Assembly (NCBI GenBank): GCA_944372505.1
Contig: CALVZK010000006.1
Span: forward strand, 1 to 59,663
DNA length: 59,663 nt
Direction: 5' to 3'
Source: an uncultured Clostridia bacterium
Lineage (GTDB): Bacteria > Bacillota > Clostridia > Christensenellales > UBA1242
Under the pieces are notes generated by a model. The model did not search any database, was not told where the DNA came from, and was given only the letters and a program-made list of their open reading frames with translations. A program made the translations under genes and the position numbers. Positions 1-59,663 of this stretch are shown in pieces (the stretch's first letter is position 1; the number at the start of each line of letters is the position of its first letter).

Positions 1-1530
1 ACAGGTAAAGCAGTAAATAATAAGGTATGGGATATTGCAAATAATGCAATGCTATATGCGAAATGGACAGCAAAAACGAACTGTGTATTAACATTCAACG
101 CAAATGGAGGGGACGTATCTGAAGCAAGTCGAAATCAAACATATAACGCAGTACTTGGTACATTGCCAATACCAACACGAACTGGGTATATATTCACAGG
201 GTGGTATACAAGTGCAAGTGGAGGTACAGAGGTAACTGCCTCAACAAAAATGGACGCAGAAAGCAAAACAATATACGCCCACTGGGAGGAAACATGGGCA
301 GCTAAAGGAAATTATTCAGAAGTATTATACATTGATACAGATGGATATTTTCAAATAGCAAGTGCTGAAGATTTAGCAAGATTGATTTTTTTGATTAATT
401 ATACAACACGTTCAGATGTGCTAACATTTAAATATAAATTAACAAATCACATAGACATGTCCCAATATTATTGGGAGCCGATAGGAACTAATTCTCGCCC
501 ATTTTCAAGTTTAATTGATGGACAAGGGTACACAATTTATGGATTACATACAATATCACAAAGTTTAAGAAAGGATAATGGAGGAGATAATAGCGGTTTA
601 TTTAGAGTAACAAAAAATGCAATAATAACAAATTTATATATAAAAGATGCAGAAATAAATGGGAAGAATAGTGTAGGTGGAATAATAGGATCTGCGACAA
701 ACAGTACGATAAAGTCAGTAGCAATAGAAGGACAAATAAACGGACAGGCAAATATAGGAGGAATAGCAGGTACATCATCAGGGACAACAATAAATGATTG
801 TTTAATAATAATAACAGGAACAACAAGTTCAACTAATAATGGATTATACACAGGATCAGCTACGTTAAATAACACACTATATAGAATAAATGGTATACAA
901 GGAAAAAGCAGTGGAACATTTGAAAATTGGGTGTATGTAGATAACATGGAATATCCATTGCCATCAGGATTGTCATGGCTTGCAAGTGGAGGAGAAATAG
1001 ACGACAAAATATTAAAACTATGGTCAGCAACAAATCTAATACCAAATGGAGATATGGAAGGGACAGGTTGGAATGTAAATGGAAGCAGTATAAGCTATAC
1101 AAAAGATAAAGCATATTCGGGAGAGTATTCAATTAAAATGGAAGGGATAGAATCTAAGCCAGAAATATTATTAAATTCATCTGCAAATATTACTATAACG
1201 AACGGACATATATATTATATCGTACTTTATGCTTATCAAGAAAACAAAATAAATAATGAATCAATAGATTGTTATTGGCCGGTAGTAGTCAATGGTTATT
1301 GCGGCCCACAAAGAACAAAAGAAGCTGGTGAATGGCAACTATATTCGTGGAGAGTAACAAAAACATTCGAAACAGGAGAATATACATTTAGATTTGATTT
1401 TGATAATAATTACAACAATAGCACAATTTATTTTGATAATGCAATATTAATAGATTTAACAGAGGTGTTTGGAGCAGGGAATGAACCAAGCCAAGCATGG
1501 CTTGATCAATACGAATATTTAATTAAATAA
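1..1530 (+). CDS. Large surface or tail-like protein, 3' part only (InlB-type repeat, GLUG repeats, C-terminal binding module)
   Basis: The reading frame is open to base 1, so the gene starts upstream; the ATG at 49 lies inside it. Three parts are visible. First is a Listeria/Bacteroides InlB-type B repeat (FNANGG ... GYIFTGWY ... IYAHW), with the tail of a preceding copy at the window edge. Next is a GLUG-type region with two copies of a VGGIIG/IGGIAG pattern (about bases 670-800). Last is a jelly-roll-like module (IPNGDMEG ... YSIKMEG ... IYFDNAILIDLT) ending in LTEVFGAGNEPSQAW. The FGAGNEP ending is one I associate with C-termini of phage tail and adhesin-like proteins of Firmicutes. The protein is probably secreted or cell-surface; the signal peptide would be outside the window. 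No LPxTG sorting motif or C-terminal membrane segment is present. Base composition looks less AT-rich than most neighbours. Function is inferred only from domain type. Confidence 0.75.
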   Translation, partial: TGKAVNNKVWDIANNAMLYAKWTAKTNCVLTFNANGGDVSEASRNQTYNAVLGTLPIPTRTGYIFTGWYTSASGGTEVTASTKMDAESKTIYAHWEETWAAKGNYSEVLYIDTDGYFQIASAEDLARLIFLINYTTRSDVLTFKYKLTNHIDMSQYYWEPIGTNSRPFSSLIDGQGYTIYGLHTISQSLRKDNGGDNSGLFRVTKNAIITNLYIKDAEINGKNSVGGIIGSATNSTIKSVAIEGQINGQANIGGIAGTSSGTTINDCLIIITGTTSSTNNGLYTGSATLNNTLYRINGIQGKSSGTFENWVYVDNMEYPLPSGLSWLASGGEIDDKILKLWSATNLIPNGDMEGTGWNVNGSSISYTKDKAYSGEYSIKMEGIESKPEILLNSSANITITNGHIYYIVLYAYQENKINNESIDCYWPVVVNGYCGPQRTKEAGEWQLYSWRVTKTFETGEYTFRFDFDNNYNNSTIYFDNAILIDLTEVFGAGNEPSQAWLDQYEYLIK

Positions 1531-1573
1531 CAATAAAATTAAATCTTATTATATAAAAACTTAAAATTATATA

Positions 1574-1604
1574 AAGACTTTATCTTTTTGATAAGGTCTT
1601 TTTT
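1574..1604 (+). terminator. Intrinsic terminator of the surface protein gene
   Basis: An 11-bp stem (AAGACTTTATC / GATAAGGTCTT, one G-T pair) with a five-T loop is followed by a T run, about 45 bases after the stop codon. Confidence 0.85.
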
Positions 1605-1650
1605 ATATTTAAATTTAATTCCAGAAATTGTAATTTTTAGTATACAAATT

Positions 1651-1676
1651 AAAAAAGAGGAGAGGTCCTCTTTTTT
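1651..1676. terminator. Bidirectional terminator between convergent genes
   Basis: AAAAAAGAGGA / TCCTCTTTTTT form an 11-bp stem around a four-base loop. The A and T tracts make it usable from either strand. It most likely stops the minus-strand gene at 1737-2501. Confidence 0.8.
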
Positions 1677-1736
1677 ATGTTAATTTTTGTGTCGTCAAAA
1701 AAATTTTAATATATTTTTGAAATAGAATATTTGGTA

Positions 1737-2501
1737 TTATACAAAATAATTTTGTGTAAAATTATTATAAATGTTTAATATTTCTAAATATCTATATTTT
1801 AGCAAAGATGAATAAGTTTGATTAGAACTAATTAAAACTCCGCTACAAAGGTTTTGACTTACCATTAAACATTCATTAAGCATATTTTTTAAATTTGTTA
1901 AAATTTCATTTTTGTTTATAAACATTGTTTCATAATCATCTATAATATTATTTAAATTATGGTGTACATTATTCACAGCAAGCCTTGCAGAAATTTCATT
2001 ATAAACTCCAGTATCTAAACTTATTGAAATATCATATATTTCATTGTAGTATTGGTATACACTATTTAGTGCTTTTATAAGTACTTTTTTCTCATCATTA
2101 TTAAATGTTCCATTAATAATTATAGAAGGGAAGGAAACTGTTATAATTTCACTTTCTAAATTTTGATTAATTTTTATACTATTTTGTACTAATATTGCAT
2201 CATTTTTTTCTAAATATGCACTAGTGATCACATGATAATATTCGTCTTGATACCATACAAAACCACCTGCGCCTATTTTTTGAAAATCTGAGGCCCGAGA
2301 AATAGACTCTTTTTCCACCTTTGATTTTGATAAAGAAATCATATATAAAGTAAATGAATTTGAATTTACATTTTCGCTTGATTGATCTGTTTTCACTAAA
2401 ATGTTGGAAATAAGAACTGCCATAATTGTGCAGAAAACTATGAATATAGTTAATATAGAAAATAAAAATATTTTTTTTGGACTTTTCATAATTTTTGGCA
2501 T
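1737..2501 (-). CDS. Membrane-anchored protein with a possible SPOR-like domain
   Basis: This is a 254-residue protein. A lysine-rich start is followed by one hydrophobic segment (about residues 11-33, IFLFSILTIFIVFCTIMAVL), giving a type II anchor with the bulk outside. Residues about 75-105 (GAGGFVWYQDEYYHVITSAY) resemble the core of SPOR-type peptidoglycan-binding domains found in clostridial sporulation proteins. The rest is helical with no motif I recognise. It is a single gene pointing away from groES, with its own terminator. A GGAG lies upstream of the ATG but about 17 bases away, so the exact start is uncertain; an internal ATG lies five codons in. A cell-envelope or sporulation role is an inference from the SPOR-like stretch. 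Confidence 0.6.
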   Translation of the reverse strand: MPKIMKSPKKIFLFSILTIFIVFCTIMAVLISNILVKTDQSSENVNSNSFTLYMISLSKSKVEKESISRASDFQKIGAGGFVWYQDEYYHVITSAYLEKNDAILVQNSIKINQNLESEIITVSFPSIIINGTFNNDEKKVLIKALNSVYQYYNEIYDISISLDTGVYNEISARLAVNNVHHNLNNIIDDYETMFINKNEILTNLKNMLNECLMVSQNLCSGVLISSNQTYSSLLKYRYLEILNIYNNFTQNYFV

Positions 2502-2586
2502 AAAAACTTGATTTTTTTCTCCATTTGATTTAATTTAATTTATGACAAAATTATGCAATCTATGAGTAAAAATATATCATATTAAT

Positions 2587-2614
2587 TTGAGAATAATTAA
2601 AATAGTTATATAAT
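2587..2614 (+). promoter_or_regulatory. groE promoter
   Basis: TTGAGA and TATAAT are separated by 16 bases and sit about 30 bases before groES. No CIRCE inverted repeat (TTAGCACTC-N9-GAGTGCTAA) is present between 2502 and 2645. Confidence 0.6.
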
Positions 2615-2645
2615 ATAGAGTGTAAAAATTTAAATAGGAGGAAAT

Positions 2646-4557
<1,912 letters not shown>

Positions 4558-4560
4558 AAT

Positions 4561-4588
4561 AAAAACTACCAATTTAGGTAGTTTTTGT
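4561..4588. terminator. Terminator between groEL and the convergent dehydrogenase gene
   Basis: AAAAACTACC / GGTAGTTTTT form a 10-bp stem with a six-base loop and a T-rich tail. It can act on both strands. Confidence 0.85.
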
Positions 4589-4592
4589 TTTT

Positions 4593-5378
4593 TTATTTAT
4601 CAATATAAAATAATTTTGTCATAGTTTTCAAAACTAAAGATTTTGGGAAAAATTTTTGTATTTGATATAAAATTTTATTTCTTGTTCCCATAACATATTG
4701 GGGCTTTAGCTTCTTTTTTGAAATAATTTTTGTCATTATTTTTATTGCAGTTTCAACACTCATTCGTTTATCTTCTCTAGAATCAATTCTTTCTGCAGAT
4801 AATCTTATTGCATCTTTATATCTTTCGTTTGTTTGAAAATCTTTTTTCCTATTTTTGGTAAAATTTGTTTTTATATCGCAAGGGCAAATTGCCGTTGATT
4901 GAATTTTTGTTTTACTTAATTCCATTCTTAAACAATCACTTAACATGCTTACTGCTGATTTGCTAGAGCAATAAAAAGCTCTAAAAGGCAATGGGAACAA
5001 TGCACATGCAGAACTTATATTGATTATTTTAGCATTTTCTCTCATTAGAGGAATAGCCAATTGTATAGCATATATTGTTCCAAACACGTTAACTGCGTAT
5101 TCTTTTTCAATTTGTTTTGAATCAATAAGTTCAATTGCTCCTGAAAGCCCGAATCCGGCACAATTAATTAAAATATCAATTTTATCTATTTTTTTTGCAA
5201 TATCTTCATATGCCTGTGCAAGTTTTTCTTTGTCCGAAACATCAAGGTTATAGTCATCTCCTTCTAAACTTATTCCTAAAACTTTATGGCCTCTCTCTTC
5301 ATAATATTTTCTTAAAGTTTGTCCAATACCACTAGATGAGCCTGTAATAATAATATTCAATTTTTTGACTTTTTTCAT
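4593..5378 (-). CDS. Short-chain dehydrogenase/reductase (SDR)
   Basis: A 261-residue cytosolic NAD(P)-dependent oxidoreductase of the classical SDR family. The Rossmann nucleotide-binding motif TGSSSGIG is at residues 12-19, NCAG at 71-74, the catalytic Ser in INISSA near 121, and the catalytic pair Y135-x-x-x-K139 in AFYCSSKSA. The basic C-terminal part (residues 225-261) is longer than in minimal SDRs and resembles lipid- or membrane-associated members. The substrate cannot be read from the sequence. The gene stands alone between groEL and a divergent membrane-protein gene and has its own promoter. Confidence 0.9.
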   Translation of the reverse strand: MKKVKKLNIIITGSSSGIGQTLRKYYEERGHKVLGISLEGDDYNLDVSDKEKLAQAYEDIAKKIDKIDILINCAGFGLSGAIELIDSKQIEKEYAVNVFGTIYAIQLAIPLMRENAKIINISSACALFPLPFRAFYCSSKSAVSMLSDCLRMELSKTKIQSTAICPCDIKTNFTKNRKKDFQTNERYKDAIRLSAERIDSREDKRMSVETAIKIMTKIISKKKLKPQYVMGTRNKILYQIQKFFPKSLVLKTMTKLFYIDK

Positions 5379-5409
5379 GTTTTTACCTCGTTATAATTTA
5401 GTTTAAAGT

Positions 5410-5437
5410 AGTATATAATAAAAATATAAAATTTCAA
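5410..5437 (-). promoter_or_regulatory. Promoter of the SDR gene
   Basis: On the minus strand TTGAAA (5437-5432) and TATACT (5415-5410) are spaced 16 bases, about 30 bases before the start codon. Confidence 0.55.
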
Positions 5438-5443
5438 AATAAT

Positions 5444-5472
5444 TTGACTTAAATTATGTATAATGTTATATT
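5444..5472 (+). promoter_or_regulatory. Promoter of the SHOCT membrane protein gene
   Basis: TTGACT and TATATT are spaced 17 bases, with a GGGG ribosome site shortly downstream. It is divergent from the SDR promoter. Confidence 0.5.
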
Positions 5473-5493
5473 ATACTTTAATAAGGGGATAAA

Positions 5494-5979
5494 ATGAATT
5501 CTACAAAAAAGTATTTAATTATTGCTGCCATAATTACAAGTATATTAAGTATTGCTTATGATATATATAATATAGTAAGTTGGTTTTTATTGGAGCCTTC
5601 TTTAAGAAGTTCAACATTTTATGTAGTTTTTAGTTTTTTAGAAATAGTAGCTAGTATAGCAGTAGTAGTTTTACTTATCTTGGCTATATGGAAGAATGGG
5701 GTTTTATTTAGAAAGAGATATGGATATTACATGACAGCTCTCGTGTTATCAATAATATTTAATTTGTTTTCTATAACTTCAATTTTGTTAATCATAACAA
5801 TGTTTATTTCAGACTGGGTTTGGATTAAGCCTGAAAAAAATGAAGAAAATAAAACAGTAAATAATGTAGAGATTATTGATAAAAGTAGAGAGGAAAAAAT
5901 TGCACAGCTTAGGAAACAAAAAGAGAACGGCGAAATCACTGAAGAGGAATTTCAAAAAGAACTTTTAAAATTATTATAA
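5494..5979 (+). CDS. Four-helix membrane protein with C-terminal SHOCT domain
   Basis: A 161-residue protein with four hydrophobic segments (about residues 7-31, 43-64, 75-95 and 95-110). A charged linker and a C-terminal SHOCT-type motif follow (REEKIAQLRKQKENGEITEEEFQKE, residues about 130-157). SHOCT (short C-terminal) domains are short helical hairpins found at the ends of many Gram-positive membrane proteins and are thought to mediate oligomerisation; the specific role here is unknown. It has its own promoter and a terminator, so it appears monocistronic. Confidence 0.75.
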   Translation: MNSTKKYLIIAAIITSILSIAYDIYNIVSWFLLEPSLRSSTFYVVFSFLEIVASIAVVVLLILAIWKNGVLFRKRYGYYMTALVLSIIFNLFSITSILLIITMFISDWVWIKPEKNEENKTVNNVEIIDKSREEKIAQLRKQKENGEITEEEFQKELLKLL

Positions 5980-5991
5980 AAGAAAAAATAA

Positions 5992-6016
5992 AAAGAATTG
6001 TGAACAATTCTTTTTT
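5992..6016. terminator. Terminator between convergent SHOCT protein and tadA
   Basis: AAAGAATTGT / ACAATTCTTT form a 10-bp stem with a two-base loop followed by T's. Confidence 0.8.
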
Positions 6017-6456
6017 TATCGTTTTTCTTTAAAAAATTTTTTTAATAATTCGCTGGATTGTTCTTCGTACTTTTTATCTTGAATTAGATTAACCTTATGA
6101 TTTAATCTGTTGCTGTTTAAAATTAATTCACAAAGTCCATCATTAGAAGTTTGTTCTTTACATGCAAATATAACTGTTTTGATTCTAGAATTGCAAATTG
6201 CTCCTGCACACATAGGACAAGGCTCGAGTGTAACAAACAAAATACAGTCATCTAGACGCCAAGATTTTAGTTTTTTACACGCTTTGTTTATAGCAATTAT
6301 TTCCGCATGTAAAAGAGCATTTTGTTTTTTTTCTCTTTTATTGTAACCTTTTGCAATTATTTTATCATTTTTTACAATTACAGCACCTATTGGTACTTCA
6401 TTTTTTTTGTATGCTAATTGGGCAAATTTTAATGCCTCATTCATAAAATCTTTCAT
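6016..6456 (-). CDS. tadA: tRNA-specific adenosine deaminase TadA
   Basis: A 146-residue zinc deaminase that converts A34 to inosine in tRNA-Arg(ACG). The catalytic HAEI motif gives H50 and E52. The zinc cysteines are C80 and C83 in EPCPMCAGA. The N-terminal MNEALKFAQLA helix and VPIGAVIVKND strand are typical. The length is slightly short of the usual 150-165. No clear ribosome site precedes the first ATG; a second ATG four codons in is possible. A guanine or cytosine deaminase is the alternative, but the motif context favours TadA. Confidence 0.92.
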   Translation of the reverse strand: MKDFMNEALKFAQLAYKKNEVPIGAVIVKNDKIIAKGYNKREKKQNALLHAEIIAINKACKKLKSWRLDDCILFVTLEPCPMCAGAICNSRIKTVIFACKEQTSNDGLCELILNSNRLNHKVNLIQDKKYEEQSSELLKKFFKEKR

Positions 6457-6500
6457 GAAATTATTTTAAATAAAATTATATTTAAAGTAAAGTACTTTTG

Positions 6501-6529
6501 TTGTAATTTAATTTTTTATGTTGTATAAT
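6501..6529 (+). promoter_or_regulatory. Promoter of first CPBP protease gene (apparently leaderless)
   Basis: TTGTAA and TATAAT are spaced exactly 17 bases. The expected start site (about seven bases after the -10) falls on or next to the ATG at 6537, and no ribosome site is present. Confidence 0.6.
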
Positions 6530-6536
6530 AGAAAAG

Positions 6537-7508
6537 ATGGAAAAGAATTTTACTTATGAAAAAAGAAAATATTACAATGATAAAGATAGTTCGCTTGTTT
6601 ATTTAATAGCAATATTTTTACCATTTTTGCTATCTTTATTATTTACATTAATTGTAAATGTTATAAGTGGTGCTACCGGTATTGATGGCAAAGTAATAAC
6701 ATCTAACATATGGTATATAGCAAGTTTAAGCATTATAATGGGAATTGCATATGTAGTTTTATATTTAGTTTATAATAAAGCTAATAATATAAGTTATAAT
6801 GCTATAAAAATTGACTTTAAGATGAAATGGCACACATATTTAATAATAATAGCTATTGGAATTATTTCTTTATTTGGATTGCAATATTTTATTTCGATTA
6901 TAGATAAGTTTTTAACAACTGTGGGATATCCTTTACAAAATAGTACTTCAATAGATCCAAAAGATGCTGGGACATTCATATTAGCAATTTTTGTTATGGC
7001 AGTAATACCATCAATCACAGAAGAATTGCTTTTTAGAGGGATAATTTTACAAGGCTTAAGAAAGCGCTTTGGAGATATAGGTGCGATTTATATGACGGCA
7101 TTGCTTTTTGCGTTAATGCATATGAGTTTTCAACAATTAATATACCCTTTTATTTTAGGAAGTATAATGGGATATATAGTTATAAGAACAGGTTCATTAA
7201 TTTCATCTATCGTTGTTCATTTCATTAATAACTTCTTGGTAATCATGTTTGCCTTTATTGAAAACACAACAGGATTTTCGCTTGAAATTGGTGGTTGGGT
7301 AATTTATTTGATAGGTTGTATTTTATTATTTGTGACTATTGGTATAATTTATATAATAGATAGGTTTTATTTTAAGCATAAAAACATGAAGGAAGAAGAA
7401 ATACAAGAAAAGAAAATATTTGCGCCCAAATTACTCTATATTTCAATTGGAGTTGCATTGTTTTTATATGCATTAGTAGAAATTACAAATATAGTAACTA
7501 ATACTTAA
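6537..7508 (+). CDS. CPBP (CAAX/Abi-type) intramembrane protease, copy 1
   Basis: A 323-residue polytopic membrane protein with about eight hydrophobic segments. It carries the glutamate protease motifs of the CPBP family: EELLFR (E162, E163, R167), FALMH (F191, H195) and HFINN (H228, N232). In bacteria these enzymes act on prenylated or membrane-embedded peptides, including self-immunity to bacteriocins; the substrate here is unknown. A second family member follows after 76 bases. The ATG sits directly downstream of a consensus promoter with no ribosome site, suggesting a leaderless message. Confidence 0.88.
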   Translation: MEKNFTYEKRKYYNDKDSSLVYLIAIFLPFLLSLLFTLIVNVISGATGIDGKVITSNIWYIASLSIIMGIAYVVLYLVYNKANNISYNAIKIDFKMKWHTYLIIIAIGIISLFGLQYFISIIDKFLTTVGYPLQNSTSIDPKDAGTFILAIFVMAVIPSITEELLFRGIILQGLRKRFGDIGAIYMTALLFALMHMSFQQLIYPFILGSIMGYIVIRTGSLISSIVVHFINNFLVIMFAFIENTTGFSLEIGGWVIYLIGCILLFVTIGIIYIIDRFYFKHKNMKEEEIQEKKIFAPKLLYISIGVALFLYALVEITNIVTNT

Positions 7509-7584
7509 TTCATTAATTAAGATTACGGCTAATATATTATATAATGATTTAATTCGATTATAAATTTTAAAGGGATAACTTTTC

Positions 7585-8730
7585 ATGAATTATAAAAACA
7601 AGACAATAAAAAATTCTTTAATATGCTATTTTTTAATAGTTGTCTTTTTTGTTGGTATAAGAATATTATCTTATTTTGGTCTTTTAAATTTTTTAGGGAA
7701 AACTGGTGAGATAATTGCAAATATAGTTATACAAGTAGGATTTTTATTTTCTATATCTCTATTTTTATTTGGATTTCTCCAAAAAAGTAAAACCAAAGAT
7801 GTACTAGTATTTTATGGGTATAAAAAGATATCCTGGAAAGGTATTCTATATTCGGTTTTGATTGGTATAGTTGTATATATTTTAAATATTTTTGTTGCTG
7901 CATTTTTTAATTCAATTTTGCAAAGTTTAGGTTATACATTCTCTTCATCTTCATCTACTGGCTATTATCCATTTTGGCTTTTTGTTGTAAATTTAATTAT
8001 GACGGCTATTTTACCTGCAATTTGTGAAGAAACTGCGCATAGAGGTATGTTATTAAAAAGTCTTTCTGGCTATGGTTATAAAAAAGCAATTATAATTTCT
8101 GCATTATTATTTGGATTATTGCATTTAAACATTGAACAATTTTTCTATGCAACAATAATAGGGCTATATTTAGGATATTTGTCAATTTTATGCGACACTA
8201 TATATCCTGCCATAATAATTCATTTCATGAACAATGGTATAGGAGTTTTAATGTCTTATGCCACATCTAATAATGTACCTTTAAATGCAATGTTTACATG
8301 GATAGATTATAGTTTGATAAATAATCCTATCATTGGATTAATATTTGTGATTTGTTTAATTGTCCTACTTGTATTTGCTTTAAAAGCGCTTACCAAACGT
8401 TTGTTTAAAGAAACGGCAATTAAAAACATAAATAGACTACAAATCGCATTAATAACGCAAATAGAAAGAGAAAGGTATTTTAACGAGATAAATGAAATTA
8501 TAAATGACAATAAAACAGAAAAAAATAAAGATATAATTTCATTCGAGGATTTTGATAGAATGTATAAAGAAAAAATGATAGATACTGGGAATGGTGGTGA
8601 AATAGATAATTCTTTATTAAATGAAGAAAAAAATTCAAAAAGCGATAAAGTTATAAAAATTCTTTTATTTTTAACATTTCTTTTAAGTGGAGTATTAACA
8701 TTATTTACTTTTATTTGGGGAGTGTTGTGA
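7585..8730 (+). CDS. CPBP intramembrane protease, copy 2, with cytoplasmic extension
   Basis: A 381-residue membrane protein. The motifs are EETAHR (E148, E149, R153), FGLLH (H180) and HFMNN (H213, N217), all intact. After the protease core it has a charged, probably cytoplasmic stretch of about 90 residues (280-365), then a final hydrophobic segment (ILLFLTFLLSGVLTLF). That extension is absent from copy 1. An AAAGGGAT ribosome site precedes the ATG. A possible -10 (TATAAT, 7540-7545) lies in the gap, so it may have its own promoter. The stop codon overlaps the rlmH start. Confidence 0.87.
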   Translation: MNYKNKTIKNSLICYFLIVVFFVGIRILSYFGLLNFLGKTGEIIANIVIQVGFLFSISLFLFGFLQKSKTKDVLVFYGYKKISWKGILYSVLIGIVVYILNIFVAAFFNSILQSLGYTFSSSSSTGYYPFWLFVVNLIMTAILPAICEETAHRGMLLKSLSGYGYKKAIIISALLFGLLHLNIEQFFYATIIGLYLGYLSILCDTIYPAIIIHFMNNGIGVLMSYATSNNVPLNAMFTWIDYSLINNPIIGLIFVICLIVLLVFALKALTKRLFKETAIKNINRLQIALITQIERERYFNEINEIINDNKTEKNKDIISFEDFDRMYKEKMIDTGNGGEIDNSLLNEEKNSKSDKVIKILLFLTFLLSGVLTLFTFIWGVL

Positions 8731-9185
8731 TGACTATAAGAATTGTTTGCGTTGGGACATTAAAAGAAAAATTTTGGACAGAAGCCTGTAATGAATATAT
8801 AAAAAGACTTAATAAATTTTGCAAGATTGAAATTATAGAGGTGGCGGAAGAAAACAAATATTCAATTGTCGAAAAGATAAAAGAGATAGAAGGTAAAAAT
8901 ATACTAGAGAAGGTTAAAGGAAAAACCTATCTGCTTGATTTATGCGGAAATCAGTATAGCAGTGAAGAATTTGCTATAAATTTAAAAAATGATCTTTTAA
9001 ATAATAGTGTTATTTCGTTTATAATAGGTGGATCAAATGGAGTTAGTGAAGAAGTAAAACAAAAAATAAAATATAAAATTTCTTTTGGAAAAACTACGTT
9101 CCCACACAATTTAGCAAGAGTGATTTTACTAGAACAAATTTATCGTTGTTTTATGATAAATAGTGGTAGCACATACCACAAATAA
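8730..9185 (+). CDS. rlmH: 23S rRNA pseudouridine-1915 N3-methyltransferase RlmH
   Basis: A SPOUT-fold methyltransferase that methylates pseudouridine 1915 in helix 69 of 23S rRNA. The start is placed at the ATG at 8730, which overlaps the upstream TGA (TGATG), giving 151 residues against about 159 usual. It begins MTIRIVCVGTLKEKFW. The SAM-binding knot is visible in FIIGGSNGVSEEVKQ and in FGKTTFPHNLARVILLEQIYR near the end, and it closes with the usual STYHK. Translational coupling to the CPBP gene is likely, although there is no functional link. Confidence 0.96.
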   Translation: MTIRIVCVGTLKEKFWTEACNEYIKRLNKFCKIEIIEVAEENKYSIVEKIKEIEGKNILEKVKGKTYLLDLCGNQYSSEEFAINLKNDLLNNSVISFIIGGSNGVSEEVKQKIKYKISFGKTTFPHNLARVILLEQIYRCFMINSGSTYHK

Positions 9186-9188
9186 TAA

Positions 9189-9272
9189 TTAAACAAGATT
9201 AAAAAACATAATACAAAATAAACAACCACCTAGTATTGCTAAATAAGTTAATAACGATATATTTTTAAACAT
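9189..9272 (-). CDS. Possible 27-residue membrane peptide
   Basis: A short frame reads MFKNISLLTYLAILGG then CLFCIMFFNLV, almost entirely one hydrophobic helix. An AAGGA lies about 10 bases upstream. It is on the same strand as, and 35 bases downstream of, the DUF378 gene, so it could be co-transcribed. Nothing else supports it; length and composition alone could arise by chance in AT-rich DNA. Confidence 0.3.
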   Translation of the reverse strand: MFKNISLLTYLAILGGCLFCIMFFNLV

Positions 9273-9307
9273 ATGAACATTTTCCTTTATTTGTGAATAA
9301 TAATGAA

Positions 9308-9751
9308 TTATCTATATTTATTTTCATCATCAAAGTGTTCATCAAATAAGCCTCTTTCATTTGTATGATTATAATGATGATAATCCTGATACGATTCACC
9401 TCGTTGATGGGAGAAATTTGAATTGTTGGTGTCATCAAAGTGTTCTTTGCCTGCTTCAATATTGTTACGAACATATTCGTGTTCTTGTTGAGAATTAGTT
9501 AAAACTTTGTCAATATTTTTCTTTAAATCTTTTTTATTGTTTTTACTAAAAATAGAAATAACACCTTTACCTTTAATAAGTTTAAATAACAATATAGCAC
9601 TAGAAACGCCAATAATAATATAGATAATACGAGAGAAAACACTAGCTTGATAACCAAATATGCCAGCGACAAAATCATATTGTAACAATCCTATCAACAA
9701 CCAATTTATACTTCCAATAATAGTTAGTATAAAACAAATAATCGTGAGCAT
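9308..9751 (-). CDS. DUF378 membrane protein
   Basis: A 147-residue protein whose first 75 residues match the DUF378 pattern: a helix with GSINWLLIGLLQYDFVAGIFG, then SRIIYIIIGVSSAILLF, giving two membrane segments. The C-terminal 70 residues are hydrophilic and rich in Asn, Asp, His and Glu, with no recognisable fold. Typical DUF378 proteins are only about 70-80 residues, so the tail is an addition. A GGAGG ribosome site sits eight bases before the ATG. Function of the family is unknown. Confidence 0.8.
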   Translation of the reverse strand: MLTIICFILTIIGSINWLLIGLLQYDFVAGIFGYQASVFSRIIYIIIGVSSAILLFKLIKGKGVISIFSKNNKKDLKKNIDKVLTNSQQEHEYVRNNIEAGKEHFDDTNNSNFSHQRGESYQDYHHYNHTNERGLFDEHFDDENKYR

Positions 9752-9817
9752 AATAATATCCTCCAGAATTATTGTTTGCTTTTAAATAAAAAAAAATTCT
9801 TATTAGTTTAAAAAAGA

Positions 9818-9846
9818 TTGACTTTTTAAATTTAAATGAATATAAT
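9818..9846 (+). promoter_or_regulatory. greA promoter
   Basis: TTGACT and TATAAT are spaced 17 bases; the ATG is 33 bases further on. Confidence 0.75.
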
Positions 9847-9879
9847 ATAACACTGATAGTAAAAAAAGGAGTTAATAAA

Positions 9880-10344
9880 ATGACACATATCTTGACACCA
9901 GAAGGGAAAAAACAACTAGAAGAAAAACTCGATTATTACAGAAAAGTAAAAAGAGTTGAAGTAAGCAAAAAGATAGGTACAGCTAGAGAATTTGGTGACT
10001 TATCCGAAAACTCCGAGTACGATGCTGCAAAAGAAGAACAGGCTCAAATAGAGGCAGAAATAAGAGAAATGGAAGATATTCTTTTAAATTGCCAAATTGT
10101 TGATGATAAGAAAAAAAATGGAGATACAGTAACAATAGGTTCTACTGTAAAGCTTTATGATGAAGAATTTGATGAAGAGTTGCAATATAGAATATTAGGT
10201 TCTACAGAAAGTAATCCTTCACAAGGAATAATAAGTAATATTTCACCAGTAGGTTCAGCTTTATTAGGGCACAAAAAAGGTGACGAAATTAAAGTAAAAA
10301 CTGGCAATGATTTTATCGTTTATAAAATTTTGGAAGTTAAATAA
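9880..10344 (+). CDS. greA: Transcription elongation factor GreA
   Basis: A 154-residue factor that enters the secondary channel of RNA polymerase and stimulates cleavage of backtracked RNA. The N-terminal coiled coil carries the acidic tip in AREFGDLSENSEYDAAK (residues about 37-53, with the D/E pair). The C-terminal FKBP-like domain has the GxxxPVGSALLGHKKGDEI signature near residues 126-142. AAAGGAG precedes the ATG. It is monocistronic, with its own promoter and a long terminator hairpin. Confidence 0.97.
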   Translation: MTHILTPEGKKQLEEKLDYYRKVKRVEVSKKIGTAREFGDLSENSEYDAAKEEQAQIEAEIREMEDILLNCQIVDDKKKNGDTVTIGSTVKLYDEEFDEELQYRILGSTESNPSQGIISNISPVGSALLGHKKGDEIKVKTGNDFIVYKILEVK

Positions 10345-10367
10345 AATTATTAAAAGAAACAAATTCG

Positions 10368-10400
10368 AAAATTAATGACAAAAATTTTGCCATTAATTTT
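10368..10400 (+). terminator. greA terminator
   Basis: A long hairpin, AAAATTAATG-a-CAAAA / TTTTG-c-CATTAATTTT, has one mismatch and is followed by a T-rich run. Confidence 0.75.
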
Positions 10401-10429
10401 ATTTTATATAAATTAGTTATTAAATTTTC

Positions 10430-10458
10430 TTGCAAAAAATATTAATATAATATATAAT
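10430..10458 (+). promoter_or_regulatory. Promoter of membrane protein gene at 10512
   Basis: TTGCAA and TATAAT are spaced 17 bases, about 54 bases before the start codon. Confidence 0.55.
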
Positions 10459-10511
10459 TATCTTAAAGATTGATTTAGTAATTTAATAATAGGATAGTTG
10501 GTAAATAGTTT

Positions 10512-11438
10512 ATGATGTTTAAAAATTCTATTAAATTGTTATGTGCAAATTTTGATAAAGTATGGAAACTTCTTCTTTATCATATTATTTGTATTGGCAT
10601 TTATTTCGGACTTATTTGTGTTTTTTATAATCAATACATCGAAATAGCAAATAAGGCAATTGAAGTTTCTGGATTAAGAGAATTCTTTAATAGTGGGACA
10701 CTTTATGGTTCTTCAATTGCTGAAGGATTAACTGCTGTAGGTGATTTAGGGATAAGTTTTTTTAAAGAATTGTTTATATTCAATATAGGAATAGGCATAT
10801 ATTTTTGTGTTTTAAGTTTTTATATATTACCTTTATTTTTAAATATAGGGAAGATGGTAACTTGTGAAATGATGTATGGTTATATGTCGGCATGCCAAAA
10901 GCAAAGCTTTACAGGCACTTTTTTAAAAACATTAAAATCTTCCTTATCATATTCCTCTTTAAAAGTTTTGTATGCAATACCTTTCAACGCATTAATTGTT
11001 GCTAGTATGATAGGATTAACAAGAATTGATAACAAGATATTTGATTATATTATGCCTTTTGCTTTTGTTATAGTGCCTGCATTATTAATGGCTTTTAAAG
11101 AAACTTTTAATGCGGGTTGGGCACCAGCAAAAGTTGTATATAATCAAAATGTAAGTAAGTCATACAGAATAGGAATGAAAGCGGTTTTAAGAAGAGGGGC
11201 AAGAGTATTTTCTACTGCATTTATAATTTATTTATTAGCAATAGTATTATCCGTAGTTTTAGGATTATATTCTATAATAATTATATTGCCATTAATAAGT
11301 CCATTAGTTCATATTTTTGAAATGGTAATGTTTTTCTCAAGTCAAGGCATGAGATTTTATGTTGATAATGATACAATTTTATCTCCAAAGAAACTGGAAG
11401 AAGTAGATAAAATAGAAGATGCAAAATATATAATATAA
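10512..11438 (+). CDS. Integral membrane protein of unknown function
   Basis: A 308-residue protein with about six hydrophobic segments (near residues 18-40, 90-115, 155-172, 178-198, 240-262 and 262-285). It has no motif I can assign. Parts are reminiscent of YesL- or DUF-type glycerophosphoryl membrane domains, but not enough to name. Two ATGs are adjacent at the start, and the ribosome site is weak (TAGGATAG). The gene lies between greA and RNase J with its own promoter, and shows no operon link to either. Confidence 0.7.
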   Translation: MMFKNSIKLLCANFDKVWKLLLYHIICIGIYFGLICVFYNQYIEIANKAIEVSGLREFFNSGTLYGSSIAEGLTAVGDLGISFFKELFIFNIGIGIYFCVLSFYILPLFLNIGKMVTCEMMYGYMSACQKQSFTGTFLKTLKSSLSYSSLKVLYAIPFNALIVASMIGLTRIDNKIFDYIMPFAFVIVPALLMAFKETFNAGWAPAKVVYNQNVSKSYRIGMKAVLRRGARVFSTAFIIYLLAIVLSVVLGLYSIIIILPLISPLVHIFEMVMFFSSQGMRFYVDNDTILSPKKLEEVDKIEDAKYII

Positions 11439-11489
11439 ATAGTATTATATTTTAAGAAAGAAATTTACAAGTTTTTAAACTTGGTATTT

Positions 11490-11525
11490 ATATTGTAAAA
11501 ATTTATATTTTTAATTTTACAATAT
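11490..11525 (+). promoter_or_regulatory. Inverted repeat in the RNase J 5' region
   Basis: ATATTGTAAAAATT and AATTTTACAATAT are near-perfect inverted copies (one extra A) with a nine-base loop, 33 bases before the rnj start codon. No T run follows, so it is not a standard terminator. It could be a 5'-UTR structure used for RNase-dependent autoregulation or an operator. Confidence 0.45.
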
Positions 11526-11557
11526 TTAGAATTTATTTTTATTAAAAGGAGCAATTA

Positions 11558-13213
11558 ATGAATAACAAGTTAAAAATAACATTTTTGGGAGGAGTAGGAG
11601 AAATTGGAAAAAATATGACAGCATTCGAATATAATGATGAAATCATTATTGCAGATGCAGGATTAACATTTCCCGATGATGATTTGCCGGGAGTTGATAT
11701 AGTAATACCAGACATGAGTTATTTATTAGAGAATAAGGATAAAATAAAGGCTCTTATTTTAACCCATGGGCATGAAGATCATATAGGGGCGGTACCTTTT
11801 TTATTACAACAAATTAGAATGCCAATATATGGAACAAGATTAACTTTAGCTCTAATAGAAAATAAAATGAAAGAGTATGACAATGTAAAATATAAAGCAG
11901 TAGCAGTCAAGCCTAAGAATGTCTTAAAACTAGGTTCTTTTGTAATTGAATTTATTAAAGTGAGTCATTCAATTGCTGGGGCGCTTGCATTATCAATAAC
12001 CACTCCAGCAGGTACAGTAGTTCATACAGGAGATTTTAAGATAGATTATGAACCAATCGATGGTGAGATGACGGATTTGCCTAGACTTGGAGAAATAGGT
12101 AGAAAAGGCGTCAATTTATTGTTATGCGAGAGTACTAATGTATGCCGAAAAGGCTATTCGATGAGCGAAAAAAGTGTTGGGAGAACATTAGATGAAATAA
12201 TTAAAAACCATCCCGATAATCGTATAATAGTAGCGACATTTGCTTCTAATATTCATAGAATGCAACAAATTATGGATATAGCAGAAAAATATAAGAGAAA
12301 AATAGCATTTACCGGAAGAAGTATGATTAATGTTAGCGAAGTTGCATTGAAAATTGGGGAACTGTCTTTTAATAGAGAAAACATAATAGATTTAGAAAAA
12401 CTAGAAAAATATGCTGACAATGAAGTTTTAATAATGACTACTGGCAGTCAAGGTGAACCAATGAGTGCCTTAACAAGAATGGCCGCTGGAGAATTTAAAA
12501 GTATTAAAATTCGTGAAAACGATCTTGTAATTTTGTCTGCTTCTCCAATTCCTGGTAATGAAAAAAATGTTTATAATGTTATAAACGCATTGTATAAATT
12601 GGGTGCAGATGTAATTTATGATGAACTTGCTGATGTTCATACTTCAGGGCATGCATGTCAAGAAGAATTAAAACTTATGCATAGTTTGGTAAAACCTAAA
12701 TTCTTTATGCCAATACATGGTGAATTTAGACATTTAAAAACACATAAAGAACTTGCTATGCGACTTGGTATGGAAGAGAGAAATATAATATTGCCTACTA
12801 TAGGAATGCAAGTAGAACTTTCGCCAAATTCAATGAAACAAATAGGATTTGTTAAAGCAGGGCAAAGACTTGTCGATGGAATGGGCATTGGCGACATGGA
12901 TAGCAACGTTTTAAGAGAAAGAAAGCAACTTGCTGAAGATGGAATTTGTGTAGTTTGTGTAAATATTAATAACGTTGCAGGAGAAGTAATAGGGGATCCA
13001 TTTATAATTACAAGAGGGGTAGTTTACGCTGACGAACAAGAGAGTTTTGTTCAAGATGCAAAAGCATGTATAATTGCATCATTAAAAGAGAGTGATTTAA
13101 GGGGAGTTGAACCATCTGTAATTAGAGCATCATTAAGGAGAAATATATCTAATTTCATTTTTAGAAGAACAAAGCGTAGACCTATGATATTAACAATTGT
13201 TTCACTTGATTAA
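11558..13213 (+). CDS. rnj: Ribonuclease J
   Basis: A 551-residue metallo-beta-lactamase/beta-CASP nuclease with 5'-to-3' exo- and endoribonuclease activity, central to mRNA decay in Gram-positive bacteria. The zinc motif HGHEDH is at 70-75. Further metal ligands lie in VSHSIAGAL and VHTGDFKID, and beta-CASP motifs are in ATFASNIHRMQQ, TTGSQGEPMSAL and HTSGHA. The C-terminal dimerisation domain is present (ESDLRGVEPSVIRASLRR). AAAAGGAG precedes the ATG. trmR follows after eight bases. I cannot tell J1 from J2; a single copy is seen here. Confidence 0.97.
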   Translation: MNNKLKITFLGGVGEIGKNMTAFEYNDEIIIADAGLTFPDDDLPGVDIVIPDMSYLLENKDKIKALILTHGHEDHIGAVPFLLQQIRMPIYGTRLTLALIENKMKEYDNVKYKAVAVKPKNVLKLGSFVIEFIKVSHSIAGALALSITTPAGTVVHTGDFKIDYEPIDGEMTDLPRLGEIGRKGVNLLLCESTNVCRKGYSMSEKSVGRTLDEIIKNHPDNRIIVATFASNIHRMQQIMDIAEKYKRKIAFTGRSMINVSEVALKIGELSFNRENIIDLEKLEKYADNEVLIMTTGSQGEPMSALTRMAAGEFKSIKIRENDLVILSASPIPGNEKNVYNVINALYKLGADVIYDELADVHTSGHACQEELKLMHSLVKPKFFMPIHGEFRHLKTHKELAMRLGMEERNIILPTIGMQVELSPNSMKQIGFVKAGQRLVDGMGIGDMDSNVLRERKQLAEDGICVVCVNINNVAGEVIGDPFIITRGVVYADEQESFVQDAKACIIASLKESDLRGVEPSVIRASLRRNISNFIFRRTKRRPMILTIVSLD

Positions 13214-13221
13214 GGTGCAGA

Positions 13222-13806
13222 ATGAAAGAAATTAAAGAGTATGCTTTGCTTAATCATGTACCTATAATTAGAGATCAAACATTAGATGCTTTAGAAAAAA
13301 TTTGTAAAACACATAATCCCAAATCGGTTTTAGAAATTGGTACTGCTATTGGTTATAGTGGTTTAAAAATTTTGAGTAATTGCGATTGTATTCTTACTAC
13401 GATTGAAAAAGATTTAATTAGAGCAGAGAAAGCAAAGTCAAATTTTGAAAAATACAATTTTATTAACAGAGTAAATTTAATTCAAGATGATGCTCTAAAT
13501 GTTTTAATCAGGTTAGTAAAAAATAAAGAAAAGTTTGATCTAATATTTTTAGATGGCCCTAAAGGACAATATATTAAATATTATCCATATTTAAAAAAAC
13601 TTCTAAATAAAAATGGAATTTTATTTGCCGACAATGTTTTGTTAATGGGGCTTGTTCAATCAGGCGAAGAAATTCCTCACAAAAAGCGATCTATGATAAT
13701 TAACATGAGAAAATTTTTAAAAATTTTAAAAGAAGATATAGAATTTCAAACAATTATATATGATGTTGAAGATGGATATAGCATAAGTAAATTAACAAAA
13801 AAATAA
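13222..13806 (+). CDS. trmR: O-methyltransferase, probably TrmR (tRNA 5-hydroxyuridine methyltransferase)
   Basis: A 194-residue class I SAM-dependent methyltransferase. Motif I is VLEIGTAIGYSG (37-48), the acidic motif II residue is in TIEKD (60-64), and the metal/substrate motif is FLDGPKGQY (109-117). The layout and length match the YrrM/TrmR branch, which makes 5-methoxyuridine at tRNA position 34, rather than catechol methyltransferases. It is co-transcribed with RNase J (eight-base gap, AAGGTG ribosome site) and ends at a terminator. The family call is firm; the specific substrate is inferred. Confidence 0.85.
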   Translation: MKEIKEYALLNHVPIIRDQTLDALEKICKTHNPKSVLEIGTAIGYSGLKILSNCDCILTTIEKDLIRAEKAKSNFEKYNFINRVNLIQDDALNVLIRLVKNKEKFDLIFLDGPKGQYIKYYPYLKKLLNKNGILFADNVLLMGLVQSGEEIPHKKRSMIINMRKFLKILKEDIEFQTIIYDVEDGYSISKLTKK

Positions 13807-13835
13807 CAGAAATTTTAAATCTGTTGTTTTTTTTT
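13805..13835 (+). terminator. Terminator of rnj-trmR
   Basis: AACAGA / TCTGTT form a short stem with a nine-base loop followed by a run of nine T's. Confidence 0.75.
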
Positions 13836-13860
13836 GTAACTTTTGTTACAATATAAATAT

Positions 13861-14421
13861 ATGAAATTTGAAGCAGATATAATTGAATTTTTTCAAAATA
13901 ACACAAGTATAGGATTTATAAAATTATTTCAATTCTTAACATTATTAGGTGGATTGTTAGGTGCTTTGATAGTATTTTTTATTTTATTTTTTAAAAAGCG
14001 TTCATTAAGTTATGCTTTTTTAATAACTTTTATAATAGCATCAATTTTTAATAAAGTTTTAAAAGCTATAATTATGAGAGACAGACCATTTGAGGTATAT
14101 GATTATATAGAAAACTACGGAAATGAAGGGGGATATAGTATGCCTTCTGGACATAGTTTAAGTGCTGCAATTTTTGCTAGTTTTATATTTTATTTAATAA
14201 TTATTTCAAGTAGACAAAAATCTACAAAAATATTAGGCGGAATAAGTTGTTTTTTATTTGTTGTTTTAATTGCTTTATCAAGAATGGTGTTAGGTGTACA
14301 CTTTTTAACCGATACATTAGCAGGTATAATTGTTGGAATTTTGTTTGCTATAATCGGTATAATTATTTATAATTATATTATTAGGAAATTAAGACTAAAT
14401 ATAAAGAGGTCAAAAGAATAG
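13861..14421 (+). CDS. PAP2-family membrane phosphatase
   Basis: A 186-residue membrane enzyme that removes phosphate from a lipid such as undecaprenyl pyrophosphate or phosphatidic acid; the exact substrate is not decidable. All three PAP2 motifs are intact: KAIIMRDRP (K68-R75-P76), PSGH (95-98) and SRMVLGVHFLTD (R141, H147, D151). Five to six helices are predicted. I chose the ATG at 13861; an in-frame TTG lies 18 bases upstream, but neither has a ribosome site. tsaE follows after one base, so the genes are likely co-transcribed. Confidence 0.9.
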   Translation: MKFEADIIEFFQNNTSIGFIKLFQFLTLLGGLLGALIVFFILFFKKRSLSYAFLITFIIASIFNKVLKAIIMRDRPFEVYDYIENYGNEGGYSMPSGHSLSAAIFASFIFYLIIISSRQKSTKILGGISCFLFVVLIALSRMVLGVHFLTDTLAGIIVGILFAIIGIIIYNYIIRKLRLNIKRSKE

Positions 14422-14422
14422 T

Positions 14423-14863
14423 ATGGAAAAAATATTTTCAGTTGAGACTTCAAGTCCACAACAAACAATGTTAGTGGGTGAAAAATTAGCAAATACAGTT
14501 AACAAAGGAGTGGTATTTACTTTAAAAGGTGATTTAGGAGCTGGCAAAACGCACTTTGTTAAAGGCTTTGTAAAGGGTATAGGCTCATCTGCTTTGGTTA
14601 CAAGTCCAACTTTTACTTTGTTAAACATTTATGAAGGGGGGAGGTATCCAATATATCATTTTGATATGTATAGGCTTTCTTCTTCTAGTGAAGCTAATGA
14701 ATTAGGTTTTGAAGAATATTTTGATTTAGATACATTAGATGGTATAGTTTTTGTAGAATGGTCTGAAAATGTAGAAGGATTAATAAAATGTCCACATATT
14801 GAAATTAATATAGAAAAAATTGACAATGAAAAAAGAAAATTAACTATAGGAAGTGTAAAATGA
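14423..14863 (+). CDS. tsaE: tRNA threonylcarbamoyladenosine biosynthesis ATPase TsaE
   Basis: A 146-residue P-loop ATPase that works with TsaB and TsaD to make t6A37 in ANN-decoding tRNAs. Walker A is GDLGAGKTH (36-44). The TSPTFTLLNIYEG and IYHFDMYRL motifs are diagnostic, and VFVEWSENV follows. tsaB begins inside the last codon (ATGA overlap at 14860), so the two are translationally coupled. Confidence 0.97.
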   Translation: MEKIFSVETSSPQQTMLVGEKLANTVNKGVVFTLKGDLGAGKTHFVKGFVKGIGSSALVTSPTFTLLNIYEGGRYPIYHFDMYRLSSSSEANELGFEEYFDLDTLDGIVFVEWSENVEGLIKCPHIEINIEKIDNEKRKLTIGSVK

Positions 14864-15498
14864 TTGCAATTTCATCTTCAACGAAGAAAGCATTAATAGC
14901 GGTAGAAATAAACAATAAGCAAAAGATTAAAGAACTTGATAGTAATTGTAAACATGCGGAAAATATTTTAAAAGAAATTGATAATTTATTAGAAGAAATT
15001 AATGAAGGTTTTGATCAAAATGATTGTTTTGCTGTTGTAATAGGTCCGGGTTCTTTTACTGGAATTAGAATTGCTTTAGCATTAATAAAAGGATTTGTAT
15101 TTTCAAAAAATAGTAATATAATTACTTTAACTACTTTTGATTTGATGGCGAAAGCATATTTAAATAAAAACAATATAAAAAAATCATTTATATGTGTAAT
15201 AAATGCTTTAGGAGGATTATATTATATTTGTAAATATAATAGAGATGGTGAAAAAATAGGTAAAGAGTTATTAATTAATGAAGAACAATTTAAAAATATT
15301 AGTGAAGATAAAGTAGTATTAAATGAAGAAAATATTGATGGTTATAAAGTTGAAATTACTGCAGAGGACTTATTAAAACTGGCCAAAGAGAAAATGGTGA
15401 AAAAAGAGTTTACACCAGAAAATAAGCTTTTTGCATTGTATCTTCGAAGGAGCCAGGCGGAAGAAAATTTGGCAAATAAAAATATAAAAAATTCTTAA
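14860..15498 (+). CDS. tsaB: tRNA threonylcarbamoyladenosine biosynthesis protein TsaB
   Basis: A 212-residue ASKHA-fold protein, the dimerisation platform for TsaD in t6A synthesis. The N-terminal strand MIAISSSTKKALIAV and the signature VVIGPGSFTGIRIALALIKGF (near residues 62-82) are typical. The C-terminal half is diverged and ends FALYLRRSQAEENL, matching the usual YLR/S-Q-AE end. It overlaps tsaE by four bases. tsaD and rimI are not adjacent here. Confidence 0.94.
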   Translation: MIAISSSTKKALIAVEINNKQKIKELDSNCKHAENILKEIDNLLEEINEGFDQNDCFAVVIGPGSFTGIRIALALIKGFVFSKNSNIITLTTFDLMAKAYLNKNNIKKSFICVINALGGLYYICKYNRDGEKIGKELLINEEQFKNISEDKVVLNEENIDGYKVEITAEDLLKLAKEKMVKKEFTPENKLFALYLRRSQAEENLANKNIKNS

Positions 15499-15515
15499 AA
15501 ATTTAAATAAAATGA

Positions 15516-15544
15516 TAGACTTTTATCTTATATATTTGTATAAT
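15516..15544 (+). promoter_or_regulatory. Promoter of zinc-ribbon/poly-Asp gene
   Basis: TAGACT and TATAAT are spaced 17 bases; AAGGAG and the ATG follow about 30 bases later. Confidence 0.6.
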
Positions 15545-15582
15545 GTGAGAGAATAATAATACTTATTAACAAGGAGATCAAA

Positions 15583-16089
15583 ATGAAAAAACCAGTTTAT
15601 ATTAGGTGTCCAAGATGTGAACTTAATTATATTCAAAAGAAGGACAAATATTGCTCTGTTTGTAAGGCAGAAATGGAGGCTAAAAAAGACTATATTGATG
15701 ACATTGATCTTGAACTTTGTCCTATTTGTCGTACTAATTATATTCAACCAGACGAAATAATGTGTGCTAGTTGTTTGAAAGAACATCAAAACGAAGATGG
15801 AGAATTAAATGAAGATTGGGAAGATTACACAATTCGTGATGATCAAGATGATGTTATGAGCATTGATGACGAAACAGGAGAAATGGCATCTGTAAATGAT
15901 ATAACTAAATCAAGTTTGTTAGACGATGAAGATTTATCTCCTGATATTGATTTTGAAGATGATGATGACATTAGTTTTGCTGACGAAGAAGATGACGAAG
16001 ACGACGATGACGACGATGACGACGACGATGACGACGATGATGATTTTGATGATGACGATGACTTTGATTATGATGATGACGATGAATAA
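15583..16089 (+). CDS. Duplicated zinc-ribbon protein with poly-aspartate tail
   Basis: A 168-residue protein. Two zinc ribbons have identical spacing, CX2C-X11-CX2C: C9/C12/C24/C27 and C46/C49/C61/C64. Both contain the sequence NYIQ at the same place, so one is a duplicate of the other. From about residue 115 the protein becomes almost purely acidic, ending in an uninterrupted Asp run broken only by Phe, Tyr and Glu. The tail resembles the acidic tail of the RNA polymerase delta subunit or of DNA mimics, but the head does not. A nucleic-acid- or polymerase-associated role is a guess. It has its own promoter and an AAGGAG ribosome site, and ends at a shared terminator. Confidence 0.8.
   Translation: MKKPVYIRCPRCELNYIQKKDKYCSVCKAEMEAKKDYIDDIDLELCPICRTNYIQPDEIMCASCLKEHQNEDGELNEDWEDYTIRDDQDDVMSIDDETGEMASVNDITKSSLLDDEDLSPDIDFEDDDDISFADEEDDEDDDDDDDDDDDDDDDFDDDDDFDYDDDDE
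15984..16083 (+). repeat. GAC/GAT codon microsatellite encoding poly-Asp
   Basis: About 100 bases are almost pure GAY codons, with GACGAT units repeated in tandem. Such a tract is prone to slippage in steps of three, changing tail length without a frameshift. Confidence 0.8.
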
Positions 16090-16128
16090 AATTTGATAAA
16101 TGAAATTGAACTGAAAGTTTTTAAGTAA

Positions 16129-16156
16129 AAAAAGGAAAGTTTTAACTTTCCTTTTT
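16129..16156. terminator. Bidirectional terminator between convergent genes
   Basis: AAAAAGGAAAGTT / AACTTTCCTTTTT form a 13-bp stem with a two-base loop. The stop codon of the minus-strand gene lies inside it. Confidence 0.8.
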
Positions 16157-19100
16157 ATTTTTGTTATTTAAAGATTTCTCTTCTTGTTTTTGATTTTTAA
16201 CTGCTTCTTTATAAGCTCTTTTTTCTAACGCAAATTCTTGTTCTTTTTCAGAAATAATAGTTTTTTGAATTGCAAGTAAATGATCAGCAGTCATACAATT
16301 ATCAATTTTTTCGTTTATTATATTTATTTTTTCATCGAGTCTGTTAATTTTTGTATTATATTGTTTAAATGATTTTTCCATTTGTTTAGAAATTTTTTCT
16401 TTATTAACAAGTCTTGATTCTTTTATAAATTCTTTATGTTCTTTCTCTAAAGATTCTTTTTCAGAAAGTAATTGTTCTTTAGCAGTTTTTAAAGAATTAA
16501 ATTCCTCATCTCTTCGTTTTTGAGCTTCATTTAATATTGCATCATGATTTATTAATAGTTTTCTATCATAAGATTCTTTTTTAATTTTATCTATTTTTTT
16601 GATCTTTACTTTTCGTAAAATAAAACCAACAATAGCAATAATTAAAGCGACAGCCATAATTATAGACGAAACTAAAAGAAGTGGATTTGTCCCTTGTTTG
16701 TTATTATCGTCATTTGCAGTGTTATCTTCATTATCGCTATCATCTTCTTCTGTTGAGGTAGTTTGATTTACTCTAAATACTCTATTATCTAACAAAGGTG
16801 AAAGACTAGCATTTTTATATTCTGTTTCAGTAACACTTGTAAAATCTAAATGAGTAATGATTGCAGTTCCAAGAGTTTCATGACAGTCTGAAACTAATGA
16901 AAATTTTATAGTAGGATTAGACGCTTCTGTAGCATGTAGATAAATTTTATAGTTCTCTAGTTGATTTGTTCCTACAATTTTTTCAACTGAATCATAACCA
17001 TCAATAGTTATAGTTAAGCCATACTTACATTCATGTTCATTATTAGAAGCATTTTCAGCTGATAAATTAAATAGGGTAGCAAGGTCGAAGGTTAACATAT
17101 AATAGTTGTCTGCTTCTAAAGTAAGAGTATAAGCTGAAGTCAATGAAGCAGTACTAGCATAAAGTGTTTGAATAACAAGTAAGTTAGCGTCCTCAACTTT
17201 AAGTGATTGATCAATATTGATGAAATAATTATCAGCTCCACTTATTAATCCAGCGACAGCGCAATCTTCAGAATCTGCCTCTGTTTTGTTTGAATCATAA
17301 ATTTGGTCAATTGAAAGTTTATAAGCAGGAGAAGAAGTTAATACATTTGAAACTGGGCCTTTATCTGTAATTGAGAAATAATAATCTGATAAGTTGCTTG
17401 TATAATGTGCTAAATTAAATGTACTTTCATCTGTGGTTTGAACAGAAAAGTTATCTAAATAAACAATTCCGCCAACTTTATTATCTTCTGTTCCCAAACT
17501 AATTTTTATATTTATATCCTGTGAGATTGTTTCTGCTGTTTTAACTATTATTTCCATATTATTCCATCTATCGAGGCTGGAAATACCTTCTTGTGAGAAA
17601 ATAGTTATACCGTTGGAATCAATTAATTCAACTTTAATTTGGGAAGGATTAAGACCAGAGAAACTATTTTGATTGTAATAATCAAAAGATATTTTGTAAT
17701 AACTATTTTTAGCAAGGGTTGTCGATGCTGAAGTGATAGATTGATAACTATTTGATTTATTTTGCATAATATAGACATTATTTGGGAGGTCGTAATCAAG
17801 AGTATTGTTTGGATTGCCTGGATATATACCTGCCCAATCATATTTATTTGCATACATTGATTTGTAAAGATCGCTATTGTAAAGATAGATAACACCACTT
17901 TCATTTAAATTTTCATTTTCAATTAAAGTAGTCCAATCGCTAGCAACCAAAGGATATTTATTATCGTCACTAAATTTTGTGGAATTAAAATAAGAATTAC
18001 TTAAAGAGGAAGGAGTTGAAGAAAAAGATAGTAGTTCAAGACTATTAGATGCGTTAGCAAAATCATCATAATTTGCATATTCAATTTCAATATTGTCAAT
18101 TACTACACAACCTTCTACATTATTATTTTCGTCGCCTAACCAAAGTTGAAGATTTATTGAACTGTCATATAATGAATGACCTTTAACATACATTTCAATT
18201 GTTTGATAATCGTTTACAAAAGAATTTTCAACATTAGAAGTAATTCCACTTATCTGACCGCTTTGAGTGGCATAATAATTATCACTACTTTCATCATCAC
18301 TTAAAATATTAGGATAATATGAATAAATATTATTGTTTTCTTGTACTTTTAAATAAAAGGAGCCAGAGCCTTGCAAATCGGATATTTTCATTTTTAATGT
18401 AACTTTATAAATAGTATGAGCTTTTATTTCTATATTTTTAGATTGTACTCCTACATACCCATCACTAGAATTTGTATATAAAATCATTGTTTGAGAATTG
18501 TTGTAAGATAAATCATCGCCAACATATGAGTATCCAGTGAGATTATAAAAGTCTGATGGTTGCATTTTAATATTTGATATTATTGCATGACCATTAGAAG
18601 TTCGTTTTATAATAGACCAACTATCGCCAAGGGTGTTTGAATCTTCCAAAATAGTATCTTCAAAATCAAAGTTATATCCTTTAAGATCTACTAAAGCTTT
18701 AGAAGATTGTAGTCCATCAACTAAAAAACACGTGGAACTATTATAATCTTCATAAGTATCAATACCTTCGTAATTGTAATTATAACAAGTCTCAAAGAAT
18801 TGATTTTCTGAATATCTTACACCTCTAATTTCATCAAAGAAAACGGCACCTGAACTTCTAGCTCCATTTGCACTGCCAAGATAAAGATCTATATTTATAG
18901 TTTGAGAGGTATCTCCTGTTGCAATAAAAATGTGATAGTCTTTCCATTGTTCTGTTAGGATATTTTCATAACCAATAGGGTCCAAAGATTTTCCGTCATC
19001 ATCTACAAGTCCGCTTACATAAATAGAAGCATTAACATTATCATCACCATTAGTAGATGTTTTTACTGAGATGGTAAAACTATAATATGAATTAGCTTCT

Positions 19101-19561
19101 AAGGTAATAGATTCAGAGCGGTAACCTTTTTGTGCGGATACATTTTGATCATTAGAATTAGTTTTAGAATTTATCATTAAAATTTTTGTATCATTTTTAC
19201 CACGTGCTCCTGGATTAGTTTCTAACATATAAGTTTTTTGATATTTTGCAAAAGTTGTGTTAGAGCCTGTTTCATCAGTGGTGATTCCAGTACCAACATC
19301 AACAAACATTCCAGTCGCTTTAGAAGAAGTTTCAATAGCACTCCAGCCAGTCAAAGAATTGCTAGCAGAAGCGAAAGAACCTTGAGTAAAAGAAGAATTA
19401 GTAATAGTTAAATCCTCTTGATAACTCTCGACATAACTGACAGTTGTAGAAGCATTTGATATATTAGAAAGACTAATTCCTCCAAACAAAGTAAAAGGAA
19501 ATAAGAAAGCTACACATAATTTTAGTAATGTATTTTTTTTATTGTTTTTTGATTTAATCAT
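16142..19561 (-). CDS. Large type I membrane protein: repeated beta-sandwich ectodomain, cytoplasmic coiled coil
   Basis: An 1139-residue protein. A signal peptide (residues about 1-38, ending SNISNAS) is followed by about 900 residues of extracellular sequence. At least four diverged modules of about 170-200 residues share a pattern: hydrophobic strand, YYxISFxxxT/Y, a strand ending in xExxVKT, INIxLxLG, then VxLDNxxx. This is the layout of carbohydrate-binding jelly rolls such as the CBM4/9 or DUF642 type. A low-complexity acidic linker (near 930-955) leads to one membrane helix (about 960-984). The cytoplasmic tail is about 155 residues, highly charged and coiled-coil (Lys/Glu rich). It is monocistronic, with a good promoter and an AAGGTGG ribosome site. 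Ligand and role are unknown. Confidence 0.8.
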   Translation of the reverse strand: MIKSKNNKKNTLLKLCVAFLFPFTLFGGISLSNISNASTTVSYVESYQEDLTITNSSFTQGSFASASNSLTGWSAIETSSKATGMFVDVGTGITTDETGSNTTFAKYQKTYMLETNPGARGKNDTKILMINSKTNSNDQNVSAQKGYRSESITLEANSYYSFTISVKTSTNGDDNVNASIYVSGLVDDDGKSLDPIGYENILTEQWKDYHIFIATGDTSQTINIDLYLGSANGARSSGAVFFDEIRGVRYSENQFFETCYNYNYEGIDTYEDYNSSTCFLVDGLQSSKALVDLKGYNFDFEDTILEDSNTLGDSWSIIKRTSNGHAIISNIKMQPSDFYNLTGYSYVGDDLSYNNSQTMILYTNSSDGYVGVQSKNIEIKAHTIYKVTLKMKISDLQGSGSFYLKVQENNNIYSYYPNILSDDESSDNYYATQSGQISGITSNVENSFVNDYQTIEMYVKGHSLYDSSINLQLWLGDENNNVEGCVVIDNIEIEYANYDDFANASNSLELLSFSSTPSSLSNSYFNSTKFSDDNKYPLVASDWTTLIENENLNESGVIYLYNSDLYKSMYANKYDWAGIYPGNPNNTLDYDLPNNVYIMQNKSNSYQSITSASTTLAKNSYYKISFDYYNQNSFSGLNPSQIKVELIDSNGITIFSQEGISSLDRWNNMEIIVKTAETISQDINIKISLGTEDNKVGGIVYLDNFSVQTTDESTFNLAHYTSNLSDYYFSITDKGPVSNVLTSSPAYKLSIDQIYDSNKTEADSEDCAVAGLISGADNYFINIDQSLKVEDANLLVIQTLYASTASLTSAYTLTLEADNYYMLTFDLATLFNLSAENASNNEHECKYGLTITIDGYDSVEKIVGTNQLENYKIYLHATEASNPTIKFSLVSDCHETLGTAIITHLDFTSVTETEYKNASLSPLLDNRVFRVNQTTSTEEDDSDNEDNTANDDNNKQGTNPLLLVSSIIMAVALIIAIVGFILRKVKIKKIDKIKKESYDRKLLINHDAILNEAQKRRDEEFNSLKTAKEQLLSEKESLEKEHKEFIKESRLVNKEKISKQMEKSFKQYNTKINRLDEKINIINEKIDNCMTADHLLAIQKTIISEKEQEFALEKRAYKEAVKNQKQEEKSLNNKNKKES

Positions 19562-19577
19562 ATTCCACCTTTTAACG

Positions 19578-19592
19578 CAAGTAAACTACTTG
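19578..19592 (-). promoter_or_regulatory. Palindrome in the 5' UTR of the 1139-residue gene
   Basis: CAAGTA-AAC-TACTTG (plus strand) is a perfect 6-bp inverted repeat with a three-base centre, lying just downstream of the -10. It could be an operator or a small 5' hairpin. Confidence 0.3.
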
Positions 19593-19595
19593 AAT

Positions 19596-19624
19596 AGTAT
19601 ACAACATTTGTTTATTTTAATCAA
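19596..19624 (-). promoter_or_regulatory. Promoter of the 1139-residue surface protein gene
   Basis: On the minus strand TTGATT (19624-19619) and TATACT (19601-19596) are spaced 17 bases. Confidence 0.65.
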
Positions 19625-19656
19625 ATATTTTTTAGATATTTATTCATAATAACTGT

Positions 19657-20166
19657 ATGGGGAAAAGCAAATATTTTATTAAGAAATTTAATCCAAATTT
19701 AAAGTGTGCAAAGGTAAATAACAATATAAGCAAATTTTATAAAAATTGCGAAAATTTAATGCAAAAAAGAACGAAAAATGTCAAAAGAGCAAAAACTATT
19801 TCAAAAAATATAAAAAATCGTTGGTATTGGTTATTTTTAGGTGGTGCTATAATTGGATTTTTAAATGGTTTTTTTGGTGGTGGAGGAGGAATGGTATGTG
19901 TTCCAATTTTGCAAAAAGTATTAGGTTTAGATGCAAAAAAATCTCATGCAACAGCAATAGCAGTAATATTTCCATTAAGTTTAATATCTGCTTTTATTTA
20001 TGTGATTAATGGTTATATACAATCTTTACCCTTATTATTTGTAGGGTCAGGAGTAGTAATAGGTGGATTAATAGGAGCTTTATTTTTAAAAATTTTGCCA
20101 CCTAAAGTTGTTAGAATAATATTTGCTATAATAATGTTTTTGGGAGGGATTAAATTAATTTTATGA
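19657..20166 (+). CDS. TSUP (TauE/SafE) family half-transporter, N-terminal half
   Basis: A 169-residue protein. After a basic N-terminal stretch of about 60 residues it has four membrane helices with the TSUP signature (GFLNGFFGGGGGMVCVP, residues about 68-84, and SHATAIAVIFPLSLISA). Full TSUP proteins are about 250 residues with two such halves and export sulfite or sulfonates, among other anions. Here the second half is a separate frame overlapping by four bases (ATGA at 20163), so the two subunits probably assemble together. The basic extension has no ribosome site at its ATG, so the true start may be the ATG at 19759. Confidence 0.83.
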   Translation: MGKSKYFIKKFNPNLKCAKVNNNISKFYKNCENLMQKRTKNVKRAKTISKNIKNRWYWLFLGGAIIGFLNGFFGGGGGMVCVPILQKVLGLDAKKSHATAIAVIFPLSLISAFIYVINGYIQSLPLLFVGSGVVIGGLIGALFLKILPPKVVRIIFAIIMFLGGIKLIL

Positions 20167-20552
20167 ATAATCTATTAACAATATTTTTATTTATATTTTT
20201 TGGGCTTTTATCTGGTATATTGGGAGGATTAGGAATGGGCGGTGGTACATTACTAATTCCTTTATTAAGCATATTTTTAGGATTAGACCAAAAACTATGT
20301 CAGGGGATAAATCTCGTATCATTTTTAGTCATGGCTGTATTTTCCTTAATAATTCATTATAAAAATGGTTTTATTGAAACAAATAGAATATATTACATCA
20401 TTTTAAGCGGAATATTTTTTTCAGTAGCAGGTTCTATATTGGCAGGAGTTCTTCCAAGTGGTATATTAAAAATTATTTTTGGATATTTTTTGTGTTTGCT
20501 TGCTATTATCGAGATTATTAAAATTTTTTTCTTAAAAAGTAAAAAAAGATAG
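20163..20552 (+). CDS. TSUP (TauE/SafE) family half-transporter, C-terminal half
   Basis: A 129-residue protein with four membrane helices and its own TSUP signature, GILGGLGMGGGTLLIP (residues about 19-34), followed by QGINLVSFLVMAVFSL. It lies in a different frame from the preceding gene, and its ATG overlaps that gene's TGA, giving translational coupling. Each protein contains exactly one repeat, so together they equal one normal eight-helix transporter. A split ancestral gene or a true heterodimer are both possible; the clean overlap favours a functional pair. Confidence 0.85.
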   Translation: MNNLLTIFLFIFFGLLSGILGGLGMGGGTLLIPLLSIFLGLDQKLCQGINLVSFLVMAVFSLIIHYKNGFIETNRIYYIILSGIFFSVAGSILAGVLPSGILKIIFGYFLCLLAIIEIIKIFFLKSKKR

Positions 20553-20611
20553 GACTTTTTGTGTTCAATTAAAATTTTAATAAATATGTTTTAAAATTTT
20601 ACTCTGGTTAG

Positions 20612-20640
20612 TTTACATTCTTTTATAAATGTGTTAAAAT
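20612..20640 (+). promoter_or_regulatory. Promoter of ferredoxin/Ppx-like operon
   Basis: TTTACA and TAAAAT are spaced 17 bases, directly before the GGAGG of the ferredoxin gene. Confidence 0.65.
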
Positions 20641-20659
20641 AAATCAAACTGGAGGAATT

Positions 20660-20827
20660 ATGGTAGACAAAAATAAATGTATAGGTTGTGGAACATGTGT
20701 TGCCATTTGTCCTGTTGGGGCAATTTCTTTTGGCAAAGATGGTAAAGCAGAAATAAATAAGAAAAAATGTATACATTGTGGGGCTTGCGAGGCAAGTTGT
20801 CCGGTTAATGCCATAAAACTAGATTAG
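20660..20827 (+). CDS. 2[4Fe-4S] ferredoxin
   Basis: A 55-residue clostridial-type ferredoxin carrying two low-potential iron-sulfur clusters for cytosolic electron transfer. Both cluster motifs are complete: CIGCGTCVAICPVGAI (C7, C10, C13, C17) and CIHCGACEASCPVNAI (C37, C40, C43, C47). The spacing CX2CX2CX3CP is canonical. GGAGG sits four bases before the ATG. The next gene starts eight bases after the stop, so the two share a transcript. Its presence fits an anaerobic metabolism. Confidence 0.96.
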   Translation: MVDKNKCIGCGTCVAICPVGAISFGKDGKAEINKKKCIHCGACEASCPVNAIKLD

Positions 20828-20835
20828 AGGTAAAA

Positions 20836-22320
20836 ATGGAAAAAATAGCAATTATTGAGTTAAATGAGAGGGGATTAGCATTATCTATTTATAAAGTATC
20901 TAATGGTAAAAGTAATCTTTCTTTAAGCAAAAATCAGTTTTTAGAAATAGGGAAGGAAATTGAATCTGCAGAGTTAATTTCCCCTAAATTAAAAAATGAT
21001 ATTCTAAATATGCTTAAAATTTATAGAAAATTAATTGAAGAATACGGTATAAATAAAATTTTTGCAGTTAGTTCTAATATTATTACGAGGGCGAGAAATT
21101 ATAGAGGGATGTTTGACGAAATCTATAATAATACTGGTCTTAATTTTACTATTCTTACAGATGAAGAATATATTAAATATTTATTTAATTCTGTTGTAAA
21201 TAGTATTGATAACGCAAAAGGAACTTTTTTACACATAGGAAGCAATGCTTGTTATATAATAAAATACAATAGGCGTGCAATTTTAAATAGTACAATAATT
21301 CCAATAGGGACATATAATTTGCAGGATAAAGTAAGCGATTTTGATTCTGTAGTAGAATCTATAAAAAAAGAAATTTCTTCAAAAATAGCAATAGAAGAAG
21401 TAGAGGAAGATAGTAAGGTTGTAGCTACAGGAATTTCTTATCTTGCAATGGGGAAAATAGCAAAAAAAGTTCAAAGATATTCTCTTGATATAGATAACAA
21501 TTATATACTTTCTAACGATATAATGGACAAAACATGTCAATTTATAAAAGGTGTTGAAATTGATAAAATTAAAAAAATTAAAGGAATAGATTATGAAAAT
21601 GCTGACAAAATTGTTTTAGGTTTTGCATTTATTAAGGCATTTTTTGAAATTTTAAAGTTAAATGAAGTTGCAATTTCTACTGCAAACTTAAGAAGCGGAT
21701 TACTACAATTAAATGTTTTAAATTCCATGCAAGAAAGATTTAATGATTTATTATCAAATTCATTAGAAAATTATTATGAATTTAACAATGATGAATTTTC
21801 TATTAACGAGCAAGTATATAATATGGCATTAATTTTGTTTAAACAATTAAAAGTAATGCATAAATTACCAAGGTTTTATGTTAAGCCTCTTAGGATTGCT
21901 TCTTATATGTACGATTGTGGGAAATGTATAAATGTAGAACATTTTACTAAATATGGTTTTGATAAAATAGTTTATTCGGATTTGGCAGGAGTAACGCATA
22001 GAGAACTATTAATTGCTGGCTTTATTTGTGTTTGCCAAAATTTAGATGATTTTTCTTTAAATGAATGGATAAAATACAAGGATATATTAACTGATGAAGA
22101 TTTAGATGCAGTAAGAAAATTAGGAATAATAGTAAAATTAGCAGTAGCATTGAATGCTTCGAGAAAACCAATTATAACTGATATTGTTTGTGATATACTT
22201 GGAGATTCTATAATAATGAAAACAATAGTTGAAACGGACGCATCATATGAAATATTAGAAGGCATGAAAGTCGCACAAGATTATAAGAAAGTTTATAAAA
22301 AGAGTTTGCAAATAATTTAA
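20836..22320 (+). CDS. Degenerate Ppx/GppA-family protein with C-terminal HD-like region
   Basis: A 494-residue protein with the overall order of exopolyphosphatase/pppGpp phosphatase proteins: an ASKHA N-terminal half (about 1-300), then an HD-type helical half (about 310-490). Recognisable landmarks are AVSSNIITRARN, NFTILTDEEYIKYLF and FLHIGSNACYIIKYN. The ATP/phosphate loops that normally read DxGSNSxR and DIGGGS are replaced by IELNERGLAL and HIGSNACY, so catalysis is doubtful. In the HD half HRELLIAGFICV keeps one His. It is co-transcribed with the ferredoxin and ends at a terminator. It could be a (p)ppGpp/polyP sensor rather than an enzyme; that is inference. Confidence 0.7.
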   Translation: MEKIAIIELNERGLALSIYKVSNGKSNLSLSKNQFLEIGKEIESAELISPKLKNDILNMLKIYRKLIEEYGINKIFAVSSNIITRARNYRGMFDEIYNNTGLNFTILTDEEYIKYLFNSVVNSIDNAKGTFLHIGSNACYIIKYNRRAILNSTIIPIGTYNLQDKVSDFDSVVESIKKEISSKIAIEEVEEDSKVVATGISYLAMGKIAKKVQRYSLDIDNNYILSNDIMDKTCQFIKGVEIDKIKKIKGIDYENADKIVLGFAFIKAFFEILKLNEVAISTANLRSGLLQLNVLNSMQERFNDLLSNSLENYYEFNNDEFSINEQVYNMALILFKQLKVMHKLPRFYVKPLRIASYMYDCGKCINVEHFTKYGFDKIVYSDLAGVTHRELLIAGFICVCQNLDDFSLNEWIKYKDILTDEDLDAVRKLGIIVKLAVALNASRKPIITDIVCDILGDSIIMKTIVETDASYEILEGMKVAQDYKKVYKKSLQII

Positions 22321-22375
22321 TTCAAGTACATGCAATTTAAAGAATCCTAAAAAATTTTTAGACTAGATAAGTTAT

Positions 22376-22415
22376 AGGGACAAATGTTAAAATAAAGTGA
22401 CCTTTGTCCCTTTTT
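22376..22415 (+). terminator. Terminator of ferredoxin/Ppx-like operon
   Basis: AGGGACAAA / TTTGTCCCT form a 9-bp stem with an 18-base loop, followed by T's. Confidence 0.75.
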
Positions 22416-22520
22416 GATTAAATTAAAAAAATTGTAAAGAGATGCAAAATAATATTAATTTTTACATAAAATAAAACAATACAATAAACATTAAAAAAAT
22501 TTTATGAAACAGGAGAAAAA

Positions 22521-23903
22521 ATGAAAAAACATAGTTGGATACAAATAGTTTTAACTTTGGTAGTAGTTCTTGCATTTTCTTTTATAGCAACTCAATTTTT
22601 ATTTCCACAAAAAACAAAAACATATTCTCAAACTTCTTGCCTTAATGATAGTATTACAGAAGACATGGATATCTTTGATATTGCTAAATTATATAGAGAT
22701 AATGCATGTGTGGCTATAAGAGTGCATGCTTATAATAATGAATCAAAATCATATTATTCATCTCAAGGTAGTGGTGTTTGTATTGCTTCCAACGGATATA
22801 CATCTCAAAGCATGGGGTACAGTGCTTTAGATGTAAAAGCTACCCAAGGAAGTTATATTGCAACCAACTATCACGTCATAAATTGGATTGAAGATGAAGA
22901 TTATTCTAAAGTAGAAATTACTGTTATTACTGAAGATGAGAATGAATATAAGGCAGAATATTTATGGGGGAGCAGTCAATTTGATGTTGCTATAATATAT
23001 ATTGAAGAAAATTTAAATTATGTAAGAATGGAAGATAGGCTTATAGATTGCAATGAAGAAAACAGATTAGATATTGAGCAGATTTTTACGATAGGGTCAC
23101 CATTAAGTTTGCAAAATCTAAATGATTTTACTGAAGGTTATGTTAGAAATAATAACTATATGGTAGAATATACAGCGGGTGTGGAGTATTATTATCAAAA
23201 TATGAGAAATTGGGAGAGCGTATCTATAGAAGATGCTTTACCTAATTTAGTTGATTATTACGAAATATATTATTTAAGCAATGTATATGAAGATGTAATT
23301 AGTATGAGTGTAGAAATAAGTCCTGGTAATTCAGGTGGCGGAGTTTTTGATTCGAGTGGTAGTTTAGTGGCTCTTGCAACATTAAGTACTGATGTTTCAC
23401 AAACAAACGGGAATCAAATAAATGGAGCGGTTGCTGTTTATCCATTAATGAAAGTTTTAGATAAAATAATTTCAAATAACGAATATAACACAAATTACAA
23501 AATTTATACTATATCTTCGATAGGCATGACAGGGCTTGACTCTAATGAGGCAGAGATATCAAAGTATTTCTATGAAGAACAAGAAATCGATTTGAATAGA
23601 GTAGGAATAAATTCATATTATTTAAATGGCTCATTATATAGTATTACTGAATATTCTGACGCATTTTCTTTTGAAGATAGCGGTTATTATATAATTTCAC
23701 AAACTAATGTAATAGATGGATTTGACAATTTAATTAAAGGTTGTATAATTAATAGTGGAAAGATAAATGATGAAAAACTTCAGACTATCAATGATAGAAA
23801 TGATTTATCATATCTTCTTTTTAATTTAAATGAGGGTGATAGTTTATTGTTAAATTATGTTGATGAAGAAGGAAAGTCTCAACAAATTTTAGTTGTTGTT
23901 TAA
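22521..23903 (+). CDS. Membrane-anchored trypsin-like (HtrA-type) serine protease
   Basis: A 460-residue protein with an N-terminal membrane anchor (residues about 8-28) and an external S1C-type protease domain. The triad is visible: H118 in ATNYHVI, D155 in SQFDVAII and S271 in SPGNSGGGVF. GSGVCIAS at about 83-90 is the usual entry strand. A poorly conserved insertion lies between that strand and the His. The C-terminal 150 residues do not show a clear PDZ domain, though IKGCIINSGKIND ... LLFNLNEGDSLLLNYV has a PDZ-like flavour. The likely role is envelope protein quality control. AGGAG precedes the ATG, and the actin-like gene follows after 19 bases. Confidence 0.88.
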   Translation: MKKHSWIQIVLTLVVVLAFSFIATQFLFPQKTKTYSQTSCLNDSITEDMDIFDIAKLYRDNACVAIRVHAYNNESKSYYSSQGSGVCIASNGYTSQSMGYSALDVKATQGSYIATNYHVINWIEDEDYSKVEITVITEDENEYKAEYLWGSSQFDVAIIYIEENLNYVRMEDRLIDCNEENRLDIEQIFTIGSPLSLQNLNDFTEGYVRNNNYMVEYTAGVEYYYQNMRNWESVSIEDALPNLVDYYEIYYLSNVYEDVISMSVEISPGNSGGGVFDSSGSLVALATLSTDVSQTNGNQINGAVAVYPLMKVLDKIISNNEYNTNYKIYTISSIGMTGLDSNEAEISKYFYEEQEIDLNRVGINSYYLNGSLYSITEYSDAFSFEDSGYYIISQTNVIDGFDNLIKGCIINSGKINDEKLQTINDRNDLSYLLFNLNEGDSLLLNYVDEEGKSQQILVVV

Positions 23904-23922
23904 ACTAAAGACGGGGGAATAT

Positions 23923-24924
23923 ATGTTAAAATATAAATATGCGATAGAAATAGGTGGATCTTATACAAAAATTTATGTTAAGGATAATGGGTTTGCTCTT
24001 TGCGAGCCTACATTAGTTGCGGCAGAGCCAACGGCACAGGGATATAAGGTTGTAGGACTTGGTTTGCAGGCTAAACAAATGTTAGGTAAAACCAATGATT
24101 CAGTAGAAGTTTTTAGTCCTATTTCTAACGGAGAGATTATAAATTATGAGTATTTAAAAGAATTTTTAATATATTGTTTTTCTAAATTAGATTTTAAGAG
24201 AAAAAGAGATTCTATTGTAGTTTTAATAAATGTTGGTTTAAACCAAAAAAATAAAGATTTATTATTATCTTTAATTTATGAAATAGGGTTTAAAGAAGTT
24301 ATGTTAATTCCTGCTGTTGTATGTTCTTTAATAGGGGCAGGGAAAAATATAAGTTCAACCAAAACGAATATGATTGTAAATATTGGAGGAGCAAATACTG
24401 ATATAGCGGTTATCAACATGAATTCAATAGTTAAAGGTGCAACATTGGGATTAGGTGGCAGAGCTGTAGATGTTGCTATAGCAAATACTGTGGCATATAA
24501 TCATGGTTTAGTAATAGGATTAGGAACCAGTGAAAAGTTAAAATTAGAAGTTGGAAGTTTATATGCAAATGACACATTAAATATGGAAGTTACAGGGGTT
24601 GATGTCGAAAGTAAACTTCCGAGATCATATATTATATCTTCAAGTGATATTTTGCCTGTTTTAGAGCCTTTCTTTGAAGAAATAGTAAGAAGTGTAGATG
24701 TAACTATCACATCTTTGCCTCCAGAACTTTCAACAGATATTATAAATAATGGTGTCTATTTTGTTGGGGGAATGAGCAAGATAAATGGATTAGAAAATTA
24801 TTTAAAAAAGAGCTTTAGATATCCATTTAAAATAATAGAAGATGGAGAAAATGTTTCGATTTTAGGTGCAGGAAAGTTACTTGACGATAATGAACTATTA
24901 AAAAAAATTTTTGAAAATACATAA
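23923..24924 (+). CDS. MreB/Mbl-like bacterial actin
   Basis: A 333-residue protein of the actin/ASKHA fold. It begins MLKYKYAIEIGGSYTKIYVKD, the phosphate-1 loop in the place of the MreB DLGTANT. The sequence PTLVAAEP ... VVGLGLQAKQMLG then follows the MreB order. The phosphate-2 region is VNIGGANTDIAVI and the connect region is LGLGGRAVDVAIAN. It is clearly diverged from canonical MreB. A role in rod shape or elongation is likely, by organising wall synthesis under the membrane. The start at 23923 has GGGGG seven bases upstream. It follows the HtrA-like gene and precedes minD; mreC/mreD are not here. Confidence 0.8.
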   Translation: MLKYKYAIEIGGSYTKIYVKDNGFALCEPTLVAAEPTAQGYKVVGLGLQAKQMLGKTNDSVEVFSPISNGEIINYEYLKEFLIYCFSKLDFKRKRDSIVVLINVGLNQKNKDLLLSLIYEIGFKEVMLIPAVVCSLIGAGKNISSTKTNMIVNIGGANTDIAVINMNSIVKGATLGLGGRAVDVAIANTVAYNHGLVIGLGTSEKLKLEVGSLYANDTLNMEVTGVDVESKLPRSYIISSSDILPVLEPFFEEIVRSVDVTITSLPPELSTDIINNGVYFVGGMSKINGLENYLKKSFRYPFKIIEDGENVSILGAGKLLDDNELLKKIFENT

Positions 24925-25004
24925 ATATTTCTAAAATATAAAATATTCATTTTGTCTAATTTAAAAATATACAAAATAATTTTAAAATGACTAAAATTGA
25001 CAAT

Positions 25005-25036
25005 AAAGTGAAGAATGTGACAATTCTTCACTTTTT
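25005..25036 (+). terminator. Terminator after the actin-like gene
   Basis: AAAGTGAAGAAT / ATTCTTCACTTT form a 12-bp stem with a six-base loop and a T run. Confidence 0.85.
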
Positions 25037-25081
25037 ATATTTAACAATATTTGATAAAATTTTAAAGTATAAGGAGAGTCT

Positions 25082-25873
25082 ATGGCGAGGAAAATTGTTT
25101 TAACTAGCGGTAAAGGTGGGGTTGGTAAAACAACGGTATGTGCAAATCTCGGAATATATTTAGCAAAGCTAGGATTTAGGGTAGTATTATTAGATGTAGA
25201 TATCGGATTGAACAATTTAGATGTAGTAATGGGAATAGAAAATCAAATTGTTTTTGATATAACTGATGTTATAATGGGTAGATGTAGACCCAAACAGGCA
25301 TTAGTTCAAGACAAAACAATTTCATCTTTATATATTTTTCCATCTACACACGCATACAATAAAACTACAATTTTGGGAGAACATATTAAAAATATAGTAG
25401 ATCAACTTGATAGCAGTTTTGATTATATATTAATAGATTGTCCAGCAGGAGTTGATGCGGGATTTGAAAGAGCAGTTTTTCCGGCAAATGAAGCAATTGT
25501 AGTCGTTACTCCACATTTATCATCAATAAGAGATGCCGATAAAGTTGTAGCATTGCTTGATGATTATAATATTGAATATAAAGGGTTAGTCATAAATAGA
25601 ATGAGAGGTGATTTATTGTTAAATGGAGAACTAATGACAATTGAAAACATAGTAAGAGCATTAAATTTGCCATTATTAGGAGTTATACCAGAAGATGATG
25701 CTATTGGATCAAGTTGTTCAATAGGCGGGAGATTACAATCTGTAGAAAGTGCAAGAGCTTTTACATTATTAAGTGAAAATATACATAATGGATCTAAAAA
25801 AATTTTTGATTGTACTTATAAATATAGGGGGCTAATGGGATATATAAAAAGAAACATTAAAAAACATGTTTAG
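25082..25873 (+). CDS. minD: Septum site-determining ATPase MinD
   Basis: A 263-residue ParA-type ATPase that binds the membrane and positions division by keeping FtsZ inhibitor at the poles. It starts with the deviant Walker A TSGKGGVGKTT (residues 8-18), followed by LDVDIGLNNLDVVMG and the DCPAGVDAGF switch II. The C-terminus (LMGYIKRNIKKHV) is a basic amphipathic helix matching the membrane-targeting sequence. AAGGAG sits before the ATG. A MinE-like gene follows after 12 bases; minC is not in this window. Confidence 0.96.
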   Translation: MARKIVLTSGKGGVGKTTVCANLGIYLAKLGFRVVLLDVDIGLNNLDVVMGIENQIVFDITDVIMGRCRPKQALVQDKTISSLYIFPSTHAYNKTTILGEHIKNIVDQLDSSFDYILIDCPAGVDAGFERAVFPANEAIVVVTPHLSSIRDADKVVALLDDYNIEYKGLVINRMRGDLLLNGELMTIENIVRALNLPLLGVIPEDDAIGSSCSIGGRLQSVESARAFTLLSENIHNGSKKIFDCTYKYRGLMGYIKRNIKKHV

Positions 25874-25885
25874 AAAGGAGGTTCT

Positions 25886-26116
25886 ATGATTAAAAGAGCA
25901 TATAATAGGATAGAAAATATACTTGATCAAGACAAACTTTTTAATCCCCAACAAATATGTGATGTCTTAAAAGAAGAAATAAAACCTATAGTTGAAAATT
26001 ATATAAATTTACAAAATGACATAAAAGTAAGATTTAAAAAAGAGAATAATAAAAATATATTTTTTATAGAGATTGATGCTAATCGAACTAAGCCATTTGG
26101 ATATATTCCATATTAA
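25886..26116 (+). CDS. minE: Probable MinE-like topological specificity factor
   Basis: A 76-residue protein immediately after minD, with AAAGGAGG before the ATG. The N-terminal part is a basic helix. The segment ICDVLKEEIKPIVENYI ... IKVRFKKENNKNIFFIEIDA (about 24-68) has the helix-strand-strand pattern of the MinE dimerisation domain (compare DILAVIKKYV ... VxVxLE ... LELNV). MinE stimulates MinD ATPase and drives pole-to-pole oscillation. The call rests on position, length and this pattern, not on a strong signature. It ends at a terminator. Confidence 0.75.
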   Translation: MIKRAYNRIENILDQDKLFNPQQICDVLKEEIKPIVENYINLQNDIKVRFKKENNKNIFFIEIDANRTKPFGYIPY

Positions 26117-26146
26117 AAAATATACCACATTAGTGATATATTTTTT
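26115..26146. terminator. Bidirectional terminator after minE and the giant gene
   Basis: AAAAAATATA-c-CAC / GTG-a-TATATTTTTT form a long stem with a four-base loop between two convergent genes. Confidence 0.8.
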
Positions 26147-26149
26147 AAT

Positions 26150-29100
26150 TTACTTTACTTTTGTCCAACTACCGTTATTCGCTTGCCATTCTTCAAATGG
26201 AGCATATTGATATGAAGATATAAAATTATAAAAACTTTCCATATCTATGCTTTCTTCATAGATAATAATTGATGTATTGTTGCTTGACATAGTTAAAGAT
26301 ATATTGCTACTTAACGGCATGTAAAGACTAAATGAAATATTTTTAATATAATTTTTACCTTGATTATCATTTGAAATTTCTAATGATAAATTGAAATCAC
26401 CTAAAATATCGTTACCTGTAATTTCTGCCATATTTAATACAAAATTGTAAGTAGAATTATTAAAACTAAAACCAATTAATACATTAGCCCAATTAATAAA
26501 TTTTTGCCCATTGTTCATGGAGTTATTTATGGAGTCCATAATATTATCTTGTAAACCTAGACAATATTGAATATAATAACCAATATTTTGTAATAGGTGA
26601 GAAAGGGGTATTTTAGTAGTTTTCTCATAAACTCTAGATGAAGCACCAAACATTATACTTACCCTTTCTGTTCTATGAAGATAAACATAACCATCTTTGT
26701 AATAAAAGTATAAATGTCTATTGTAACCTCCATCAGTATCGCCAAATTGATAAGGTACATCATTATTTACCCCATTAATAACAGGTATATTTTTAATTTC
26801 TCCATAAATTTCAAATTTGCCATTTTCAACGATTTTCATATAAATTTTATAATATACTTTATAAGAAATGTTTATCCCAATAATATTTCCTTTAATATTT
26901 AATGTTCCGGTAATAAGGAAATAGTTTTTATTGCTCATATTAACAACTGATTTAAGGATATCGTTAATACCAGATATATCATAGTAATTAAGATTTTTAT
27001 CTAATTTACTTATATAAGAAAAATAGTTTACAGAGATAGAAATACTTAAAATATCTGTTAAATTATCATCGCTGTATAGATTTTCAATTAAAATTGTGCT
27101 AACTCTAGAACCATTGCTTATAAATGAAATTGATAAATCTTTTGCATTTGGGTTATTATAAATTTTCGTTCCATCAAAAGTAATAATAAAGTTATAGGTG
27201 TCGATTTTTAGAGATTTTATATATGAAATAAATTCAACTACGTTTTCAGTTGCCATATCAGTTAAGAAATTAAAGTTAGATTGAATACCAGAAAAATCCA
27301 AATCTAAATTTATATCATCAAAAATTCTTAAAAATGATGTGTTTATTCCAAAAGAATTTAAAAGGATATATATGGATTGTTTAAATGAAGAGTTGTTCAT
27401 TTTAAGAAGTAAACCATTTAAGTTGAAATATGACCAATCATTTTCTGTATACATTTTAAGGTTCATTTTTTCGACTGTATTAGAGTAAATAGTTCCCCCA
27501 AATTGGAATTGATTTTTCAAATCAAACTGAAAGTTGCCATAAACGACTTGATCATTTATATTAAATGTTAATCCCAAGTCAAATTGTTTTTTAGAAAGAA
27601 AATCTACAAGTGTATTTAAAAGATTCATTGCATCGCTTAATTTTGAATATATACCTACTGGAGATACATATACTTTGTCTTGTAATAAATTAACAGAAAT
27701 ATTTAGGCTTTTATAATTGATAGAAGCACTATAGTTTTTATTATTAGTTAAACAAATACTTATAAATAATTCATTATAATTTAAATCAATTGATGTGTTA
27801 TCTATTTTAAGAGTCAATGAGTTTAAAATTTTTTCAAGGCTAAAAATATTATTAAAGAATTCCGGTAAATAAGTTAAAATATTAAAATTCAAATAATTCA
27901 TAGTAAATTGATTTAATAAATTTAATTCATTTAAACCAAATTGTAATTTTATATTATTATAAGATAAAAAAATAGAATTTTGATAAAATATTAGCTCAAG
28001 ATTTAAATCATTTTTTGAAATATTTAATAAAACGGAAATATTTTTATTCTCATAATTTAAATAACCATTTATTGCATATTCATTGAAACTACCAGAGATT
28101 TCCAAGTTTATGGAGTCTTCTTTTATATAGTTATAAATATTACTTATATGATCTAAAAGGGAACAAATATTAGTATAGCTTTGGATATTTGGTTTAGTAA
28201 ATAGTAATACATTATTAGAGGTAAAAAAATTTGTATCAATAATAAAATTATCAGTTTTTATTTGTATTGAAGCATCTAAATTATTAGTAGAAAATGAGAA
28301 ATAAAAATTATTTAAGGTTTTAATTATAAAACCATTTTCGGTAGGAATAATTTGATTTATAAAAGGATCGTTATTATTTGTATTGATTAATTTATCTAAT
28401 ATTTGAAATATGACTTCAATATTTAAATTAATATTAAAAGTATTTGAAATAAATTGAGTAATTTTGTCAATATCATTTATAGAAAAATATAATTTTGTAT
28501 TTGAATAATCGATATAGAAAGTATTTTCAAAGTAGGTAATTGATAAAACTTGTGAACTTAAATATAAGTTGAATTTAATTATGAAATTATTATTTGTAGA
28601 AATTTCATAATCAAAGTTGAAATTTTGGTTTTTTATGTTTATATTTCCATTTCCATAAAGAAAATCGTTAGAGATAATTTCAGTGAAATTTTGAAGAGTA
28701 GGGATAATAACATCTAATGATAAATATTTTTCTGTGTTTAAAATATTTATTTTTTCAAATTCATTAATAGATAAATTTAAATCGAATATGCCATCTATCT
28801 GCAGACTATTGAAGCCATATTCATTTAAAGTAAGTTTAGCGATTGCTAAATTATCAATTTCAATTTCTAAATAATTTTCTTTTGCAATTAAGTTTTTAAG
28901 AGCAAAGATATTAAAATTTGAAAAATTAAATTCATTAAAATTTATTAGTTTCAAAGCATTTGTTAAATTTTTAGTTTTAAGACAATCGTAAATTAAAAGA
29001 ATTTGGTCTAATGGTATATTGAGTCCTATGTTATTTTGAATTGTATTTGAAAAATCTAAAATTTGATTTAATGAAAATTTAACAAAAATGTTTTCATAAT

Positions 29101-31675
29101 TTAAATAGATTATTTCATTTTTTATATAAATTAAAATTTTTTGATTATTTATATTTAAAGATATCTCAAACATATCATTAATATAATCAATTTTAATTTC
29201 AGAATAGATTTCTAAATTTTTATAATTTAGTTCTAAGTTAAAAGCAATTTGCTCTTGAGAAATTGAATTAAAGGTTTTACCAATTATTTCAATGATATCA
29301 GTTAACTGATTATAATTATTAAAATCAATTTCTTTTATCGAATGATAATTATCAACTATATTTAATTCACAATTAAAATTTGAATTTAAAATTGTAAATT
29401 GATATAAATAATTATTTTCAAAATTCAATTGAAGAGTAAAATTTTTATTGCAAATAGAAAAAGAATCGTTTGTAAAATACACATTAGAATTTTCCAAAAT
29501 ATATTGTAAGTTTTCTATAGAAATAATAGAGGTTAAAAATTCTGTTATTTCTTTAAATTCTAAGCCAAAGTATTCTTTTAGATAGTTTTGGAGTATATCA
29601 ATTTCATTTATAGAAAAAGCAATTTTTGCTTCGTTAATATTAAAATATATAACATTATCTTTTAAATATAAGAATGCTTCATTATTCGTATTATTAATAA
29701 TATTAATTTGAGCAGTAATGTTATTATTATTAATATCTATAAAACCATCTAGAACAATGTCATTGAAATTTGCTTTGAGATCAAAATAGTGATTTTCATT
29801 AACAAAAGATTTTAATAAATTATCTAATATAGGGAAGAATGAATTTAAGGCATCATAATCATTTGTATCAATATTCGGTTTTGTTAATAATTCATCACAT
29901 TTTGATATTGTACCAGAAATTTCAAAAATATCACTTGAAATAATTAACATCAAAGAATTGTCCAAATTTTGAATTTCTATATTGATATTTTTTGTTTGAA
30001 CTATAAATCCGTTTTCTGTTTGTACAAGATTTTCAATTAAATTTGTTTCTGAATTAAACAAACTGAATATATAGGTAGACACTGTATAAATTTGGTTAAA
30101 TACATTTTCAGTTTGTAATATTTCATTTAAGTTTGAATAAAGTTTTAAATTTGCGATTTGTAAATAAATATTTTTGTCTATAAGGTTAACATCAATTGGC
30201 AATCCTAAAATATTAGTTTTTAAAGTAGCGAAAATATCTTCTTTTAGATTTAAATTAAATTTTACAGGAACATTAATTCCTAGAATATTAAGATTAAAAT
30301 TTCCAGTTAGTTGGTTTTCTTTTAAAAGGTCATAAAGGGTTTCAATTGTTGGGATAAATTTGACAAAATCTACATAATTAGAGAGGTCTGTTTTAAGATT
30401 AATTTCTCTAGTAGGGCAACTATTAAAATTTAGGTCGAAGTTAGCATTTGTGATGGATAAATTACTAAATTTATTATTTTCAGTAGTTAAACTTATATTG
30501 CCAAGATCTTCAATAGTAATAAATGTTGTGTTCCCTTGGGTTACGATATTATTCAGGAATGAAAAATCAAGCTTTGATAGATTTAAATCATTTAAGTTAA
30601 AATTTATCATATTAAAAACATTAATAAAGTTTTCAATATCTTTATTTTGAATTGATGAGATTATATTGATTATTAATTCTTTAGGCAAAGAGATATTAAA
30701 AGTCTTATTGAGTAAATTATTTAATTTATCAATATCATCTAAATTGAGAGAGATATATAAATTGCCAATTTCGGCATATAAAGTGTCTTTTAAAAATAAA
30801 AGATTTATTTCATTATCATTAAGATTAAAAGATAATTTTGTATTAAGTGTTGAAGGTTCAAAATCTAATGTACCTTTTATAGGAGTATTATAAATATTTG
30901 CGGTAAAATCCAATGAAATTACATTTTTAGATAATAGGTCAGTAGCCCCAACTACTAAATTTGTTATATTGGTATAATTTTCAATATTTTTATTAATTTC
31001 TATATTTTGAGGATATTCAATATTTCCATGCATTGATATAGAAAAATTATCATTTATTGCAAATGTAGGGACATTAAATTGTTGTAAATTATATTTCAAA
31101 TCTGTAATAAGATTTAGTTTTCCTAAAAAAGGGACATCTATTTCTAATAAAATATCATTTTTGTTTTTTGTTTCAGTTAGATTTTTTAGCATTAATAAAA
31201 TATCATTAATGTTCATGGTTGATAAATCAAGTCCAACAAAATCAAAAATAGAGTTTAAAATCTGTCTTAAAGGTTCTTCAATTTTATCATATTCAAAATA
31301 AACTTTATTATCTTGAATTTCTAAATAAATATTTTGATTTAAATAAGCAAAATTTAAGTTAAAACTTTCATTTTGTGAAAGTATATTAAAATTTCCTTCT
31401 AATTTTAAATCTTCATTATCTTTGGGTATATTAGTTTTTGCATCTAATGAAATAATTGAAGATGAATCATTATTATTAATTTCAATTTGAAGATCTAAGT
31501 TCATATATTCACTAGATTGTAAGTTATTAACTATTTGTGTAAGCTGATAAGGAGCAGATTCTGATTTATTTATAGAGCCATTTTGAAGAGATGAAGAAAG
31601 TTTTATAGTACCAAATGCAGATGCTACAGAAATTAACATATATAAAATTGTGTATAAAAAAATTTTAGCTTTCAT
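26150..31675 (-). CDS. Giant anchored repeat protein (1841 residues, about nine diverged repeats)
   Basis: Unrecognised. One hydrophobic N-terminal segment (residues about 4-23, IFLYTILYMLISVASAFGTI) acts as a signal peptide or anchor. The rest is about nine tandem, strongly diverged units of roughly 180-200 residues. Each unit opens with a helix (pattern Y/F-x-x-I-x-x-L-x-x-L/I) and continues with alternating short beta strands. A recurrent piece reads roughly (I/V)YLxxxNxKxxFSLNEI, for example in DKNIYLQIANLKLYSNLNEI. The composition is extreme: Asn, Ile, Leu, Phe and Ser dominate, and Cys and Trp are rare. The last unit differs and carries an aromatic and basic insertion. The strand-rich repeats resemble LolA/LppX-type half-barrels, which is only an impression. 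It follows the 383-residue anchored protein by nine bases with GGAG inside the gap. A secreted structural or lipid-binding role is a guess. Confidence 0.7.
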   Translation of the reverse strand: MKAKIFLYTILYMLISVASAFGTIKLSSSLQNGSINKSESAPYQLTQIVNNLQSSEYMNLDLQIEINNNDSSSIISLDAKTNIPKDNEDLKLEGNFNILSQNESFNLNFAYLNQNIYLEIQDNKVYFEYDKIEEPLRQILNSIFDFVGLDLSTMNINDILLMLKNLTETKNKNDILLEIDVPFLGKLNLITDLKYNLQQFNVPTFAINDNFSISMHGNIEYPQNIEINKNIENYTNITNLVVGATDLLSKNVISLDFTANIYNTPIKGTLDFEPSTLNTKLSFNLNDNEINLLFLKDTLYAEIGNLYISLNLDDIDKLNNLLNKTFNISLPKELIINIISSIQNKDIENFINVFNMINFNLNDLNLSKLDFSFLNNIVTQGNTTFITIEDLGNISLTTENNKFSNLSITNANFDLNFNSCPTREINLKTDLSNYVDFVKFIPTIETLYDLLKENQLTGNFNLNILGINVPVKFNLNLKEDIFATLKTNILGLPIDVNLIDKNIYLQIANLKLYSNLNEILQTENVFNQIYTVSTYIFSLFNSETNLIENLVQTENGFIVQTKNINIEIQNLDNSLMLIISSDIFEISGTISKCDELLTKPNIDTNDYDALNSFFPILDNLLKSFVNENHYFDLKANFNDIVLDGFIDINNNNITAQINIINNTNNEAFLYLKDNVIYFNINEAKIAFSINEIDILQNYLKEYFGLEFKEITEFLTSIISIENLQYILENSNVYFTNDSFSICNKNFTLQLNFENNYLYQFTILNSNFNCELNIVDNYHSIKEIDFNNYNQLTDIIEIIGKTFNSISQEQIAFNLELNYKNLEIYSEIKIDYINDMFEISLNINNQKILIYIKNEIIYLNYENIFVKFSLNQILDFSNTIQNNIGLNIPLDQILLIYDCLKTKNLTNALKLINFNEFNFSNFNIFALKNLIAKENYLEIEIDNLAIAKLTLNEYGFNSLQIDGIFDLNLSINEFEKINILNTEKYLSLDVIIPTLQNFTEIISNDFLYGNGNINIKNQNFNFDYEISTNNNFIIKFNLYLSSQVLSITYFENTFYIDYSNTKLYFSINDIDKITQFISNTFNINLNIEVIFQILDKLINTNNNDPFINQIIPTENGFIIKTLNNFYFSFSTNNLDASIQIKTDNFIIDTNFFTSNNVLLFTKPNIQSYTNICSLLDHISNIYNYIKEDSINLEISGSFNEYAINGYLNYENKNISVLLNISKNDLNLELIFYQNSIFLSYNNIKLQFGLNELNLLNQFTMNYLNFNILTYLPEFFNNIFSLEKILNSLTLKIDNTSIDLNYNELFISICLTNNKNYSASINYKSLNISVNLLQDKVYVSPVGIYSKLSDAMNLLNTLVDFLSKKQFDLGLTFNINDQVVYGNFQFDLKNQFQFGGTIYSNTVEKMNLKMYTENDWSYFNLNGLLLKMNNSSFKQSIYILLNSFGINTSFLRIFDDINLDLDFSGIQSNFNFLTDMATENVVEFISYIKSLKIDTYNFIITFDGTKIYNNPNAKDLSISFISNGSRVSTILIENLYSDDNLTDILSISISVNYFSYISKLDKNLNYYDISGINDILKSVVNMSNKNYFLITGTLNIKGNIIGINISYKVYYKIYMKIVENGKFEIYGEIKNIPVINGVNNDVPYQFGDTDGGYNRHLYFYYKDGYVYLHRTERVSIMFGASSRVYEKTTKIPLSHLLQNIGYYIQYCLGLQDNIMDSINNSMNNGQKFINWANVLIGFSFNNSTYNFVLNMAEITGNDILGDFNLSLEISNDNQGKNYIKNISFSLYMPLSSNISLTMSSNNTSIIIYEESIDMESFYNFISSYQYAPFEEWQANNGSWTKVK

Positions 31676-31684
31676 TATTTTCTC

Positions 31685-32836
31685 CTAAAAATCAAATAAA
31701 AATTTTGTATTTAATGTACCAGTACACTTTGCTCCCATTGAAAATTTTACAGCTGTATATTTTTCTACAGTATCAATTGAAATAAAATTCCAATTTTCAT
31801 CAATAGTAATAGTCTGTTCAATAGAGGTAAATACAGGATCTGTTTCAAGTCCGCCAGAACGTTTAACTTGTTTATAATAGTTTAGTACACTATAAATAGG
31901 GTGTAATTGAAAAATAAAAGAATATGTTCCATCATTATTTTTTATTGTTGTTGAAGATTCTTTATTTATTATAGTTGACTCTGAAATAATGTATGGATTG
32001 ATAGTATTAACATAACTTCCTGTAAGTTCTTTGTACTCTTCAGAAGTTAATGTTTTTTCTGCCTCCCATGTTGCCGACATTGACCCGTCATCATTAGTTA
32101 TAATAGAAGAGCCTGTACTTAAATAGACAATGTTTTCGCCCTTATTCATCTCTTCTTTTGTCGCCACTTTAACAAGTCCTACACTAATGCTTTCAAAAGA
32201 ATATTTTTTTCCATCAAACGTTTTAGCACTATAAATTGTTTGAGAAGCAATAGTTGATACCATTCCATTTCCAATTGCAGCATAAGATTTTGAATTCTCG
32301 GCATTGTATAAAGCCAAAAGATAATTATCAAGCACATTTAATCGGGTAGACAACGGATCTATGTTTTGTGATTTTGCAATTTCAAGGAAGTTAGATTTAT
32401 CATTTTCATTATTTATTCCCAGTTTTGCAAAGGTGGTGTTAACATCTGGCAAATAATCACTAACTAAATAATTACTATAAATAACAGTGCTTTTTAAAAC
32501 AGCGTTAAAGTACCATACACCTAATCCACTTCCTGTAAATATGGCAAGAATTAATAAAATAGCTAATGCCCTTATGTTTTTTTTAAAAGTACCTTTTTGA
32601 TATTCTCTTTCTTCTAACTCATTTTTAAGTCTTTGTTTTTCTTTTTCTAATTTTTCTTTTTCTTTTTGTGATAGGAGTTTCTTTTTCTTCATAATTTTAG
32701 ATAGCTTTTTGTTTTTGTAAGTATAAAAAAAACATCCAAAATTATCCACATAAAAAGAGAGACTTTCTTTAGAAGTTAAAATTAAAGTCACATCAGTTAG
32801 TTTAATTATATAATCATTCTGCTTTTTATTAGTCAT
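31685..32836 (-). CDS. Membrane-anchored protein, partner of the giant repeat protein
   Basis: Unrecognised, 383 residues. I chose the ATG at 32836 because GGGGTG lies seven bases upstream; an in-frame GTG sits at 32845. A later ATG at about 32692 (MKKKKLLSQKEK) is possible but has no ribosome site. A cytoplasmic Lys/Glu coiled-coil stretch (residues about 50-85) leads to one membrane helix (LAILLILAIFTGSGLGVWYF, about 92-111). About 270 external residues follow, with mixed alpha/beta content and no catalytic motif I can see. Its stop codon abuts the GGAG of the giant gene, so the two are translated together. A roughly 205-base leader with stable hairpins precedes it. Confidence 0.72.
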   Translation of the reverse strand: MTNKKQNDYIIKLTDVTLILTSKESLSFYVDNFGCFFYTYKNKKLSKIMKKKKLLSQKEKEKLEKEKQRLKNELEEREYQKGTFKKNIRALAILLILAIFTGSGLGVWYFNAVLKSTVIYSNYLVSDYLPDVNTTFAKLGINNENDKSNFLEIAKSQNIDPLSTRLNVLDNYLLALYNAENSKSYAAIGNGMVSTIASQTIYSAKTFDGKKYSFESISVGLVKVATKEEMNKGENIVYLSTGSSIITNDDGSMSATWEAEKTLTSEEYKELTGSYVNTINPYIISESTIINKESSTTIKNNDGTYSFIFQLHPIYSVLNYYKQVKRSGGLETDPVFTSIEQTITIDENWNFISIDTVEKYTAVKFSMGAKCTGTLNTKFLFDF

Positions 32837-32845
32837 GTTATGCAC

Positions 32846-33050
32846 CCCGAAAAAGGTTCAGCATACATACCTATTTTTGTCGTAGTTCAATATATTTATA
32901 TGTATACATGGCTTGTCCATGTGAATAAATCTAGAAAATTTAAGGAGTGGTCTAAAACGACTAAAACGGATATGTTAGTGAATCCTTAAATAGAATTCTT
33001 GCCTAGCATGGCTAGGTCAACCCCTTAACTATGTAGTTTATACCTACATC
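32846..33050 (-). ncRNA. Structured leader or small RNA of unknown class
   Basis: Transcribed from the consensus promoter at 33082-33054. In RNA order from the 5' end there are four structures. First is an ATGTAG/CTACAT hairpin with a seven-base loop. Second is a 9-bp long-range stem, TTAAGGGGT with ACTCCTTAA. Third, inside that stem, is a CCTAGC-CAT-GCTAGG hairpin and a GGAT/ATCC stem. Fourth, after it, is ACATGG-ACAAG-CCATGT. No terminator is seen before the coding region, so it is probably a 5' UTR, although processing is possible. I could not match it to T-box, lysine, cobalamin, SAM, SRP, tmRNA or RNase P sequence signatures. Candidates to test are 6S RNA, the raiA motif or an undescribed element. 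Confidence 0.6.
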
Positions 33051-33053
33051 AAT

Positions 33054-33082
33054 ATTATATAATATAAATAATAAAGTGTCAA
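33054..33082 (-). promoter_or_regulatory. Perfect consensus sigma-A promoter of leader/giant-protein unit
   Basis: On the minus strand TTGACA (33082-33077) and TATAAT (33059-33054) are separated by exactly 17 bases. It is the only fully consensus promoter I found in the window. Confidence 0.85.
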
Positions 33083-33147
33083 CAGATTTTTAAAAAAAAG
33101 GTTATAAATAAAAATAAAATATTTTGCATAAATATACATAAAAATAT

Positions 33148-33177
33148 TTGACAAGAATTTTTGGTTGTGTATACTAT
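33148..33177 (+). promoter_or_regulatory. Promoter of the divergent 216-residue protein gene
   Basis: TTGACA and TACTAT are spaced 18 bases, divergent from the leader RNA promoter 65 bases away. Confidence 0.6.
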
Positions 33178-33212
33178 AATAATGTAACAAACTGATGTAC
33201 CAAGGAGAAAAA

Positions 33213-33863
33213 ATGGAAAAAGAAAATTACGATTACGAAAGATTAATTGATATAGAAATGTACTCAAAAGATATAAAAGAAAGTTTTATAGAAGGAACAG
33301 AAGAAAGTGAGTTTTGGTATTTAATTAATAGTTATTTAAAGATTTTATATCCTTCCTTAAAGGAAGAACTTGATAATAAAATAAGAAATGTAATAAAATC
33401 ATCTGAAAAGTTTAGCAAATATTTTAATAAAATAGATAATAATAAAGCAATTGAGGAATATTTGAAACTGATAGATAATAATGTGATAATAAAACATGAA
33501 AGTTATGATACGATAATCAAAAAGTTGGCAACTTCTGTTATATCTAATACGATTGAAAAAGGAGAAATAAGCAAAAATTCCGGAATAAACAATTTGAGAA
33601 CTTTATATAACGGAGATATTGAATTATTCAATGAAACAGATAAATCTTTAACAGAAAATTTTCTAAAAATAATTGAACAAAATGCGGGAAAAAGTGGTGT
33701 GGAAAAAGCCTTGCAATATGCTCAAAAACAAGCAGAAATCGTAATAGAAGATAAATCTAAATATTATGAAGATGTTGTAAAATATCTAGTTGGATTTTAT
33801 GCAAATGTTGGATTAGCTAAAATTCAAGAAATGGAAGAACAAGGAATTGTTGAAAGTGAATAG
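33213..33863 (+). CDS. Unknown acidic helical protein
   Basis: A 216-residue soluble protein with no family I recognise. The start at 33213 is chosen because AAGGAG lies six bases upstream; an earlier in-frame ATG at 33195 is on the wrong side of it. It is rich in Glu, Lys, Ile and Asn, probably mostly helical, with no Cys, no membrane segment and no catalytic motif. It is divergent from the leader/giant-protein transcript. It stands alone, and the next promoter (for rplM) begins 38 bases after its stop. A regulatory or partner role for the neighbouring unit cannot be shown. Confidence 0.65.
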   Translation: MEKENYDYERLIDIEMYSKDIKESFIEGTEESEFWYLINSYLKILYPSLKEELDNKIRNVIKSSEKFSKYFNKIDNNKAIEEYLKLIDNNVIIKHESYDTIIKKLATSVISNTIEKGEISKNSGINNLRTLYNGDIELFNETDKSLTENFLKIIEQNAGKSGVEKALQYAQKQAEIVIEDKSKYYEDVVKYLVGFYANVGLAKIQEMEEQGIVESE

Positions 33864-33901
33864 TTTTATATAAAAATATTTTTTGAAATTGTAAAAAATA
33901 C

Positions 33902-33930
33902 TTGACAATATAAATTTAATTATATAAAAT
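33902..33930 (+). promoter_or_regulatory. rplM-rpsI promoter
   Basis: TTGACA and TAAAAT are spaced 17 bases; transcription should start at about 33935-33938, on the hairpin described next. Confidence 0.75.
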
Positions 33931-33933
33931 ATA

Positions 33934-33958
33934 AGCGTCTTTATTTAAGGCGTTTTTT
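33934..33958 (+). promoter_or_regulatory. Terminator-like hairpin at the 5' end of the rplM transcript (possible L13 leader)
   Basis: AGCGTCTT / AAGGCGTT form an 8-bp stem with a five-base loop followed by TTTT. It begins almost at the predicted start site of the rplM transcript. It could end transcripts from the gene at 33213. It could also be part of an L13-type autoregulatory leader, known upstream of rplM in Firmicutes. The 100 bases between it and rplM hold no gene. Confidence 0.55.
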
Positions 33959-34060
33959 GTTTGTATTAGCCCCACAAAGAAAATTTGCCTGTTAAAGAAA
34001 AATGGTCTATCCCGAAGAAGATCAATTAATAAATTTTAAATTACATTTCGGAGGAATTTA

Positions 34061-34504
34061 ATGAAAACTTACATGGCAAAATCAGCAGACATTGAAAGAA
34101 AATGGTTGCTTATTGATGCGGCTGGAATTCCACTTGGTAGAGTGGCAACAGCAGTTGCTGATATTTTAACAGGAAAAAAGAAAACAATTTATACACCTCA
34201 TGTTGACTGTGGGGATTATTGTGTAGTTATTAATGCTGACAAAATAGAACTTACAGGAAATAAACTTGAAGATAAAAAGTTAAGATGGCATACAGGATAT
34301 CCTGGTGGTTTAAAAGAAGTTAAGTATGGAACTCTTATGAAAGATAATTCACCAAAAGCATTACAAGTTGCAGTAAAAGGCATGCTTCCAAAAACTTCTC
34401 TTGGCAGAAAACAAATTACAAGATTACACATTTATAAAAATGAAGAGCATTCTCAACAAGCTCAAAAACCAGAAAAAGTTGAGATAAAAGGAGCTAGAAA
34501 CTAA
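34061..34504 (+). CDS. rplM: 50S ribosomal protein L13
   Basis: A 147-residue primary rRNA-binding protein of the large subunit, important early in assembly. It has [19 protein letters not shown] at the start, [14 protein letters not shown], the GYPGG motif and [13 protein letters not shown], all typical. The length is normal (142-150). GGAGG precedes the ATG. The rpsI start overlaps its stop (TAATG), the usual rplM-rpsI pair. Confidence 0.98.
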
Positions 34505-34914
34505 TGGCAGAGAAAAAAAGTAAAGCAGTTAGTCAAATAATATCAACTGGTAGAAGAAAAAAATCTATTGCAAGAGTTAGACTTTTCCCTGGAACAGGTA
34601 AATGTGTTGTTAATGGAAGAGATATGGGAGAATACTTACAAAGAGACACACTTCTTTTAGTTGCTCGTCAACCATTTGAAATTACATCTACAGGAGAAAA
34701 GTACGATGTTATTGCTCGTGTTCATGGTGGCGGAATTTCTGGTCAAGCAGGAGCATTGTGTCACGGTATTGCAAGAGCACTTGTAAGAGCAGACGAACAA
34801 TTTAAACCTGAACTTAAAAAGGCTGGACTTCTAACTCGTGACCCAAGAATGAAAGAAAGAAAGAAATATGGGTTAAAGAAAGCAAGAAAAGCATCACAGT
34901 TCTCAAAAAGATAA
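34504..34914 (+). CDS. rpsI: 30S ribosomal protein S9
   Basis: A 136-residue small-subunit protein whose C-terminal tail reaches the P-site t[16 protein letters not shown] and [21 protein letters not shown] are diagnostic, and the protein ends in the conserved basic tail [12 protein letters not shown]. Its ATG overlaps the rplM stop by one base. A terminator follows. Confidence 0.98.
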
Positions 34915-34920
34915 AATACA

Positions 34921-34947
34921 AAAGATATGCGGCGCATATCTTTTTTT
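34921..34947 (+). terminator. rplM-rpsI terminator
   Basis: AAAGATATGC / GCATATCTTT form a 10-bp stem with a three-base loop followed by T's. Confidence 0.9.
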
Positions 34948-34996
34948 ATTTAAAATGTTAAATTATTTAAATTAATGACAATACAATTATTAAAAA

Positions 34997-35011
34997 TGGT
35001 ATAATATAATA
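34997..35011 (+). promoter_or_regulatory. Extended -10 promoter of trxB
   Basis: A TGGTATAAT extended -10 element lies about 60 bases before the trxB start, with no good -35 at normal spacing. Confidence 0.4.
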
Positions 35012-35065
35012 TAAAACATTTTGCGTTTAATTAAAATATATGTTATAAATGGAAAAGGAGAAAAC

Positions 35066-35992
35066 ATGGTATACGATATATTGGTAATAGGTGCAGGACC
35101 TGCAGGAATATCAGCAGCAATTTATGCTAAACGTGCGGGGAGAGAAGTCGCAATTATTGAAAAGGCTATTCCCGGAGGACAACTAGGGTTAATAGGATTA
35201 ATAGAAAACTATGCAGGATTTAGCAAAATAGATGGGAATGAACTTGCTTATAAATTTTACCAACATGCTTTAAGTTTAAATATTCCATTTATTATGCAAG
35301 AAGTTGTTGATTATGATTTTGATAAAGATTTAAAAGAAGTTATTTGTAATAAAGATACATTTAAAGCTAAAGCAATAATTTTAGCCCTTGGAAGTCATTC
35401 TCGGGAATTAAATATAGCAGGCGAACAAGAGTTAAAGGGTCGCGGAGTAAGTTATTGTGCTTTGTGTGATGGTAATTTTTTTAAGGGTAAAGATGTTGCT
35501 GTAATAGGTTCAGGAGATAGCGCTTTTTCAGATGTGGCATATCTTTCTAACATATGTAATAAGGTTTATCTTTTAACAAAAGAAGAATTAAAATTGCATA
35601 ATTATGCAGAAAACGAGTTTGAAAACAAGACTAATGTAGTTTTATTAAAAGGTGCGATTTCTCAAAAAATTGAAGGAGATGACAAAGTAGAACGTTTGAT
35701 ATATAAAGATAATGAAAATGTTCATTCAATCAAAGTCGATGGTATATTTGTAGCCATAGGGAGAAAACCTGACACAGAAGTTTTGAAAAATAAAATAAAA
35801 ATTGATAATTCTGGATTTATAATAACTGATAGCCAAATGAAAACAAGTACTGATGGAGTTTTTGCTTGTGGTGATGTAAGAATGGGTAGTATAAGACAAA
35901 TTGCTACTGCCGTAGGAGATGGTGCTATTGCTGGAACAGAGGCAAATAAATATGTTTTACTTTATGATCATAAAAAGAAAAATAAAATATAA
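35066..35992 (+). CDS. trxB: Thioredoxin reductase (NAD(P)H- or ferredoxin-linked)
   Basis: A 308-residue FAD-dependent disulfide reductase that keeps thioredoxin reduced. The start at 35066 follows AAAGGAG; an in-frame start 45 bases upstream is less likely. The FAD site is GAGPAGISAAIYAKRAG (residues about 9-25). The redox pair is in YCALCDG, a CALC variant of the more common CATC. The pyridine nucleotide motif is IGSGDSAFSD, and the C-terminal FAD contact is FACGDVR ... QIATAVGDGAIAG. No thioredoxin gene is adjacent. Flavin:ferredoxin variants of this fold exist in clostridia, so the electron donor is not certain. Confidence 0.92.
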   Translation: MVYDILVIGAGPAGISAAIYAKRAGREVAIIEKAIPGGQLGLIGLIENYAGFSKIDGNELAYKFYQHALSLNIPFIMQEVVDYDFDKDLKEVICNKDTFKAKAIILALGSHSRELNIAGEQELKGRGVSYCALCDGNFFKGKDVAVIGSGDSAFSDVAYLSNICNKVYLLTKEELKLHNYAENEFENKTNVVLLKGAISQKIEGDDKVERLIYKDNENVHSIKVDGIFVAIGRKPDTEVLKNKIKIDNSGFIITDSQMKTSTDGVFACGDVRMGSIRQIATAVGDGAIAGTEANKYVLLYDHKKKNKI

Positions 35993-36024
35993 GCAAGTTA
36001 ATAATTTGAAGGTATAAGTTTAAC

Positions 36025-36052
36025 AAAAAAATCCGCATTTTGCGGATTTTTT
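36025..36052. terminator. Bidirectional terminator between trxB and degV
   Basis: AAAAAATCCGC / GCGGATTTTTT form an 11-bp stem with a five-base loop between convergent genes. Confidence 0.9.
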
Positions 36053-36881
36053 AAAAGCATATTATAAGCCCTTTTTCTAAAGCATAATAAGAACATAGTC
36101 CTCTCATTGGTAAAATTTGTATTTCTTTAAAATTACAATTTTTTTCCAAATCATCTTTTATTTGATTTGCTTCATTTTCAGCAAAGCAATGTGTGATAAT
36201 TAGTTTATTTTTAGAAAAATCTTTTGCTTTTTCTTTTATCATTTGGACTAATTTTATAAAGCAATTTTTTATTCCAATAATCTTTTTTGCCATTTTAATT
36301 TCGCCTTCATGAGCAATACATATAGGTCTGATAACCAAAGTACTTGCAATAAGACCAGCAATTCTGCTCATTCTTCCATTGTTAACTAAATTGTCAAATT
36401 TTTGCAAAATGAAGTAAAGGCTACGTTCTTTAGTGTATTTAGTTATTTCATTTTGGATTTCCTCAAAAGAAATACCACTTTTAATAAGTGAAACAAGTTT
36501 TTCTACTATTAAAATTTCTGTACCACTACATTGTTTTGAGTCGATAACAAAAATATTTTCTGGTTTTGAATAAGAATTTTTAGCCACGCAAGCAGAATTA
36601 TAACTTCCGGATAATTTAGATGTTATCGTAACTATAAAAGTGTATTTTGCATTATCAAATTCTTGTAAAAAAGATTGTGGGGCAGGACATGCACTTGAAT
36701 TCTTTTTTGAGGCATGCATATCTTCAAGCATTTGTTTACAATCGAGTTCATCGTTGTCTACATATTCTTTTTCATTGACATTGATAGTAAGAGGAATAAC
36801 TTTAAATCCAATTTCTTCATCTTCAATAAAGTTGTTTTTTAGGTCACTTGCACTATCAACAAGTATTTGGTATTCTTTCAT
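36051..36881 (-). CDS. DegV-family fatty-acid-binding protein (FakB type)
   Basis: A 276-residue cytosolic two-domain protein. Members bind a fatty acid and present it to the kinase FakA for phosphorylation. The start ATG at 36881 has GGAG six bases upstream; an in-frame ATG four codons earlier overlaps that site. Motifs are VDSASDL (residues 7-13), the ligand-site loop TITSKLSGSYNSA, and IDSKQCSGTEIL, with KFDNLVNNGRMSR in the C-terminal domain. The usual length is about 280. FakA is not in the window. Confidence 0.93.
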   Translation of the reverse strand: MKEYQILVDSASDLKNNFIEDEEIGFKVIPLTINVNEKEYVDNDELDCKQMLEDMHASKKNSSACPAPQSFLQEFDNAKYTFIVTITSKLSGSYNSACVAKNSYSKPENIFVIDSKQCSGTEILIVEKLVSLIKSGISFEEIQNEITKYTKERSLYFILQKFDNLVNNGRMSRIAGLIASTLVIRPICIAHEGEIKMAKKIIGIKNCFIKLVQMIKEKAKDFSKNKLIITHCFAENEANQIKDDLEKNCNFKEIQILPMRGLCSYYALEKGLIICF

Positions 36882-37059
36882 ATTTTTCTCCATTTATATA
36901 CATATTCAAATTTAAAATAATTTATAACAAAATTGAATAAGATAAACTTTAAGTTATCAAAACAAGTATAATATCTTTTTAAAAAAATTCAAAGCAAATG
37001 TCAATACAATTTTTTTTAATTTTGCTTTTTATTAAAAATTTTGTCGAAAAACAAAAAAA

Positions 37060-38253
37060 TCATTCTTGAGGATGAGAAGATTTATTTATGAAAGAAGTTG
37101 TATTGCTTGCAAGTTCAATTTTTCCATATTTTTCATTGATTAACATAGCGACATCAGAAAAGTCTTTTTTTTCATCGAAAAAAGATAATTGTTTATATTT
37201 ACTACTACTTAATTGAGAACATCTAATCCTAATGGCTCTCACAGTATAGTTATATTTCCATATTTTGTCGCAAAGAGTTAAAGCATGTTCGGCAATATCT
37301 TTTAAAGAGCTAGTTTTTTGTATTTTTTGTGAAACATGTGCTTTTTTTAAGTTTTTATCTTTTATAGTTATTGAAATACATTCTGATTCTAGATTATGCT
37401 TTTTTAATCTAAAAGAAATTTTTTCTGCTAAAAAATATATTACTTTTTTTATGTCATTTCTACTTAAAATGTCTTTAATTAAGGTGGTTCCATTGCCTAC
37501 GCTTTTGGGAGGTGGATATGTGTAATAATCCGCCACATTAACATTTCTTTCTCCAAGTAAATCTTGCTTTAAATTTATTCCATTAATGCCCATTAAATTG
37601 TTTAAATAATCGTCTTCTAATTTTACAAAATCTCCAATTGTTTTTATGTCAATTGCGGAAAATTTTTTTTCAAGTCTTCTTCCAATACCTACAATGGAAT
37701 TTAAAGGCATATTATACGTTAACTGCTTAAAATTTTGTTTTGAAATTACTGTTGTAAAATCTGGTTTTCTCATATCAGATGCTAACTTTGCAAATAATTT
37801 AGAAAAAGATACTCCTACCGAAACAGTAAAATTAAATTGTGCTTTTATTTTACTTCTTATTTCATCAGCAATTTCTTTACCTGTTTTTTTAAGATATTTT
37901 AAACTTTCTGTTACATCTAGCCAACATTCATCGAGTCCAAGTGGCTCAACAAAATTTGTGTATTGAAGATATATTCCATGAAGTTCTTTGCTAATTTCTT
38001 CATAAAGAGAATAATGGGGAGGGAGGCACACTAGTGCTGGACAAAGTGCTTTTGCTTCGCCTATGACTTGTCCGGTTTTAACTCCATATTTTTTTGCTAT
38101 TTCATTTTTTGCTAATATTATACCAGTTCTTTTTAATGGATTTCCTGTAACCGCCACCGGTTTATCTAAAAGTTGTGGTCTAGTTGAACATTCGACAGAA
38201 GCGAAGAAATTATTTACATCAGAATGTAAAATTACTTTTTCTTTTGTTTGCAT
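37060..38253 (-). CDS. dinB: Y-family DNA polymerase IV (DinB)
   Basis: A 397-residue translesion polymerase with low fidelity and no proofreading. The first metal motif is ILHSDVNNFFASVEC (D14), where HxDMDAFFASVE is common. The catalytic acidic pair is in GLDECWLDVTES (residues about 104-115). The helix-hairpin-helix region is NSIVGIGRRLEKK, and the little finger covers about 230-350. I used the ATG at 38253, three codons into the frame, because AGAGGTG acts as its ribosome site. It is divergent from the next gene by about 40 bases. No LexA/DinR box was identified. Confidence 0.93.
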   Translation of the reverse strand: MQTKEKVILHSDVNNFFASVECSTRPQLLDKPVAVTGNPLKRTGIILAKNEIAKKYGVKTGQVIGEAKALCPALVCLPPHYSLYEEISKELHGIYLQYTNFVEPLGLDECWLDVTESLKYLKKTGKEIADEIRSKIKAQFNFTVSVGVSFSKLFAKLASDMRKPDFTTVISKQNFKQLTYNMPLNSIVGIGRRLEKKFSAIDIKTIGDFVKLEDDYLNNLMGINGINLKQDLLGERNVNVADYYTYPPPKSVGNGTTLIKDILSRNDIKKVIYFLAEKISFRLKKHNLESECISITIKDKNLKKAHVSQKIQKTSSLKDIAEHALTLCDKIWKYNYTVRAIRIRCSQLSSSKYKQLSFFDEKKDFSDVAMLINEKYGKIELASNTTSFINKSSHPQE

Positions 38254-38296
38254 AGACACCTCTTTTTATGTATAATTAGTAAAGCGTAGGAGAATT

Positions 38297-39256
38297 ATGC
38301 ATAGTAAAGAAAATTATTTTAAGATAAATCATTTTATAAATTATTATTGTGATGCTTTAAAATGTGCTGTTGGTGAATTTTTAAATATTGATGATGATAA
38401 ATATTGTGACTTTATAAATTGTTTAAATATAGAAGAAGAAAAAGTTTTAACTGAATTGGCAGTATTAAAAAATTTAGAGGCAGGTGTAAAAAATCTATAT
38501 CTCAAAGTAAAAAATTTCAATGTTGGACAGTCAATATTAGAAAAGTATAATCTAAATGGTTACATTATAGTTTCTGCCAATGTTTTGGAAAATTTGCCCA
38601 CAAGTGCACTAACAGGTAATAGGCTTATTCTAGAAATTGAAAGTATTTTAAATTATAATGTTTCTCAATTGAGTAAGATAGTGGATTTTGTAGCAAGAAC
38701 AGATAGCAAAGTTTTAATAAATTTAGGACAAGATTTAGAGGAATTAGGGAAAATTGTAAATCTTTATAATCGTTCGCCGGTAGAGATATTGGAGGATTTT
38801 GGATTTTTAGATAGAGATTGTTTCATTAAGGGATTGAATTTTATTGATAAAGAAGATCAAAAAATTCTAAAAAATTATAATACGTTTTTAATCTTTTCAC
38901 CTAGTAGTGATGGATATGAGGGGAAAGGAGCAATCAACCTTTATAATTTCATTTATAATGATTTAAAATTTGGATTTTCCAGTGGAAACTGTTATAATAT
39001 TGATATGCTGGCAGAAGCAAGACTTGCAAAATTGAACACAAATAATTTGATGTATGATGTTTCTTTAGTAAGTGATGAAGTTCTTTTAAATTCAATTTGT
39101 TTACAAGAAGATTTAAATCCTATCACAACTAAAATAGAATTAGATTTACCAATAAAAAATCTATTTGAAAATAAAATAATTATACATCAAGAAAATCTTG
39201 AAAGTTTAAAAGTAATGGCCAAAGAAATTATTAAGAAAGTTAAGGAGAAAATTTAA
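38297..39256 (+). CDS. Amidohydrolase-like pseudoenzyme
   Basis: A 319-residue protein. Residues about 155-260 follow the MtaD/SsnA-type deaminase pattern: SPVEILEDFGFLDRDCFIKG, then a QKILKNYNTFLIFSPSS segment, then a GAINLYNFIYNDLKFGFSSG segment, then NIDMLAEARLAKL. The metal and catalytic residues are gone. The expected HxxE after the beta strand is NLGQDLEE, the expected AH(C/V) is IKGLNF, and the catalytic GTDG is FSSGN. The N-terminal HxH motif is absent too. It therefore looks like a fold kept without its zinc chemistry. GTAGGAG precedes the ATG, and tex begins at its last codon. The function is unknown, possibly a binding or regulatory role. Confidence 0.65.
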   Translation: MHSKENYFKINHFINYYCDALKCAVGEFLNIDDDKYCDFINCLNIEEEKVLTELAVLKNLEAGVKNLYLKVKNFNVGQSILEKYNLNGYIIVSANVLENLPTSALTGNRLILEIESILNYNVSQLSKIVDFVARTDSKVLINLGQDLEELGKIVNLYNRSPVEILEDFGFLDRDCFIKGLNFIDKEDQKILKNYNTFLIFSPSSDGYEGKGAINLYNFIYNDLKFGFSSGNCYNIDMLAEARLAKLNTNNLMYDVSLVSDEVLLNSICLQEDLNPITTKIELDLPIKNLFENKIIIHQENLESLKVMAKEIIKKVKEKI

Positions 39257-41406
39257 TGGAAATTGTAGATACACTCGCACAAGAATTCGGATTAAAAAAG
39301 GAATATTCACAAAATATAATTACTCTTTTAGATGAGGGTTGCACCATTCCATTTATTGCAAGATATAGAAAGGAAATGCATGGGACATGTGACGATCAGA
39401 CTTTGCGTGCTTTTGCAGATAGATTAAAATATCTTCGTAATTTAAATGAAGAAAAAGCAAAAGTAGAAAAAGCAATTACAGAACAAGGGAAATGGACAGA
39501 AGAATTGAAAATTGCTTTAGAAAATGCACAAACTTTAACTGAGGTTGAAGATATTTATCGCCCATATAAACCTAAACGTAAAACAAGAGCTTCTGTTGCA
39601 ATTGCAAAAGGGCTTGAAGGGCTTGCTGATATTTTGCAGATGCAGTCAAAAAGTTATTTATTTGAAAAAGAGGCAGAGAAATATATAACCGAAGAAGTAA
39701 AATCTATAGAAGAGGCTATAGCAGGGGCAAAAGATATTGTTGCTGAAAGAATATCTGATGATGCCGAGTTAAGAAAAGATTTGAGAAAATTATTAGAAGA
39801 AAAAAGTTCTATAAAATGTGAACTATTAGAAAATGAAAATAGTCCTATTTATGAAATGTATGCCGGGTTTAAACAAGAAGTCAAAACTATTCCTTCACAT
39901 CGTATTTTAGCTATCAATAGAGGAGAAAAAGAAAAATGCCTTAAAGTTGACATTGAAGTTAATAGAGATTTGTCAATGGATATAATAAATAGGTATTACA
40001 AAAAAGACAATGAAGATACAAATAAATACATGCAAGATACAATAAATGATTCATATGATAGATTATTGTTTCCTTCTCTTGAAAGAGAGTGTAGAAATAG
40101 TCTTACCGAAAGAGCTGATGAGCAGGCAATTAAAATGTTCGAAGTAAATTTGAAGCCACTTTTAATGGAAGCACCTTTAAAGAATAATGTTATTTTAGGA
40201 CTTGATCCTGCATATAGGACAGGCTGTAAAATTGCAGTTATAGACACTAATGGAAATGTTTTAGCAACTACTGTAATTTATCCTACACCTCCGCAATCAA
40301 AAACCGAAGAATCTATCGAAAAACTAAAAGTATTAATAGATAAGTACAAGGTAGATGTTATCTCCATTGGTAATGGAACGGCTTCAAAAGAAGCAGAAAT
40401 TTTTGTTGCTGAACTTATAAAACATGTATCAAGACCTGTAAGTTATGCCGTTGTAAGTGAGGCAGGTGCATCTGTATATTCTGCATCAAAATTAGGGGCA
40501 GAAGAATTCCCAGATTATGATGTATCATTAAGAAGTGCTGTTTCTATTGCAAGAAGGCTTCAAGACCCTTTAGCTGAACTTATAAAGATAGATGTAAAAT
40601 CAATTGGGGTAGGACAATACCAACATGACATGCCACAAAATAGACTCACTGAAGTGTTAACTGGGGTTGTTGAAGATTGCGTTAATAGTGTAGGTGTTGA
40701 TATAAATACAGCAAGTCCATCTTTGTTAAGTTATGTATCTGGCTTAAATATGTCAATAGCAAAAAATATTGTTGCATATAGAGCAAAGGTTAAGGGAATA
40801 AAGAATAGGGAAGAACTTTTGTCTGTACCTAAACTTGGACCAAAAGCATATGAACAATGTGCAGGATTCTTAAGGGTTATAGGTGGAGAAGAAATTTTAG
40901 ATAACACAGCTGTTCACCCAGAAAGTTATTCTGCAACAAGGAAACTTTTGAAATTATTTAATATGAATGAAAATGATATTAAAGAAGGCAATGTAAATAA
41001 TCTTCCTTCACTTATAAAATTAAAAGGCGAAGAGAAAGTAGCAAAAGAATGTGAAATTGGTTTGCCTACTTTAGAGGATATTACAAAAGAGTTATTAAAG
41101 CCGGGTAGAGATATCCGTGAAAGTATGCCAAAGCCTGTTCTTCGTAGTGATGTTATTACAATGGAAGATTTAAAAGAGGGCATGGTGCTAAATGGAACCG
41201 TTAGAAATGTAATAGATTTTGGGGCCTTTGTTGATATTGGCGTTCATCAAGACGGATTAGTCCACATTAGCCAAATTTCTGATTCCTATATTAAACATCC
41301 TAGTGAAGTTTTAAAAGTTGGTCAGCAGGTAGAAGTAAAGGTTCTTGGTGTTGATCTTGCGAAGAAGAGAATATCTTTGACCATGAAAGGAATTGATAAA
41401 GAGTAA
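39256..41406 (+). CDS. tex: Tex/YhgF RNA-binding transcription accessory protein
   Basis: A 716-residue protein of normal length for Tex, which associates with nucleic acid and transcription and is broadly conserved. The order is an N-terminal helical domain with TIPFIARYRKE, a YqgF/RNase H-like domain starting NNVILGLDPAYRTGCKIAVID, a helix-hairpin-helix region (NIVAYRAKVKGIKNREELL), and a C-terminal S1 RNA-binding domain (VLNGTVRNVIDFGAFVDIGVHQDGLVHISQ). The ATG overlaps the stop of the pseudoenzyme gene by one base, and mcsA follows nine bases after the stop, so all appear to be one operon. Confidence 0.96.
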   Translation: MEIVDTLAQEFGLKKEYSQNIITLLDEGCTIPFIARYRKEMHGTCDDQTLRAFADRLKYLRNLNEEKAKVEKAITEQGKWTEELKIALENAQTLTEVEDIYRPYKPKRKTRASVAIAKGLEGLADILQMQSKSYLFEKEAEKYITEEVKSIEEAIAGAKDIVAERISDDAELRKDLRKLLEEKSSIKCELLENENSPIYEMYAGFKQEVKTIPSHRILAINRGEKEKCLKVDIEVNRDLSMDIINRYYKKDNEDTNKYMQDTINDSYDRLLFPSLERECRNSLTERADEQAIKMFEVNLKPLLMEAPLKNNVILGLDPAYRTGCKIAVIDTNGNVLATTVIYPTPPQSKTEESIEKLKVLIDKYKVDVISIGNGTASKEAEIFVAELIKHVSRPVSYAVVSEAGASVYSASKLGAEEFPDYDVSLRSAVSIARRLQDPLAELIKIDVKSIGVGQYQHDMPQNRLTEVLTGVVEDCVNSVGVDINTASPSLLSYVSGLNMSIAKNIVAYRAKVKGIKNREELLSVPKLGPKAYEQCAGFLRVIGGEEILDNTAVHPESYSATRKLLKLFNMNENDIKEGNVNNLPSLIKLKGEEKVAKECEIGLPTLEDITKELLKPGRDIRESMPKPVLRSDVITMEDLKEGMVLNGTVRNVIDFGAFVDIGVHQDGLVHISQISDSYIKHPSEVLKVGQQVEVKVLGVDLAKKRISLTMKGIDKE

Positions 41407-41415
41407 AGGAGTTTT

Positions 41416-41580
41416 ATGAACAAGTGTCCATATTGTCAAACTTCATACAATGAAATACTGCAAACGGGATTTGTTGGTTGTCAGCATTGCTATTTTGAAA
41501 TTGATGGGTTGAAAGAAGCATTAAAAAAACTTTACGAAAATAGAACTCATAAAGGAAAAAGTGCAGGTAAAAATGATTGA
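41416..41580 (+). CDS. mcsA: Minimal McsA-like zinc-finger protein
   Basis: A 54-residue protein too short for most gene callers. It has one zinc finger, CPYC-X14-CQHC (C4, C7, C22, C25), followed by a short helix (LKEALKKLYENR) and a basic end. Typical McsA has about 150-185 residues with two CxxC pairs in each of two fingers plus a UVR domain, and it activates the arginine kinase McsB. Here only part of a finger remains, but the position directly before mcsB (eight-base overlap) and the AAAGGAG ribosome site support a functional reduced adaptor. The UVR domain of ClpC may take its place. Confidence 0.75.
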   Translation: MNKCPYCQTSYNEILQTGFVGCQHCYFEIDGLKEALKKLYENRTHKGKSAGKND

Positions 41581-42583
41581 AGTATTTGATAATATTGCAA
41601 TTTCTTCAAGAATAAGACTTGCGAGAAATGTTGACGGCTTAAAATTTTTCGTTAAATTACAAAGTGATATTGATGCCAAATATATCACTAATTCTGTTAT
41701 GAAGACACTTGAAAAATTTGACGTTTTTAACTTTTTTACTTTAAAAAATTTATCCTTAAATGAATGCAATGCTCTTTTTGAAAAGCATCTTATAAGCAAA
41801 GAATTAATAGAAAATAAAGATATATCTTCGGTAGCAATTAGTGAAGATGAAAAAATCATAGTAATGATTAATGAAGAAGACCATATTAGAGAACAATGTC
41901 TTGAAGATGGTTTCAATCTATATAAACCTTATAGAAGACTGTCAAGAATTGATGATGAGATAATTAAAAGTTTGCCTATAGCCTATGATAAAAATTTAGG
42001 ATTTATTACGGCAAGTCCATCAAATTTAGGAACAGGTATGAGAGCATCTGTTATGTTATTTTTGCCTGCGTTAACTATTGCAAATGAAATAGATGATGTC
42101 TTTAATATTTGCGGAGAAAATGGTCTTACTGTAAGGGGGATTTACGGTGAAGGCTCAAAAGCAGAGGGATATTTTTATCAAATTTCAAATCAAGCCTCCT
42201 TGGGACTTGATGAAAATGAAATTATAGATAAAGTAAGTGAATTTATTTATCAATTTTGTGAAAGAGAAAAGAACTTAAGAGAAAAAATTTTAGAAAAAGA
42301 TTATGATAAATATAGAGATATATCTTTAAGGGCATATGGAGAAATTACAAATTGTTATAGTCTTGAAGAAAAAGAAATGATAGAATTATTATCAAAGGTT
42401 AAATTAGGTCAGGCTTTAGGATTTATCAATATTACATCAAACAATAAATATCAAAAATTATTTTATGAAGGAGCATATGCGAATTTAAAAGAAATATTTA
42501 ATTTTAATGATGAAAAAGAGGAAAAAAGGGTGCGAGCAGAGTATATATCTAGCGAAGTGAGAGAACTTGCTCAAAGGAGGTAA
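41573..42583 (+). CDS. mcsB: Protein-arginine kinase McsB
   Basis: A 336-residue phosphagen-kinase-fold enzyme that phosphorylates arginine residues, marking proteins for ClpCP. The start is the ATG at 41573, overlapping mcsA. The motifs are SSRIRLARNV (residues 11-20), MINEEDHIREQ, GTGMRASVMLFLPAL, and the nucleotide/arginine-binding GEGSKAEGYFYQISNQASLG, ending in EVRELAQRR. The order mcsA-mcsB-clpC is as in other Firmicutes, but the repressor gene ctsR that normally leads the operon is absent and tex takes its place. Confidence 0.96.
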   Translation: MIEVFDNIAISSRIRLARNVDGLKFFVKLQSDIDAKYITNSVMKTLEKFDVFNFFTLKNLSLNECNALFEKHLISKELIENKDISSVAISEDEKIIVMINEEDHIREQCLEDGFNLYKPYRRLSRIDDEIIKSLPIAYDKNLGFITASPSNLGTGMRASVMLFLPALTIANEIDDVFNICGENGLTVRGIYGEGSKAEGYFYQISNQASLGLDENEIIDKVSEFIYQFCEREKNLREKILEKDYDKYRDISLRAYGEITNCYSLEEKEMIELLSKVKLGQALGFINITSNNKYQKLFYEGAYANLKEIFNFNDEKEEKRVRAEYISSEVRELAQRR

Positions 42584-42585
42584 AA

Positions 42586-45036
42586 ATGAATTATCAATCA
42601 TCTTCTTATTCAGACAATATACAAAAAGTTATTAAAAACGCGAGTAAATTTGCGTTAAGATTTGGCTCAAACTTAATTGGTAGTGAGCATATTTTATATG
42701 GACTAACAAGCGTAAAAGATTGTCTTGCTTCACAATTTTTAGCAGAGGAAGGAGTAACCGAACCTAGTTTATTTGAGTTTTTTGAGGATAATGTTAGTGA
42801 AGACAACATTTTGTTTTCTAACGAAGTCGAAATGACTCCTAGGACAAAAGATTTATTTAGAATTGCACAGCAAATTGCTTTGCAAATGAATCATTCATTT
42901 ATTGGTACTGAACATTTATTGTTAGCACTTCTCTCTAGTAGCGGAAGCGTGGCATATAAGATATTACAAGGACAATATGATGTGGACATTGAGGCATTAA
43001 AAAATAAGGTTACAAAGGCGCTGATGGCAGGAACTAATGTCAATGAAGAAAGTAAAGAAAATGTTAACAAGCAGGCAGGTAGTACATTACCAGAAAAACT
43101 TTTAGATATGGGAACAGATATTACTTTAAAAGCAAAAGAACATAAGTTGGATCCAGTTATTGGTAGAGAAGAGGAAATACAAAGGGTTGTCGAAATTCTT
43201 TGTAGAAAGACAAAAAATAACCCTGTATTAATAGGAGAAGCTGGAGTTGGTAAAACGGCTGTCGTTGAGGGGCTTGCGCAAGCAATTGTCGCTGGAGATG
43301 TGCCAGAACTATTAAAAGATAAAGTTGTATATGCTCTTGAAATTGGTGGGCTTATGGCTGGAACAAAATATCGTGGTTCGATGGAGGAAAAATTAAAAGA
43401 TGCTATTGAAACTATTATCCAAAGCAAAAATATAATTGTTTTTATCGATGAAATCCATACACTTGCTCAAGCTGGATCAGAAAAAGGAGAAACATCTCCA
43501 GCAGATATGTTGAAGCCATATCTTGCTAGAGGAGAACTTCAAACTATTGGAGCTACAACTACAGATGAATATCGTAAATTTATAGAAAAAGATAAAGCTC
43601 TTGAAAGAAGATTTCAACCTATTATGGTTAATCCACCAACTGTAGAACAAACAATACAAATTTTGAAAGGGTTAAAAGATAGTTATGAGGCATTTCATAA
43701 GATTACTATTACTGATGAAGCTATAGAAGCAGCAGCAGTTTTATCTGATAGATATATTGCAGATAGAAGTTTACCAGATAAAGCTATAGACTTAATAGAT
43801 GAAGCTAGCAGTAAAGCTAAAGTTAATTATACTTTAAAGCCTCAAGAAATTAGAACTATTGAAGATAAGATTAAATCTCTTTCTGCATCCAGAGATGAAG
43901 CGAGTTTGCAAAGAAATTATGAAAAAGCTGCAAAATTGCAATCAGAAATTATTAATCTTGAAAATGATTTAAAAAAGAAAGAAGAAAAAATAGACAAAAA
44001 ATTTGAAAAGTCTAAAATTAATTCAATAGGAGCAAATGAGATTGCACAAGTTGTATCTAAATGGACTGGAATTCCCGTAACGAAGATAACTGAAAGTGAA
44101 AAAGATAGATTAATACATCTAGAAGATATTTTACACAAGAGAGTTGTTGGACAAAATGAAGCAGTTGAAGCTGTAGCTAAAGCTATAAGACGTTCAAGGG
44201 TTGGCTTACAAGATGGGAAAAGACCGATTGGATCATTCCTATTTATGGGACAAACAGGGGTAGGTAAAACTGAACTTTCTAAAGCTATAGCTGAGGCTAT
44301 GTTTGATGATGAAAATAATATTATCCGTATCGATATGAGTGAATATATGGAAGCACATAGTGTATCTAAATTAATAGGTTCTCCTCCAGGATATGTCGGA
44401 TATGAAGAGGGGGGACAGCTTACTGAACAAGTTAGAAGAAAGCCATATTCGGTAGTATTATTTGATGAAATAGAAAAAGCACATCCTGACATTTTTAATG
44501 CTTTACTACAAATTCTAGATGACGGAAGATTAACAGATGGTCAAGGAAGAACAATTTCTTTTAAAAATACAATAATTATCATGACAAGTAATCTTGGAGC
44601 AAGAGAAGTAAAGGAACACAGAAAACAACTAGGATTTGTGGAAAATGAATATGAGGAAGAAATTGACGCTAAAAAGATCTATATGGATGCATTAAAAAAC
44701 AAATTTAAGCCGGAATTTATTAACCGTATTGATGTAATCTGTATTTTTGATCCGCTCACGAACGAAGATTTAGTTAAAATTGCTAAGATTTTAATTTCTA
44801 ATATAAATAAGCGTTTAAAAGAAAAAAATCTCTCACTTAAAATAACAGAGGACGCTTTGGAGTTTATCGTTAAAAAAGGCTCTAACAATGAGTATGGGGC
44901 AAGACCTTTAAAACGTTATATTCAGCAAGAAATTGAAGATCAAATCGCAGAAAAAATTCTTCTTGGGCAGTTAAAGAATGAAGGAGAAATTATAATTGAT
45001 GTAAATGATAATAAGTTGATATTTGACAATGAATAA
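42586..45036 (+). CDS. clpC: AAA+ unfoldase ClpC
   Basis: An 816-residue two-AAA+ ATPase that unfolds substrates for ClpP. It has an N-terminal Clp_N repeat domain (SNLIGSEHILYGL, SFIGTEHLLLALL), Walker A1 GEAGVGKT (217-224), a middle domain with the UVR stretch (EASLQRNYEKAAKLQSEI), Walker A2 GQTGVGKT (555-562), Walker B IDMSEYME and VVLFDEIEKAHPD, and the Clp C-terminal domain. In arginine-phosphate systems its N-domain binds pArg-tagged proteins. AAAGGAGG precedes the ATG two bases after the mcsB stop. clpP is not in the window. Confidence 0.97.
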   Translation: MNYQSSSYSDNIQKVIKNASKFALRFGSNLIGSEHILYGLTSVKDCLASQFLAEEGVTEPSLFEFFEDNVSEDNILFSNEVEMTPRTKDLFRIAQQIALQMNHSFIGTEHLLLALLSSSGSVAYKILQGQYDVDIEALKNKVTKALMAGTNVNEESKENVNKQAGSTLPEKLLDMGTDITLKAKEHKLDPVIGREEEIQRVVEILCRKTKNNPVLIGEAGVGKTAVVEGLAQAIVAGDVPELLKDKVVYALEIGGLMAGTKYRGSMEEKLKDAIETIIQSKNIIVFIDEIHTLAQAGSEKGETSPADMLKPYLARGELQTIGATTTDEYRKFIEKDKALERRFQPIMVNPPTVEQTIQILKGLKDSYEAFHKITITDEAIEAAAVLSDRYIADRSLPDKAIDLIDEASSKAKVNYTLKPQEIRTIEDKIKSLSASRDEASLQRNYEKAAKLQSEIINLENDLKKKEEKIDKKFEKSKINSIGANEIAQVVSKWTGIPVTKITESEKDRLIHLEDILHKRVVGQNEAVEAVAKAIRRSRVGLQDGKRPIGSFLFMGQTGVGKTELSKAIAEAMFDDENNIIRIDMSEYMEAHSVSKLIGSPPGYVGYEEGGQLTEQVRRKPYSVVLFDEIEKAHPDIFNALLQILDDGRLTDGQGRTISFKNTIIIMTSNLGAREVKEHRKQLGFVENEYEEEIDAKKIYMDALKNKFKPEFINRIDVICIFDPLTNEDLVKIAKILISNINKRLKEKNLSLKITEDALEFIVKKGSNNEYGARPLKRYIQQEIEDQIAEKILLGQLKNEGEIIIDVNDNKLIFDNE

Positions 45037-45111
45037 AAAAGTTTATAGTTAAATTGTTCTTTCATTTGGAAATTTATCACAAATTTGATAAAATATAATC
45101 AGGAGGAAAAT

Positions 45112-45648
45112 ATGAAAATTGATATCATAGAAAGAAATGGCTATACAGTTAGTCAAAGACTAGAAAGAATATTAAATGAAAAATTAAAGAAACTAGAAAA
45201 ATATTTTGATAAAGCTGCAAATGCTAAAGTTGTATGTTTAAAAGATGGTAAACAAGAAAAACTTGAAATAACAATTACAAGTAAAGGCGTACTTTATAGA
45301 AGTGAAGTAACAAGTGATAACATGTACAACAACATAGACTTTGCATTACCTAAACTTGAGAAGCAAATTGTTAGAAATAGCGAAAAACGTAAAGAAATTA
45401 AAGCAAAGGGTTCTAAACAAGAAAACTTCTTACCTTTTGAGTTCTTAGAGGAAGAACCTGAAGAATTACCTTCTATTTATAAAAAGAAAACATTTGATTT
45501 AGATCCAATGTTGGTAGATGATGCTCGTTTTGCTATCGAAAGATTAGGTCATGATTTCTTTGTTTTCTTAAATGCAGAAACAGGTAAAATTAACATAATT
45601 TATAGAAGAAAAGATGGTAAATTTGGTCTTATAGATCTAGTTTATTAA
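45112..45648 (+). CDS. hpf: Ribosome hibernation promoting factor, long form
   Basis: A 178-residue protein of the long type, which dimerises 70S ribosomes into inactive 100S particles in stationary phase. The N-terminal domain binds the 30S decoding region (GYTVSQRLERILNEKLKKLEKYF). The C-terminal domain (VDDARFAIERLGHDFFVFLNAETGKINIIYRRKDGKFGLID) is the conserved dimerisation domain. AGGAGG sits seven bases before the ATG at 45112. It follows clpC by 75 bases with a weak promoter (TTGGAA/TAAAAT) and ends at a strong terminator. Confidence 0.96.
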   Translation: MKIDIIERNGYTVSQRLERILNEKLKKLEKYFDKAANAKVVCLKDGKQEKLEITITSKGVLYRSEVTSDNMYNNIDFALPKLEKQIVRNSEKRKEIKAKGSKQENFLPFEFLEEEPEELPSIYKKKTFDLDPMLVDDARFAIERLGHDFFVFLNAETGKINIIYRRKDGKFGLIDLVY

Positions 45649-45670
45649 TTTTAAATAATATATATAAAGA

Positions 45671-45701
45671 AAAAAACCACAAATTTAATTGTGGTTTTTT
45701 T
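45671..45701 (+). terminator. hpf terminator
   Basis: ACCACAA / TTGTGGT flanked by A and T tracts forms a stem of about 12 bp with a six-base loop. Confidence 0.88.
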
Positions 45702-45703
45702 AT

Positions 45704-45732
45704 AAAAAAACATGAAATTTCTTTCATGTTTT
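45704..45732 (-). terminator. rpsT terminator
   Basis: AAACATGAAA / TTTCATGTTT form a 10-bp stem with a four-base loop. On the minus strand it is followed by seven T's, directly after the rpsT stop. Confidence 0.8.
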
Positions 45733-46009
45733 AATTTTGATTTTCTTTTTTCAAGTTATCTAACAATTTAGCAAAATGTGCTTTTTTTCTATTTGCACTA
45801 TTTTTATGAATTACATTATCACAAGCAGCCTTATCAAGCAAAGAAACAACATCACTATAAGCATTTTGTGATGCTTCAATATCTTTATTATTTAAAGCAA
45901 TTTTAAATTTTTTGATATAAGTATTGATTTTTGATTTAACTGCTTTATTTTGTGCTGTCTTTTTTTCAATAATTTTAACTCTCTTTTCTGCTGATTTAAT
46001 ATTTGGCAT
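45731..46009 (-). CDS. rpsT: 30S ribosomal protein S20
   Basis: A 92-residue small-subunit protein that binds 16S rRNA early in assembly. MPNIKSAEKRVKIIEKK is the typical basic start; HKNSANRKKAHFAKLLDNL is the typical end. The start is the ATG at 46009, preceded by AAGGAG; an in-frame ATG 36 bases earlier is not supported. It is convergent with hpf. Confidence 0.96.
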   Translation of the reverse strand: MPNIKSAEKRVKIIEKKTAQNKAVKSKINTYIKKFKIALNNKDIEASQNAYSDVVSLLDKAACDNVIHKNSANRKKAHFAKLLDNLKKENQN

Positions 46010-46105
46010 GTCTTTCTCCTTTAAAATTCTTAAAGAGTATAGCATAAAGAATAATTAAAATCAAGTAAAATAAATATTTTTTTTAAAATAAAACAAAATA
46101 ATTTT

Positions 46106-46867
46106 ATGTATGATTTAATAGATGAAAGTGGAAAAAATTTAAAAGAATATGGTTATAAATTAAAAAAACTTGACAAATTCAACATTACAATTGCCTCATT
46201 ATCCATAAAAACAGACGAAAAGAGTAAAATCTTAGGAATGGATAAGGGAGAGTATTTTATTTTAAATGCTCCATCTATTTACGAATACGGCATAGAATGT
46301 AGTGTTTTTATTATTAATCAGTTAATAAAATGTTTGAAAAATTTTTATAAAATTTTAAAAATAAAAAAAACAGATAAGGTTTTAATAGTTGGACTTGGAA
46401 ATCCTGATATAATGTCAGATAGGCTAGGTAAAGAAGTTTTTGACAATATTTCTATTAATATTTTTAAAAAAGAAAACAATATTTTTAAATTTTGTCCTAA
46501 TATTTATTTCTCTACTGGGATTGAAACTATTGATATGGTTGGAATGTTTGTTAAGGGTATGCAGATAGATTATATTTTATTAATTGATTCGTTAACTACG
46601 AATGACATATCAAGGTTAGGCACATCATTTCAAATCACAACGACAGGAATGACTCCGGGTAGTGGTGTAAACAGATTTGGCAGAAAAATCAACAAACAGA
46701 GCATGGGAGTGAAATGTATATCTATAGGAGTACCATTTATGATTTTTGCAGATGAGTTAAATAAAGATAGCCCTAAAGATTTACTTCTTGCTCCAAAGGA
46801 TATCAAAGAGCATATTGAAAAAGTCGGATTTGTAATTTCTTCTGCAATTAATGAGGTGCTTAAATGA
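46106..46867 (+). CDS. gpr: Germination protease Gpr
   Basis: A 253-residue aspartyl-type spore protease that degrades small acid-soluble proteins during germination. The N-terminal half contains KILGMDKGEYFILNAP and VLIVGLGNPDIMSDRLG, which holds one catalytic aspartate. LLIDSLTTNDISRLGTSFQITTTGMTPGSGVNRFG carries the second Asp and the PGSGV signature, and SMGVKCISIGVPF follows. It is short against about 320-370 in other species, missing about 70 N-terminal and some C-terminal residues. The ribosome site at the ATG is poor. It is the first gene of a gpr-ytfI-ytfJ-dac-rluB cluster, direct evidence that the organism can sporulate or did recently. Confidence 0.92.
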   Translation: MYDLIDESGKNLKEYGYKLKKLDKFNITIASLSIKTDEKSKILGMDKGEYFILNAPSIYEYGIECSVFIINQLIKCLKNFYKILKIKKTDKVLIVGLGNPDIMSDRLGKEVFDNISINIFKKENNIFKFCPNIYFSTGIETIDMVGMFVKGMQIDYILLIDSLTTNDISRLGTSFQITTTGMTPGSGVNRFGRKINKQSMGVKCISIGVPFMIFADELNKDSPKDLLLAPKDIKEHIEKVGFVISSAINEVLK

Positions 46868-47448
46868 ATTATTATCTTTTCATTCCTTTTTCAATTATTT
46901 TAACAATGTTTATTCCGATAAAATTAAGAGCGAAAATATCTTTTAATCTTTTAGAAATGTGTGGTGCTGTAGGGATTTTTTTATTTGGTATAAAAGTCAC
47001 ACATCAAATGATTTGGATAAAGTCTAATAAAATTATAACCAAAAAAGAAAAAGCGATAAATACAAAAGAATTAGATTTTCAGGGAAAAGAAATATTGTTT
47101 ATAAAAATTTTAATAAAACAACTAGTCAACAAGACAAAATTAAAAAAAATAGAACTTTTTTATAATTTAGGAATTGACGATGCATTTTTGTCATCTATGA
47201 TAGCAGGATATATAAATTTTATTTTAGTAACATTTTTTACCAAAATTAAAAATAGTAAACCAACAGCTAGTTTAGAGTTAAACGATACAATTTCATATAA
47301 TAGAAAAATAATTCAGTTTGTGTTTAATTCTTTTATTACAATTTCTTTATTTGATATTGTATATTCTTTAGTTAGAACGGTTATTCTAACAAGGAAACAT
47401 ACTAATCAAATGCTTAGCAACAAATTATACCAAAATAACTCGAATTAA
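46864..47448 (+). CDS. ytfI: DUF2953 (YtfI-like) membrane protein
   Basis: A 194-residue protein starting with a membrane segment (residues 4-20, LFIPFSIILTMFIPIKL) and the GAVGIFLFGIKVTHQ pattern of DUF2953 proteins. A basic region and a second weaker hydrophobic segment (about 115-130) follow. DUF2953 genes commonly sit directly before ytfJ in spore formers. Its ATG overlaps the gpr stop by four bases, so it is coupled to gpr. The molecular role is unknown. Confidence 0.78.
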   Translation: MNYYLFIPFSIILTMFIPIKLRAKISFNLLEMCGAVGIFLFGIKVTHQMIWIKSNKIITKKEKAINTKELDFQGKEILFIKILIKQLVNKTKLKKIELFYNLGIDDAFLSSMIAGYINFILVTFFTKIKNSKPTASLELNDTISYNRKIIQFVFNSFITISLFDIVYSLVRTVILTRKHTNQMLSNKLYQNNSN

Positions 47449-47472
47449 ATTAATTTAAAACAAGGAGTTGAT

Positions 47473-47895
47473 ATGAAATTTTATACCGGTAATGATTCAA
47501 TAAATAATCTTATTGACGGAGCAATGGATAAAATAAAGACTATTGTAGACTCTTCTACAGTTATAGGAGAAAAGGTTATAACTGAAAATGGAACAGTTAT
47601 TATTCCCATATCAAAAGTTACAGTTGGTTATGTAGTAGGTGGCGGTGAATATGCAGACCTTTCAGCAAGGCGGGTAGCAAATCATTTTCCTATGGCGGGT
47701 GGATCTAGTGGAGGTATGAGTGTATCGCCAGTAGGTTTTTTGATTGAAAATAATGGAGAAGTAAAATTTGTAAATGTTGAAAACAAGTCATTATATCAAA
47801 CAGTATTAAATATGTTTAACGCATTAATAAGCAAGCTTGATAAATCAAATGATGGTAATGACACACAAGGGAGTATGGAGAATGAAGAAGAGTAG
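47473..47895 (+). CDS. ytfJ: GerW/YtfJ-family sporulation protein
   Basis: A 140-residue cytosolic protein with the family core TVIIPISKVTVGYVVGGGEY, then GGSSGGMSVSPVGFLI (Gly-rich) near residues 74-92, and the typical N-terminal MDKIKTIVDSSTVIGE. YtfJ/GerW is made in sporulating cells and affects spore germination in Bacillus. CAAGGAG precedes the ATG. The next gene starts 14 bases before its stop. Confidence 0.94.
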   Translation: MKFYTGNDSINNLIDGAMDKIKTIVDSSTVIGEKVITENGTVIIPISKVTVGYVVGGGEYADLSARRVANHFPMAGGSSGGMSVSPVGFLIENNGEVKFVNVENKSLYQTVLNMFNALISKLDKSNDGNDTQGSMENEEE

Positions 47896-49033
47896 AATAT
47901 ATTCGATTTTATGTTTATTTTTTGCAGCAATATTTTTGCTCTCTTTTCTTTTTGGAGGATTAAGATTATTAAAAGCAAATACTTTTGCAAATGAATATTA
48001 CACTAGTGCAAAAGCAATGTGTACAATGGAAGTGAATTCAAAAAGAATTCTTTATAGTAAAAATATGGATGAAAAGATGGCTATGGCAAGTACAACAAAA
48101 ATAATGACGGCAATAACTGCAATAGAAAATTCAAATGATCTTGATAAAAAATTTGAGATTTCCCCTAAAGCGGTTGGGATAAGCGGAACAAGTTTATATT
48201 TAAGAAAAGGAGAAATTTTTTCGTTAAGAGAGCTATTATATGGTTTAATGTTGGTATCAGGAAATGATGCTTCAGTAGCAATTGGGGAAAAAGTTGCAGG
48301 AAGCGTTCAATCATTTGTAGAACTTATGAATAAAACTGCTGAAAAGATAGGAGCAAAAAATACACATTTTGATAATACACATGGTCTTGATTCAAAAACA
48401 CACTATACAACTGCTTATGATTTAGCATTAATAACTAGTTATGCAATGCAAAATGAAACATTTAAAGAAATAGTGTCAACAAAGAATATTAAAATTACAA
48501 ATAGTGATGGGAAAGTTAGATATTTGAAAAATAAAAACAAATTATTGACAAGTTTAGATGGCTGCAATGGTGTAAAGACAGGGTTTACTGACGATGCTGG
48601 TAGATGTTATGTGGGAAGTTGTGAAAGAGAAGATATGACAATAGTTTGTGTAGTTTTAAATTGTGGACCTATGTTTGAAGAGTGCGGTGCACTTATTAAT
48701 AAAGCTTTTGATGAATATCATTTAATTGATTTAACTAGTGGATATGCATATGATGACAAAATAAAAGTAATAGAGGGAGAGAAGGATTTTGTAAAAATTG
48801 GGACAAAGGGTGAATATTTATATCCTCTAAGAATAGATGAATTTAAGAAAGTAAGTTATGTTTACGATATATCAAATTCAATTCAATCACCTATAACAAA
48901 AGGCAGTGAAGTAGGAGAGATAAAAATATTTATTGATAATAAGTTGCATTTTTCTGAAAAAGTATTTACAATGGAAAATGTAAGGAGAAATTCTATTTGG
49001 CAAAAAATAAAAGACCTAATAGAACAGTGGTAA
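47882..49033 (+). CDS. dacF: Serine-type D-Ala-D-Ala carboxypeptidase (DacF-like PBP5 family)
   Basis: A 383-residue secreted or anchored penicillin-binding protein that trims stem peptides of peptidoglycan. An N-terminal hydrophobic segment (residues about 8-27) is followed by STTK (active S70, K73), SGN (126-128) and KTG (232-234), all three motifs intact. A C-terminal domain of about 110 residues contains TKGSEVGEI and the usual membrane-contact end. The start at 47882 follows GGAG; it overlaps ytfJ by 14 bases. The sporulation cluster context suggests the DacF branch, which matures spore cortex; that sub-assignment is inferred. Confidence 0.92.
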   Translation: MKKSRIYSILCLFFAAIFLLSFLFGGLRLLKANTFANEYYTSAKAMCTMEVNSKRILYSKNMDEKMAMASTTKIMTAITAIENSNDLDKKFEISPKAVGISGTSLYLRKGEIFSLRELLYGLMLVSGNDASVAIGEKVAGSVQSFVELMNKTAEKIGAKNTHFDNTHGLDSKTHYTTAYDLALITSYAMQNETFKEIVSTKNIKITNSDGKVRYLKNKNKLLTSLDGCNGVKTGFTDDAGRCYVGSCEREDMTIVCVVLNCGPMFEECGALINKAFDEYHLIDLTSGYAYDDKIKVIEGEKDFVKIGTKGEYLYPLRIDEFKKVSYVYDISNSIQSPITKGSEVGEIKIFIDNKLHFSEKVFTMENVRRNSIWQKIKDLIEQW

Positions 49034-49034
49034 A

Positions 49035-49733
49035 ATGAGATTAAACAAATTTTTAAGTAACAGTGGTATTGCTTCAAGAAGAAAATGTGATGAAATAATA
49101 AAAGAGGGGAAGGTTACTGTAAATGGTAAGATAGTAACTGAACTAGGAACATTGATTAATGAAAAAAAAGATAGAATAAAAGTAGAGGGAAAAGAAATAA
49201 AACTTCCTTCTTCTTTTGTGTATATAAAATTAAATAAGCCTAAAGGATATGCTTGTAGTGCTAATGACGAGAAGGGAAGAAAAACAATATATCAATTAAT
49301 TGATTGTAATGAGAGGTTATTTTCAATAGGAAGGTTGGATTATAATACAGAAGGATTAATACTACTTACCAATGATGGGGATTTTGCGAATAAAGTAGCA
49401 CATCCTAGTTATAATTTAGAGAAAGAATATCATGTGAACATTGTTGGGGATATTAAAGAAAGCGAACTCGCAGTTTTACGTAAAGGTGTAGTTATTGAAG
49501 GTAACAGGCTCCCTAGTGCAAAAGTTGAAAAAATTAGTTATGAAAATAATGTGACTAAATTATCTGTTATTATTAACGAAGGATTAAATAGACAAATTAG
49601 AAGAATGTTCGATGCAATAGGAAAAGAGATAAAACTTTTAAAAAGAGTTCGTATTGGGGAAGTTAAACTTGGAGGATTAAAGAGAGGCGATTACAGAGAT
49701 TTAACAGAAAAAGAATTAAATAGTCTAGTATAA
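49035..49733 (+). CDS. rluB: Pseudouridine synthase, RsuA/RluB family
   Basis: A 232-residue enzyme with an N-terminal S4 RNA-binding domain (MRLNKFLSNSGIASRRKCDEII) and the RsuA-type catalytic core with Asp in GRLDYNTEGLILLTNDG (about 97-113). GLNRQIRRMFDAIG near the end is the family C-terminal motif. It makes pseudouridine in 23S rRNA, by family homology at U2605. It starts one base after the dac stop, so it belongs to the sporulation cluster transcript, as in several clostridia. Confidence 0.93.
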   Translation: MRLNKFLSNSGIASRRKCDEIIKEGKVTVNGKIVTELGTLINEKKDRIKVEGKEIKLPSSFVYIKLNKPKGYACSANDEKGRKTIYQLIDCNERLFSIGRLDYNTEGLILLTNDGDFANKVAHPSYNLEKEYHVNIVGDIKESELAVLRKGVVIEGNRLPSAKVEKISYENNVTKLSVIINEGLNRQIRRMFDAIGKEIKLLKRVRIGEVKLGGLKRGDYRDLTEKELNSLV

Positions 49734-49806
49734 TTTTCTAGTAACAAATTAACAAGTATACAAATAAAAAAAATATTGTCAATGATAAAAATAAGATGGA
49801 GGGAAC

Positions 49807-50415
49807 ATGTTTCATTTTGTGCAAATATTGGCAGCGTTGCCAGTTAAAATATTATTTCCTGCAAAGCTAATAGGGAAGGAAAATATTCCTAAAGGTCCAT
49901 GCATAATAGCAAGTAATCATACATCAAATGCAGATTCCGTCCTTTTGATTGTAAATACATGGGAGAAAAAGTTTTTTCTAGCAAAAAAAGAATTATTTAA
50001 AAATAAGCTTTTTGGTTGGTTTATAAAACATATGGGTGCCATAAAAATAGATAGACAATCAAGTGATGTTGGAGCAATTAAAAAAAGTTTAAAAGTTCTT
50101 AAAGAAGGGAAAAAATTAGTTATTTTCCCAGAAGGAACTAGAACGAATAATGAAAATATGGAACTAGGTCAGGTGAAACATGGAGTAAGCATGTTTGCTA
50201 TAAAGGCTAAAGTACCTATTGTCCCAATGTTTATAAATAGAAAACCTAAATTGTTCAGAAGAACAAAAATTTATTTTGGGAAGCCATTTACTTTAGAAGA
50301 ATTTTATACACAAAAATTAGATAATGAAAATTTAGAAAACGCTTCTCAAGTTGTAGCAAAAAAAATGAATGAGTTAAGAGATTGTGCTCTTAATTCTTTG
50401 ACAAAAAAAAGCTAA
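49807..50415 (+). CDS. plsC: 1-acyl-glycerol-3-phosphate acyltransferase
   Basis: A 202-residue membrane-associated enzyme that adds the second acyl chain to lysophosphatidic acid. The catalytic SNHTSNADS (HX4D, residues about 36-44) and the substrate motif VIFPEGTRT (about 99-107) are intact, with VPIVPMFI as block IV. GGAGGG precedes the ATG. The S1-domain gene follows. In many clostridia the order is cmk-plsC-(ispH)-rpsA; here cmk is 8 kb away. Confidence 0.94.
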   Translation: MFHFVQILAALPVKILFPAKLIGKENIPKGPCIIASNHTSNADSVLLIVNTWEKKFFLAKKELFKNKLFGWFIKHMGAIKIDRQSSDVGAIKKSLKVLKEGKKLVIFPEGTRTNNENMELGQVKHGVSMFAIKAKVPIVPMFINRKPKLFRRTKIYFGKPFTLEEFYTQKLDNENLENASQVVAKKMNELRDCALNSLTKKS

Positions 50416-50442
50416 TTTAGTAAAATTTTTACAGAGGAATAT

Positions 50443-51501
50443 ATGGAAGAAAAACAAAAAAAAGTGGATGAAAAATTTGATATGAATGCCATTGAAAAAA
50501 CATTTGCAAGTTATAAACAAGGGCAAATGTTTGATGGTGTAGTAATTATTAAAAAAGAAAATGGATGTATTTTTAATATAGGTGGTAAAAATGATGCTTT
50601 TTTACCTAAAGAAGAAGTTGAAGATTATGATAATTTAAAAATCGGCGATAGATTTAAAGTTATCATTACCAAATCAAAAAATGAAGAAGGTATGTTGGAA
50701 GTTTCAAAAGATAGGGCTGATAATTTGATATTAGCAACACAAAATGCCAACAAATTGAAATTGGGTAGTAAGTTTAGTTTTGTAGTTACCAATGCTGATA
50801 AGGAAGGATTGTATTCAAAAATGGGAGAATATAAAATTTTTATTCCTTTTACAGAAATTTCTAATAAAACTAGAGATGTAAAATCTACTATTAATAAACA
50901 GTTTGAAGCGACAGTTACGGAAATAAGCAAAGAAGAAAAATCTATTATTGCAAGCATTAAATTGCTTGAGGATAAAATAAAAGAAACAAATGATACTTTA
51001 TTTTGGAATTCTATTTTTATTAACAAAGTAGTAAGAGGCAAAGTAAAAAAAATATTAAGTTATGGTGCATTTATTGATGTTGGTGGGATAGATTGTTTTA
51101 TTCATATATCAAATCTTGCTTATAGCCATGTAAACAATGTAGAAGAAGTGTTAAAAGAGGGAGAAGAATACAACTTTAAAGTTATAGAAGTTGATCGTGA
51201 AAACAAAAAGGTGGCTTTAAGTTTTAAAGCTCTACAACAAAGTCCTAGATTTATTGCTATCAAAGAATTGCACGAAGGAGCTATATATAAAGGGGTTGTA
51301 ATAAAAATATTACAGTTTGGAGCAATAATTAAATTGGGAAATGGGGCAACTGGACTTTTGCATATAAAAAATGCAACAGAAGCAAATCACAAACATATTT
51401 ATGAAATTGTTAAACTTGATGACAAAGTAGAAGTTGAAGTTTTATCTAAAAATGAAGAAGAGCAAAGGGTTTCTTTTAAGTTATTAAAAGTAATACATTA
51501 A
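50443..51501 (+). CDS. rpsA: S1-domain RNA-binding protein (ribosomal protein S1 homologue)
   Basis: A 352-residue protein with four S1 motifs (about residues 33-100, 105-172, 192-258 and 275-345). The last two are clear, for example KVKKILSYGAFIDVGGIDCFIHISNL and KGVVIKILQFGAIIKLGNGATGLLHI. S1 helps mRNA bind the ribosome; four-domain Gram-positive versions (YpfD) bind RNA but may not be ribosomal. AGAGGA precedes the ATG. It sits behind plsC as in related genomes. Confidence 0.9.
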   Translation: MEEKQKKVDEKFDMNAIEKTFASYKQGQMFDGVVIIKKENGCIFNIGGKNDAFLPKEEVEDYDNLKIGDRFKVIITKSKNEEGMLEVSKDRADNLILATQNANKLKLGSKFSFVVTNADKEGLYSKMGEYKIFIPFTEISNKTRDVKSTINKQFEATVTEISKEEKSIIASIKLLEDKIKETNDTLFWNSIFINKVVRGKVKKILSYGAFIDVGGIDCFIHISNLAYSHVNNVEEVLKEGEEYNFKVIEVDRENKKVALSFKALQQSPRFIAIKELHEGAIYKGVVIKILQFGAIIKLGNGATGLLHIKNATEANHKHIYEIVKLDDKVEVEVLSKNEEEQRVSFKLLKVIH

Positions 51502-51513
51502 ATTATGGTGTTT

Positions 51514-51558
51514 AATATTTCGCATAATACAATATATAGTAGTAATATGCGAAATATT
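51514..51558 (+). other. Perfect 13-bp inverted repeat between rpsA and tRNA-Thr
   Basis: AATATTTCGCATA and TATGCGAAATATT are exact inverted copies 19 bases apart, starting 12 bases after the rpsA stop. No T run follows, so it may be an mRNA 3'-end protector or processing hairpin between mRNA and tRNA. Confidence 0.6.
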
Positions 51559-51591
51559 CATAATAACTTATCCATAGTTTTTTAATAACAT

Positions 51592-51667
51592 GCTACTGTG
51601 GCTCAGTCGGTAGAGCAATTGATTCGTAATCAATAGGTCGCGGGTTCGATTCCCGCCAGTAGCTCCA
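51592..51667 (+). tRNA. tRNA-Thr (anticodon CGT)
   Basis: A complete 76-base cloverleaf with encoded CCA. The acceptor stem is GCTACTG / CAGTAGC. The D arm is GCTC-AGTCGGTA-GAGC. The anticodon stem is ATTGA / TCAAT with loop TTCGTAA, so the anticodon is CGT and reads ACG. The T arm is GCGGG-TTCGATT-CCCGC. It stands alone between rpsA and a peptidase S51 gene. Confidence 0.97.
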
Positions 51668-51688
51668 TATAATTTTATAGGAGGCTAG

Positions 51689-52420
51689 ATGAGTATTTAT
51701 TTAACTAGTGATTTAGGTACTAGTGAAAAAATAAATGGGGAAAGAATTCCTTGTAAAATTAATAACATAAATTCAATTATAGAACAATTAAAAGAAGATA
51801 TAAAAAAGTACGAAAATTTTGTATTTATAGCAAGCAATCCTTCTAATTATGAAAAAACAGATATTTCTTCTAAAGTTGTATTTAATTCTTTCGTATTAAG
51901 TGGTTTAGCATTTAAGCATTTTTTTGTTATTGATGATAGAACTTCTAATATAGGAGAAATTATCAAAGATGCGGATTTGATATTTTTAAGCGGAGGACAT
52001 GTTCCAACGCAAAATGAATTTTTTAATAAAATTGATTTAAGGAGCAAGTTAAAAAAATCTAAAGCAGTTATAATTGGTCAGAGTGCTGGTTCGATGAATC
52101 TTGCAAAGAAAGTATATAATTATCCTGAAATGTTATCAGAAATTAATGATCCTAAATTTTTAAATGGATTAGCGATGACAAATATATCTATAGTGCCCCA
52201 TTTTGACAAAGAAAAAGGCAATGTCCAAGTAGAACCTGATATAGATTTAATGAATAATTATTTAATTAAAGATAGTTATAAAATTCCTTTATATTGTGTG
52301 GAGAATGGTTCGCATATAAGAATTAATCAAAGTAAAATTGAATTTTATGGAAATATCTATTTAATTAAAGATGGGCAAACAATCAAAATAAGTTCTAATG
52401 AGAAAGGGGTTAATTTATAA
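51689..52420 (+). CDS. Peptidase S51 family (peptidase E/cyanophycinase-like)
   Basis: A 243-residue cytosolic serine peptidase of the class I glutamine-amidotransferase-like fold. It has the FLSGGHVPTQNEF motif (99-111) and the nucleophile elbow IIGQSAGSMN with S132. The conserved VPHFDKEKG (His about 173) probably supplies the catalytic base. The family cleaves Asp-X dipeptides or cyanophycin; nothing here identifies the substrate. AGGAGG precedes the ATG, 22 bases after the tRNA. Confidence 0.87.
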   Translation: MSIYLTSDLGTSEKINGERIPCKINNINSIIEQLKEDIKKYENFVFIASNPSNYEKTDISSKVVFNSFVLSGLAFKHFFVIDDRTSNIGEIIKDADLIFLSGGHVPTQNEFFNKIDLRSKLKKSKAVIIGQSAGSMNLAKKVYNYPEMLSEINDPKFLNGLAMTNISIVPHFDKEKGNVQVEPDIDLMNNYLIKDSYKIPLYCVENGSHIRINQSKIEFYGNIYLIKDGQTIKISSNEKGVNL

Positions 52421-52534
52421 AATTTCATTTACATATTTAGATGTTTTATTTAAAATTTGTTTTTTTTAATTGACTAAAATATTATTTAAAATTTAGTGAT
52501 TTTAATTTAATAATTTTTTTAATAAGGAAATATT

Positions 52535-53155
52535 ATGAAAGTATTGATGATTAATGGTAGCCCACATGAAAAGGGTTGTACTTATACTGCATTGAGTGAA
52601 ATTAAAAACACATTAAGCAAAGAAGGAATTGATAGTGAAATTTTATATCTTGGTACTAATGCAATGTATGGCTGTATTGCATGTGGTTATTGCTCACAAA
52701 ATGGCAAATGTGTTTTTGATGATCTTGTTAATCAAGTATTATCTAAAATCGATGAATATGATGCCCTTGTGATAGGATCGCCAGTTTATTATGCTGGACC
52801 AAGTGGTCAACTTACAGCTTTTTTAGATAGGCTTTTTTACGCATCAAAAGGAAGAATGGCAGGGAAACTTGGAGCAAGCATTATGTCATGTAGACGAGGT
52901 GGAGCCAGTGCAACATTTGATAGACTAAACAAGTATTTTACAATATCAAATATGCCAGTGGTTTCATCTCAATATTGGAATCAAGTACACGGTAATACCC
53001 CAAGTGAAGTTTTGCAAGATAAAGAAGGAATGCAAACTATGCGTACTCTTGCACAAAATTTGGCATGGCTTTTAAAATGTATAGAGGAAGGTGAAAAGAA
53101 CGGAATAACTCGTCCTAAATATGAAACAAAAATCAATACAAATTTTATTAGATAA
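52535..53155 (+). CDS. Flavodoxin-fold NAD(P)H-dependent FMN reductase
   Basis: A 206-residue cytosolic flavoprotein. The FMN phosphate loop is MINGSPHEKGCTYTAL (residues 5-20). A Cys-rich loop CIACGYC-X6-C (about 48-60) is like those of iron-sulfur flavoproteins or reductases with a redox cysteine cluster. IGSPVYYAGPSGQLTAFLDR is the FMN ring motif. It resembles IsfA-type and NADPH-dependent FMN reductases of anaerobes. AAGGA precedes the ATG. No partner is evident nearby. Confidence 0.88.
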   Translation: MKVLMINGSPHEKGCTYTALSEIKNTLSKEGIDSEILYLGTNAMYGCIACGYCSQNGKCVFDDLVNQVLSKIDEYDALVIGSPVYYAGPSGQLTAFLDRLFYASKGRMAGKLGASIMSCRRGGASATFDRLNKYFTISNMPVVSSQYWNQVHGNTPSEVLQDKEGMQTMRTLAQNLAWLLKCIEEGEKNGITRPKYETKINTNFIR

Positions 53156-53167
53156 TATTTAGCAAAT

Positions 53168-53184
53168 TATATATATATATATAT
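53168..53184. repeat. TA dinucleotide tract
   Basis: A run of alternating A and T in the space after the flavoprotein gene. No genes or other structure were seen between 53156 and 53276. Confidence 0.8.
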
Positions 53185-53276
53185 CTATTCACATACGTGT
53201 TTTATTATTTGAAAATGCTTTTTAGTAAAAATTAAAATTTTCTTATTGATTATTGTGAATAAGATACATTATTTAA

Positions 53277-54443
53277 CTATTTTAGTTGTTGAAAATTAAA
53301 GTGTTTACTTGCGGTTTTTAATTTTAAATAAACGAAAAGTTGGTAAAAGCCGAGAACAATATTTAAGACAAATGAAATTATTAATAAAGTTGAGTATTTT
53401 TTAGATGAAACTAAATTATATAAATTTTCATTTTTACTTATTTTTAAGTATTCCATTCCTAGATAAATTAAAAGGACACCAAATATAAAAGGGAAGATGC
53501 AGAAGATTGCATATGGAGATGTTGGGTTGTTCTGGTTATATATTGCTGAAGAAATTAACATTAGCATTAAAACGCTTTGCACTCCTGCAAGAATAAAGCA
53601 TATAATTGCTGCAGAAAAATTATATTTTTCTTTTGAAATTTTTATAGGTTTTTCTTTGTTTTTATGTTTGTGATAAAAAATTAACTCTCCAATTCCATAA
53701 ATTAAAAGTGTTAAGCAGAAAATGATTAATATTAAAAGTATTAAATGCCAAGGGAATGGAATATTTAAACCTACATCTTCCATTAAATCACATTTTATTG
53801 AATATGCAAAATTTTGGCCACTATACAAACTCATCATCATGGCGAAACAACCAACATAAAGGAATCCTAATGCGGGCATCCAAATATTTTTCAACCGAAC
53901 CTTTAATTCTTTAATTTTAATTAACCATAAAGGAACAAAAATTAAAAGAGCATGAGTTAAAACGGTTTGTATATTCCTAAAATGGAAAAATGGCATATTT
54001 CCATCAATTAAATCCGGATAAATAAAAGTTAAAATTCCGCCCACCATTGCGGTTCCAAGAAGAATATTTTCTAATATTTTTATTATTAAATTATCTTTGT
54101 TTTGTACAAATGCGCTTACATATAAAGTTATGATAGTAGTCCAAGTCATTATTGCACACATTTGAAAAGATATATTCCACCACCAGTCAAAACCATCTAT
54201 TGATCCATTTATATGTATATGTTGGCATATTTTCCAAATTATTCTTCCTAATTCTAAAATTAACAAAAATGTTGCCAGAATAATTTTTGTTATTTTTTGT
54301 CCTTTTTCTGTTCTGCTGTTTAATGCAAATAACAATCCAATTATAACTAAAATAACAAACAATGCTAAAAAAAGATGATTTATGTTGAAGCGCCATTCTA
54401 TAGGAGTAGACAAGGCTATATCAAAACCAAAAAAATAATTCAT
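53277..54443 (-). CDS. YwaF/TMEM164-like membrane protein
   Basis: A 388-residue protein with about ten hydrophobic segments. The N-terminal third has IEWRFNINHLFLALF, then ELGRIIWKICQHIHI and WWWNISFQMCAIMTW, the pattern I associate with YwaF-type proteins. The conserved C and H residues are in SFQMC and in HALLIFVPLWL. The second half has extra helices not common in the family. GGGGGAAAAAG lies before the ATG. The molecular role is unknown. Confidence 0.72.
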   Translation of the reverse strand: MNYFFGFDIALSTPIEWRFNINHLFLALFVILVIIGLLFALNSRTEKGQKITKIILATFLLILELGRIIWKICQHIHINGSIDGFDWWWNISFQMCAIMTWTTIITLYVSAFVQNKDNLIIKILENILLGTAMVGGILTFIYPDLIDGNMPFFHFRNIQTVLTHALLIFVPLWLIKIKELKVRLKNIWMPALGFLYVGCFAMMMSLYSGQNFAYSIKCDLMEDVGLNIPFPWHLILLILIIFCLTLLIYGIGELIFYHKHKNKEKPIKISKEKYNFSAAIICFILAGVQSVLMLMLISSAIYNQNNPTSPYAIFCIFPFIFGVLLIYLGMEYLKISKNENLYNLVSSKKYSTLLIISFVLNIVLGFYQLFVYLKLKTASKHFNFQQLK

Positions 54444-54463
54444 GCTTTTTCCCCCTGTTTATT

Positions 54464-54492
54464 ATTTTGATGTCTATTTAAAGAATTGTCAA
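54464..54492 (-). promoter_or_regulatory. Promoter of YwaF-like gene
   Basis: On the minus strand TTGACA (54492-54487) and CAAAAT (54469-54464) are spaced 17 bases. Confidence 0.6.
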
Positions 54493-54527
54493 ATTTTTAT
54501 TAAGTTTATTTTAGTCTTTTATTTTAT

Positions 54528-54556
54528 TTGACAATATATTCCAAATTTATTAAAAT
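54528..54556 (+). promoter_or_regulatory. mscS promoter
   Basis: TTGACA and TAAAAT are spaced 17 bases, 25 bases before the start codon and divergent from the YwaF-like promoter. Confidence 0.7.
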
Positions 54557-54581
54557 TTAATGTATAAAAAGGATATATTTT

Positions 54582-55643
54582 ATGGATTGGAATAAAATTT
54601 GGAATGATATAGTTAATTTTTTTAAAACTAATGTGTGGAACATTGTGCTATTTTTTGCTGTTTTATTACTGGGTATTATTCTTGTTAAGTTAATAATAAA
54701 TTTAATAAAAAGAGTTCTAAAAAAGACAAAAATGGAACCCATTACTATAGGTTTTACTTGCGGAATTTTAAAAGTGCTTTTGTATTTGTGTTTGATTCTA
54801 GTACTATTAAGTATAATTGGAATTGAACTAACAGGAATATTAACGGCATTTAGTGCTTTATTATTAGCAGTTGGCTTGGCACTTCAAAATATTATTGCAA
54901 ATGTTGCGAATGGTATAGTTGTTGTGTCTTCTAAAATGTTTAAAAAAGGTGATTATATTAAAATTGGCAGTGAAGAAGGAAATGTAATTAAAATTAATTT
55001 TTTGTTTACTGTTATTTTAACGGCAGACAATAAAAGAATTACAATTCCAAATTCTACTATAGTTAATGGTAATGTTATTGACTACGATTCTACTAAAACT
55101 AGAAGGGTAGACATAAAGTTTGATGTTGCATATGAAAGTGATGTTGAAAAAGTAAAAAAGATTATTAAAGATGTAATGTATAGTAATGGAAAAGTTCTTT
55201 TGAACCCAGAACCCTTTTGTAGGTTAAATGCATTAAATTCAAGCAGCATACAATTTATTTTAAAATGTTGGTGTGATAGCGAAGATTATTGGGATGTATA
55301 TTATGATTTAATGGAAAGTGTTTATAATGAATTAAAAAGGAATAATATTTCTATCCCATATAATCAACTTGAAATACGAGAAAGAAAAGATAATGTTAAA
55401 CTTCCTGTTGTTGGGAAAGGATTACCGAAAAGAGTTGAAAAGGTTCGTGAAGAGAAGCCTAATTTTGATTTGGAAAATATTAGTTTTGGCGATATTTTTA
55501 ATAAGCATAAAAAGAAAAAATTGAAAGGAAAAGATAAAATTGAAAAAAAAATAGAAGGCAAGAAAGCTCAAATAAAAAACAAGAAGTCCAATCTTAAAAA
55601 AAATTCAAAAATAAAACAAGGTAGTTTAAAAATAAAAAAATAA
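54582..55643 (+). CDS. mscS: Small-conductance mechanosensitive channel MscS
   Basis: A 353-residue channel that opens under membrane tension to protect against osmotic downshock. Three hydrophobic segments occupy about 17-40, 55-80 and 82-115. The third, GILTAFSALLLAVGLALQNIIANVANGIVV, is the pore helix with small residues. The beta domain contains GDYIKIGSEEGNV and TIPNSTIVNG. The C-terminal 75 residues are an unusual Lys-rich extension (KKKKLKGKDKIEKK and similar) not seen in E. coli MscS. The next gene follows after 10 bases. Confidence 0.93.
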   Translation: MDWNKIWNDIVNFFKTNVWNIVLFFAVLLLGIILVKLIINLIKRVLKKTKMEPITIGFTCGILKVLLYLCLILVLLSIIGIELTGILTAFSALLLAVGLALQNIIANVANGIVVVSSKMFKKGDYIKIGSEEGNVIKINFLFTVILTADNKRITIPNSTIVNGNVIDYDSTKTRRVDIKFDVAYESDVEKVKKIIKDVMYSNGKVLLNPEPFCRLNALNSSSIQFILKCWCDSEDYWDVYYDLMESVYNELKRNNISIPYNQLEIRERKDNVKLPVVGKGLPKRVEKVREEKPNFDLENISFGDIFNKHKKKKLKGKDKIEKKIEGKKAQIKNKKSNLKKNSKIKQGSLKIKK

Positions 55644-55653
55644 AAGAGGGTTT

Positions 55654-56031
55654 ATGGAAGAATTACTTGAATTATTAGAAGGTGTTACACATGCATCGAA
55701 TGCTTTTCTTAAAAGTGAAATATCATTAAATGATGGAGAGGTAGAAGAATGTCAAAAATTTAGTAAAGAAGGACAGACTTTAGTAAAATCTATGATTAAA
55801 GATACTTTTATTGAGATTAAAGAAAATTTCAGTATTATTGATGAAAGCAAAAACGAATATAGTTATCCCAATAATTTAGAACTCGTTAAATCTCTTAATG
55901 AAATTGCAATGAATATTGCACTTTATTTATCTTCTATTGATGATGAAAATGTTAATAACATTTTTAAAATGAAAATTATCAAGGCCATCAATACTGTTAT
56001 AGAAATATATAAAAGTTTGTTTGAAAATTAA
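55654..56031 (+). CDS. Unknown small helical protein downstream of mscS
   Basis: A 125-residue acidic, probably all-helical soluble protein with no motif I recognise and no membrane segment. GAGGG precedes the ATG, 10 bases after mscS, so it should be co-transcribed. A cytosolic partner of the channel is possible from position only. Confidence 0.6.
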   Translation: MEELLELLEGVTHASNAFLKSEISLNDGEVEECQKFSKEGQTLVKSMIKDTFIEIKENFSIIDESKNEYSYPNNLELVKSLNEIAMNIALYLSSIDDENVNNIFKMKIIKAINTVIEIYKSLFEN

Positions 56032-56061
56032 AAAAATACTGGATTTATCATAAAATTGTTA

Positions 56062-56067
56062 TATAAT
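56062..56067 (+). promoter_or_regulatory. -10 element of the abc-f leader
   Basis: TATAAT with a weak -35 (about 56039-56044) places the start near 56074, a few bases before the uORF ribosome site. Confidence 0.5.
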
Positions 56068-56073
56068 AGATAT

Positions 56074-56182
56074 AAGGAAGGTAAATACTTAAATGTTAAA
56101 TTAATCTCTTAAATTTTTAATAGCATGTATTCATGCTTTTACAGGGGAAAGAAAAATACCGCTTTTCTTTGCGGTATTTTTT
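56074..56182 (+). promoter_or_regulatory. Attenuator leader (uORF plus terminator) of the ABC-F gene
   Basis: A leader of about 110 bases. It has AAGGAAGG, then a three-codon uORF (56093-56104: Met-Leu-Asn-stop). Next is the hairpin AGCATG/CATGCT (56122-56137), then a terminator hairpin AAAAATACCGC / GCGGTATTTTT (56152-56182) with a T run. GGAAAG (56146-56151) can pair with CTTTTC (56162-56167), partly opening the terminator base. This layout matches antibiotic-induced ribosome-mediated attenuators ahead of ABC-F resistance genes. The terminator ends 18 bases before the abc-f ATG. Confidence 0.75.
56093..56104 (+). CDS. Leader peptide uORF (3 residues)
   Basis: ATG TTA AAT TAA, encoding Met-Leu-Asn, with AAGGAAGG 11 bases upstream. 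It lies between the -10 and the attenuator. A stalled or paused ribosome here would cover the start of the leader and could favour antitermination. Confidence 0.5.
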   Translation: MLN

Positions 56183-56199
56183 GTATTAGGAGGTAGTTT

Positions 56200-57675
56200 A
56201 TGAGTTATATTAAAATAAAAAACTTAACTTTTAGTTATGGAAGTAATATATTATTTAATAATTTTAGTTTAAATTTTGATTCAACTTGGAAATTAGGATT
56301 AATTTCTCGCAATGGAAGGGGAAAAACAACTTTTTTAAAATTATTATCAAAACAAATAACTGACTATAAAGGAGAAATTTTTACCTCTTTATCTTTTAAT
56401 TATTGTCCTATTAGAGTTAATGAAATGAATTCTATTTTTCAAATTATTGAAGATTTAGGGCTAATTGAATGGAAAGTTGTAAAAGAAGCAAACTTATTAA
56501 ACCTTAATATTGATGATTTTAATAGGAGTTATGATACGTTCAGTGGAGGAGAAAAAGTAAAATTGCAACTTGCATTTATGTTTGCTAAAGAAGGGTTTGT
56601 TCTTTTAGATGAGCCAACAAATTATTTAGATTTAAACACAAAAATTATTATCTGTAATTATTTGAAGAATAAAAATGGATTTATTATAACTTCTCATGAT
56701 CGATGGCTTTTAGATAATGTTTGTGATCATATCATATCAATAAATAAAAATTCTATCGAATTAATAAATGGGAATTATTCACAATGGGAAGAAAATTTTA
56801 ATAATAGATTAAAAAATGAATTAACCGAAAATATGAAAATAGAGAAAGAAATTAAACAACTGGAAATTGCAAAAAATAAAACAAAGAATTGGGCTTACGA
56901 TGCAGAAAAAGAAAAATTTACGGGAAGTGATAATCCTAGTGGATTAAGACCTGACAGAGGTGCTTTAGGTAAAAAGGCTGCAAAGATTATGAAAAGATCT
57001 AAAACTTTAGAAAAAAGAATTGATAAAAATATTGAACATAAAAAAGAGCTTTTAAATGATTTAGAAAAAGATAATATAATGAAATTAATTCCCATTAATT
57101 ATACAGATGATAAAAATTTAATAGAATGTAAAAATCTAACGAAAAAATTTGACGAAAAAATAATATTTGAAAATATTAGTTTCAAATTAAATTCTAATCA
57201 AAGATTGGCAATAGTGGGAGATAATGGATCTGGAAAGAGTTGTCTTCTAAATATTTTAGCAAAGTTAGATGATGATTATAAAGGATTTTTGTACAAAAAA
57301 AACAATTTAATAATTTCTTATTTGCCTCAAAATAACGAACTATTAAAAGGGAGTTTAAAATATTTTGCCGACATTAATAATTTAGATTTATCTTTGCTTT
57401 GTACAATAATTAAACAATTAGGATTTAAAGAAATTAATATTGATAATAAGTTAGATAATTTAAGTGATGGAGAAAAACGTAAAATTTTAATTGCATCAAG
57501 TCTAGCTTCCTCTGCAGAAGTCTATTTATGGGATGAACCATTAAATTTTATAGATATTCCTTCAAAATTAAAATTAGAAAATTTAATATTGACTTATAAA
57601 CCTACATTAATTTTTGTAGAGCATGATAGAAATTTTATTGACAAAGTTGCAACAGATATACTAAACTTAAATTAA
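56200..57675 (+). CDS. Antibiotic-resistance-type ABC-F ribosomal protection protein
   Basis: A 491-residue protein with two ABC domains, no membrane part, and a linker (about 210-300) that reaches into the ribosome. Domain 1 has Walker A SRNGRGKTT, signature FSGGEKV and Walker B FVLLDEPTNYLD. Domain 2 has GDNGSGKSC, LSDGEKRKIL and VYLWDEPLNFID. NGRGKTT and DEPLNFID are patterns of the Lsa/Vga/VmlR resistance groups, which eject lincosamides, pleuromutilins or streptogramin A from the ribosome; general factors such as EttA or Uup look different. AGGAGG precedes the ATG. The attenuator upstream supports a drug-responsive role. Spectrum is not readable. Confidence 0.9.
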   Translation: MSYIKIKNLTFSYGSNILFNNFSLNFDSTWKLGLISRNGRGKTTFLKLLSKQITDYKGEIFTSLSFNYCPIRVNEMNSIFQIIEDLGLIEWKVVKEANLLNLNIDDFNRSYDTFSGGEKVKLQLAFMFAKEGFVLLDEPTNYLDLNTKIIICNYLKNKNGFIITSHDRWLLDNVCDHIISINKNSIELINGNYSQWEENFNNRLKNELTENMKIEKEIKQLEIAKNKTKNWAYDAEKEKFTGSDNPSGLRPDRGALGKKAAKIMKRSKTLEKRIDKNIEHKKELLNDLEKDNIMKLIPINYTDDKNLIECKNLTKKFDEKIIFENISFKLNSNQRLAIVGDNGSGKSCLLNILAKLDDDYKGFLYKKNNLIISYLPQNNELLKGSLKYFADINNLDLSLLCTIIKQLGFKEINIDNKLDNLSDGEKRKILIASSLASSAEVYLWDEPLNFIDIPSKLKLENLILTYKPTLIFVEHDRNFIDKVATDILNLN

Positions 57676-57684
57676 GGAGGGTAT

Positions 57685-58179
57685 ATGATTTTTGGAATTA
57701 TAACTTTGCTTCTTGGCGTTGTAACTTTTATTATGTTTTCACAACCAGTTTTCGCTGTTTATGGAAGTGAAGCAGGAGCAACAATATTTGACAAACTTGG
57801 GCTGAATAATAATAATTGTTATAATATTATTAAATTTGAAAAAGAACAAAACACATATTTAACCGTTGGTAATGTTTTCTTAATTTTGTCAATGGTCTTA
57901 TGTGGAATATTAATGCTTTTGGTTTTGTTAAATTTAATAGCAAGAGCAACTAATAATAAATCATATGTTGGATGCAAAATTGCATCGATATTATTCTTTG
58001 TATGTATGTTAATTGCAACAATAATGATGGTTGTTTATGCTGCTAAAGATAACTCAATATCTAATGTAATTGATAGCATTAAAGAGGGAGCACCTGTTGT
58101 TTCAATAGGCTATGGACTGATTGTTTCTTTAGGTTGCTCTTTGCTTACTGTAATTTTTTCTCCAATGAAGAAGAAATAG
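57685..58179 (+). CDS. Four-helix membrane protein of unknown function
   Basis: A 164-residue protein with hydrophobic segments at about 2-24, 62-85, 98-120 and 140-158 and a short external loop between the first two. It has no recognised motif. AAGGAGG precedes the ATG, nine bases after the ABC-F gene, so it shares that attenuated transcript. A link with antibiotic response can only be supposed from this. It ends at a strong terminator. Confidence 0.7.
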   Translation: MIFGIITLLLGVVTFIMFSQPVFAVYGSEAGATIFDKLGLNNNNCYNIIKFEKEQNTYLTVGNVFLILSMVLCGILMLLVLLNLIARATNNKSYVGCKIASILFFVCMLIATIMMVVYAAKDNSISNVIDSIKEGAPVVSIGYGLIVSLGCSLLTVIFSPMKKK

Positions 58180-58203
58180 AAGGCTTATGCCTTCTTTTTT
58201 TTA
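58178..58203. terminator. Terminator after the ABC-F operon
   Basis: AGAAGGC / GCCTTCT form a 7-bp GC-rich stem with a four-base loop followed by eight T's. Confidence 0.88.
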
Positions 58204-58207
58204 AGAA

Positions 58208-58684
58208 CTAATTTTCAATAAGAACTTTTTCCCAAAGACTTTTGTCGAACTTAACGTTTGCAGAACTAGTTGAAGGTAATTTGATCACATTATAATTTGT
58301 GCCAAAATTTTTAATAAATAAAGAGAAAGCCAAATTACCATTGCATATAATCTTACTTATTTTATAAGATTGTAATAATTGGGATATATCAGCTATCTTA
58401 AAAGATGATTCATTCACTTTTTTATCACTCGAGCCTTTTACATTACTTTCTATAATAATATCCCACAAAGCTAATTTGTGTTTTTTGCATAATTGTTTTT
58501 TCTGTTCTATTGTTGATGGAAGGTCTTCATTAAAAATTTCTGCAATTATTTTCCAAAATCTATTTTGGGGATTACCATAATAAAAGCCATTTTTTCTTGA
58601 TATTACAGAAGGAAATGAACCTAAAATAAGAATTTTGCTATCTTCATTAATATAAGGGTTAAATCCATATGATAAATTATCCAT
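58208..58684 (-). CDS. Mug/hypoxanthine-type DNA glycosylase
   Basis: A 158-residue uracil-DNA-glycosylase-superfamily protein. ILGSFPSVISRKNGFYYG (20-37) followed by NPQNRFWKIIAEIF is the signature of the DNA-deoxyinosine glycosylase group. LALWDIIIESNVKGSSD contains the typical WD motif, and ICNGNLAFSLF and KLPSTSSANVKF follow near the end. It removes deaminated bases in base-excision repair. It is convergent with the membrane-protein gene and alone. The substrate is inferred from the motif type. Confidence 0.88.
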   Translation of the reverse strand: MDNLSYGFNPYINEDSKILILGSFPSVISRKNGFYYGNPQNRFWKIIAEIFNEDLPSTIEQKKQLCKKHKLALWDIIIESNVKGSSDKKVNESSFKIADISQLLQSYKISKIICNGNLAFSLFIKNFGTNYNVIKLPSTSSANVKFDKSLWEKVLIEN

Positions 58685-58757
58685 AATTTTATTTTATATA
58701 AAAATTTTCTTATTTCAAAATTATTATATTATTTTAAGTAAAAATTTAAATTTCAAT

Positions 58758-58785
58758 TTGAAAAATTAATATTATCTTTTATAAT
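58758..58785 (+). promoter_or_regulatory. cmk promoter
   Basis: TTGAAA and TATAAT are spaced 16 bases, about 20 bases before the start codon. Confidence 0.65.
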
Positions 58786-58806
58786 AAGTTTAATTTGGAG
58801 GGAAAA

Positions 58807-59481
58807 ATGATTAATATTGCAATTGATGGTCATGTGGGAAGCGGGAAAAGTACCCTTGCTAAAGGTATTGCACAAAAATTAAATTATCATGTATTAGACA
58901 CAGGTGCAATATATAGAGGGCTTGCTTGTGCTTATAAAGATAAAGGATATCGTGAAATTAATGATGAAAATATAAACAATTTTATTAAAAATATAAAGGT
59001 AAATGTAGTTTTTGAAAAGGATATTCAAAAAGTATTGGTAGATGATGTAGATTACACACCATTTTTAAGGACTGAAGAAACTTCAACACTTGCTTCAAAA
59101 ATTTCACCATTTGAGGAACTACGTTCTAAAGTATTAAAAATACAAAGGGATTTTGCTAATAAATATAATTGTATTATTGAAGGTAGAGATATAGGGACTG
59201 TAGTTTTGCCTAATGCTGATGTGAAATTTTTTGTTACGGCAAAAGAAGAAGTTCGTGCGATGAGAAGGTATGAACAGTTAAAAGATAAAAGCTTAAGTTA
59301 TGAAGAAATTTTAAAAGATTTAAAAGAAAGAGATTATAAAGATGAGCATAGGGTGGTAGCACCTTTAAAAATAGCAGAAGATAGCATTTTATTAGATACT
59401 AGTAATATGACGCTTGAGCAAACTATAGATAAATGTGTTAATATAATAGAACAAAAAATCAATAAAAAAAATAAAAAATAA
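58807..59481 (+). CDS. cmk: Cytidylate kinase
   Basis: A 224-residue kinase that phosphorylates CMP and dCMP with ATP. The P-loop is DGHVGSGKST (7-16). The NMP-binding region is LDTGAIYRGLA (about 32-42), and IEGRDIGTVVLPNADVKFFVTA is diagnostic. It ends LLDTSNMTLEQTID. I placed the start at 58807, after GGAGG; an in-frame TTG 12 bases earlier is part of that site. A terminator follows, so the usual cmk-plsC-rpsA linkage is broken here. Confidence 0.96.
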   Translation: MINIAIDGHVGSGKSTLAKGIAQKLNYHVLDTGAIYRGLACAYKDKGYREINDENINNFIKNIKVNVVFEKDIQKVLVDDVDYTPFLRTEETSTLASKISPFEELRSKVLKIQRDFANKYNCIIEGRDIGTVVLPNADVKFFVTAKEEVRAMRRYEQLKDKSLSYEEILKDLKERDYKDEHRVVAPLKIAEDSILLDTSNMTLEQTIDKCVNIIEQKINKKNKK

Positions 59482-59507
59482 AAATCTTGGACACAAGATT
59501 TTTTTAT
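59481..59507 (+). terminator. cmk terminator
   Basis: AAAATCTTG / CAAGATTTT form a 9-bp stem with a four-base loop, then a T run. Confidence 0.85.
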
Positions 59508-59598
59508 AATAAGAATAAAATCACATTATATTTTCAGCAACGGGTTCAGAAGTGTCGTAAAAAAGGGTAAAAAAAGGAAAAAAAAGTTAAAAAAAGAG

Positions 59599-59626
59599 TT
59601 GACAATAAGAAAAGAGATGTGATAAT
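59599..59626 (+). promoter_or_regulatory. Promoter of a transcript leaving the window
   Basis: TTGACA and an extended -10 (TGTGATAAT) are spaced 16 bases. The last 30 bases (after about 59633) would be the start of its transcript; no coding region is visible yet. An A/G-rich purine tract precedes it (59560-59598). Confidence 0.6.
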
Positions 59627-59663
59627 ATATTAACGCTAACCTAAACGAGGGTAGCAAGAACCA

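Follow-up and report, generated by a model that had tools for sequence, protein, structure and literature searches.

In a gut bacterium with a small genome, a two-gene minus-strand operon combines a strong, conserved promoter with a covarying, pseudoknotted leader RNA and two proteins, A and B, that from their predicted folds appear to belong with the LolA/LprG/RseB carriers. We read the operon as encoding an array in the cell envelope for the capture of lipids or fatty acids, with the leader giving translational control, and put the probability of this reading at about 0.45. The window referred to below is the whole stretch of DNA that was analysed (59,663 nucleotides, from an uncultured Clostridia bacterium of the UBA1242 lineage); its relevant features are collected in Table 1.

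Table 1 Features of the A-B unit and of two further lipid-related genes in the window.
Feature	Position	Strand	Basis
Sigma-70 type promoter, TTGACA-N17-TATAAT, perfect	33054..33082	-	sequence scan; conservation across loci
Structured leader RNA	32837..33047	-	model R1 match 32833-33030, 149.2 bits (window is a seed member); covariation
P1 5' strand, UUAAGGGGU	33020..33028	-	covariation on both leader alignments
Inner hairpin CCUAGC-CAU-GCUAGG (window species, at the place of the P2 region)	33002..33016	-	read from sequence; single-sequence fold
Inner hairpin, P3 region	32980..32998	-	single-sequence fold; covariation
Pseudoknot 5' strand	32957..32976	-	duplex -16.9 vs shuffled mean -7.0, 0/200 shuffles as good; partner-swap test
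P1 3' strand, ACUCCUUAA	32940..32948	-	covariation on both leader alignments
Hairpin CAUGG-ACAAG-CCAUG	32907..32921	-	CG/UA exchange at one pair across species (helix 5)
Pseudoknot 3' strand	32865..32883	-	duplex test; partner-swap test
Terminal hairpin pairing A's Shine-Dalgarno GGGGUG (32843-32848)	32839..32865	-	covariation analysis (helices 7, 8)
Protein A, 383 aa, ATG 32836 to stop	31685..32836	-	ORF; AlphaFold2 model; Foldseek
Protein B, 1841 aa	26150..31675	-	ORF; AlphaFold2 model; Foldseek; domain HMM
B domain 1	30977..31549	-	B-domain HMM
B domain 2	30440..30985	-	B-domain HMM
B domain 3	29864..30385	-	B-domain HMM
B domain 4	29315..29866	-	B-domain HMM
B domain 5	28787..29323	-	B-domain HMM
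B domain 6	28178..28735	-	B-domain HMM
B domain 7	27755..28186	-	B-domain HMM
B domain 8	27080..27658	-	B-domain HMM
DegV/FakB-family protein	36051-36893		
Acyltransferase-family (PlsC-like) protein	49795-50415		

A two-gene unit behind a strong and conserved promoter

The unit was confirmed as promoter, leader, A and B, and the open reading frames gave the two protein sizes originally predicted. Across 36 related loci, with the 17-nt spacer, the promoter matched the consensus at 12 of 12 positions in 21, at 11 in 14 and at 10 in one; among 2000 random 480-nt stretches of the window, a 12/12 site occurred in 10 and a best site of 11 in 29. By this computation the promoter is strong and conserved. 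The original prediction had held it to be the only perfect consensus promoter seen in the window; the site stands, but not its uniqueness, a second perfect match being present at 23722 (+) within a trypsin-like protease gene (22521-23903), about 170 nt ahead of an MreB-like gene. Genes for Ppx/GppA-like, trypsin-like protease, MreB-like and MinD-like proteins follow one another at 20836-25873 (+), convergent with the A-B unit, and adjoin it in the nearest relatives too. Two other reading frames of the window have no Pfam match: a protein of 1147 aa that has a hydrophobic stretch at its N-terminus (16142-19585, -) and a 222-aa ORF divergent from the unit (33195-33863, +).

The first stop codon had been described as abutting the GGAG of the second gene, with coupled production. 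In the window, the TAG of A indeed overlaps AGGAG and the ATG of B follows 9 nt past the stop. Among 34 loci, however, the gap between the stop of A and the start of B was at most 31 nt in 24 and 62-437 nt in 10, and tight coupling is therefore usual but not general.

The 36 loci, all from MAGs titled uncultured Clostridia, Clostridiales or Firmicutes, were found by an alignment scan with the single pattern TG[SVC][GW]LGxWY[FYK], which misses species with a changed pattern; since the loci were picked by it, conservation of this pattern in alignment A3 is an effect of the search. In 34 of the 36, B comes after A; in the remaining two, L084 and L087, the contig breaks off inside A. A single-sequence search detected A in 28 of 61 relatives, while profiles detected A in 90 and B (first 600 residues) in 83 of 112 genus genomes: both in 81, A only in nine, B only in two and neither in 20. 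Four of the nine A-only genomes (G001, G008, G171, G195) have a B-like array beside A that the profile missed; such arrays adjoin A at L053, L049, L111 and L112. In the whole order the A profile matched 70 of 297 genomes, and in 40 of the 70 the match falls in an open frame of 1006-6238 aa. Retained in this count are six matches (G096, G146, G187, G198, G243, G304) confined to roughly profile positions 17-143, which resemble hits to a coil or a membrane helix.

Predicted folds of proteins A and B

Protein A has a charged N-terminus, a single hydrophobic helix (around residues 90-110, as read from the sequence) and an outer domain with an LprG-like predicted fold. Its ATG fits the relatives, GVHxM running across the start in the window, L003, L006 and L007; an alternative upstream GTG would add three residues. 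The AlphaFold2 model, built with 37 sequences, had a mean pLDDT of 84.2 and a pTM of 0.71, with ten-residue blocks of 87-98 from residue 121 onwards. All five Foldseek matches in the PDB at E <= 0.001 were LprG (probability 1.00, TM by target 0.40-0.44). A DUF2207_C match (E 0.0015, below cut-off) was disregarded; it covers the lysine-rich N-terminus as far as the hydrophobic helix.

In protein B, an N-terminal hydrophobic segment is followed by eight detected tandem LolA/LprG-like domains and by about 300 C-terminal residues unmatched by the domain HMM. This HMM spans 180 positions; three domains of the window B served as its seed, and it was iterated over 35 B proteins. It found 3-12 copies in 25 complete B proteins of 736-2943 aa. 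From 26 further loci, 77 ORFs of 500 aa or more were searched with it, and the 21 that matched are all giants. Other families of the order carry 5-16 B-type domains, some of them low-scoring (L030, L100, L101, L102, L106, L113). The open frames at L100 (G236) and L101 (G165), 6238 and 5888 aa long, have A-type matches, and the sequenced pieces examined hold 16 and 15 B-type domains, respectively. Two giants, L052 (2184 aa) and L103 (3374 aa), are recognised by the A profile and missed by the B-domain HMM, so arrays of A-type domains may exist apart from those of B-type domains. The HMM matched none of 37 A proteins, which places the domain of A on a separate branch.

A model of B residues 1-612 (35 sequences; mean pLDDT 78.2, pTM 0.62) matched RseB (best E 2.7e-5), LolA (3.3e-5), LprG and LprF with probabilities of 0.99-1.00 and TM by target up to 0.55; laminin, a DNA clamp and a few other entries appeared at low probability. 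For both proteins the fold matches are distant, with about 10% identity and an rmsd of about 8 A. Sequence searches of solved structures returned weak unrelated matches (best E 1.4 for A and 0.45 for B), and Pfam and NCBIfam gave no consistent family for A or B, the window proteins having no at-cut-off match to a family of known function. The profile and structure searches proposed at the outset thus gave no credible relative by sequence and a match to the LolA/LprG/RseB carriers by predicted fold, and the proteins stay unassigned by family, as had been claimed. On fold comparison, A and B probably belong with these carriers and share their half-barrel.

Both proteins had been called anchored. 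A, with its hydrophobic helix, probably is; in B, the N-terminal hydrophobic stretch, modelled at pLDDT below 50, could be an anchor or a cleaved signal peptide.

Along the strands of the B model, greasy and polar residues alternate (3.96 vs 2.07; none of 2000 shuffles scored as high). Since many beta proteins have amphipathic strands, this pattern is no proof of lipid binding. The strands of A lack such alternation (1.45 vs 1.46; 1000 of 2000 shuffles as high), which counts against the lipid reading and is in keeping with its main rival, a surface fibre built on the same fold. Here B would be a fibre or adhesin in which the LolA-like unit is a stiff brick and repeat number sets length, A would be its base or export partner, and the reduced-genome cell would attach to partner cells or mucus. 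The variation in repeat number among complete B proteins, as in many surface proteins, also suits a fibre, as do the partner dependence suggested for UBA1242 and the many hypothetical membrane-bound proteins mentioned in PMC12306168. We nevertheless consider a fibre somewhat unlikely, the best-matched fold class being largely one of lipid or lipoprotein carriers. Moreover, adhesins usually have mixed domains, whereas all B domains seen by the HMM are of one kind.

A covarying, pseudoknotted leader RNA

The original prediction gave the leader as structured and roughly 205 nt long; it is about 211 nt, assuming a transcription start 7 nt past the -10 box, and it covaries across relatives. Folded alone, the 207-nt stretch 33046-32840 reached -45.8 kcal/mol (z -2.29), and 4 of 200 shuffles were equally stable or more so: the single-sequence signal is modest and the comparative signal strong. 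The aligned leaders have a common stem P1 (UUAAGGGG with CUCCUUAA) with variable hairpins inside, a hairpin CAYGG-ACAAG-CCRUG, a conserved ACAUAUA...CUGAA and a terminal hairpin on the Shine-Dalgarno sequence of A. When 15 leaders were aligned with plain MAFFT, 0, 6, 0 and 0 of 500 shuffles came up to four of the five covariation measures, while the measure of further pair types gave no signal (319 of 500 as high). On the R1-fitted alignment of 27 sequences, which leans towards the structure, both-sided changes occurred at 30 of 47 pairs and none of 500 shuffles reached any of the five measures; the covariation score, 0.227, fell to at most 0.058 when the partners were slid by 1-3 columns. The columns of helix P6 hardly vary. 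The leader thus has the conserved secondary structure with compensatory change by which a cis-regulatory structured RNA is recognised.

The two pseudoknot strands lie just ahead of the 3' half of P1 and after CUGAAUAU, respectively. Many species pair UUUUGAC with GUCAAAA and, in addition, CAUUUGUC with GACGAGUG; the window species spells the strands differently, and they are still complementary. Leader by leader, at most 5% of 200 composition shuffles gave as good a duplex in 17 of 22 cases, a further five of the 27 leaders being left out for segments that were too short. Duplexes were weaker when partners were swapped between species: of 5000 permutations, none was as good for 20 sequences and one for the 16 left after four near relatives were dropped, the own partner ranking anywhere from 1 to 16 of 20 and thus not always best. 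In an alignment not fitted to the pseudoknot, 76-86% of its cells were paired, with both-sided changes at 4 of 15 pairs. A hairpin P4 (GUCAA/UUGAC), suggested by the single-sequence fold and contained in model R1, was dropped from the final reading because the longer pseudoknot, favoured by the comparison, takes the same 3' strand and competes with it. By computation, the leader is a covarying, pseudoknotted RNA whose last hairpin pairs the Shine-Dalgarno sequence of A.

Model R1 had one match in its own genome at E up to 10 and, with stricter filters, one match in each of 28 of the 112 genus genomes. In all 28 it shares strand and contig with A and is just upstream of it, between 12 nt inside and 309 nt before the profile-matched part of A. 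At gathering score, Rfam gave only a tRNA for the window and nothing for 11 loci; relaxed thresholds gave weak, chance-like matches for the window leader and, up to E 1, none for L064 and L075.

Among the window and its 36 related loci, R1 matched 27, of which 15 form its seed. The order of leader, A and B expected from the outset therefore holds in most loci but not in all, the RNA being missing from ten that still keep A (L065, L069, L071, L073, L081, L083, L086, L087, L088, L089). A second, shorter leader type with GAGUGG ahead of the start of A was seen in eight of these (L069, L071, L073, L081, L083, L087, L088, L089), and an upstream CCAC could pair with the GAGUGG in L071, L083, L087 and L088; in L069 the motif precedes an earlier ATG of A than the start first picked. 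Two outcomes had been named as fatal to the original prediction, namely relatives in which RNA, A and B never occur together and described-function families for both proteins; as the parts co-occur and no such pair of families was found, neither came about.

In eight loci (L060, L061, L063, L064, L074, L080, L082, L084) an ORF of 60-70 codons extends from beyond the P1 5' region to 13 nt into A. In the seven compared, frame 0 is stop-free while the other frames contain many stops, and length differences are multiples of three. The leader might therefore act through translation of this ORF, by coupling or attenuation, instead of by sensing a ligand. We hold this to be doubtful, since 21 pairs showed no synonymous excess (76 synonymous vs 233 nonsynonymous single changes; 108 vs 242 in another frame), the eight loci are related, and the same scan found no long ORF in the window species or in the other 28 of the 36 loci. 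A selected peptide is likewise unsupported, synonymous changes not being in excess. From the reading frames, we read translation through the leader as tolerated or used in that subclade.

Lipid supply and comparison with known systems

A ketoacyl-ACP synthase was found in none of the 112 genus genomes by a search that was positive in 14 of 14 controls, while FakA was present in 110 (103 over cut-off) and PlsY in 106. With the synthase absent and FakA and PlsY near-universal, membranes in the genus are most likely built from outside fatty acids, and the window bacterium appears unable to make its own. This pattern agrees with PMC12306168, in which UBA1242 (Christensenellales), with reduced genomes, is said to be without lipid synthesis and dependent on partners. 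Order-wide, a strong synthase match occurred in 7 of 70 genomes with an A-type domain and in 54 of 227 without (Fisher p 0.011, uncorrected for relatedness; 19 of 80 synthase rows set aside as weak partial matches), which ties the A-type domain only weakly to a loss of fatty acid synthesis.

In a lipid-capture array, A and B would both be exported, with at least A staying anchored; each B domain would hold an acyl chain in its half-barrel, the domains would together make up a brush or relay across the cell wall, and A would sit at the membrane as base or acceptor. Because the cell cannot, it appears, make fatty acids, lipid arriving at the membrane would feed FakAB, PlsY and PlsC. The leader would switch translation of A, and of B where the gap is short, between Shine-Dalgarno-paired and open states. 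Lipid binding, the direction of transport, the role of A and the signal of the RNA are inferred; the reading as a whole has several lines of support: the A-B order, the covariation and pseudoknot of the leader and its place upstream of A in 28 of 28 genomes; the LprG, LolA and RseB fold matches and the strand alternation of B; and the lack of a synthase alongside FakA, PlsY and the DegV/FakB-family and PlsC-like proteins of the window. Of the two guesses originally offered, a secreted structural assembly and a lipid-handling apparatus under RNA control, the second fits these results best, with its function still an inferred one. Against lipid capture count the 20 genomes with neither A nor B by profile, which also lack fatty acid synthesis, the seven order genomes with both a strong synthase match and an A-type domain, the weakness of the order-wide association, and the lack of a transporter in the A-B operon; the distance of the fold matches and the ten loci without the RNA weigh against the array and its RNA control.

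We know of no outer lipid layer in these cells, and this counts against the weakest alternative, export. That the A-B pair carries lipids or lipoglycans to the surface, as mycobacterial LprG does with Rv1410, is improbable: LprG is the top fold match of A and carries triacylglycerides outward (PMC10576003 and PMC4709180), but no MFS or other transporter is encoded in the operon and a cell without fatty acid synthesis needs import more.

Little is understood of how lipids get through the thick wall of bacteria incapable of fatty acid synthesis, and the genes, a domain model and a folded RNA are now available for testing such passage. Giant proteins in several families of one bacterial order have gained a likely fold, and the leader is a single-target RNA whose signal could be sought. 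The fold class was already known; the literature covered, with most subscription papers and all preprints outside its scope, contained no description of a tandem LolA-domain giant protein or of such an RNA.

Among known systems, the mycobacterial lipid-binding lipoproteins LprG, LprF and LppX (PF07161, LppX_LprAFG) resemble the predicted folds of A and of the B domains. In contrast to them, the window sequences are below recognition (A and B unmatched by PF07161 at cut-off, with one of 35 B pieces matching at E 6e-4), B strings many domains in one chain, and no partner transporter accompanies them. The N-terminus of window B (MKAKIFLYTILYMLISVASAFGTIKLSS) has no lipobox cysteine, nor any cysteine in its first 60 residues, and A has its charged N-terminus and internal hydrophobic helix in place of a lipoprotein signal. 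LolA, LolB and RseB of diderm bacteria, whose fold is matched by B, are single- or two-domain proteins, whereas the arrays described here are long and occur in Clostridia.

The bridge-like lipid transfer proteins VPS13 and ATG2, with their repeating beta groove (PMC7613979), are alike in idea only, as long chains of lipid-holding units; B has another fold, and any continuous groove in B is hypothetical. A bacterial counterpart of these proteins on a different fold would be a wall-spanning lipid relay of 3-16 LolA-like pockets, built after the loss of fatty acid synthesis and set by a new pseudoknotted RNA class that reads lipid or membrane state; in this full form we regard the proposal as unlikely. 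Finally, the leader resembles riboswitches and other structured 5' leaders in its covarying, pseudoknotted fold with a hairpin on the ribosome-binding site, and differs from the known ones in having no Rfam match and in occurring as one copy per genome, with one target operon.
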